Positions 1-29,849 of a stretch of DNA of 29,849 nucleotides are shown here, piece after piece (the first letter of the stretch is position 1; each line of letters begins with the position of its first letter). Below the pieces are notes generated by a model. That model was not told the origin of the DNA and did no database searches. It saw only the letters and a list, made by a program, of their open reading frames with translations. The stretch covers positions 1-29,849 of the IMG/VR virus record IMGVR_UViG_3300017527_000346. One strand, 5' to 3'. This DNA is from a virus. The position numbers were made by a program, and so were the translations under genes.

Positions 1-1
1 A

Positions 2-703
2 CCTAAAGCGATTTTATTGGTCGGCATACCAGGTACCGGAAAGTCGTTATCATGCAAAGCAGCAGCATCAATTTTAAACTGGCCGTTGATTAGGATGGAT
101 ATCGGTGCCCTAAAGGGCTCCCTGGTCGGACAGAGTGAGGCCAATATCCGAAAAGCGACTAAAACCGCCGATGCTTTTGGAAATGCGGTCATATGGATTG
201 ACGAGCTCGAAAAAGCTTTCGCCGGTATCAAGTCGAGCGGTCAAACTGATGGTGGTTCAACTAGTGGTATGTTTGAACACTTTTTAACCTGGATGCAGGA
301 AAAAGAGTCAAACTCAATATTAATGGCAACGGCAAATGATATCAGCCAGCTTCCACCAGAATTTTTACGCGCCGGCCGATTTGATGTTTTGTTTTTTGTT
401 GACTTGCCAAACATTGATGAACGTAAAGAAATCATCGACATAATGAATATACGGTATGGCGTAAAGATTGAAGCCAATACAACAGCCAAAGCGCTAAAGG
501 GATGGAGTGGCGCTGAAATAGAACAACTTGCAAAAGATTCATTGTTCGATGGTATGGACGAAGCATTGGAGTCAATCGTACCGTTGTCGGTTACCATGAG
601 ACGTGAAATTGACGCGCTGCAAGATTGGGCACAAGCCCGCGCGCGTCGAGCAAATGACGCCGAAACTGTTAATGTTAAAAAAGTAAGGAGGATTACAAAA
701 TGA
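2..703 (+). CDS. AAA+ ATPase, Ycf46-like, 5' end cut by window edge
   Basis: The reading frame is open to the left edge (first visible residues PKAILLVGIPGTGKS), so the gene starts outside the window and the TTG at 17 is not its real start. Counting from that TTG, a Walker A motif GIPGTGKS sits at residues 3-10, a Walker B motif VIWIDE at 58-63, a sensor-1 region MATAND at 103-108, and the arginine-finger-like AGRFD at 119-123. This is the order of a classical AAA+ module, followed by a small helical lid. A basic tail ends the protein. Its stop overlaps the next start (ATGA). Ycf46-type ATPases are often found beside DUF1257 and DUF2997 genes, as here. The substrate is unknown. ATPase assignment is firm, the Ycf46 subfamily is inferred mainly from context. 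Confidence 0.9.
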   Translation, partial: PKAILLVGIPGTGKSLSCKAAASILNWPLIRMDIGALKGSLVGQSEANIRKATKTADAFGNAVIWIDELEKAFAGIKSSGQTDGGSTSGMFEHFLTWMQEKESNSILMATANDISQLPPEFLRAGRFDVLFFVDLPNIDERKEIIDIMNIRYGVKIEANTTAKALKGWSGAEIEQLAKDSLFDGMDEALESIVPLSVTMRREIDALQDWAQARARRANDAETVNVKKVRRITK

Positions 704-1449
704 AATGGTCTCAAATTAAAAATAAATACAAGGGTTGGCCGGTTGTAGACGGATACCATAGGGCACCGGATGGTTTCCAAATTTGGATCGGTGATGGCGT
801 GAGTTTCAGTGATTACGTGAGGCTCGGTGATGACGTGAGACTCGGTTGTGGCGTGAGCCTCGGTGATTACGTGAGGCTCGGTGATGGCGTGAGCCTCGGT
901 GATTACGTGAGACTCAGTGATCTTGTGAGACTCGGTGATGGCGTGAGGGTCGGTGATGGCGTGAGCCTCGGTGATTACGTGAGACTCGGTGATGACGTGA
1001 GACTCGGTTGTGGCGTGAGCCTCGGTGATTACGTGAGGCTCGGTGATGACGTGAGCCTCGGTGATTACGTGAGCCTCGGTGATCATGTGAGGCTCGGTGA
1101 TGGCGTGAGCCTCGGTGATTACGTGAGCCTCGGTGATCATGTGAGGCTCGGTGATGGCGTGAGCCTCGGTGATGACGTGAGCCTCGGTGATTACGTGAGG
1201 CTCGGTGATGGAACATGTATTGATGAGGGGGTGGTTATTGAGAAAAGACTAACGTACATAATCGGGTCAAAGCACCCGGTGTATTTACATAATATAGATA
1301 AAAAAATGATCGGCATCGGTTGTTGTGTAATGACTATTAGTGATTGGGTGAAAAAGGGTAATAAAATAGCAATAGAAAACGAATATAGCAAAGACCAAAT
1401 AGCCGAATACAAACGGTACATTGATTTATTTGCTCAGAGTCTAAAATAA
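700..1449 (+). CDS. Left-handed beta-helix hexapeptide-repeat protein
   Basis: The protein has 249 residues. After a short N-terminal segment, residues 28-171 are 24 uninterrupted hexapeptides of the type VSLGDY / VRLGDG, matching the V/I/L-x-x-G-x-x rhythm of left-handed beta-helix (LbH) proteins such as acyltransferases. The C-terminal 78 residues are non-repetitive and end in a helical part (QIAEYKRYIDLF). The array gives about eight triangular coils. No acyltransferase loop or catalytic histidine stands out, so a structural or scaffolding role is as likely as an enzyme. The start overlaps the stop of the upstream ATPase gene (ATGA) and the SD AAGGAGG lies just upstream. The downstream DUF1257 gene follows after 30 bases. 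Long antisense frames here are by-products of the repeat. Confidence 0.85.
   Translation: MKWSQIKNKYKGWPVVDGYHRAPDGFQIWIGDGVSFSDYVRLGDDVRLGCGVSLGDYVRLGDGVSLGDYVRLSDLVRLGDGVRVGDGVSLGDYVRLGDDVRLGCGVSLGDYVRLGDDVSLGDYVSLGDHVRLGDGVSLGDYVSLGDHVRLGDGVSLGDDVSLGDYVRLGDGTCIDEGVVIEKRLTYIIGSKHPVYLHNIDKKMIGIGCCVMTISDWVKKGNKIAIENEYSKDQIAEYKRYIDLFAQSLK
781..1212 (+). repeat. 18-bp tandem coding repeat, 24 units
   Basis: Consecutive 18-bp units of the form GTGAGNCTCGGTGATNNN run without interruption. The first unit (781-798) is divergent and the next 23 (799-1212) are close copies. Higher-order duplication is visible: units encoding VRLGDD-VRLGCG-VSLGDY occur at 817-870 and again at 979-1032, and a pattern VSLGDH-VRLGDG-VSLGDY recurs in the last third. 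The unit length is a multiple of three, so unit gain or loss would change coil number without a frameshift. Confidence 0.95.
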
Positions 1450-1479
1450 ATTTAAATCATACAAAATGGAGGTAGCATA

Positions 1480-1893
1480 ATGAGTCACATAGCAAAAATT
1501 GAGCTTGAAGTAAAGGACTTGCAAGCACTCAAAACAGCTTGCAATGAAGCCGGATATGAGTTTGTCGAAAACCAAACCACTTATAAGTGGTATGGCCGGT
1601 GGGTGGGTGATGCACCATTGCCTGATGGCGTTGACATCGACCAGCTAGGGACATGCGACCATGCCATAAAAGTTCCAGGCGCACGTTATGAAATTGGGGT
1701 GTTAAAAGTGGGTGATAGGTACGAGTTACTTTGTGATGAGTGGCGAAGTGGAGGGCTTGCTGGCAAGTCAAGGAAGTTGCTTCAACCATATGCTTTAGCC
1801 GCAACAAAAAATGCAATTAAAAAGAATAGATACCGGGTTTACCGGGAGAGCAAACTCGACAATGGCGCGGTTGAATTAAGAATAAGGATGTAA
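1480..1893 (+). CDS. DUF1257 (Ycf35-like) protein
   Basis: The protein has 137 residues, typical for DUF1257. The N-terminus MSHIAKIELEVKDLQALKTA matches the family signature (MSHf..i...i.dl..L..a), followed by the conserved pattern Y..W.G.W.GD (residues 32-44) and a central CDHAIKVPG. The C-terminal part ends in a basic helix and a strand YRVYRESKLDNGAVELRIRM. The family was named from the plastid gene ycf35 and is spread through cyanobacteria and phages; its biochemical role is not known to me. It has a good SD (GGAGGTAGCATAATG). The link to a Ycf46-like ATPase upstream and DUF2997 downstream is the recurring context of the family. Confidence 0.88.
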   Translation: MSHIAKIELEVKDLQALKTACNEAGYEFVENQTTYKWYGRWVGDAPLPDGVDIDQLGTCDHAIKVPGARYEIGVLKVGDRYELLCDEWRSGGLAGKSRKLLQPYALAATKNAIKKNRYRVYRESKLDNGAVELRIRM

Positions 1894-1922
1894 TAATTAA
1901 TTATTATAAAGGAGGATTTAAA

Positions 1923-2153
1923 ATGCCATACGTAAGTGAGTGGGGAAAAGAATTAGCCGAATTACCATTACCCAAATTGAAAGCATTGAATGAATCACTG
2001 AAAACCATAGTCGATTGGGACTTTTTTAGGAAAAATTATCGTGAAATGAATGAATTACGGTCAATGGTATTACATGCTATTGTTTACTATAACCCGGAAA
2101 AATACCCGTGGGTAGAAGAGGCTGTTGATAACGAATATAATTACTCGATATAG
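1923..2153 (+). CDS. Hypothetical protein, 76 aa
   Basis: I do not recognise this 76-residue acidic, tyrosine-rich protein. It appears mostly helical and has no Cys pair, transmembrane segment or nucleotide-binding motif. A strong SD (AAAGGAGGATTTAAAATG) supports the start. It lies between the DUF1257 and DUF2997 genes with 29 and 11 bases of spacing, so it is presumably co-translated with them and may be an accessory subunit of the same system. Confidence 0.8.
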   Translation: MPYVSEWGKELAELPLPKLKALNESLKTIVDWDFFRKNYREMNELRSMVLHAIVYYNPEKYPWVEEAVDNEYNYSI

Positions 2154-2164
2154 GAGGATTAAAA

Positions 2165-2371
2165 ATGCCAGCATTAAAGGAAATGATAGTAACCATCATG
2201 CACGATGGCGAAATCAAAATTGAAACAAAAGGATTCACTGGACAAGCTTGCATCAAGGAGACCGAGGCAATCAAAACACTACTCGGCAAGGAGACCAGCC
2301 GAGAACTTACCCCGACCTATTATGAACGAAATGGAGTCAAGACATCACGCCATTTACCAATTTGCGGTTAA
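2165..2371 (+). CDS. DUF2997 family protein
   Basis: The protein has 68 residues. Its N-terminal half fits DUF2997: two strands (MIVTIMHDGEIKIETKGF) followed by the G-F-x-G-x-x-C signature (GFTGQAC, around residues 23-29) and a helix containing ETEAIKTLLG. The conserved cysteine is present. The C-terminal 20 residues are variable in the family. The SD is ATAGGAGGATTAAAAATG. DUF2997 is typically adjacent to DUF1257 and a Ycf46-like ATPase; its function is unknown to me. A longer frame at 2205-2489 overlaps it out of phase and is not credible. Confidence 0.85.
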   Translation: MPALKEMIVTIMHDGEIKIETKGFTGQACIKETEAIKTLLGKETSRELTPTYYERNGVKTSRHLPICG

Positions 2372-2397
2372 TACTAACCCAACAAAGGAGACAAAAA

Positions 2398-3312
2398 ATG
2401 CCACAAGTCGAGCAAACCAACGGATTCGACCAATGCTGTATCATCCAATTTTCAAGCGGGTATTGGCGAGCCAAGAAAAAATTGTCTAAAGAAAGGTTAA
2501 CCCAATTAGTTCAAAACAATCCGAAAGCTGCCGAGTGGTTGACCGGAAACAAATCGATTATTAACCCGGCTGAAATTAAAAAAATCGGCAAAGTCAATAA
2601 TAAAGCGGTTACTTATTTAAATCCGGACACTCCGGGTAGCCCGGTGTTAAAGCACCCGGTTAAGGGGTTGAAGATAATCCCGTTTACATTGGTCGAAAAG
2701 TGCAACGAACGGCTTGAAATAATCAAAGCCGAAATGATGGAGGCCAGGGATTATTTACTGGCAAATTTAGATGAGTTTAAAGATATAGCACGTGGCTTTA
2801 ATGATTTGGATGGATTATATAATGAACTTGACTTTCCCCAAGATATCAAATCCAAGTTTTATTTTGAATGGCGGTTTTTGAGCATGTCAAGTGTGCCCGA
2901 AGAAATGGCGATACTATCGCCGGATGTGTATCAAAAGGCGGTTGAAAAGATGAGCGAAACATTAGAGGAAATTAAAGCCGATTCAATCAGTGCGCTGCGT
3001 GTCACGTTCCATGATATGATAGCTAAAATAACTGAGAGATTCACCAGTAATGGCGAAACAAAAACTTTCCGTAATTCAACCGTAAACAATTTTTACGACT
3101 TTTTCCAACAATTTAAAGAGCGAAATATATTTAATGACGAAGAGTTAAGTAAGCTCGTTATTAAAGCCCAGGCGGTGTTGAAAAACCGTGACCCGGACGA
3201 GATAAGAGATAACGACTCGATGAAAAAGCTCATCCGTAAAGACATGCTCCCGCTTGAGAAAGAGTTGGAAAACTTAACTAAAACACACCGGCGCAAACTT
3301 GATTTGAATTAA
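2398..3312 (+). CDS. Large helical protein, possibly DUF3150-like
   Basis: I place the start at the ATG at 2398, just after AAAGGAGACAAAA, rather than at an earlier in-frame ATG at 2362 that lies inside DUF2997 and lacks an SD; this gives 304 residues. The N-terminus contains a strand-rich stretch (CCIIQFSSGYWRAKKKLS), then a long alpha-helical body with coiled-coil tendency (NERLEIIKAEMMEARDYLLA) and a lysine/glutamate-rich C-terminus. Overall length, a W-containing segment near the start, and the neighbourhood of an AAA+ ATPase recall DUF3150 proteins, but I cannot confirm the family by eye. It probably belongs to the ATPase/DUF1257/DUF2997 operon. No catalytic motif is seen. Confidence 0.75.
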   Translation: MPQVEQTNGFDQCCIIQFSSGYWRAKKKLSKERLTQLVQNNPKAAEWLTGNKSIINPAEIKKIGKVNNKAVTYLNPDTPGSPVLKHPVKGLKIIPFTLVEKCNERLEIIKAEMMEARDYLLANLDEFKDIARGFNDLDGLYNELDFPQDIKSKFYFEWRFLSMSSVPEEMAILSPDVYQKAVEKMSETLEEIKADSISALRVTFHDMIAKITERFTSNGETKTFRNSTVNNFYDFFQQFKERNIFNDEELSKLVIKAQAVLKNRDPDEIRDNDSMKKLIRKDMLPLEKELENLTKTHRRKLDLN

Positions 3313-3381
3313 GGAGGTATTATAAGGAGGTAAGGCAAGAATTTGAAGAATTTAAAACTGCTAACAAGGAGGTGATAAAAA
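3313..3381 (+). promoter_or_regulatory. Triple Shine-Dalgarno leader before a 29-aa membrane peptide
   Basis: Three AAGGAGGT-like sequences occur at 3311-3318, 3324-3331 and 3366-3373. Only the third is well placed for a recognisable start (ATG 3382). The second lies 12 bases before a TTG at 3343 that opens a ten-codon frame ending in the third SD (3343-3375), a possible translated leader. Confidence 0.4.
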
Positions 3382-3471
3382 ATGTTTAAAGACGCACTGG
3401 AAATGGTGATAGGGCTTATCGCCATACTCGGCTTAGGATGGGTTTTTGCGGTACTTTTCATGGTGTATTAA
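3382..3471 (+). CDS. 29-aa single-span membrane peptide
   Basis: The ATG at 3382 follows a perfect SD (AAGGAGGTGATAAAAA) and opens a 29-codon frame beginning MFKDALEMVIG. Residues 8-28 form one hydrophobic segment with two glycines and a tryptophan, so a single transmembrane helix is likely, with a short charged N-terminal tail. The next gene begins 10 bases after the stop. The strong SD and the position inside the operon argue for real expression. The function is unknown. Confidence 0.65.
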   Translation: MFKDALEMVIGLIAILGLGWVFAVLFMVY

Positions 3472-3480
3472 GGGGGTAAT

Positions 3481-3696
3481 GTGAAAGAAGACCATGAACC
3501 AGGACGCTGCTATGCCTGTAGGCAAGATACGCGTGTTAGATGGAAAAATTTATACACCATCGGCAGTGAGGGCACATGGCTATGTTTGCCCTGTGAACTA
3601 ATGGTAGTGAACTTACTACGCAATCTTTCAATGCAAGCAATACAAGCAAAAAAGAAAAAAATAATAGATAAACAAATGCAAAGGAAGCAAAAATGA
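3481..3696 (+). CDS. Small zinc-ribbon protein
   Basis: The 71-residue frame starts with GTG at 3481 after AGGGGGTAAT. Two CxxC knuckles, CYAC (residues 10-13) and CLPC (about residues 39-42), with intervening strands, indicate a zinc ribbon. The C-terminus is a very basic helix rich in lysine. Such proteins are common as nucleic-acid or protein-binding accessories in phage early regions. Its stop overlaps the start of the next small gene (ATGA), so the two are translationally coupled. Confidence 0.75.
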   Translation: MKEDHEPGRCYACRQDTRVRWKNLYTIGSEGTWLCLPCELMVVNLLRNLSMQAIQAKKKKIIDKQMQRKQK

Positions 3697-3827
3697 GAGC
3701 CCTACTTTATCTTATCGCCCGGATATGGGGTGATATTAATGCAATTCGGAAAGGTAGAATCGGCCAGCGTATTAAAAATCGTATAGCTGGCAGAATAGCC
3801 GGTAAACTATTATCGAAAATTAAATAG
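3693..3827 (+). CDS. 44-aa basic Arg/Gly-repeat protein
   Basis: The ATG overlaps the previous stop (ATGA). The protein begins MRALLYLIARIWGDINAIRK and continues with a repeated RI.NRI.GRI.GK pattern. It has a short hydrophobic N-terminal segment followed by an evenly spaced basic, glycine-containing helix. Proteins with this pattern (an ARI.GD.NA.. start followed by R..NR..GR..GK) recur in phage and plasmid genomes without a known function, to my knowledge. DNA binding or membrane association are both possible from composition. Confidence 0.7.
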   Translation: MRALLYLIARIWGDINAIRKGRIGQRIKNRIAGRIAGKLLSKIK

Positions 3828-3842
3828 GGGAGGTGATTAAAT

Positions 3843-4040
3843 ATGCCAGCGAAATGTAAGGGTTGTGGCGCTGATATACTATGGATTAAAACCAAAAAGG
3901 GTAAGCTTATGCCGGTTAACGCAAGCCCTATAAAAGCTTATCAGATAAATGAATACATGCCGCCTGAATGGTTATTGATCGATGTCCATATACCACACTG
4001 GGCGACTTGCCCTAATGCAAAAAACTTTAAAAGGAGGTGA
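3843..4040 (+). CDS. Phage zinc-ribbon protein, 65 aa
   Basis: The N-terminus MPAKCKGCGADILWIKT has one CxxC knuckle (residues 5-8) followed by the I-W-I-x-T strand and KGKLMPVNASP turn. The C-terminus HWATCPNAKNF supplies a further His and Cys. This arrangement (C..CG..I.W..T..GK.MPV......H..TCP.A..F) is common in phage early regions near recombination genes, with no assigned function. The SD is GGGGAGGTGATTAAATATG. Its stop lies 6 bases before the exonuclease start, inside a shared AAGGAGGTGAT ribosome binding site. Confidence 0.8.
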   Translation: MPAKCKGCGADILWIKTKKGKLMPVNASPIKAYQINEYMPPEWLLIDVHIPHWATCPNAKNFKRR

Positions 4041-4046
4041 TTAATA

Positions 4047-4826
4047 TTGCAAACCGGATGGAAGAATATATCAGATGAGGTGTATCACAATTCATTAGAA
4101 TACACTTATGTTATGACCAGCTCAGGATTGAAAGAAATGGCGAGAAGTCCTGCACACTGGCACACTATGCGGACTGCACCACCGACCGACCCAACGGCAG
4201 CGATGCACTTTGGGAGTGCTTTTCACGCCTTCATGTTGGGTACTCACACTGTCAAAGCCGTTGAAAAAAAGATGTCATTCCCAAAATTACTGGCTGAAGA
4301 GAAACTTTTAGGGCCGAAAGCAGAAACGATACTTGTAAGCCAGGAGGATTACAAGCACCTATCGGCCATGCGTGACGTTTTGATGGAAAATGAGCTAGCT
4401 AATAAAATAATTACTCATATCAATGCAATAAAAGAAGTCAGTGGTTTTTTTAATGATCCAGATTTTGATTTGATTGGATCGATTAAACCGGATATCCGAA
4501 TACCCGAACTTGGATTGATTAACGATCTAAAAACAACTACCGATGCAAGCCAGATCGGTTTTCCACGAAGTATAAGGCGATTTAAGTATGACTGGCAAGG
4601 GTGGTGGTATCTAAGAGGTGCAAATGCTTTATCACATGATTATTATGATACCTTTATCATAATAGCTATCGAGAAAGTGCCACCGTATGGTATTAACTTA
4701 TTCCAAATACAGGAGGGCTTATATTACGCAGACATGCAAATTCGGCCACTATTGGAAGATTTTGAAACGTGCCTGGCCGCTGATATGTGGTCATGCTATC
4801 CAGCGGATGAAATTATCGAAGTTTAA
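4047..4826 (+). CDS. PD-(D/E)XK exonuclease, RecE/DUF3799-like
   Basis: This 259-residue protein starts with TTG at 4047, nine bases after AAGGAGG. Motifs of the phage-type PD-(D/E)XK 5'-3' exonuclease are in order: GSAFHAFML with His60, an acidic helix near Glu130, the active-site IKPD (Asp149) and D-L-K (Asp160, Lys162), then the YDWQ segment (Gln184). It is expected to resect double-stranded DNA ends to leave 3' overhangs for the annealing protein encoded next. The length is close to the nuclease domain of RecE-like proteins without the long RecE N-terminus. It sits 24 bases before the RecT/Bet gene, forming a standard two-gene recombination module. Confidence 0.88.
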   Translation: MQTGWKNISDEVYHNSLEYTYVMTSSGLKEMARSPAHWHTMRTAPPTDPTAAMHFGSAFHAFMLGTHTVKAVEKKMSFPKLLAEEKLLGPKAETILVSQEDYKHLSAMRDVLMENELANKIITHINAIKEVSGFFNDPDFDLIGSIKPDIRIPELGLINDLKTTTDASQIGFPRSIRRFKYDWQGWWYLRGANALSHDYYDTFIIIAIEKVPPYGINLFQIQEGLYYADMQIRPLLEDFETCLAADMWSCYPADEIIEV

Positions 4827-4850
4827 CTTTTAAAAAGAAAGGAGTTTAAA

Positions 4851-6371
4851 ATGCAAAATCAAAATGATAAAATGTTGGTCGAATATAAGTCACAAGGCGG
4901 TATCGATATTAGGCTGACACCCACAATGGTTACGAACTATTTGGTACAGGGCAAGCGTGAGTTAGTTACTGCACAAGAAATCGTGTACTTTATGCACGTT
5001 TGCAAAGCGAGAAAGCTCAATCCGTTTATTAAAGATTGCTACTTGATCAAGTACGGTAGTGAGGCTGCGGCGATCGTGACCAGTGTTGACTATTTCCGCA
5101 AAAATGCCCGGAAAGCTACCGATTGCAAGGGGTGGAAGGACGGTATAATAATCCAGACTAAAGACGGCGCTATTGAATACCGTGAGGGCAGCTTAATACT
5201 ACCGGATGAAATATTGGTAGGCGGATGGGCAGAGGCGCAGCCTGAAGGATGGAACACGCCAAAGCGCCACACAATCAATCTTGAGCCCTATATCAAGAAA
5301 ACAAAGGATGGAAGGGTAACAAAATTTTGGCAGCCAGCAAAACAGCCGGACATGATTAACAAAGTGGCTGAGTGTCAGCTATTACGTAAGTTATGGGGTG
5401 AAGAGTCAACCGGCATGTATTCACCCGAAGAAATGCCGTCACTGGAAGATATCAAAATGGATGGGCCTGTTCAATCATCCGTTAAACAGCGTATAATGGA
5501 CGGCGAAAAGAAACAGGATAAGCCCATCATTGAACATGATATCATTGACCATAGCGTTAACGGTGAAACCACGACGGATGATAAGATTGATCCACCGGAT
5601 AAGAGTGCGGAAAAAATTCAAAAATCGGCCGATCATGTCGCTGCCGGACCCATAAGAACGCAAATGGATGAGCAGGTTATCACTGATACGTTTTTTGCGC
5701 TGTGTAAATCCATTAATTTTGACTTGATGGGTGCCAAAGCATTCGTTGATCACATGGCCAAAGCGACCGGGGCGTTTAAAGTTGATATTATGGATGCTAT
5801 CAACAAGGATCCAAAACGAGAGTTCGAGATTATGACGGTTTGGCTGAAAAGCAATCCGGTTGAAGATAAGCCAGCCGAAACCGGACCACCATTATCAGAA
5901 AAGCCAAAACGGGGCAAATTCGGTAGTATGGACATCCCATTTAACAGTGAAGAGTGGAATCCTAAAAATTGGTCGAAAATCAGGAGGGCTGGTTTTTCCA
6001 CTTATATCTGGAAGCACATAAACATGATGTCAGGTGAACCCAAAGCATTGCAGGAAGCGGTTCTGGAAAAATGGAACCGTTTTTATCCAGGCGATATTTT
6101 TCCAACCACAGGTGGCCAAAACAACGGTGAGGATACAGGCCATATCGAAACTGAGACGTTTTATGACCCGGAAGAGGGGAATAATGCCGATTTGCAAAAT
6201 GAACCTGATAAGGGCGATGTCAGAGCGTATAACAAATGGTTACGCAATGCGTTCCCGGAAGAAATCGAAGCCGCCCGGCAATACTTGGGGTTTACCGATA
6301 CCCCAAAGTCACTTAGCGACCAGGCAATTGAGCGTTGGAATACAGCTACAATGCATTTGATTGACTCATAA
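4851..6371 (+). CDS. bet: RecT/Bet single-strand annealing protein with long C-terminal extension
   Basis: Residues 25-205 match the Bet branch of the RecT/Redbeta superfamily: ELVTAQEIVYFMHVCKARKL at 37-56, NPF at 57-59, the strand YLIKYG, TSVDYFRKNA at 77-86, and near the end of the core WQPAKQPDMINKVAEC followed by LLRKLWGE. The protein anneals complementary single strands and works with the exonuclease upstream. At 506 residues it is about twice the usual length. The extra 300 residues hold a charged linker and helical modules, including WNPKNWSKIRRAG and the C-terminal AYNKWLRNAFPEE..ARQYLGF. These could bind a host SSB or another partner (inference). A terminator follows 20 bases after the stop. 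Confidence 0.9.
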   Translation: MQNQNDKMLVEYKSQGGIDIRLTPTMVTNYLVQGKRELVTAQEIVYFMHVCKARKLNPFIKDCYLIKYGSEAAAIVTSVDYFRKNARKATDCKGWKDGIIIQTKDGAIEYREGSLILPDEILVGGWAEAQPEGWNTPKRHTINLEPYIKKTKDGRVTKFWQPAKQPDMINKVAECQLLRKLWGEESTGMYSPEEMPSLEDIKMDGPVQSSVKQRIMDGEKKQDKPIIEHDIIDHSVNGETTTDDKIDPPDKSAEKIQKSADHVAAGPIRTQMDEQVITDTFFALCKSINFDLMGAKAFVDHMAKATGAFKVDIMDAINKDPKREFEIMTVWLKSNPVEDKPAETGPPLSEKPKRGKFGSMDIPFNSEEWNPKNWSKIRRAGFSTYIWKHINMMSGEPKALQEAVLEKWNRFYPGDIFPTTGGQNNGEDTGHIETETFYDPEEGNNADLQNEPDKGDVRAYNKWLRNAFPEEIEAARQYLGFTDTPKSLSDQAIERWNTATMHLIDS

Positions 6372-6390
6372 AACAGCCAGTACACGAAAT

Positions 6391-6424
6391 AAGCCCGGTC
6401 ATTAATTTGGCCGGGCTTTTTTGT
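6391..6424 (+). terminator. Rho-independent terminator after the recombination genes
   Basis: An AGCCCGG / CCGGGCT stem (6392-6398 with 6411-6417) encloses a 12-base AT-rich loop and is followed by a T run. It ends the left-arm transcript just upstream of a new promoter. Confidence 0.88.
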
Positions 6425-6426
6425 GC

Positions 6427-6455
6427 TTGACAAATAGCAATCCATAAAATATGCT
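6427..6455 (+). promoter_or_regulatory. Near-consensus sigma-70 promoter
   Basis: A perfect -35 TTGACA (6427-6432), 17-base spacer and -10 TATGCT (6450-6455) lie directly after the terminator. The predicted start is close to 6462, where an ATG begins. It would drive the HNH-ParB-glycosyltransferase unit. Confidence 0.75.
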
Positions 6456-6461
6456 TTTAAC

Positions 6462-6554
6462 ATGCAATCTATACCATATGATAAACATCCACTTACCCTG
6501 AGTGCCGATACCCTTTTACCACTTGATTATGAAAGGATTCGGGTGCCGGTATAG
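6462..6554 (+). CDS. Possible leaderless 30-aa leader peptide
   Basis: The ATG lies at the predicted +1 of the promoter and opens 30 codons beginning MQSIPYDKHPLTL and ending YERIRVPV. Composition looks protein-like (no rare run, balanced charge), but there is no ribosome binding site, so translation would have to be leaderless. The frame lies inside the 6495-6573 inverted repeat, so ribosome movement through it could affect folding. Upstream in-frame codons reach a stop at 6435-6437. It may be a regulatory leader peptide, a small effector, or chance. Confidence 0.35.
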   Translation: MQSIPYDKHPLTLSADTLLPLDYERIRVPV

Positions 6555-6578
6555 GCATTGCATCACTCAGGGTTTTTT
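6495..6578 (+). promoter_or_regulatory. Long inverted repeat / attenuator-like hairpin before the HNH gene
   Basis: ACCCTGAGTG (6495-6504) is perfectly complementary to CACTCAGGGT (6564-6573), extended inward by GCCGATACC (6504-6512) against GGTATAGGC (6548-6556) with one mismatch. An internal CCTTT/AAAGG hairpin is also possible. The 3' arm is followed by six T residues and then the ATG at 6579, so the element has terminator form, and its 3' arm contains CAGGG, the only ribosome-binding-like sequence of the next gene. Folding could therefore stop transcription, translation or both. Confidence 0.6.
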
Positions 6579-6944
6579 ATGTCTGATACCTGGTGCGATA
6601 TGATAACCAGTTATTATAAACAACCAGTATTTAAAAGCCGCGGTTATTTAAAGTATATCCGGTTATTGGATTGCGCTGCATGTGGTAGCTCTCTTAATAT
6701 CGAAGCCCACCATGAAAGCTTTATGTGTTATAAAGCCCGCGGCGATAAAAGCTTAATCCCTGATAGTCATGCCATCCCTCTTTGTGTCCATTGCCACATC
6801 CCTAAGCGCCATCAGTGGGGATATAAAACGTTCTGGAAGTTCGTAAACCGCGACCCTAAGATATTGATAATTAACTATTTAACGGGATACCTACATGAAC
6901 ATAAAAGAACTTTCAATCGACAAATTAAATCCAGCCGCATATAA
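6579..6944 (+). CDS. HNH-like nuclease, DUF968-type
   Basis: I start this gene at ATG 6579 (121 residues) instead of the TTG at 6558 inside the hairpin stem. It carries YLKYIRLLDCAACGS (Cys32, Cys35), IEAHHES (His44-His45), DSHAIPLCVHCH (Asp62, Cys69, Cys72) and a basic tail. That is the zinc-supported HNH layout of DUF968-like phage proteins (a C..CG knuckle, a.HH, and then..PLC..CH). It probably cuts or binds branched or double-stranded DNA during phage recombination or replication. The last 50 bases overlap the ParB-like gene in another frame. Confidence 0.75.
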   Translation: MSDTWCDMITSYYKQPVFKSRGYLKYIRLLDCAACGSSLNIEAHHESFMCYKARGDKSLIPDSHAIPLCVHCHIPKRHQWGYKTFWKFVNRDPKILIINYLTGYLHEHKRTFNRQIKSSRI

Positions 6945-7524
6945 CCCTCGTAAAGATCTCACACCGGATGACCCTGAATATCAGGCGATAAAACGCTCAA
7001 TAACCGAGTTTGGGCTTGTGGACCCTGTTATATGGAACCAGGCCACCGGAAATATAGTAGGTGGCCACCAGCGATTTAAAGTTTTAAAAGAGATGGGCCA
7101 CAAAAAATGTATGGTCTCCGTGGTCGATCTAACCGAAAAAGCTGAAGCCGTTTTAAATGTTGTCCTAAACAAGGCATCCGGTGAGTGGGACTACCCAAAA
7201 TTAAAAGACTTGATAGCTGAAATTGATACCGGGGAGTTTGATATTGAGCTTACTGGGTTTAATCAGAACGAAATGGACCAATTATTCAGTTGGGGCACCT
7301 ATGGGGATCCGCAAGATGATTGGAAAGGAATGCCGGAATTTAATCAGGAGGATAAAAAATTTTATAGGGTATTAAAAGTATATCTTGAAACAGAACAGGA
7401 CTTTTTAGATTTTGCTGAAAAAATAAAGCAAGATATATCTAAAAAAGCAAGATATATTTACCATCCAAAGCAAATAATTGATTACACTTTAAGCAAAAAA
7501 TTACTAAATACTGATGAATCCTGA
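6895..7524 (+). CDS. ParB-like nuclease-domain protein
   Basis: The N-terminus has the ParB/sulfiredoxin fold signature: LSIDKLNPAAYNPRKDL with NPR at 17-19, then I..FGLVDPVIWN and the catalytic-type loop GGHQRF at 56-61. The start ATG overlaps the preceding gene by 50 bases but is required to include the conserved NPR strand. Residues from about 150 on (YRVLKVYLETEQDFLDFAEK) form the second domain often attached to phage ParB-like proteins and DNA methylases. The DNA becomes clearly more AT-rich from about 7340, at this domain junction. The stop overlaps the glycosyltransferase start by 11 bases, indicating a joint function in DNA modification (inference). Confidence 0.85.
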   Translation: MNIKELSIDKLNPAAYNPRKDLTPDDPEYQAIKRSITEFGLVDPVIWNQATGNIVGGHQRFKVLKEMGHKKCMVSVVDLTEKAEAVLNVVLNKASGEWDYPKLKDLIAEIDTGEFDIELTGFNQNEMDQLFSWGTYGDPQDDWKGMPEFNQEDKKFYRVLKVYLETEQDFLDFAEKIKQDISKKARYIYHPKQIIDYTLSKKLLNTDES

Positions 7525-8356
7525 ATACCCAATATTTATCCCAACCAAAGGACGATGGGAAAAGCCCCTAACAATAAATACCTTTAAAAAAATAGGAGTC
7601 CCATTCAAAATAGTAATTGAAGGTCAGGAATATAAACAGTATTCGGAAATAGTTGATCCGGAAAATATTATTGTATTACCACACCAAAACAAAGGTTTAG
7701 CAGTTACAAGAAATTGGATATGGAATTATGCAGAAAGTCTTAAAACAGAACGCTTTTGGACTTTTGATGATAATATTAAAAAATTTTGTAGATTAAATAA
7801 TAATGAAAAATGGACTTGTCTTTCTGGTACTTTCCTAAAAATAATCGAAGATTTTGTAGATAGATATAAGAATGTAGATATTGCAGGTATGGAATATGAT
7901 TATTTTGTTCCTAAAAAAGAACGCAGCAAAGCATATTCTATAAATAAACGTATTTATTCAAATATGTTAATTAATACTTTTGCAAAAGATCAAAAGGGCA
8001 ACCCGCTTAGAAATGAATGTTTTTATAATGATGATACTGATCTATGTATTCGAGTATTAAAAAATAAGCGATGTACCATTTTATTTTATATATTTTTGGC
8101 CAAAAAAAAACCTACTTTAAAAATGAAAGGCGGGATGACAGATTATTATGAAAAGACCAATAAACGATATGAATTTGCAAAAGAGTTGGTTGATAAACAT
8201 CCAGATATCTGTAAGATTGTGAAACGATATGGACGGTGGCACCACAGAGTAAATTATGAACCATTCGCTAATAACCGGCTAATATTAAAAGATGGTATAG
8301 ATATACCCAAAGGTACAAATAATTATGGAATGAATTTAAAAGTTGTTGACATTTAG
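7514..8356 (+). CDS. TET-associated / GREB1-type glycosyltransferase
   Basis: This 280-residue protein has the features of the TAGT (TET/JBP-associated) glycosyltransferase family: YPIFIPTKGRWEKPLT at 5-20, a strand VPFKIVIEGQE at 29-39, NKGLAVTRNWIWNYA at 59-73, and the metal- and sugar-binding FWTFDDN at 81-87, followed by a second acidic NDDTDLCIRVL and MKGGMTDYY. These enzymes are proposed, from comparative genomics, to glycosylate hydroxymethylated pyrimidines in phage DNA. No oxygenase or hydroxymethylase that would make the substrate is in the window. The gene is strikingly AT-rich compared with its neighbours, suggesting recent transfer with the ParB C-terminal part. The last residues overlap the -35 of a downstream promoter. 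Confidence 0.8.
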   Translation: MNPEYPIFIPTKGRWEKPLTINTFKKIGVPFKIVIEGQEYKQYSEIVDPENIIVLPHQNKGLAVTRNWIWNYAESLKTERFWTFDDNIKKFCRLNNNEKWTCLSGTFLKIIEDFVDRYKNVDIAGMEYDYFVPKKERSKAYSINKRIYSNMLINTFAKDQKGNPLRNECFYNDDTDLCIRVLKNKRCTILFYIFLAKKKPTLKMKGGMTDYYEKTNKRYEFAKELVDKHPDICKIVKRYGRWHHRVNYEPFANNRLILKDGIDIPKGTNNYGMNLKVVDI

Positions 8357-8397
8357 GCCGTTTGATTTTATCATGGTTGTATGAAAGTTGAACGGCC
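8346..8397 (+). promoter_or_regulatory. Near-consensus promoter with an operator-like dyad
   Basis: TTGACA (8346-8351), 17 bases, TATCAT (8369-8374) match the sigma-70 consensus at 11 of 12 positions. GGCCGTT (8356-8362) and AACGGCC (8391-8397) form an inverted repeat centred on the -10/start region, well placed for a repressor or as a 5' hairpin. The predicted start is near 8381, again at an ATG. Confidence 0.7.
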
Positions 8398-8524
8398 AAA
8401 AATGTTAAAAAGAATTGACCCGTGCAGGGAATACCTGCTCGCGCTTGGCCGTGCGACTTTCGGAAGTCAATATTGCAAAGCGAAGCCCCTCGGAGAAATC
8501 CTTGGGGCTTTCGTGCGTTATTGA
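8381..8524 (+). CDS. Possible leaderless 47-aa protein
   Basis: The frame starts with the ATG at the predicted +1 of the 8346 promoter, has a second in-frame ATG at 8402, and runs to TGA at 8522. It begins MKVERPKMLKRIDPCREYLL and contains ALGRATFGSQYCKAKPLGE. It has two cysteines and a net positive charge. No SD precedes either ATG. The region is much more GC-rich than the gene before it. The same bases also form an RNA-like fold, so coding is uncertain; I do not recognise the protein. Confidence 0.35.
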   Translation: MKVERPKMLKRIDPCREYLLALGRATFGSQYCKAKPLGEILGAFVRY

Positions 8525-8599
8525 CCCGAAGCCAACCGCCCTTGCGACCAGGGCCAACACGTCTGATCAAGCCGGACCTATGTTGATAAAACGGGTTAA
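8414..8599 (+). ncRNA. Candidate structured RNA with alternative closing helices
   Basis: TTGACCCGT (8415-8423) can pair with ACGGGTTAA (8591-8599) as a nine-pair helix with one G-U. Inside are hairpins GCAGG/CCTGC (8424-8438), GACTT/AAGTC with a TCGG loop (8455-8468), AAGCCCC/GGGGCTT (8483-8510) and GCCCT/AGGGC (8538-8554), and TTGGCC (8445-8450) could pair with GGCCAA (8552-8557). A second TTGACCCG (8521-8528) competes for the same 3' strand. I do not recognise a known class. Confidence 0.35.
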
Positions 8600-8614
8600 A
8601 ATGTGACAATTCCT

Positions 8615-8760
8615 TTTATTTACCCTAAGTTTTCAAGGTAAAAACAGGGTAACGGGACCCAATGTGAAAGCATTGGTCGGGATCGGCCTCCTGTAATCGA
8701 AAAGGCTCAGGTGGGAAATGGGGCAGCCTTAAAAATGCCGCCGGATAAAGGTTTGTTTCG
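8615..8760 (+). ncRNA. Weak cobalamin-riboswitch-like stretch
   Basis: TTACCCT/AGGGTAA (8620-8626 with 8646-8652), a CCAATG/CATTGG hairpin (8659-8676), CTGTAATCG (8691-8699), GGTGGGAA (8710-8717) and GCCGGATAAAGG-like bases (8740-8751) occur in the order of the cobalamin riboswitch core (AGGGAA, P5-type hairpin, CTGTAA, GGGAA, B12 box). The matches are imperfect, the element is short, and no plus-strand gene follows, so this is a suggestion only. Confidence 0.18.
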
Positions 8761-8848
8761 GATTAGCTTGATTTGATTTTAATAAAAACCATTTAAAGGC
8801 TTTTGCTATTTTATACAGGTCACTAAACGGTCATAGATAATTTGTGTT

Positions 8849-8887
8849 AAAAATGAGGGGTTAAGGATGGATGAGTTCCCTAACCCC
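8849..8887 (-). terminator. Terminator of the minus-strand tail/lysis operon
   Basis: On the minus strand GGGGTTA (8887-8881) pairs with TAACCCC (8863-8857); two to three bases later comes a run of five T (8853-8849). It lies about 50 bases beyond the last minus-strand gene. Confidence 0.6.
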
Positions 8888-8893
8888 CCGTGA

Positions 8894-8923
8894 AAGACCA
8901 CCTAGAGGGGGATAGGTGATCTT
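8894..8923 (-). terminator. Strong hairpin after the last minus-strand gene
   Basis: On the minus strand AAGATCACCTA and TAGGTGGTCTT form an 11-bp stem with one G-U pair and an eight-base loop. Only three T residues follow, so it is either a weak terminator or an RNA 3'-end stabiliser. It fits the minus strand better than the plus strand, where a C-A mismatch replaces the G-U pair. Confidence 0.5.
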
Positions 8924-8933
8924 GGCCCGGCTA

Positions 8934-9122
8934 TTATTCTTTAATGTCCGGCTTTTTCCGTCCCGTTGCCAGCCCTGCGATTCCAACACCTAACCCGGTA
9001 ACAAATGAATACATGGCGACCGTATCAGCCTCCATAGCCCACCCTACGAGTAGGCCAATTATTCCAAGCAGGACAAGACCAGCAATAGCCAAATCTTTAT
9101 CGTCGAAATTAGGTGTCTTCAT
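8934..9122 (-). CDS. Small two-span membrane protein, holin-like
   Basis: The 62-residue protein has a charged N-terminus (MKTPNFDDKD), two hydrophobic segments (about 11-28 and 36-54) separated by a short acidic loop (AMEAD), and a basic, polar C-terminus (GRKKPDIKE). Size and topology suit a small holin or an antiholin, but no family is recognised. The SD GGAGG lies eight bases before the ATG, inside the end of the previous gene. It is the last gene of the operon. Confidence 0.65.
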   Translation of the reverse strand: MKTPNFDDKDLAIAGLVLLGIIGLLVGWAMEADTVAMYSFVTGLGVGIAGLATGRKKPDIKE

Positions 9123-9125
9123 CGT

Positions 9126-9284
9126 TTAATCCTCCACGTCGATCTCAACATTAATCAACTCGATAATACCGACAATCAACTCTTTTTGCTCATCCTTTGT
9201 GATTTTGCCGTCCACAAATGCCCTGGCAAACCAGCCAGCCACAAACGCACCAACACCAAAATATTGATACCATTTCAGATCCAT
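9126..9284 (-). CDS. 52-aa small protein with N-terminal hydrophobic segment
   Basis: The ATG at 9284 follows a perfect SD (AAAAGGAGGTAATAAA). The protein begins MDLKWYQYFGVGAFVAGWFA, a hydrophobic, aromatic segment that could span or dip into the membrane, then has DGKITKDEQKEL, an EF-hand-like acidic loop, and an acidic helix to the end. It stops three bases before the start of the next gene, whose SD it contains. It may work with the neighbouring membrane proteins in lysis (inference). Confidence 0.7.
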   Translation of the reverse strand: MDLKWYQYFGVGAFVAGWFARAFVDGKITKDEQKELIVGIIELINVEIDVED

Positions 9285-9323
9285 TTTATTACCTCCTTTT
9301 GGATAGTAGTACAGACATGCGTC

Positions 9324-9629
9324 CTACTGTTCTATATCGATATAAAACTTTTCGCTTCTGAAATGCACTTGTTTTTCCATCCAACCAAATATTTTATACG
9401 ATAGAGACCCTTCCCACGCGTACAGTGTTCCATTTTTTGCAATCTGAGGGCAGGCATCTATCTCAGGAAGTTTGTAATAAACTACAATTTTTTTCTTGCC
9501 TTTACTCATGTCAATTCTTTTTGATATTTTATATATCTCTTCTTCGGCGTCTCCCCGGTATCTGATTAATTCGAGTATGACATCTGCATTCAGGTCTATT
9601 AGGGCTCGACGGTTAAAGCTGAGCTCCAT
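9324..9629 (-). CDS. Hypothetical protein, 101 aa
   Basis: This soluble-looking protein (MELSFNRRALIDLNADVILE, then a charged helix EEEIYKISKRIDMSKGKKK and beta strands IVVYYKLPEI) is not recognised. It has no signal peptide or membrane segment. The start follows GAGGAA and lies four bases after the stop of the preceding small membrane gene, so translation is coupled. About 39 bases separate it from the next gene. Confidence 0.7.
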   Translation of the reverse strand: MELSFNRRALIDLNADVILELIRYRGDAEEEIYKISKRIDMSKGKKKIVVYYKLPEIDACPQIAKNGTLYAWEGSLSYKIFGWMEKQVHFRSEKFYIDIEQ

Positions 9630-9633
9630 TTCC

Positions 9634-9771
9634 TCACCGGGCGCGAATCTCTTTTTTTTCTATTTTATATGGTAACTCCTGCGTGTACCAGGGGATTGTG
9701 TAACACACTATATGCGCCACCATTACCAATAAAACCAATCCCAGGAAAACGGTTGCCAGTTTATCGATCAT
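9634..9771 (-). CDS. 45-aa single-span membrane protein
   Basis: The ATG at 9771 overlaps the stop of the XhlA-like gene (ATGA). The frame begins MIDKLATVFLGLVLLVMVAH, a single N-terminal membrane segment, followed by a short polar, basic tail (ELPYKIEKKEIRAR). The position directly after the XhlA-like gene suggests a lysis-related partner such as a small holin or an i-spanin-like peptide, but it is too short for confident assignment. Confidence 0.6.
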   Translation of the reverse strand: MIDKLATVFLGLVLLVMVAHIVCYTIPWYTQELPYKIEKKEIRAR

Positions 9772-9968
9772 AACACCGCCTTTACTACCGCTGCTATAAC
9801 TCCTGCCAAAATTAGCATTACCATGCCATAAACTAGGCGCTGAATCGGTTGGAACTCAAACCGGGTGATATAGTTTTTATCGAGTTTTTGATCAATCGTA
9901 TCGATTTTTTTTATCAAATACTCCAGATGGATAGGCATATTATCTTCGGTAATCTCAATATCCAGCAT
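9768..9968 (-). CDS. XhlA-like coiled-coil/membrane protein
   Basis: The protein has 66 residues: an N-terminal acidic helix with heptad pattern (LEYLIKKIDTIDQKLDKNYI), the characteristic Y-I-T-R-x-E-F-x-P-I-x-R-L-V-Y-G stretch, and a C-terminal membrane helix (MVMLILAGVIAAVVKAVL). This architecture is that of XhlA-type haemolysin/holin-associated proteins in phage lysis cassettes. No endolysin is adjacent. It starts 10 bases after the beta-helix gene. Confidence 0.75.
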   Translation of the reverse strand: MLDIEITEDNMPIHLEYLIKKIDTIDQKLDKNYITRFEFQPIQRLVYGMVMLILAGVIAAVVKAVL

Positions 9969-9978
9969 ATAACTCGCC

Positions 9979-11619
9979 TCAGTGTATTATGATTATTGCT
10001 TGCCGTGGATAAAAATAATCAACTACGTGTTGGGTTGGATCGGTCTCCCGCAAACTTCCATTTGTGCCAAGGTTTAGGCTGCCGCTGTTATAAACATAGG
10101 CGTTCGCATTCGTCAACGCAACATATCGTGGATAATAATCGTCTGTATATACATCGTTGTCGTAAATTGCATTGTTGCGCGTAATAAAGCCTTCTGATGG
10201 CCCATAGCCTTTATCGTAGGTCTGGTTCCAAATACCTCCGCAAGTATTGTTTCGGACGATATTATAGGCTGTGGGTTCACTTGCAAAGGTATCCGTAATA
10301 TTGCCATAGGCGTTCACATAACCATCCAAGCTAGTGATTGATATTCCCATTCCCTCGGTCCAGTCTAATCTTGGCAGCACATTGTTTTCCACCAAATTCT
10401 CAAGAGCCATACCTTCCAGCACAATGGATGTGGCAGCAAACCCCTCGTCTCCAAATGTATTATTGTGTATCCAGTTGTGGCGAAAAGCCATGCCGATGAC
10501 AACCGTATCACCAACTCCCAGATTGGATATTTCTGATTTCAGCGTGAAGGTGTTTGCGGAATGAGACTCTATTAAGGCATGGTTGCCGTAAGTGTCGTCT
10601 CTATTTGGAATCGCTGTCATATAATAGCCGGAGTATAAATTGCCCACACCTGTCCACTCCCCCCCACTATTATTTAAGGTAACAGTCGTTCCACTTATTG
10701 ATGCAATTGTATCTCGCTCAACAATTGAGACGTTTGTGGTGATGGTTGGTGAACCTGAAACATCATATGAGATCCCTTCCTGACATCTTCTCTCGACATA
10801 ATTATACGAGACTTCATTATCTTCATAATTAGCATCAGGATCGGCGGTATAGTGGTCCCTTGAAGGATAGTCAACAGTAAAACGGTCGTCATCCCATGTA
10901 CGACTTCCAGAAAAATAGAACCCCACCCATCCACCCTTGACGTGGTTGTTATAGATTTTGTTCCTAGATCCCGCATTTATGACAAACCCCTTTCCCGTGG
11001 GTGCAGTAGGATTAATTTCTGGCTGACATTCGCTATGAGGAATTCCCTCAAACTGGTTATACCCTAACTCCGAATCGCAAACAAAGCCCCAATAAACACT
11101 TGCCCATCCATATTCTCGACTACAGTTAAAGTAGCTTCGCAAAACCTTGTTATACCGGACTTTTGACTCATGATTACCCGCAACGACAATGTGGCGGGCT
11201 GCGAAGTCAAAACGTCCATCTTGAATCGTGACATTATCCACCTCAACATAGATAGTGGAATGAAAAACCGGCTCAATGGAATGGCTCATCGTCTCCGGGT
11301 CATAATCACCGGGCTCATAAAGATCAATCGTGATGCCAGACACAGGGTGCAAATCATAACCACCGCCCCATGACCCTTTGACATACACGACATCGTCAGA
11401 GTCCAGCTTGCTTGCATTATCAGTGGCACTCCAGTTTCCAGACTCATTGAAATTACTGGCAGACATGGCGTCCCCGTCAGAATCCGGCAACACCTCCCAC
11501 GTTCCCGTGTCGCTAGCGTTTCCCCCCGCGCCTGTTGTCCTTAAATAATAATATTGTGTGGTCGCAAGCGCATTGCCCGCCCAAAACAAAATCAAAACTA
11601 TAATAAATAGTTTTTTCAT
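9979..11619 (-). CDS. Secreted right-handed beta-helix protein
   Basis: The 546-residue protein opens with a Sec-type signal peptide (MKKLFIIVLILFWAGNALA). The rest is Asn/Asp/Gly-rich with many N-N or N-x turns (NKIYNNHVKGG, NEVSYNYVERR, HNWIHNNTFGD, NIVRNNTCGG), as in pectate-lyase-like parallel beta-helices. These folds occur in phage tailspikes and depolymerases that bind or cut surface polysaccharide. No catalytic set can be named. The start overlaps the upstream stop (TGATG). The signal peptide is unusual for a virion protein assembled in the cytoplasm. Confidence 0.8.
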   Translation of the reverse strand: MKKLFIIVLILFWAGNALATTQYYYLRTTGAGGNASDTGTWEVLPDSDGDAMSASNFNESGNWSATDNASKLDSDDVVYVKGSWGGGYDLHPVSGITIDLYEPGDYDPETMSHSIEPVFHSTIYVEVDNVTIQDGRFDFAARHIVVAGNHESKVRYNKVLRSYFNCSREYGWASVYWGFVCDSELGYNQFEGIPHSECQPEINPTAPTGKGFVINAGSRNKIYNNHVKGGWVGFYFSGSRTWDDDRFTVDYPSRDHYTADPDANYEDNEVSYNYVERRCQEGISYDVSGSPTITTNVSIVERDTIASISGTTVTLNNSGGEWTGVGNLYSGYYMTAIPNRDDTYGNHALIESHSANTFTLKSEISNLGVGDTVVIGMAFRHNWIHNNTFGDEGFAATSIVLEGMALENLVENNVLPRLDWTEGMGISITSLDGYVNAYGNITDTFASEPTAYNIVRNNTCGGIWNQTYDKGYGPSEGFITRNNAIYDNDVYTDDYYPRYVALTNANAYVYNSGSLNLGTNGSLRETDPTQHVVDYFYPRQAIIIIH

Positions 11620-12941
11620 CAGCTTTCCGGTATGTAGTAATGTATTCTAAGATGTAACTGGGTGCAGGTTCCCTCCGGATCTGCCCCAAATGATAGGTAA
11701 ATTGTCTTGCCTGTTGCTACCACTCCGTTTCCGGCCATGTTGGTATTCGTGTCCTCAGAAGCATTGCCGGTTGTGGTATCCATTACGTCTATCAGCGTTT
11801 GACTCCCACCAGGGAAAGCACCCCCGGCCACCGCATCAGCGTATTTTAAATCCAAGTCCATCTCGACATCCGGATCGGCCACATTGCAATCGACATACCA
11901 TTTTGTTATGACTATACCATCGGGAAATCTATCAGAGTGCAAGTCCATTAACCAAACCTCGGCATCTGAATCATACCAGGTGCCAGGATCAAAAGTTGGC
12001 TGCATTATCTGGATTGAGGGTATAGCGATTTCCACAGTACCGTCATAATATGCGAGCTGCCGTTGCGTGCTATCAACCGCTATCTCTCCAGCAGCGTCAA
12101 CCGCCACATCACCGGCTGTATTGGGGACCTCAAGCGAAGTTGCCCCACCAAAATCATAGGCGTTGGCTCCCGCCGTCCCGCCGCCTACCTGTGATATGCT
12201 TGTTATCGTAATGTCATCGGCTACATCTGCATCTGGTACATCAGTCCCATCCGCACGGTAAACATATTTTGCGCCTATCGTGACCGCCGTTGGTATGTCC
12301 GTACCCCATGCCGGGTTAGTATCCGCGCCGCCACCTATAAGTAGTTGCGTTGTGAGGCCATCAGCAAGCACTTCAACGGCTCCCGTACCAGCACCAACTA
12401 ATAGTCCACCATCATTTAGTGTTCCAACACCAACTCCACCAGCGGGAACTCCAATCTGTGTGCCGGGAGAAGTATTAATAATAGCTATAATCTCATCATC
12501 GGTATCTACCAGGCCAGCCACGGCGTCGAGTTCACCCTGACTTGCTATGTCCGTTTCACCGTCTAGTAGATCCAACTCGGAAGAACCTAACGTTTCTGCA
12601 ATACCACCGAGGGCTGCCCATTGGTTGGCTGAAATAGTAGTTGCTCCAATGGTTTGTAATTGTTGAAATTCTACAAGAGTAACCGTAGCACCATCAAGTG
12701 GGGTATTTATTTCTAATGCAGTTGCCGTGATATCCGCTAAATCTGTAATTTCAATCAATGAGAATATATCGGCCAACGTTTCCATACCGCTTGTACCTGA
12801 GCCACCAGGCGTTGATACCGGTACCTCATCTGTTGCAACAGCCACCTTTTTACTCTGGTCCTCTAACGATACATCGGCACCATAAGTGGCGGATACTGTC
12901 GCAAATAATAAAACTATAATAATTTTTATTAATCGTTCCAT
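11619..12941 (-). CDS. Secreted fibre-like structural protein
   Basis: The 440-residue protein has an N-terminal signal peptide (MERLIKIIIVLLFATVSATYGA), then low-complexity, Ala/Gly/Thr/Asp-rich segments with repeated short strands (EITDLADITATALEINTPLD, GVGVGTLNDGGLLVGAG) that resemble fibrous tail or collar proteins, and a C-terminal beta-sandwich-like domain (from about residue 310) containing PDVEMDLDLKYADAV and HLRIHYYIP. The start ATG lies inside the last codons of the preceding gene (13-base overlap) with GGGGAGG as ribosome binding site. Function as receptor-binding fibre is an inference from neighbours. Confidence 0.75.
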   Translation of the reverse strand: MERLIKIIIVLLFATVSATYGADVSLEDQSKKVAVATDEVPVSTPGGSGTSGMETLADIFSLIEITDLADITATALEINTPLDGATVTLVEFQQLQTIGATTISANQWAALGGIAETLGSSELDLLDGETDIASQGELDAVAGLVDTDDEIIAIINTSPGTQIGVPAGGVGVGTLNDGGLLVGAGTGAVEVLADGLTTQLLIGGGADTNPAWGTDIPTAVTIGAKYVYRADGTDVPDADVADDITITSISQVGGGTAGANAYDFGGATSLEVPNTAGDVAVDAAGEIAVDSTQRQLAYYDGTVEIAIPSIQIMQPTFDPGTWYDSDAEVWLMDLHSDRFPDGIVITKWYVDCNVADPDVEMDLDLKYADAVAGGAFPGGSQTLIDVMDTTTGNASEDTNTNMAGNGVVATGKTIYLSFGADPEGTCTQLHLRIHYYIPES

Positions 12942-15900
12942 AGCATTACCTCCCCATTATTCCATAGCATTACATTATCATCGTTCCATAACATAGCAGT
13001 TTCAGCCGATAGCACGGGTGATTCAAAGCTTGAAATTAAATCACTCACCACGGGGTATATTAATGGCCGTATTAAACCGCTGGTATAGTTATAATTATTG
13101 GCATCCCAAACTAACAGCAACAAATCGGCATCTGATAATACTTCGTCATATACAATGATCCTTTTTATCAACTTTGGTAGTTCATCACCCCACAAAAGCC
13201 AGGTAACACCGTCAGGTGTGAATGCATCATTGAATCCAGTTGCACTAACTGAGAGGTCAAATACACCGTTCTTACTATTAGCAAGGTGCAAATATCCGTT
13301 CTCCCCCTCTTCGCTGTCATGGCGTAAAACTGTAATCATTTGGTCATTACGAGACCAGTTAAGGCCGGAATGTAACACAGAATAGAGCCCATCTGATGCG
13401 ACAATTCTCCCTTCAACCGAAGAAAAATATAAAGGGGTGTAAGGTCCACTGGCCCCTTTTATTGTAAAAAAGCCCCTTGAAGATGTGTCCACCGCATCAT
13501 AATCTTGCAGCGGCACCCATTCAATGATTGTAGTTCCTCTATTCGCTGGTGCGCCTGTCCCGTAAACGCTCTTGATTAGTTCTGATTGGGTGAACTGTAC
13601 GCCATAGGTTCCATCTGCGGCCATGCTGGTCATGGCCACCGGGTTTCCGTTGGATGGAATATAGGGTAGCAGGTAGGGCGTTGGAGTTATGTTTGCGCCG
13701 TAGATAGCCACAGAATCCGTGTCCGCAACAATCCTTATTCCCACAACCGGGTCAGTCTCGGTTCCAGTAATGTCAAATCTTTCCCAGGAAGTTGATAGCG
13801 TTTTAGTTGTCCACGAGCCACCATTGTCCTCTGTCAAATCGACGTTGCCGGTCCCTCCCAATCTTTTCATCCAGACCGAAAAGGTATAATCCGAACCGTC
13901 AAGTGTTTCAGAAAGTGTGTATTTTATTGTCGCGTTAGCTGCATTAGCAAGCAAATAAGTTGCCGAATTATTTTCATTGTCCGGCCCATCTTGAGTCAGG
14001 AAGTCCCACATTTGGTAAGTAGTCCACTGACTAAAATCCTCACTATAAGGCAAAAGATTAACCCCGGCACCGCTGATAATAGCTCCAACCCCGCTATCAC
14101 CCACCTGGCCGATCACATCTTGAGCAGGGATAGATGTATCGTTGACGAAATCTGAGGGCTCTAATAGGGCAAAGTCTGGAATGCGCTTTATAGTGATATC
14201 GCCGATGTGGACTATTTCAGAACCTGACATGTTATCAAATTCAATATGATCTCCAGTTGCATGCGTAGCCCTGAATACAAGCTCATAGGGTGCTGTGGAA
14301 GTTGTCAGGGTAACTTCAGCAAGCACAGTGTCATCAGCATTGTTCATTATTACGAGTTTGGGAGCATCCCCGTCAAGTGTCTCAAAATAGGCATCCGCAA
14401 CATTGACCATGTAATAAACGTTGACTATTGAATCGTCTGTGAAATCCGTTGCATCTGAGATATCGAGATAAGCGCCCCGATCGTCATCCACATATGAGAT
14501 TTGCATATTGCCGTTTGTTTCATCAATCTCCATTTTATTCGTGCCGTAGGGTACCCCACTTGTCTGCACTGGCCGAATGCTGACATCGTCGTAATATAGG
14601 AGGTCGCCGTCTGCAGGGTTGCCACCAAATCCTATATCTATATTGCCTACAATGTCAGTAGCAAAGTAGTTATATAGAACAACCTCAGTCCAAGTATCTC
14701 CAGAAAGGGTTTCGGTCACAGCGCCAGGAATATCATCTGAAAAAGCACTTGGCTTAATCCTAACACTCTTTAAATTATTCGCAGCGGGCACTGCTATTTT
14801 TACCGATATTCTGAATAAAGTATTTGTAGAAAGCCCATCTATTTCTGTTGTTGACAACCTTCCATAAGCATAAGTACAGGGATCGGTAGTCTCATCAACC
14901 GTAATCAAACCTTGCTTATGATCACCAGGTTCAACTCCTCCATAACCGAGATCATTGCTATCATAAGTAAGGGTTGAATCCGTAGAGTCATCATGCAGCG
15001 TCCAATTCCCAATATTCCCATCTTCAAATGTCCGATCATTATCATCGTCAATAGCATCGCTATCGTCCCCACCGCCGTCTCCTGCACTATACGGCCAGTC
15101 GTAGGTGCCGAGGTGTGGGGCGGTTATTTCTTTTATAATAAAATTGTCTAAATATACCCCTCCATCATCGCTTCCATTTAATTCTCGCGCATTAATAAGT
15201 ATGTTTATGCCATCATAAATAAACTCTCGTGTGTAGGTAGTAAACGATGTGTCTGTGCTTGTTAGGGTTACAAGTGGATTGTCCGAATAATAATTTGTGT
15301 CACCAAAAGCAATTACCCAATCGCCGCCCGTGCCCACATGTCGGGCATCGATTGCCATCTGGTATACAGTACCCTCAACGAGTCCTAACCCGCTAATATC
15401 CTCCCAAAGCCGAGCCCCCGCAGCAGGAGAACCGTTAGCATTAAGATGGAAAGCATATGACCCGGTAGATTTAACAGCAGATTGCGACTCGTAAATGTCT
15501 AAGCTCCCCGCCACGGTCCAACCGGTAGTAGCATCGGCCTCATTACCGCCGCTGTCTCCAACTGCATTGGCTACGTCGTATAGCTCACTCCCCAAACTCT
15601 CCTGATCAAACAGATCGCTTCCGATAACGTTCCCGGATGGAAGCTTTTCGAGCATGATGTTGCGAATGTGGGTTTCTGGATTGTCGGGATCGTCTTGGCC
15701 GATGAAGATGCGATCTTCGCCATCTGAAGGATTAATAAAAACATCATCTGTACTATCACTGGCGGTGAATGCAACGGAACATCTATACCAGCCATCACTA
15801 AGGGTTTCAGGGGACCCTTCTGGAATAACAAATCCGCTGTTTGTTCCTAAACCGCTTCCCGCCAAATTAAAAAACGCTGATGGCTTTGTCCCTGTTGTGT

Positions 15901-16318
15901 TTATTATTATCCTTATACTGTTAACCACTCCCTGTTTAAAATCAGCCGAGAATATATATGTTTCTCCACCAATTACTTTGTTCTGAGCCTTCAGAATATG
16001 AGAATTATTAGTAGTATCAGCAACAATAGCCTGTGCCGTGCTTTTCCCAATCCTTGTACGCGCCCAAAACCCATCAGTAATATCATTCTGCGCACTCGTA
16101 TCAATCAACTGATCCCGATCACCCCAAAACGTTTGCAGAATGCCTTGTGGATTCGTTGCGGTTCTGGCTGATACAGCACTGGTTTGGCCGGAAGTCATAC
16201 CACCTTTTTTATCAACAAGAGTATGATTCTGGTTGATATTGATGTCTACAACCTTCCCGGCGAAACAGGGGGACCCAAGAACACAGAACGCTAAACATAT
16301 GTATAGTAGTTTTTTCAT
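12929..16318 (-). CDS. Large secreted multi-domain adhesin (CBM/LamG-like modules)
   Basis: I start the gene at ATG 16318 (1129 residues), giving a signal peptide MKKLLYICLAFCVLGSPCFA; the longer frame from 16375 would bury it. The body is a string of beta-sandwich modules. Several contain the carbohydrate-binding pattern of a W-T..G substitution with TYIFSADFK, DGWYRCSVAF and YTFSVWMKR segments (CBM-4/9-like), and one near the C-terminus resembles a LamG/concanavalin domain (YLHLANSKNGVFD and KLIKRIIVYDEVLSDADL). The protein ends in three MLWN repeats. It probably binds glycans. The gene begins one base after the Fn3 gene stop. Domain names are by resemblance only. Confidence 0.78.
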   Translation of the reverse strand: MKKLLYICLAFCVLGSPCFAGKVVDININQNHTLVDKKGGMTSGQTSAVSARTATNPQGILQTFWGDRDQLIDTSAQNDITDGFWARTRIGKSTAQAIVADTTNNSHILKAQNKVIGGETYIFSADFKQGVVNSIRIIINTTGTKPSAFFNLAGSGLGTNSGFVIPEGSPETLSDGWYRCSVAFTASDSTDDVFINPSDGEDRIFIGQDDPDNPETHIRNIMLEKLPSGNVIGSDLFDQESLGSELYDVANAVGDSGGNEADATTGWTVAGSLDIYESQSAVKSTGSYAFHLNANGSPAAGARLWEDISGLGLVEGTVYQMAIDARHVGTGGDWVIAFGDTNYYSDNPLVTLTSTDTSFTTYTREFIYDGINILINARELNGSDDGGVYLDNFIIKEITAPHLGTYDWPYSAGDGGGDDSDAIDDDNDRTFEDGNIGNWTLHDDSTDSTLTYDSNDLGYGGVEPGDHKQGLITVDETTDPCTYAYGRLSTTEIDGLSTNTLFRISVKIAVPAANNLKSVRIKPSAFSDDIPGAVTETLSGDTWTEVVLYNYFATDIVGNIDIGFGGNPADGDLLYYDDVSIRPVQTSGVPYGTNKMEIDETNGNMQISYVDDDRGAYLDISDATDFTDDSIVNVYYMVNVADAYFETLDGDAPKLVIMNNADDTVLAEVTLTTSTAPYELVFRATHATGDHIEFDNMSGSEIVHIGDITIKRIPDFALLEPSDFVNDTSIPAQDVIGQVGDSGVGAIISGAGVNLLPYSEDFSQWTTYQMWDFLTQDGPDNENNSATYLLANAANATIKYTLSETLDGSDYTFSVWMKRLGGTGNVDLTEDNGGSWTTKTLSTSWERFDITGTETDPVVGIRIVADTDSVAIYGANITPTPYLLPYIPSNGNPVAMTSMAADGTYGVQFTQSELIKSVYGTGAPANRGTTIIEWVPLQDYDAVDTSSRGFFTIKGASGPYTPLYFSSVEGRIVASDGLYSVLHSGLNWSRNDQMITVLRHDSEEGENGYLHLANSKNGVFDLSVSATGFNDAFTPDGVTWLLWGDELPKLIKRIIVYDEVLSDADLLLLVWDANNYNYTSGLIRPLIYPVVSDLISSFESPVLSAETAMLWNDDNVMLWNNGEVMLWND

Positions 16319-16319
16319 C

Positions 16320-16637
16320 TTATTCCACCACATGAATTTGCGATACTGGAGATACAGGCACAGTGGTATAAACACCTGAACTAAATATAGATTCTAGCCC
16401 AGAAGCGTTATAGGCTTTCGCACGAAAGAAATACACGACCCCCGAATTAAGCTCTGTAACTGTGTATTGTGTTACATTACCGGCATCCACAACCTGATTT
16501 AGATTATCAAATTCCAGGCCATAATAAATATTATATCCCGTTGCGTCATCCGATGGGTCCCACTTCAATGTCACATTCCCGGCATGTACGGTGATCGTCA
16601 TGCACAAAATAAGTGCTATTAAAAATATTTTTTTCAT
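16320..16637 (-). CDS. Secreted single fibronectin type III domain protein
   Basis: After a signal peptide (MKKIFLIALILCMTITVHA) the 105-residue protein contains one Fn3-like domain: VTLKWDPSDDATGYNIYYGL, then TQYTVTELNSGVVYFFRAKA and YNASGLES. These are the B-C strand tryptophan and tyrosine positions of Fn3. A hydrophobic tail follows. Fn3 domains decorate phage tails and help attach to bacterial surfaces. The stop is one base away from the next start, so the two proteins are made together. Confidence 0.85.
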   Translation of the reverse strand: MKKIFLIALILCMTITVHAGNVTLKWDPSDDATGYNIYYGLEFDNLNQVVDAGNVTQYTVTELNSGVVYFFRAKAYNASGLESIFSSGVYTTVPVSPVSQIHVVE

Positions 16638-16648
16638 TTATGCCCCAA

Positions 16649-17209
16649 TCAATCAACCCCAAAAAACGTCAAGCCAGGGTTAGTAGTTTTTGCCTTTGAT
16701 GGTTTACCAGCAGCCTTCCAATCCTTCAGATTTTTACCACCAACCCAATCTCCCTTATCATCTTTCCACCGCACTCTTAGGGTCTCTTTTGCAACAGTGC
16801 CAGCGGGAAGTGATGCATGGGCCTCATTTTGTTCGTACGAATTTACTGTAAGGTCCAGCCATGCCGCTGCGGTTGTGGTATTGCTGCCACCGGCGTATTC
16901 CGGATAGTCTTGAGCCTCGTAATACAGCGATTCATCCCTTGTGATACCGTACAGACGAAAAGTTTCATCTTTGCCAATACCTTCTGAAGATAAGATACGG
17001 ACATCCGTCACTTGATACCCCTCCGGACGTTCACCGCCCGGCTCCATAAAATATCTAACTGGATCGGTTCCGAGCGGCCATCCAGGATAGGTAATTTTAT
17101 CGACAACAAAAGAACTTTTCTTGGCGATAAAAAACAAATGGTAGGTTTTAGCATGTGCGATACCTACCAGACAAAAAATAAATAGAATCGCTATGATTGC
17201 TTTTTTCAT
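16649..17209 (-). CDS. Secreted hypothetical protein, 186 aa
   Basis: A signal peptide MKKAIIAILFIFCLVGIAHA precedes a mixed alpha/beta protein with many aromatic residues. It contains a basic, tryptophan-containing region (VRWKDDKGDWVGGKNLKDWK). I do not recognise a family. Its start overlaps the previous stop by four bases (ATGA), and 11 bases follow before the Fn3 gene. It belongs to the run of six signal-peptide genes. Confidence 0.75.
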   Translation of the reverse strand: MKKAIIAILFIFCLVGIAHAKTYHLFFIAKKSSFVVDKITYPGWPLGTDPVRYFMEPGGERPEGYQVTDVRILSSEGIGKDETFRLYGITRDESLYYEAQDYPEYAGGSNTTTAAAWLDLTVNSYEQNEAHASLPAGTVAKETLRVRWKDDKGDWVGGKNLKDWKAAGKPSKAKTTNPGLTFFGVD

Positions 17210-17556
17210 TTGAATAACCTCATATCACAAGTTCCGCTTGTATAATCACCATTTTTCATGCCTATCCGATAATAAACATTTTTACTTGGCTCATCTACAA
17301 CGGCCTCGGTATTTGCTGTCCACTCTTCAATATCAAGCCAGTTAGTCCCATCGAAACTACGTTGCAGTGTAACCGTACCCACCCATGCATTCGATATTGA
17401 CAGATCAAAACGCCCACCCATCTTAGCCGTGTCTGATGTGAATGAGTCATCACCTGGATTAGACGAGATTTGCAGCGTTAGGCTTGCCCCTGCATCGACC
17501 ATTTGTGGGAATAAAAACAATAAACTGATTAACGATAGCACAATACATTTTTTCAT
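17206..17556 (-). CDS. Secreted beta-sandwich tail-associated protein
   Basis: The 116-residue protein begins with a signal peptide (MKKCIVLSLISLLFLFPQMVDA). The mature part has GGRFDLSISNAWVGTVTLQR followed by SFDGTNWLDIEEW, a Y-Y-R-I-G-M-K-N-G-D-Y-T-S-G motif and a final strand with MRLF. A similar pattern (..SISG.WVGTVTLQRSFD.G..W.....YYR.G.K.GDYTSG) is familiar from small phage structural proteins, normally without a signal peptide. The SD AAAGGAGG precedes the start. The protein may decorate the tail or be exported. Confidence 0.78.
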   Translation of the reverse strand: MKKCIVLSLISLLFLFPQMVDAGASLTLQISSNPGDDSFTSDTAKMGGRFDLSISNAWVGTVTLQRSFDGTNWLDIEEWTANTEAVVDEPSKNVYYRIGMKNGDYTSGTCDMRLFK

Positions 17557-17579
17557 TTCGTTGCCTCCTTTGAAATGTT

Positions 17580-18029
17580 TTATTCTGCCGTGACAATTAA
17601 TTCTTTTATGTACACCGGATTTGTTTGCGTACTATATAGCTGTATTTCACCTTCGTAAAGTGTGCCGGGTGTCAGACCTGATATGTCATGAACATTGCAG
17701 TCTACCGCTGCATAGGTGTCACCCTCTCGCTCACCATAGCTGGCCGAATAGCTACCATTGACGCCTATCCTTGCCCTGCATAGCTGAGTTGTAGCTGCAT
17801 AACATTTCAGCATTCCGTACAGCCGGACATCATTATTTCCCTCCGGGCAAACAAAGGGGAACGTTGCAACTGTGGTCCAAGCAATAAGGCTTATAGTCAA
17901 TTCATTACTCTGAGAAAAAAAAGAGCCTCCCTGCAATGCCACAATGACGTTATCCCTCAATTGCTGCATCTGCGCCGATGTCAATTTTGTCCCATAACCG
18001 AAAGACCCACTTAGATCAGTCCAGCCCAT
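17580..18029 (-). CDS. Tail-associated beta-rich protein, 149 aa
   Basis: The start MGWTDLSGSFGYGTKLTSAQ followed by MQQLRDNVIVALQGG is a short helix pattern seen at the beginning of phage fibre or appendage proteins (W.D....GYG..LTS.QM..L.DN). The rest is a beta-sandwich with repeated Thr/Val strands. No signal peptide is present, in contrast to the next six genes. The SD AAGGAGATTTTG lies in the end of the overlapping upstream gene. Confidence 0.7.
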   Translation of the reverse strand: MGWTDLSGSFGYGTKLTSAQMQQLRDNVIVALQGGSFFSQSNELTISLIAWTTVATFPFVCPEGNNDVRLYGMLKCYAATTQLCRARIGVNGSYSASYGEREGDTYAAVDCNVHDISGLTPGTLYEGEIQLYSTQTNPVYIKELIVTAE

Positions 18030-18210
18030 CGTTCAAAATCTCCTTGACTGTCTTGAGATGAACAGGGCATAGATGCGCGGCATCCTCCCCCGTTTCATCA
18101 TTGTGTATTCCTACGATATGACCCCATCCTGAAAACCCCCGGTTAGGACCTGTTTCAACATGCCAGTTTTGGCAATCCTTAACACTGCAATATATGGTTT
18201 GTAGTATCAT
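18016..18210 (-). CDS. Small Cys/His protein, 64 aa
   Basis: The frame starts at ATG 18210, overlapping the previous stop (ATGA), and carries YCSVKDCQNWH, GFSGWGHIVG and HLCPVHLK. The C-x4-C and CxxH pairs indicate a small metal-binding fold. Similar short proteins with a GW core and LCP.H ending occur among phage tail genes. It overlaps the next gene by 14 bases. Confidence 0.7.
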   Translation of the reverse strand: MILQTIYCSVKDCQNWHVETGPNRGFSGWGHIVGIHNDETGEDAAHLCPVHLKTVKEILNDGLD

Positions 18211-19388
18211 AGCAATAATTTATCCCCATCTAAAAAGTCCACATCAAGGTAAAAAGCATCCCCGGCATTTGCTTCATTCATGCCGTAGTTGACCCGGAAC
18301 TTTTCAAGGTCAATCTTTATCTCGTCAAATCGCCATCCGGTGCCTGAATTGATATTATAAAACTCATCGACGAAACGGACGGTTTCGCCGAGTTGTCTAT
18401 GCAGGCCGGTTATAGTGGCACTTAGCTTAAACCGTTTTGGTGGATATTGGTTTGCAAGGGCTTTTCTCTGCGCCATGTTTTGACATGATGCTGAGTCTAC
18501 ATACCAAATATTCTTACTATTCCATATCGTTTCATGTAGGCCAAAGGTATTGACGGAAGTCGTCTGTTGCTGTGCTACATTAATGGCCCAATAGTCGGAC
18601 TCCTCCGAATAGTCACCATACACCCAAGCTTTATTGACCAGGTTCATTCCATCAACGGTTATCTCAACGTCGAGGATCTGATCGGCGATAAGTGTAAAAT
18701 CAAGTGAATTTGGCTCTGTGTATCGCCGGAAATATAGCTTACCGTCGCCTTCCGTCCAAATGGCCGAGTCAGTCATAACCCCAAGGTCATCAAGCGCCTT
18801 TGCTACCTTAACACCTTTGTATCTCGCAGCCATCTCAACGTTGTCTGTTGAAAAGTTTTCTGCCCACACCTCAAATGATTCCCAATTAATATGAGGGTTC
18901 GCTGCGCTTTGGGTATTGTCTAACTGCCCATAACAAGTGCATATTGTCCACGCAATATCGGATGGTATCTGATCGCTTATTTCAATTGGTGCCTCAGAGG
19001 TTCCTATTTTCTGCTCGGTCAGACTCCATAACCTATCCCTTAAATGTAGTTGACAAGATGATTTCTTGGGATAGCGCACTTCCTTGATATCACCCGAAAA
19101 AATAGATATTGACTCATAATCTGAATCAGGATGAGTGAACCCTATTTCAATTGTGCAAGTATTCGGCAAGGTCCATAAACGTTCGTGAAACTGGTTAAAT
19201 AATCCGTCATCATTGGCAAGGGTTATAGTCGTTTTACTCGCCCGTATCCGGTTTGCAAGTCGGCTGAACCTCGGCCACTTAACTACCCGCTCGGAATAAT
19301 TGCTTGACCCAATGGTAAACCTGCGCTCAGGTGATGAAGCCTTTAGTTTTAGCTGATCGATATACCAGGATGATACGTCATAGGCCAT
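18207..19388 (-). CDS. Putative tail hub/tip protein
   Basis: The protein has 393 residues. The N-terminal half has strands and turns typical of tail-hub barrels (ISIFSGDIKEVRYPKKSSCQ, LHLRDRLWSL), and the middle part has KVAKALDDLGVM and FTLIADQILDVEI; the C-terminal part ends in a long strand-rich region (FKLSATITGLHRQLGETVRF). It lies after the tape measure and the distal-tail-like proteins in the transcription order, where the hub or tip protein is expected. The assignment is from position and general architecture. The start overlaps the preceding stop (TGATG). Confidence 0.6.
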   Translation of the reverse strand: MAYDVSSWYIDQLKLKASSPERRFTIGSSNYSERVVKWPRFSRLANRIRASKTTITLANDDGLFNQFHERLWTLPNTCTIEIGFTHPDSDYESISIFSGDIKEVRYPKKSSCQLHLRDRLWSLTEQKIGTSEAPIEISDQIPSDIAWTICTCYGQLDNTQSAANPHINWESFEVWAENFSTDNVEMAARYKGVKVAKALDDLGVMTDSAIWTEGDGKLYFRRYTEPNSLDFTLIADQILDVEITVDGMNLVNKAWVYGDYSEESDYWAINVAQQQTTSVNTFGLHETIWNSKNIWYVDSASCQNMAQRKALANQYPPKRFKLSATITGLHRQLGETVRFVDEFYNINSGTGWRFDEIKIDLEKFRVNYGMNEANAGDAFYLDVDFLDGDKLLL

Positions 19389-21667
19389 CAGGCACCACTC
19401 AGTCTAATTTTGCCCTTATAGTACTCAGTATAAGGTTTATTCATCTGATGAAATGGTTTCTTTTTGTTGTCAAATGCTACTGTATTGATTTCGACCGCAC
19501 CCGCTGAATTTATCGCAAATAGCATGGTGGCAGAGCTTTGCCACCAGTCATTTACTCTCAGTGCCTTACTCCCTGGCACATAATCCGCTGTAAATTCAAA
19601 CTCTTTGTATTGGCCTGTTTTATAGCGATACATTTCACCGGTCTTTGCCCTATGCTTCGATCCAAGAAACTTTTTACTACTACGATAATTCCAGTTAGGA
19701 TAAATTTCCACCATATCGGATGATATCGAATAGTATCTAATATCGTCTACGTAATAAATACCCTCGTTGCTCTCCGCATACGATATAATTACCTGCGCGT
19801 CGCTCCCGCCCGGGCCTTCAATCAAGACAAAGCTGATATTATTCCACTCGTTGCCGATTAATATATGATTGCCATTATATGCGTATGGATCACCAGCGCC
19901 GTCTAATAGCCTGATATTATATTTTTTCACAAAATCGGCAGTGGCAACAGCCCCCGAATTAATAACCAGGTTGTCAATGCTACAATCAAAATCACCATTA
20001 ATGGCATTGTGCGAGCCAATCCTCATCACAATATCCTTGCCATCGGTGCCTGGTAGTGTTGGTATATGGCCGAATTGAATCCATATGGTGCCCGCTGTGT
20101 ATGTCAAGTTGCCGCTGCCGTCCACTGAATAGGTGTGAACCCCGTTATTGCCATTACCGACATAGATATAAGAACCGTCACCATAAACACCATAAGCATA
20201 GCCGCCTTGATCATCCGAGTCAATATGAGTTAAATTCCCGCTGCCATCTACTGAGTAAGTGTGGAGGCCGTCATCGAAATAAGTTACGTAAATGAAGGTG
20301 CCGTCCGTCCAAACGCCAATGGCCTCTTCGCCCTGGTCGTCCGAGTCAATATGCGTCAAATTGCCGCTGCCATCGACTGAATATGTAAGTGCTCCATTGC
20401 TACCATTTGCAACATATAAAAAAGTACCGTCCCCATAAACCCCACGGACAGCCTTGTCTCTTGCGTCAAAATCAATATGTGTCAGGTTTCCGCTGCCATC
20501 CACTGAATAGCTATGCAAGCCGTCACTATTGGCAAGATATACAAAAGTCCCATCTCCCCACACGCCATAGGCATAGCCGCCTGGATCATCATCGTCTACA
20601 TGTGTCAGGTTCCCGCTGCCGTCCACTGTGTACGTGTGTAACCCATTCCCGCTTGCCAAATATATAAAGGTTCCATCACCCCACACGCCGCGAGCGTTGC
20701 CGCCCGGATCATCCGAGTCGATATGAGTCAAATTCCCATTCCCGTCTACCGAATAGCTGTGCAGACCTCCACCGTAATTTGCGAGATATAGAAAATTTCC
20801 ATCATGCCACGTGCTATGGGCCTCATCCCCCTGATCATCCGAATCAAGATAAATTAAATTCCCGCTGCCATCGACCGAATAGACGGAAAGGCCGTGACTA
20901 CCATTTGCCAGGTAAGCAAAACCGCCATTAATATAAACCCCGTATGCCTCGTATGTCCCTGTAGTCCATAGATGATAGGTTGTGTAAACGTTTCCCGCAC
21001 GGATAAAGCGGAACTTTCCTGATGTTTCTGTGGTGTCGGCTTGTATCTCGGCACTGTTGGACCCATTTATTTTATATCGTGATTCATAGCGATGTGTGGT
21101 CGAATTGCCTTCTAAATTGATTCTAATGAAATTGACATCGATGTCATCCCCCATATAGAAATACAGGCCGAAAGTTTCAGGTGGGATAACGTTCAATATC
21201 CAATCAATTTGAATGTCAAAATTGCCCCGCATAGCCCAAAGGCTGTTGATATTATTCGTTTTCGCCGTCCCATTGTGGACCATGTTCCCCTTGTTGCTCT
21301 GGATATCCCAATCAGGATTATTGTCGTCATCTTGTATCCAGTAATCAGGATTCAGCGGATCACCGTTATCACCGGTAAAATCATCACCAGTAAACCCGGC
21401 AATATAAGGGAAGATGTTTAGAGAATATAAATATTTTTGAGCCGCGGCCACCGCATAGGCATCGCTGATTATTCCCACATCATAACCATCAGCCTTTACG
21501 CGCCTTGAATGGGTGCCCTCCATGTACTGTTGGGTCGATAGGTAATGTGAGCCATCATGGGTGTATGGATCATATAATGACCAGTTATTATCGGCTTCCA
21601 TGTCAGCACTCAGGATTCCAACCTGCTCACTGACAACTTCGGTACCTATGAAAAATGATGGATTCAT
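19388..21667 (-). CDS. Tail-tip protein with inserted seven-bladed beta-propeller
   Basis: The protein has 759 residues. Residues 14-235 are beta-sandwich domains; 238-525 are seven repeats of about 41 residues ending in SVDGSGNLTHIDSDDQG-type strands (LVIVD-like propeller blades); 526-650 return to a beta-sandwich (IWIQFGHIPTLPG, FDCSIDNLVI), and 655-759 are homologous to the protein encoded next to it upstream. The propeller appears inserted into a LamG-like domain, since KFRFIRAGNVYTTYHLW before it and IWIQFGHI after it read as successive strands of one fold. It probably binds the host surface. No signal peptide is present. Confidence 0.7.
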   Translation of the reverse strand: MNPSFFIGTEVVSEQVGILSADMEADNNWSLYDPYTHDGSHYLSTQQYMEGTHSRRVKADGYDVGIISDAYAVAAAQKYLYSLNIFPYIAGFTGDDFTGDNGDPLNPDYWIQDDDNNPDWDIQSNKGNMVHNGTAKTNNINSLWAMRGNFDIQIDWILNVIPPETFGLYFYMGDDIDVNFIRINLEGNSTTHRYESRYKINGSNSAEIQADTTETSGKFRFIRAGNVYTTYHLWTTGTYEAYGVYINGGFAYLANGSHGLSVYSVDGSGNLIYLDSDDQGDEAHSTWHDGNFLYLANYGGGLHSYSVDGNGNLTHIDSDDPGGNARGVWGDGTFIYLASGNGLHTYTVDGSGNLTHVDDDDPGGYAYGVWGDGTFVYLANSDGLHSYSVDGSGNLTHIDFDARDKAVRGVYGDGTFLYVANGSNGALTYSVDGSGNLTHIDSDDQGEEAIGVWTDGTFIYVTYFDDGLHTYSVDGSGNLTHIDSDDQGGYAYGVYGDGSYIYVGNGNNGVHTYSVDGSGNLTYTAGTIWIQFGHIPTLPGTDGKDIVMRIGSHNAINGDFDCSIDNLVINSGAVATADFVKKYNIRLLDGAGDPYAYNGNHILIGNEWNNISFVLIEGPGGSDAQVIISYAESNEGIYYVDDIRYYSISSDMVEIYPNWNYRSSKKFLGSKHRAKTGEMYRYKTGQYKEFEFTADYVPGSKALRVNDWWQSSATMLFAINSAGAVEINTVAFDNKKKPFHQMNKPYTEYYKGKIRLSGA
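20093..20956 (-). repeat. Seven coding repeats of a beta-propeller
   Basis: Seven units of about 123 bases each encode GV(Y/W)GDGTF(I/L/V)Y(L/V)A..GLH(T/S)YSVDGSGNLTH-type blades. The DNA copies are alike enough to see the duplication directly on the strand. Confidence 0.9.
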
Positions 21668-21668
21668 T

Positions 21669-22034
21669 TTAATATGTGCTCAGATCCAACTTGCCGGAAA
21701 ATTTATCAATATACGGTTTGGTAAATTTTGAAAATGGTGTATCTTTGTTAATTATCATGACACTGGTTATCTCACTTACGCTGTTTGATGAAATATCTAA
21801 CTGGCATAGCTGCTGATTCTCCCACCAGCTATTGACCACACTCGCCACTGATGAGGCCGTAAACTCAAATTTCATCGAAACTATTCTAAAATGCCCATGA
21901 TCATATTGAAACAGACTCCCGGTCTTTGCTCGACTCCGATCAAAGATTTTTTCCTTTTGGTCTTTAAGATCCCAATTCGGCACCAGGGTCACTGAGTTAC
22001 TAGACGAGTCCCAAAGCTTATAGGTTAGGCTCAT
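21669..22034 (-). CDS. Distal-tail-like protein, 121 aa
   Basis: I start at ATG 22034, which overlaps the tape-measure stop (ATGA); an in-frame ATG further upstream lies inside the tape-measure gene. The protein is beta-rich: SVTLVPNWDLKDQKEK, SRAKTGSLFQYDHG, MKFEFTASSVASVVNSWW, FSKFTKPYIDKFSGKLDLS. These positions align with the last 105 residues of the propeller protein encoded next (PNW, RAKTG, FEFTA, V..WW, KPY, GK..LS), so they are paralogues. Located right after the tape measure, it is the best candidate for the distal tail protein that starts the tail tip. Confidence 0.7.
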   Translation of the reverse strand: MSLTYKLWDSSSNSVTLVPNWDLKDQKEKIFDRSRAKTGSLFQYDHGHFRIVSMKFEFTASSVASVVNSWWENQQLCQLDISSNSVSEITSVMIINKDTPFSKFTKPYIDKFSGKLDLSTY

Positions 22035-24178
22035 GCTTCGATCCCCCAATTTGCAAGCCGCCTTAATGATGGAATAACACTTTCCTCGACCATGATGTCC
22101 CAATCAGTATCAGACATATCCTCTACTGGTTTCGGCGATGTAATATTGACGGTTACTGCTCCAATGCCACCACCTCCGCCGCCCTGTCCCATAAATTCGG
22201 TCAGGTCTTTATTCTGGCCAGGACTCAACACACGCTCATCTTTATCAAGGAGGTAGGTTTGTTCCGCTGGTACATTGGTTAGCCCACCATGAGCCGCTGG
22301 TGGTTTCTGAGACGCAATGGCCGCCACCTGTGCCATACCAGCGGCCAGGGCTGTCGCAGCCAGGATAGGCCCTAATGGGTAAGGGTAAGCCCCAAGGTTT
22401 GTGGTAAATGCCTTTATAGCGTTAATGGTGGCCTCTGCAATGGAAAGGCCCTGCATCATTTTAAAACCTTTTTTACCAAATGCTGCGCTGATAGTTTGCA
22501 TATCCCCAAAAAATTGTGTCTGTCCCTTTTTTGCCTTCTCTCGTTTCGCATCCCCCGAATCTGACTCGGCCTGGTCAAGCTCTGTCACCTTCTGGTTGTA
22601 TAACTCCGTAATCATGGCCTTTGCGTCATTGAACTCTTGGAACTTTTCAAGCTGCTCGGCATACCACTCTTCTAATTGCTCACGCCTGGTCTGTGTTGCT
22701 TCTGCATGCATGATTTGCAGGTTTTCATAGGCCATCATCAGGTCGGAATTTTCACGGTCTAATATTTCTTGCTTTTTCGCGCTGTATACAAACTCAGTTT
22801 GCGCCATCGCCTCTTTGTTGCCGATGAACATTTCTTGCTGTTGTGAGTACCACTGATTTAATCTCTCAAGCTCAGTAAAGCGATACTGGTTATAGGATTC
22901 AGCCAGTTCAGCCAGCGCCGAATCATGTGCCGATGTATCCGGCGGTTTTATGCTGCCGCCCTCGGTATCTTCAACCGGACCCATACCCGGCATTGACAAA
23001 GAAGGCATACCGGACGCGGCTTCGCCACCCGCCGCCTGGATCTCAGCGATCGCGTCTTTTACTCCGGATACAAAGTTTTCAACCTTACCAATGGCCAGGC
23101 CCTCATCGGCGATATTGTTTAAATTCCGCCATGCAGTTTCCCCCATTTGCTCAAATGAACTAACAGCCTCTTGATTTTTACCGATAAAGCTTTCGACACT
23201 TTTTAATGGCTCATCAAATATTCCCTTGAAATTAAGGGCCTCCATAACAGAGGCATACTTTTTTATGATCCAGTTAAAGCCTTCAAGCAATAACCGGCTA
23301 AACTCCGCAAACGCTATTTTAAGAATTTCCCAAGTCATCTTTAAGCCGCGCCATGCATCAACCATTAGGGCCACACTATAAGCGGTTACTTCAGCAATCT
23401 TGGCGAGGACTTTTATGGTTGTAACCCCGAACCCGATTATCTTGTCTCTATTTCCAACAGAAAATTCGGTCCAACGGTTGATCATGGCTGTTATGATCGG
23501 CATAAATTGTTCTGCTATATAATTTTTAAGCCCTTTGAAAGATCCAGTTAGCCGGGTTAACGAATCGTTGAACTCAGCCGCATTCTTAGCCGCCGTCGAA
23601 GATACCACAAGGCCAAATTTTTCGGCCTCTTCCTTCATAGCCCGTAAGCCTTCAGTACCACCGGATAATGTTTGTAACAAGCCTACGCCTTCAGTATCCC
23701 AAAACTGCATGGCAAGCCGGACTTTCTCGCCCTGATCACTTACACCCGATAATGCCTCAGCTATTTTTTCAAATTGCTGATCAGGGCTTAACCCGGCGAT
23801 AGATTCAATACTGATACCTAAATCATCCAGCGCACCTACCGCGACCCCTACCCCTTTATTTGCCTCAGCGATACGCCTGGTCATACGCTGAAAACCGACA
23901 TTCAAGCTTTTTGTTGTTATGCCGGACAACTCGGCGACATGATGATATTTGCTCAAAGCCTCGGATGTGATACCTATCCTACCGGCAAATTTTCCGATAT
24001 TATCATAAGCCGCGGCCGTACTTTTTGTCATTGCAAATATAGCTGTCCCAAGCCCTGCAATTGCAGCACCGCTGGCAATTGCAGCCGTCTTTAAACTCGG
24101 CAAAGAACCCTTTAACTTTCCGAACGTTTTTGAAAATTCGTCTTTTGCCCCGATGATTACTGTTAATTTCTCGGCCAT
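22031..24178 (-). CDS. Tail tape measure protein
   Basis: The protein has 715 residues. The N-terminus (MAEKLTVIIGAKDEFSKTFG) and the hydrophobic segment around 32-50 (AIASGAAIAGLGTAIFAMTK), then helical repeats (ITSEALSKYHHVAELSG, SPDQQFEKIAEALSGV) are typical of tape measures. A second hydrophobic zone (LTKIAEVTAYSVALMV-like) lies near 265. The central part is a long coiled coil rich in Gln/Glu (LEEWYAEQLEKFQEFNDAK). The C-terminus has PYPLGPILAATALAAGMAQV and AHGGLTNVPAEQTYLLDKDE, the common ending of siphophage tape measures. Its length sets the tail length, so a moderate siphovirus tail is expected. It starts inside the TAATG that ends the chaperone frame. Confidence 0.92.
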   Translation of the reverse strand: MAEKLTVIIGAKDEFSKTFGKLKGSLPSLKTAAIASGAAIAGLGTAIFAMTKSTAAAYDNIGKFAGRIGITSEALSKYHHVAELSGITTKSLNVGFQRMTRRIAEANKGVGVAVGALDDLGISIESIAGLSPDQQFEKIAEALSGVSDQGEKVRLAMQFWDTEGVGLLQTLSGGTEGLRAMKEEAEKFGLVVSSTAAKNAAEFNDSLTRLTGSFKGLKNYIAEQFMPIITAMINRWTEFSVGNRDKIIGFGVTTIKVLAKIAEVTAYSVALMVDAWRGLKMTWEILKIAFAEFSRLLLEGFNWIIKKYASVMEALNFKGIFDEPLKSVESFIGKNQEAVSSFEQMGETAWRNLNNIADEGLAIGKVENFVSGVKDAIAEIQAAGGEAASGMPSLSMPGMGPVEDTEGGSIKPPDTSAHDSALAELAESYNQYRFTELERLNQWYSQQQEMFIGNKEAMAQTEFVYSAKKQEILDRENSDLMMAYENLQIMHAEATQTRREQLEEWYAEQLEKFQEFNDAKAMITELYNQKVTELDQAESDSGDAKREKAKKGQTQFFGDMQTISAAFGKKGFKMMQGLSIAEATINAIKAFTTNLGAYPYPLGPILAATALAAGMAQVAAIASQKPPAAHGGLTNVPAEQTYLLDKDERVLSPGQNKDLTEFMGQGGGGGGIGAVTVNITSPKPVEDMSDTDWDIMVEESVIPSLRRLANWGIEA

Positions 24179-24510
24179 TACCTAACCCTTTTAGCTACCA
24201 TCTGGTTTTTCTCATCTAAGATAACGGTGAATATCTCAACTACAATATTAAATTGATCCAGCATTGACTTTCCATCCGGCCACGCTCGCCGGGTATAAAA
24301 CCCGGATCGGATACTTTTGCCTTTTTGCCTGGAATTCATAAAGGCGCCGTCCCATTGCCACTCATAACAATAACCGAACAGTCGTAACCATGATATGATT
24401 AACACTCCTGCTATTTCGCCTGTCACTCGGTCTGGATTGGTTTCTATGAAGTGACAGGCTCGTCTAAATTTACAGTTTTTTCTTTCGTTAATGTGCTGAT
24501 TTTTATAAGA
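24178..24510 (-). CDS. Tail assembly chaperone, -1 frameshift extension (gpT-like)
   Basis: This frame is open from 24510 to its stop at 24178 and lies -1 relative to the chaperone gene, which ends at 24444. An isolated start (GTG 24426) has no SD, while the sequence before it (RACHFIETNPDRVTGEIAGV) reads as protein. A -1 slip at the A6 run (24481-24476, reading GAA AAA ACT) would join residue 122 of the chaperone to 99 residues of this frame, a 221-residue gpGT-like fusion. This is the expected arrangement between tail tube and tape measure, as in lambda G/GT. Confidence 0.65.
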   Translation of the reverse strand, partial: SYKNQHINERKNCKFRRACHFIETNPDRVTGEIAGVLIISWLRLFGYCYEWQWDGAFMNSRQKGKSIRSGFYTRRAWPDGKSMLDQFNIVVEIFTVILDEKNQMVAKRVR

Positions 24511-24842
24511 TCACCCACAATTTCAACAACTAAGTTTGAAAAAATTACCTCCTCACATAAGACCGTTGCGCTTTTTATTGGCTTGCCGTTGATTGTCAAC
24601 CCTGTAATATTACGGACTGAATCTGACAAGAACCCGCTCGCCACTTCCTGAATTTTTAGCGAATACTCCGCCGCGCGTCTCAGGTCATCTGGTGACGGTT
24701 TTTTTTTGATTGGAGGTGAGTCCATCATGCAAGGCAACAAAGCCACCATGTCCGGGACCTTCAATTGCCTAATTTCAACCGATACCTTGTTACCGCCGAA
24801 CTCGTATTCAACTCCTTTCCATCCGATTAAAACATCCATCAT
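24444..24842 (-). CDS. Tail assembly chaperone (gpG-like)
   Basis: The protein has 132 residues and lies between the tail tube and the tape measure genes, the standard place for the tail assembly chaperone. It is mostly helical with a short beta start (VLIGWKGVEYEFGGNKVSVE) and a charged middle (SPPIKKKPSPDDLRRAAEYS). The start MMDV follows AGAGGGGGAATG. It would coat the tape measure during tail assembly. The assignment rests on position, length and the overlapping -1 frame, not on a strong motif. Confidence 0.72.
   Translation of the reverse strand: MMDVLIGWKGVEYEFGGNKVSVEIRQLKVPDMVALLPCMMDSPPIKKKPSPDDLRRAAEYSLKIQEVASGFLSDSVRNITGLTINGKPIKSATVLCEEVIFSNLVVEIVGDLIKISTLTKEKTVNLDEPVTS
24476..24481 (-). 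other. Candidate -1 ribosomal frameshift site
   Basis: On the minus strand the run AAAAAA (24481-24476) is read GAA AAA ACT. A -1 slip on the central AAA codon enters the open gpT-like frame with AAC TGT AAA. It is not the canonical X_XXY_YYZ heptamer in the zero frame. Confidence 0.4.
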
Positions 24843-24850
24843 TCCCCCTC

Positions 24851-25813
24851 TTAATAGGCTTCTTGGGTGTTGGTTAAAGTAAACTGCATTGCGTAGTTTG
24901 ACGTTGAGTCATATTTCGCTTTGGCTGAAAATGATACCTCCACCAGGCCAGCGCCGGAAATATTCGCCGGGAACTCGGTATACACCATTTGCGGGATATC
25001 AATTATTAACTGGTTATGGTGGTTCATAACCGTGGTGGGATCTGTGATGGTAACAAGTAACCGCTGTTTGGTGCGGTTCTTAAAGTTCCTGGCCTCAGTG
25101 TCACCGGACAGTAACAGCGTACCCGATATTTCGCCGAGGCGGAAGCCATCCCGCAAAATCCGGCTGGCATACTTATTGCCGTCAAGGTATGCCTTGCCTG
25201 CAAGATTATTTGAAAAATTCATTGATAGGCTGGAAAATTCGTCCATGGCATTTCCAGCAAGCGAGATTGACACAATATCCCAAGCAAAAAAGCTGCCTGG
25301 ATCATATGCGGCTGTCTGTTTTGCCGACCAGTCGAATTGAGAACCCTTAAAGCTCGCAGTGTATTTGATTAATGCGCCTTGGGATATCTCGATGTTTAGA
25401 GCGTCAACCATCGTGTCATAATACAGATACGCGGACCCGGTGTCACGGTATACCTCAATGGTCATTGGAGGAAGGGCTGCTTTTTCCTCTGTCCAATCGC
25501 TTGTGCGTGGCACAAATAAATGATTGTAGCAACTCTCTGTATATGACACCTCTTCCTGCCCACACCAGCCCTTTAAAATCTTACCAAAAGATATTGGGTG
25601 AACCTCCCCAACGATATCACCGGCAATCTCTCGCATACCACCATAATCGTCCGGCTCTTCGTACCTGGATGATAGGCTTTCGCTTACAAGCTCTTCGATT
25701 GTTTGTGTCATGGTTTCAGATACAAACCCGGTAAATTCCATACTGTCAACGAAACTGGTTCCCATGCTTTCCTGGAAACAAATCCCGAAATGTCCATCTT
25801 GACCATAAGCCAT
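24851..25813 (-). CDS. Major tail tube protein
   Basis: The 320-residue protein starts MAYGQDGHFGICFQESMGTS after AGGAGG and contains FTGFVSETMTQTIEELVSES and GMREIAGDIVGEVHPISFGK (acceptor of the tube fold), then KRLLVTITDPTTVMNHHNQL and FPANISGAGLVEVSFSAKAK. The pattern (gq.g..Gi..E...Gt......f.pf.SE.....e.l.s...sgr...........G...i.G....e..p...g..l) is that of siphovirus/myovirus tail tube proteins. It forms the hexameric rings of the tail tube. Confidence 0.85.
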   Translation of the reverse strand: MAYGQDGHFGICFQESMGTSFVDSMEFTGFVSETMTQTIEELVSESLSSRYEEPDDYGGMREIAGDIVGEVHPISFGKILKGWCGQEEVSYTESCYNHLFVPRTSDWTEEKAALPPMTIEVYRDTGSAYLYYDTMVDALNIEISQGALIKYTASFKGSQFDWSAKQTAAYDPGSFFAWDIVSISLAGNAMDEFSSLSMNFSNNLAGKAYLDGNKYASRILRDGFRLGEISGTLLLSGDTEARNFKNRTKQRLLVTITDPTTVMNHHNQLIIDIPQMVYTEFPANISGAGLVEVSFSAKAKYDSTSNYAMQFTLTNTQEAY

Positions 25814-25831
25814 TTTTCTACCTCCTGATTT

Positions 25832-26266
25832 TTACTGTCTCACTTCTGAGTGTATCGTAATTATAGATGCTTGTAACCAGACGCCTATGTCGGTATCAGC
25901 ATTATATTCATATTCTACTGAATAGCCATTCGTCATATTTACCGTGTCGCTCAATTTTTTATTAGCGGTTAATATGTCCATTACTTCTTCTTCAGCATCT
26001 TGCAACTTATTCTCGGCATCAGCGCCGCTTATCATGCTGGCCACCTGGATCTCAACGACTGTATCAACCGAAGCAAGCCAGGGCACACTCCCGACCGCAT
26101 AGGATTCATAGTCTACTGAGCCCCGATAGATACCAACCCAGGCCACGGCATTTGCCGGCCTGTTATAATCCTCGTTACGCTCATCATTACGGGTTATATC
26201 ATAGCCAGTTAGGTTATCCGTCAATAATGTTTCAATGGCCTGCGTTATGTCAGAGAAGTTTATCAT
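25832..26266 (-). CDS. Tail terminator (gpU-like) protein
   Basis: The protein has 144 residues: a helix (DITQAIETLLTDNLTGYDI), strands, a conserved-looking DTVVEIQVASMISGADAENK segment, another helix (KLQDAEEEVMDILTANKKL) and a final strand with GVWLQASIITIHSEV. This mixed alpha/beta arrangement and the position between the tail completion gene and the tail tube gene fit tail terminator/joining proteins that stop tube growth and attach the tail to the head. The start overlaps the previous stop (ATGA). Confidence 0.72.
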   Translation of the reverse strand: MINFSDITQAIETLLTDNLTGYDITRNDERNEDYNRPANAVAWVGIYRGSVDYESYAVGSVPWLASVDTVVEIQVASMISGADAENKLQDAEEEVMDILTANKKLSDTVNMTNGYSVEYEYNADTDIGVWLQASIITIHSEVRQ

Positions 26267-26712
26267 TGTAGACTCGTTTTGACATGCTTTTTAAACAGCT
26301 TTAAAAGCTGCGGCATCATTTGTTCCTTTGTTGGGATTATGGGCCTTTCCGGTAAATGGCCGCTGCCTTCATGATGGGGCATTCCATATTTTACTGCTGA
26401 TTTAACCATTGCCATACGCTGAGTGGCACGGTGGTCCCATTTTGATCTTAGCCATCCTCTATCCTGCAAAATCTTCGTTCCCTTACTCTTTTTTTTGCCT
26501 GTTCTCCTCGCTTTGATTGTGGCTGGTGCCAATGATTCCCATCCACCAGGATCAGCCATCCGGCCCTCTTGCTGAAAGTTCTTTTGTATCCATTTGTCGA
26601 TTAATATAACAGCTTTCTTATTCGTTGCCCGTTGGTTTTTCAGTTTCTTGCTGATATTTAACATATTCTTGGCAAGAGTATTGATACCCTTTATTTTAAA
26701 TTCCAGGCTCAT
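26263..26712 (-). CDS. Phage virion morphogenesis / tail completion protein (gpS-type)
   Basis: This protein of 149 residues has W-x-P/S-L-A-P-A-T-I-x-x-R-R (GGWESLAPATIKARR), the KILQDRGWLRSKW turn and YGMPHHEGSGHLPERPIIPT near the end, all typical of P2 gpS / Mu gpG-like head-tail completion proteins (Phage_tail_S). The basic middle (KKKSKGTK) is common in this family. It helps complete the head-tail joint. The start overlaps the previous stop (TAATG). Confidence 0.85.
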   Translation of the reverse strand: MSLEFKIKGINTLAKNMLNISKKLKNQRATNKKAVILIDKWIQKNFQQEGRMADPGGWESLAPATIKARRTGKKKSKGTKILQDRGWLRSKWDHRATQRMAMVKSAVKYGMPHHEGSGHLPERPIIPTKEQMMPQLLKLFKKHVKTSLQ

Positions 26713-27167
26713 TAATCGTCCCTCAAGTCCTCTTCATCATCTATCATGTCAGGGTCAAAGCTCGACAAATCGGCATCCAATATCGAGTGAACAGGGTAAT
26801 AGTCCTTTGTATTCGACCAGACCGTGACACCAGGCGCTGCCGGTGTTATCGTTGTTCCAGATCCGGTAAAAATGTACTCCTCACCTTCTTTCAGCCGTTT
26901 AATCCTGGCCTCAAATACCTTCTCGAACTCAACGGCCTTCTCAAGATCTCTGGATCTCAACATTTTAAGATATACGTAATCAATGGATAAGTCCGATACC
27001 GTTGGAGGGGTATCCGAAAACGGAACCGTGAAATGGCTTGCCAGCCGTCCGTCAATTTCCTTCTCAGCATAATAGATCAAGTCTGAATTGACCGCTGATA
27101 CACTCGATGGATTCCATTTGCTGAGTATCGGATACCTTACCGAACAATCTGAAAATGTGGTATACAT
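26712..27167 (-). CDS. Head-tail adaptor, DUF1320-like
   Basis: The protein has 151 residues. The first 100 are helical: a YT-x-F-x-D start (MYTTFSDCSVRYP), SDLIYYAEKEIDGRLASHF with the ID-x-L-x-x-x-F/Y signature, VPFSDTPPTVSDLSIDYVYL and SRDLEKAVEFEKVFEARIKR. This is the layout of DUF1320/Mu gp36-type and HK97 gp6-like adaptors that sit under the portal. The acidic C-terminus is disordered-looking. The SD AAGGATCGCT overlaps the stop of the glycosyltransferase gene. Confidence 0.8.
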   Translation of the reverse strand: MYTTFSDCSVRYPILSKWNPSSVSAVNSDLIYYAEKEIDGRLASHFTVPFSDTPPTVSDLSIDYVYLKMLRSRDLEKAVEFEKVFEARIKRLKEGEEYIFTGSGTTITPAAPGVTVWSNTKDYYPVHSILDADLSSFDPDMIDDEEDLRDD

Positions 27168-27175
27168 AGCGATCC

Positions 27176-29849
27176 TTAAAAATATTTGTTGCCGTAATTC
27201 TCGATTGATTTGTCTGTAATGATCTCAGTAAGCCTTTTAATATCCTCGACACTGGCAAATAGGCCATTTATCCCACCTTCCGGCAAAGCAAAGGTAGTCC
27301 CGGCCTTACCCGCATTAATAGACAGTGTGTAGTCAATCCCATTGCCGTCCATCAGCCGATAAACGCATTCCGAATAGAATGGTATACTCTGTGCTATTAG
27401 CCGTATGTCTCCAATGTCAAGCAGCTCACGCCACATTTTAATTCCCTGACCCGCTGCGTCCTCAACTTCCGGTGTCATAACCCCGCCGTTTTGCTCCATG
27501 TGATACCGTGCGAAATGAGCCAGGTCCCGCACCCATAGAAACTTGCCTAAGTTCCTGTCAGGGTTGAGCTCCCGGTCCTTCTGCATCAATGGAAAATTAC
27601 GTTCAAATCGATTTCTGCGTACCAGCTCAGTAGGGTAGCCGGTATGCATTATAGCTACGTCCTCAATCAAATGAGTTTTACCCGGGCCTTTATTCATTTC
27701 TTTTTCAGGGTGTTCATGGACAAAACCATAGAATTTCATGCCTCGGTGGTTACGGAATAACCGGCAAGGAAAGTCTGTCTTAAATAGTTCCGCCGGTTCG
27801 ACTGCATAGTGATGCTGCTTAATCCCGTATCCGTCCATACAATTATGGCGCAGGTACTTGGATAAGTTTTCGGCTTGCTCAAGGGTCTCGTCACAGTCAA
27901 TCCAGAATATCCAGTCCATAGTAGCCGCATCAACAGTTACTTGCCTGGCTGCACTAAACCCGGTCTCAATAGGTGATTTTATGGGGATTATAGTTGCTGA
28001 TTCTGATATCCGGTTTATAACATTGACAGTGCCATCCGTGGTGGTCCCATCAAGTCCGACTATAATTTCATCAGCTATATCGATAACTGCTTCCAGGGTT
28101 TTACCGATGGTATGCTCTTCGTCTTTGGCAATCATGCACACCGACACCGTTTCTCTCGGTGATTGCTGCTTTAGCTTACGGGTGTAATCGATATCACCTA
28201 TAGGAATATTAGGGTTGTATTTAAATGTGATAACGTAGTGGCCGAACTCATGACGATTTGTAGCATTGAAACTATCTCGCACCGGCAATGCCATCAGCTT
28301 AAAACCGTCTTGCCCTCGAAACATATCATAAAGGTCGTCACGCTCAATATGGTGTATATGAGCACGAAATTCAGGGTGCTTTTTGTAGCTCAAGGCTTCC
28401 CAGGGGCCATAAGGAACAGATATTAAAAAGTGACCACCGGGGGCCAAGCATTTCGATAACTGCTCTACAAGTTCCGCAGGGTTAAGCGCATGTTCAAGAA
28501 CTTCCTCAAGCATAATAACGTCAACCGTATTAGGCAATTCAAGATTTTCACTTGTCGTGCAAAAAAAAGTAGCGCCAGCCGTCTTAGGAACATAATTAGG
28601 ATTATTTTTAATGACCTCCGAAATCCATTTTTCCGCAGCCTTAATATTTCTTTCGTTTATATCAACCCCAAAATAACGTATTTTAGGGTAACGCATTAAA
28701 AGGTTCATTACGTAATGACCGTGAGCGCATCCATAATCTAGGATGGATTTTGGTTTCATCTCATTAATTAACCTGGCCGTCTGTTCAAACCTCGGTTGTC
28801 CTGATAGATTTTCTGGCCCATATTTCACCCCTCGGCCTTCTTCGCATTCATAAATTGCGTCATAGTGACCTTTAAAATCACCGTTAAACAAAAACTTGTA
28901 GTTATTCCAAAAATCGGGGAGGATGTTTCCGATATCGGCCCCGCCTACATCATGGTTAATGGCCACAATGTCACTATTACGCTCAAGATGTTTATAGAGC
29001 CGTGTCCTGTCACGAGACTTATAAGCCAGCAGGTCATTAAAAACCTGGTCCCATTGCAGGGCAGCCGCTTTCCATGTTTGTTCCTTGCGGAGTGCCTTGG
29101 AATGAAGTCTATCCCATGCAGCTTTTTCAAGACATTCTTTAATACCCTTGATAAATGCCTGCTTGTGGATCTTACCGTTTTTAAGGGGTATAAACCTAAC
29201 ACCGGCATCACGCCCGGTCTCCGGTAATGCTGCATGATCAGCCGGACCAATAAACGGAGTCCCTACCGCATTGGATTCAAGCAGCATCATATTGCTGGTA
29301 TCCTCAAACGTAGTTGGGTAGACACACAGCATTGACTTTGCCAGCAAGCGATACAGCTCCTTTTTGCCGAGTGCCCCCAAATTAGTGACGTTGGGCAGAT
29401 CCTCACAGCGCCCATATAAAAACCTGTAATATCCCCTCATCTGAGGTACAGTATTGTCATACCCGCACACGTACAAATGACAGTCCGGTAGACTTTCCAT
29501 TATGCCATTTGCCCCCACCAGGTTTTCTAACCCTCGCTCAGGCCTGGATGCAAATACCAGGGAATTTAATTGCCTCAATGGGTCACGCTCCAATAGCTGC
29601 TTAGGATACGTATAATCAACCCCATTGTAGGTAGCTGTAATAATTTCCTTCGGTATGTCGAATACTTTAGAATATTGGTTTTTGTGAAACTCTGAAACAG
29701 TAAATATCTGGTCAACATTAATGAGGTTTTTTTGAACAGCCATAGAAAACCGCATCAGCCCAATATCATGTACCCACCAGATATTTAATTTTGAATTGAT
29801 CGGCCTATGGAAAGCAAATGGCACTCGCTGAATAATGGTTACATCGGCA
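27176..29849 (-). CDS. Glycosyltransferase-methyltransferase-glycosyltransferase fusion, truncated at window edge
   Basis: The frame is open to the right edge (ADVTIIQRVPFAFH precedes the GTG at 29824), so the gene starts outside. Counting from that GTG: residues 1-265 are a GT4-type (GT-B) glycosyltransferase with WWVHDIGL, ASRPERGLENL and EDTSNMMLLESNAVGTPFIG; 345-540 are a SAM methyltransferase with ILDYGCAHGHY (362-371), YFGVDIN and the IMLEEVLEHALNPAELV stretch; 558-735 are a GT2-type (GT-A) domain with VSVCMIAKDEEHTI and the metal site WIDCDE; the last 150 residues are unassigned. Such chains act in surface glycan or glycoprotein synthesis. The gene lies between the capsid side and the head-tail adaptor, so virion glycosylation is possible. 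Confidence 0.85.
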   Translation of the reverse strand, partial: ADVTIIQRVPFAFHRPINSKLNIWWVHDIGLMRFSMAVQKNLINVDQIFTVSEFHKNQYSKVFDIPKEIITATYNGVDYTYPKQLLERDPLRQLNSLVFASRPERGLENLVGANGIMESLPDCHLYVCGYDNTVPQMRGYYRFLYGRCEDLPNVTNLGALGKKELYRLLAKSMLCVYPTTFEDTSNMMLLESNAVGTPFIGPADHAALPETGRDAGVRFIPLKNGKIHKQAFIKGIKECLEKAAWDRLHSKALRKEQTWKAAALQWDQVFNDLLAYKSRDRTRLYKHLERNSDIVAINHDVGGADIGNILPDFWNNYKFLFNGDFKGHYDAIYECEEGRGVKYGPENLSGQPRFEQTARLINEMKPKSILDYGCAHGHYVMNLLMRYPKIRYFGVDINERNIKAAEKWISEVIKNNPNYVPKTAGATFFCTTSENLELPNTVDVIMLEEVLEHALNPAELVEQLSKCLAPGGHFLISVPYGPWEALSYKKHPEFRAHIHHIERDDLYDMFRGQDGFKLMALPVRDSFNATNRHEFGHYVITFKYNPNIPIGDIDYTRKLKQQSPRETVSVCMIAKDEEHTIGKTLEAVIDIADEIIVGLDGTTTDGTVNVINRISESATIIPIKSPIETGFSAARQVTVDAATMDWIFWIDCDETLEQAENLSKYLRHNCMDGYGIKQHHYAVEPAELFKTDFPCRLFRNHRGMKFYGFVHEHPEKEMNKGPGKTHLIEDVAIMHTGYPTELVRRNRFERNFPLMQKDRELNPDRNLGKFLWVRDLAHFARYHMEQNGGVMTPEVEDAAGQGIKMWRELLDIGDIRLIAQSIPFYSECVYRLMDGNGIDYTLSINAGKAGTTFALPEGGINGLFASVEDIKRLTEIITDKSIENYGNKYF

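Follow-up and report, generated by a model that had tools for sequence, protein, structure and literature searches.

Six adjacent genes with predicted Sec signal peptides at the end of a late tail operon in an uncultured phage

In the textbook account tailed phages are assembled in the cytoplasm, and protein export is linked with filamentous phages, with lysis proteins and with the surface proteins of lysogens; we know of no assembly route for exported appendages of tailed phages. PblB of streptococcal phages is, by its description, comparable to the proteins reported here, being a tail-fibre-type protein with carbohydrate-binding activity that arrives at the surface of the bacterium. However, it is encoded by a single gene in phages of a Gram-positive host, and in S. 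mitis it is released in connection with lytic permeabilisation and is not known to use Sec. A putative signal peptide has been predicted for pneumococcal PblB (PMC4508584). Lom of lambda carries a Sec-type signal and its gene lies between the tail genes J and stf, but it is a lone outer-membrane protein, neither a fibre nor part of a run. Lys44 of fOg44, a signal-bearing endolysin, is a late protein of a tailed phage that is exported by Sec (PMC6116005), although as a lysis enzyme it is neither an appendage nor a surface-binding protein. In the literature searched, with most subscription papers outside its scope, we found no description of signal-peptide runs on tail fibres or other virion proteins.

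The locus lies in a 29,849-nt stretch of DNA from an uncultured tailed phage (hereafter the window), where six adjacent minus-strand genes, g1 to g6, occupy positions 9979-17556 and close the late tail operon (Table 1). The operon order is tape measure, distal, hub, g0, the six signal-bearing genes and lysis-type genes, and the run thus sits at the tail-operon end after hub-type genes, a location of fibre and receptor-binding genes. The coordinates, strand and order of the six genes in the initial annotation proved right. Since the gene junctions are tight (a 4-nt overlap for g1/g2, a 1-nt gap for g3/g4, and overlaps of 13 nt for g4/g5 and 1 nt for g5/g6) and the ribosome site AAAGGAGG precedes g1, the start codons of the run are supported. 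For g4, a GTG at 16375 was rejected as the start in favour of the downstream ATG at 16318.

Table 1. Features of the signal-bearing run and its surroundings in the window; a slash marks the predicted cleavage site.
Feature	Coordinates	Strand	Description
g1, 116 aa	17206..17556	-	Predicted signal peptide MKKCIVLSLISLLFLFPQMVDA/G and small beta-sandwich domain
g2, 186 aa	16649..17209	-	Predicted signal peptide MKKAIIAILFIFCLVGIAHA/K and mature domain without recognised fold
g3, 105 aa	16320..16637	-	Predicted signal peptide MKKIFLIALILCMTITVHA/G and single fibronectin type III domain
g4, 1129 aa	12929..16318	-	Predicted signal peptide MKKLLYICLAFCVLGSPCFA/G and long multi-domain beta protein
g5, 440 aa	11619..12941	-	Predicted signal peptide MERLIKIIIVLLFATVSATYG/A and fibre-like repeats (GGLLVGAGTGAVE)
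g6, 546 aa	9979..11619	-	Predicted signal peptide MKKLFIIVLILFWAGNALA/T and probable right-handed beta-helix
g0, last tail gene without signal peptide	17580..18029	-	Upstream border of the run; signal-peptide score -3.8
Downstream border	9324..9978	-	Small membrane/holin-type reading frames and a TM-anchored protein; lysis-type slot
Tail hub-type protein	18207..19388	-	79% identical in the relative; query for gathering the phage family
Tape measure protein	22031..24178	-	Same operon; tblastn match to annotated tape-measure proteins of Vibrio phages and others

Signal peptides were assessed with a custom scorer (not SignalP) based on the n-, h- and c-regions and the residues at -3 and -1, calibrated on 250 kb of E. 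coli K-12 with labels of SPI-exported proteins assigned by the analyst. All of the labelled proteins (27/27) scored at least 4.8, as did few other E. coli proteins, lipoproteins, Tat substrates and membrane proteins apart. The six proteins of the run scored 6.6 (g1), 9.8 (g2), 8.8 (g3), 7.3 (g4, from the ATG at 16318), 8.8 (g5) and 10.1 (g6), and none of the remaining 23 of the 29 window genes scored above 1. The classical Sec/SPI pattern of a short positive n-region, an uncharged hydrophobic h-region and small residues at -3/-1, with neither a lipobox nor a later transmembrane segment, was found in 6/6, which bears out the earlier claim of Sec signals without lipobox on all six. In each c-region, position -1 is Ala or Gly and position -3 is occupied by a small or permitted residue; g5 has an alternative cleavage site, ATVSA/T. 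We rejected an internal start giving a signal-free form: g1 has M19 and some of the alphaproteobacterial fibres described below have a later start, but such starts are not conserved. Cysteine counts did not separate exported from cytoplasmic proteins.

Among control phages, only lom and Rz scored in lambda, only Rz in HK97 and no gene in T7, while in Mu its two lysis genes and one marginal head gene did. The tape measure protein has 80 relatives; in the 78 other phages of this set, 16 of 756 genes upstream and 7 of 365 downstream scored (about 2%) and no two scoring genes were adjacent, so that signal runs were rejected as a general feature of phage tails. A comparable background has been published for two Polaribacter phages, with signal peptides in 1/82 and 0/86 genes (PMC4615864). 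With a per-gene rate of 2.1%, six consecutive positives among 29 genes have a probability of about 2e-9, and the adjacency alone, given six positives, one of 5e-5.

The mature parts were less readily assigned. The fibronectin type III label of the initial annotation held for g3, which matches Pfam fn3 (1.2e-7) and the Fn3 part of PHROG_31, central tail fibre J (7e-8), and has a homologue of 27% identity in the relative described below. Its CBM label corresponds to a weak match in g4, where Pfam CBM_4_9 at 0.046 fell below the cut-off and no phage match was found; the C-terminal part of g4 carries MLWND repeats. Neither g2 nor g6 matched any family, and g5 had no Pfam, PHROG or phage match, although 67 aa of it are 39% identical to an 849-aa signal-bearing fibre of the relative. 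The single-sequence AF2 model of g6 reached a pLDDT of 30, and a beta-helix was seen only in its slot equivalents in the relative, bh1 and bh2 (Pfam Beta_helix, 4e-14 and 6e-12). The fibre, CBM and beta-helix labels for g4-g6 are therefore tentative. For g1, the AF2 model has a pLDDT of about 83-89 over residues 51-100; in BFVD it matches uncharacterised proteins of phages (best 4e-7), in the PDB only weak fold matches were obtained, and its sequence profile gave chance-level matches only against solved structures. Other phages encode g1 homologues that lack a signal peptide; their genes lie in head/portal or fibre regions, for example between the portal gene and scaffold-type genes or next to a T7-like fibre.

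A search for the run in other phages had been called for. The hub-type protein found 21 relatives in IMG/VR, one of which, the near-complete 42-kb IMGVR_UViG_3300017527_000425, also carries signals on six genes of this slot, which differ in order and content. Its g1 orthologue is 79% identical in the mature part (74/94), whereas the two signal peptides cannot be aligned and both score well; the g1 signal thus diverged almost fully and yet appears to have been kept by selection. The start of its beta-helix gene was reassigned to a GTG at 1970, which has a ribosome site, and its fibre domain recurs without a signal in an annotated tail fibre of Roseobacter phage CRP-345 (129 aa, 41%). In a third family member (L034), g0 is followed by two signal-like genes, after which the contig ends. 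In seven others (L029, L109, L112, L113, L116, L119 and L120) lysis-type genes follow g0 with no such run between them, and the run is therefore dispensable for building such a tail. An orthologue of g0, with a conserved N terminus and a variable C terminus, is present in almost every family member whose sequence reaches that far; the downstream border also has equivalents in the relative (L004 5435-5740 and 5737-6189, 39% identity). Within the family, then, the run is a variable slot between g0 and the lysis cassette, with fast turnover of gene content between the window phage and its relative. At the nucleotide level the run matched none of 50,697 phages, tblastn with the hub, g4, g5, g6 and the relative's bh1 gave no match, and two scans of genome contigs with the tail proteins found no prophage.

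A similar organization was observed in an independent lineage, alphaproteobacterial siphophages, the isolate ppBdUSDA122-1 included, where two or three consecutive signal-bearing fibres directly follow a lambda-J-like protein. In ppBdUSDA122-1 this protein belongs to phrog_31 (7e-137) and both of the next two genes carry signals, the second matching Pfam Collar (Phage Tail Collar, 2.9e-10) and a PHROG tail fibre (2.8e-28); no signal-free fibre is annotated near the pair. The signal is clear in 13 of 18 related loci and borderline in 4, and it is concentrated in the fibre slot (21/36 vs 4/51 upstream, p=4e-7). As in the window, consecutive Sec-signal genes with fibre-like mature parts end the tail operon and, as between the window phage and its relative, signals diverge while mature parts stay conserved. 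Unlike the window, however, the set adjoins a lambda-J-like protein and one fibre has a collar domain, and we detected no homology except a g1-type domain in one phage (L017). The annotation of these genes does not go beyond 'hypothetical protein' and 'tail fiber protein'. Pelagiphage-type phages (HTVC033P gp46/gp45, MedDCM-OCT-S28-C10 and L124) likewise have a pair of neighbouring late genes for beta proteins with signals, and one of the two products is annotated as carbohydrate binding. In L124 the pair follows the hub and g0-type genes; the sequences are unrelated to those of the window, and in some of these phages the pair lies near the terminase. No description of this pair as exported proteins was found in the literature searched.

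Export of the six proteins is strongly supported by predicted signals that are conserved and yet divergent in sequence, and in our view some phages probably export appendages that then work, or are joined to the particle, outside the cytoplasm. We tentatively favour, at a little under an even chance, the view that the run encodes late-made appendage and surface-binding proteins that leave the cytoplasm through Sec and, once outside, function or become attached to the tail. The six last genes of the late tail operon would encode appendage-type and surface-binding proteins, which the host Sec pathway would export with removal of a classical signal peptide. These would gather in the periplasm, or at the outer surface, while heads and tails form in the cytoplasm, and would meet the virions at cell lysis. 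The fibre-like and small beta-sandwich members could then attach to the tail tip, late and outside the cytoplasm, while the beta-helix and Fn3/CBM-like members would bind or cut surface polysaccharide. Cleavage, periplasmic location and virion attachment are steps that we infer. Of the three options first raised for the run, export has stood; addition to the virion outside the cytoplasm is possible for the window phage by analogy, and gains weight because alphaproteobacterial phages, one of them isolated, carry such signals on true tail fibres; a role on the lysogen surface has been weakened. We found no virion or periplasm proteomics for the window phage or any relative.

A credible alternative, somewhat less likely in our view, is that the proteins leave the cytoplasm by Sec without ever becoming part of the virion, and work late in infection either unattached or at the surface of the host cell. 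There they could bind or cleave polysaccharide, release progeny from matrix or debris, or mask receptors and so prevent superinfection. The accessory nature of the run, absent from seven family members, is consistent with this, as are the signal-free state of the conserved tail gene g0 and the precedent of lambda lom, a known signal-bearing outer-membrane protein in a similar slot. Moreover, the beta-helix proteins of the relative match Beta_helix, DUF5123 and Disaggr_assoc, and not strongly phage tail spikes, and judging from these matches they may be free secreted proteins. However, g1 and the fibre have domains in common with signal-free phage structural-type proteins, and the alphaproteobacterial signals sit on collar-domain tail fibres.

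It seems improbable that the signals are remnants of captured host surface-protein genes that no longer matter. The bacterial-type Pfam matches of the beta-helix proteins and the rapid turnover of the slot would fit such an origin, but none of the six signals is damaged in either phage, certain domains are of phage type and occur without a signal elsewhere, and well-scoring, dissimilar signals on g1 proteins with such similar mature parts are expected under selection rather than decay. Lysogenic conversion by proteins altering the lysogen surface, like lambda lom or bor, is very unlikely: exported beta proteins at the tail/lysis border do recall the position of lom, but the genes form one late-operon block with the tail genes, with no promoter of their own evident, and a six-gene row is unlike a moron. 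Furthermore, the Phage_integrase and Resolvase profiles, whose positive controls matched, found nothing in the window, itself a fragment, or in the 42-kb relative, which makes a lysogen role unlikely. Nor do we give much credence to the N-terminal helices being uncleaved inner-membrane anchors of tethered periplasmic factors, for instance in lysis, since, although there are long hydrophobic segments among the six and TM proteins are encoded next to them downstream, all six c-regions resemble cleaved E. coli signals at -3/-1 and Fn3 and fibre-repeat domains are ill-suited to spanins or SAR endolysins.

Returning to the preferred reading of exported appendages, it could reflect a recurrent strategy of tailed phages, in which tail fibres and other appendages pass through Sec into the periplasm and are joined to completed virions outside the cytoplasm, at lysis or later, with separate origins in the siphophages of the window type and of alphaproteobacteria, and perhaps in pelagiphages; we advance this generalization with considerable reserve. 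For annotation, signal-bearing phage genes on short contigs could pass for host secreted proteins. The cultured Bradyrhizobium phage ppBdUSDA122-1 makes the question directly testable under both the virion and the free-acting reading. If signal-bearing fibres do not belong to virions, there are phages with entire sets of late, exported proteins whose site of action is the surface of dying or neighbouring cells. If they do, one class of tailed phages completes its particles outside the cytoplasm, and disulfide chemistry and periplasmic chaperones would be open to the receptor-binding parts.

The initial annotation assigned Sec signal peptides to six consecutive tail-region genes, g1-g6 (window 9979-17556, minus strand), and this was confirmed. 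Our home-made scorer for signal-peptidase-I (SPI) signals rates the n-, h- and c-regions together with residue preferences at -3/-1. It was calibrated on E. coli K-12 (five pieces of 50 kb each), where 27/27 proteins that, from their gene names, we take to be SPI-exported score at least 4.8. g1-g6 score 6.6 to 10.1, against none above 1 among the remaining 23 window genes, and stop/start overlaps at the gene junctions back their start codons, as does a strong ribosome site in the case of g1. In lambda, T7, HK97 and Mu, everything the scorer picked was lom, Rz or a lysis gene, apart from one marginal head gene; at a background of 2.1%, a six-gene run would arise by chance with a probability of about 2e-9.

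The window (29,849 bases) is an entire IMG/VR virus record and a genome fragment. Its minus-strand late operon runs from a giant glycosyltransferase-methyltransferase protein through the head-tail genes, major tail protein, tape measure and distal tail proteins to a hub-type protein, a 64-aa zinc-ribbon-like protein, the signal-free gene g0, g1-g6 and small lysis-type membrane proteins, while early genes (ATPase, exonuclease VIII type, RecT, ParB-like, HNH) occupy the opposite end on the plus strand. The giant protein keeps its position between capsid and head-tail genes across the examined family members, and virion or exported proteins may be its glycosylation targets. In locus L031 (L numbers denote IMG/VR or phage loci), a signal-bearing 122-aa Fn3-like protein directly follows it.

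Features of the window and of related loci
Feature	Locus and position	Strand	Remarks
Repeat gene	window 700-1449	+	about 25 short repeats of type VRLGDDVSLGDY
ParB-like gene adjoining a phrog_842 beta-glucosyl-HMC-alpha-glucosyltransferase-type gene	window 6895-8356	+
TM anchor plus beta domain gene	window 9324-9770; L004 5737-6189	- (window)	two frames in window; one ORF in L004
Zinc-ribbon-like protein	window 18016-18210	-	between hub and g0; 60-75 aa in family
Second distal tail protein	window 19388-21667; L002 12351-14027	- (window)
Giant glycosyltransferase - methyltransferase - glycosyltransferase protein	window 27176-29824	-	between capsid gene and head-tail genes
Its counterparts	L002 4070-6988; L029 313-3276; L030 3914-6814; L031 1957-4815
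Mom-like DNA modification gene	L004 15254-15688		relative
Fibre genes with signals, two or three in a row	L144 4646-7692; L153 5923-10088; L146 5851-9731; L128 9923-14004		after J-like protein
Pelagiphage-type signal pair	L129 11318-13596; L130 9418-11386; L124 3543-5514

The same run was sought in other phages and found in the closest relative (IMGVR_UViG_3300017527_000425; 42,111 bp, 99-bp end overlap; L002 and L004 are handles on its DNA), which has six signal genes in the same slot, with partly different content. After g0 come an Fn3-slot protein, a g1 orthologue, an 84-aa protein, an 849-aa fibre and two beta-helix proteins, bh1 and bh2, 6/6 with a signal at the start. For bh1 we took the start as GTG 1970, preceded by a GGAGGAG site, the ATG start of the ORF list being acidic; a lipobox in bh2, where a crude pattern matched a cysteine at roughly residue 30, was judged a false flag. 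The mature parts of the g1 pair are identical at 74/94 residues and their signal sequences are unalignable. Detectable partners are limited to g1, g3 and a short part of g5, so the slot content changes and the signal rule stays.

The second distal tail proteins of the two phages have similar ends and different central inserts, that of the window being a Lactonase-type beta-propeller (Pfam 6e-7). The phrog_842-type gene of the window and the Mom-like gene of the relative suggest that the phage DNA is hypermodified. The frame split at window 9324-9770 lies near a run of eight A and could be a sequencing error, slippage or a real break. The repeat protein is probably a small beta-solenoid; an antisense ORF (241-1140) was rejected as an artefact of its repeats.

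The run is rare. Among 80 tape-measure relatives from IMG/VR, all passed through one gene caller, signal-scoring genes made up 16/756 upstream and 11/374 downstream; four of the latter were the relative's own run, and no other locus had two adjacent. Locus L034 has two signal-like genes directly after g0, the first narrowly failing the TM filter, and then ends. The 21 hub relatives share a plan of hub, zinc ribbon (kept throughout the family), g0, variable slot and lysis genes. Seven of them (L029, L109, L112, L113, L116, L119, L120) have no signal genes in the slot, L110 has a signal-free 691-aa protein there, L124 has two signal genes farther down, and upstream of the hub the count is 0/165. 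Given this rarity, the seven slots empty of signal genes and the upstream zero, a subclade carries the signal run as an accessory module.

One g1 homologue, in L017, has a signal, and following it up revealed a second lineage. In the isolated Bradyrhizobium phage ppBdUSDA122-1, both genes after the lambda-J-like protein (phrog_31, 7e-137) start with a signal, and the latter of the two has hits to PHROG tail fibre families and to the Phage Tail Collar domain. In 18 distinct IMG/VR loci the signal of the first fibre is clear in 13, borderline in 4 and absent in L155, and two or three consecutive signal genes occur in L144, L146, L147, L148, L151, L153 and L154. L144, L153, L146 and L128 are alphaproteobacterial siphophages, the isolated Bradyrhizobium phage included. 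Across alphaproteobacterial loci, signal genes number 21/36 in the fibre slot versus 4/51 upstream (p=4e-7), a p-value that is optimistic because near-duplicates or shared ancestry affect some of the loci. The homologous fibre stretches of EBPR siphovirus 2 and of Rhizobium phages lack the signal. Pelagiphage-type phages and L124 provide a third case, with paired signal proteins of about 200 aa and 446-534 aa, carbohydrate binding being annotated in two records; in HTVC033P an anchor-like 107-aa protein comes next.

The mature domains also occur without signals. In Mesorhizobium phage Lo5R7ANS a signal-free g1 homologue adjoins a T7-like fibre gene; in Rhizobium phage RHph_I20 one adjoins capsid-assembly genes, and in L010 one lies between portal-type and scaffold-type genes. 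The predicted g1 model is a beta-sandwich, with small uncharacterised phage proteins as its best structural matches, and a section of the relative's fibre matches a Roseobacter phage tail fibre without signal. The two beta-helix proteins of the relative have hits to Beta_helix, DUF5123 and Disaggr_assoc, which is compatible with their capture from secreted bacterial proteins. Isolated precedents for signal-bearing phage proteins are lambda Lom, endolysins (PMC6116005) and, with a predicted signal, pneumococcal PblB (PMC4508584). Our literature search, with most subscription papers outside its reach, turned up no account of consecutive fibre-type genes with signals.

Signals stand at all six starts, are kept despite sequence turnover and are confined to the appendage slot, and they occur on a collar-domain fibre elsewhere. 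We infer that the g1-g6 products would be exported by Sec, lose their signals to SPI cleavage and pool in the periplasm until lysis. From there the proteins could follow either of two courses, which we rate nearly alike. The fibre-like members may attach to virions at lysis; we give this slightly less than an even chance, and in its favour the signal is borne by true fibres and the annotation of ppBdUSDA122-1 shows no additional fibre. Somewhat less probably, the exported proteins may act free or at the surface, as the dispensability of the module in relatives and the secreted look of the beta-helix members would suggest. Of the three readings in the initial annotation, virion addition is retained, and a surface role in a lysogen is unlikely, as no integrase or resolvase was found in the window or the 42-kb relative. 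As for attachment to virions, finished tailspikes or fibres have long been known to join tailed-phage particles in vitro in P22 and T4, so late addition of the appendages would be chemically reasonable.
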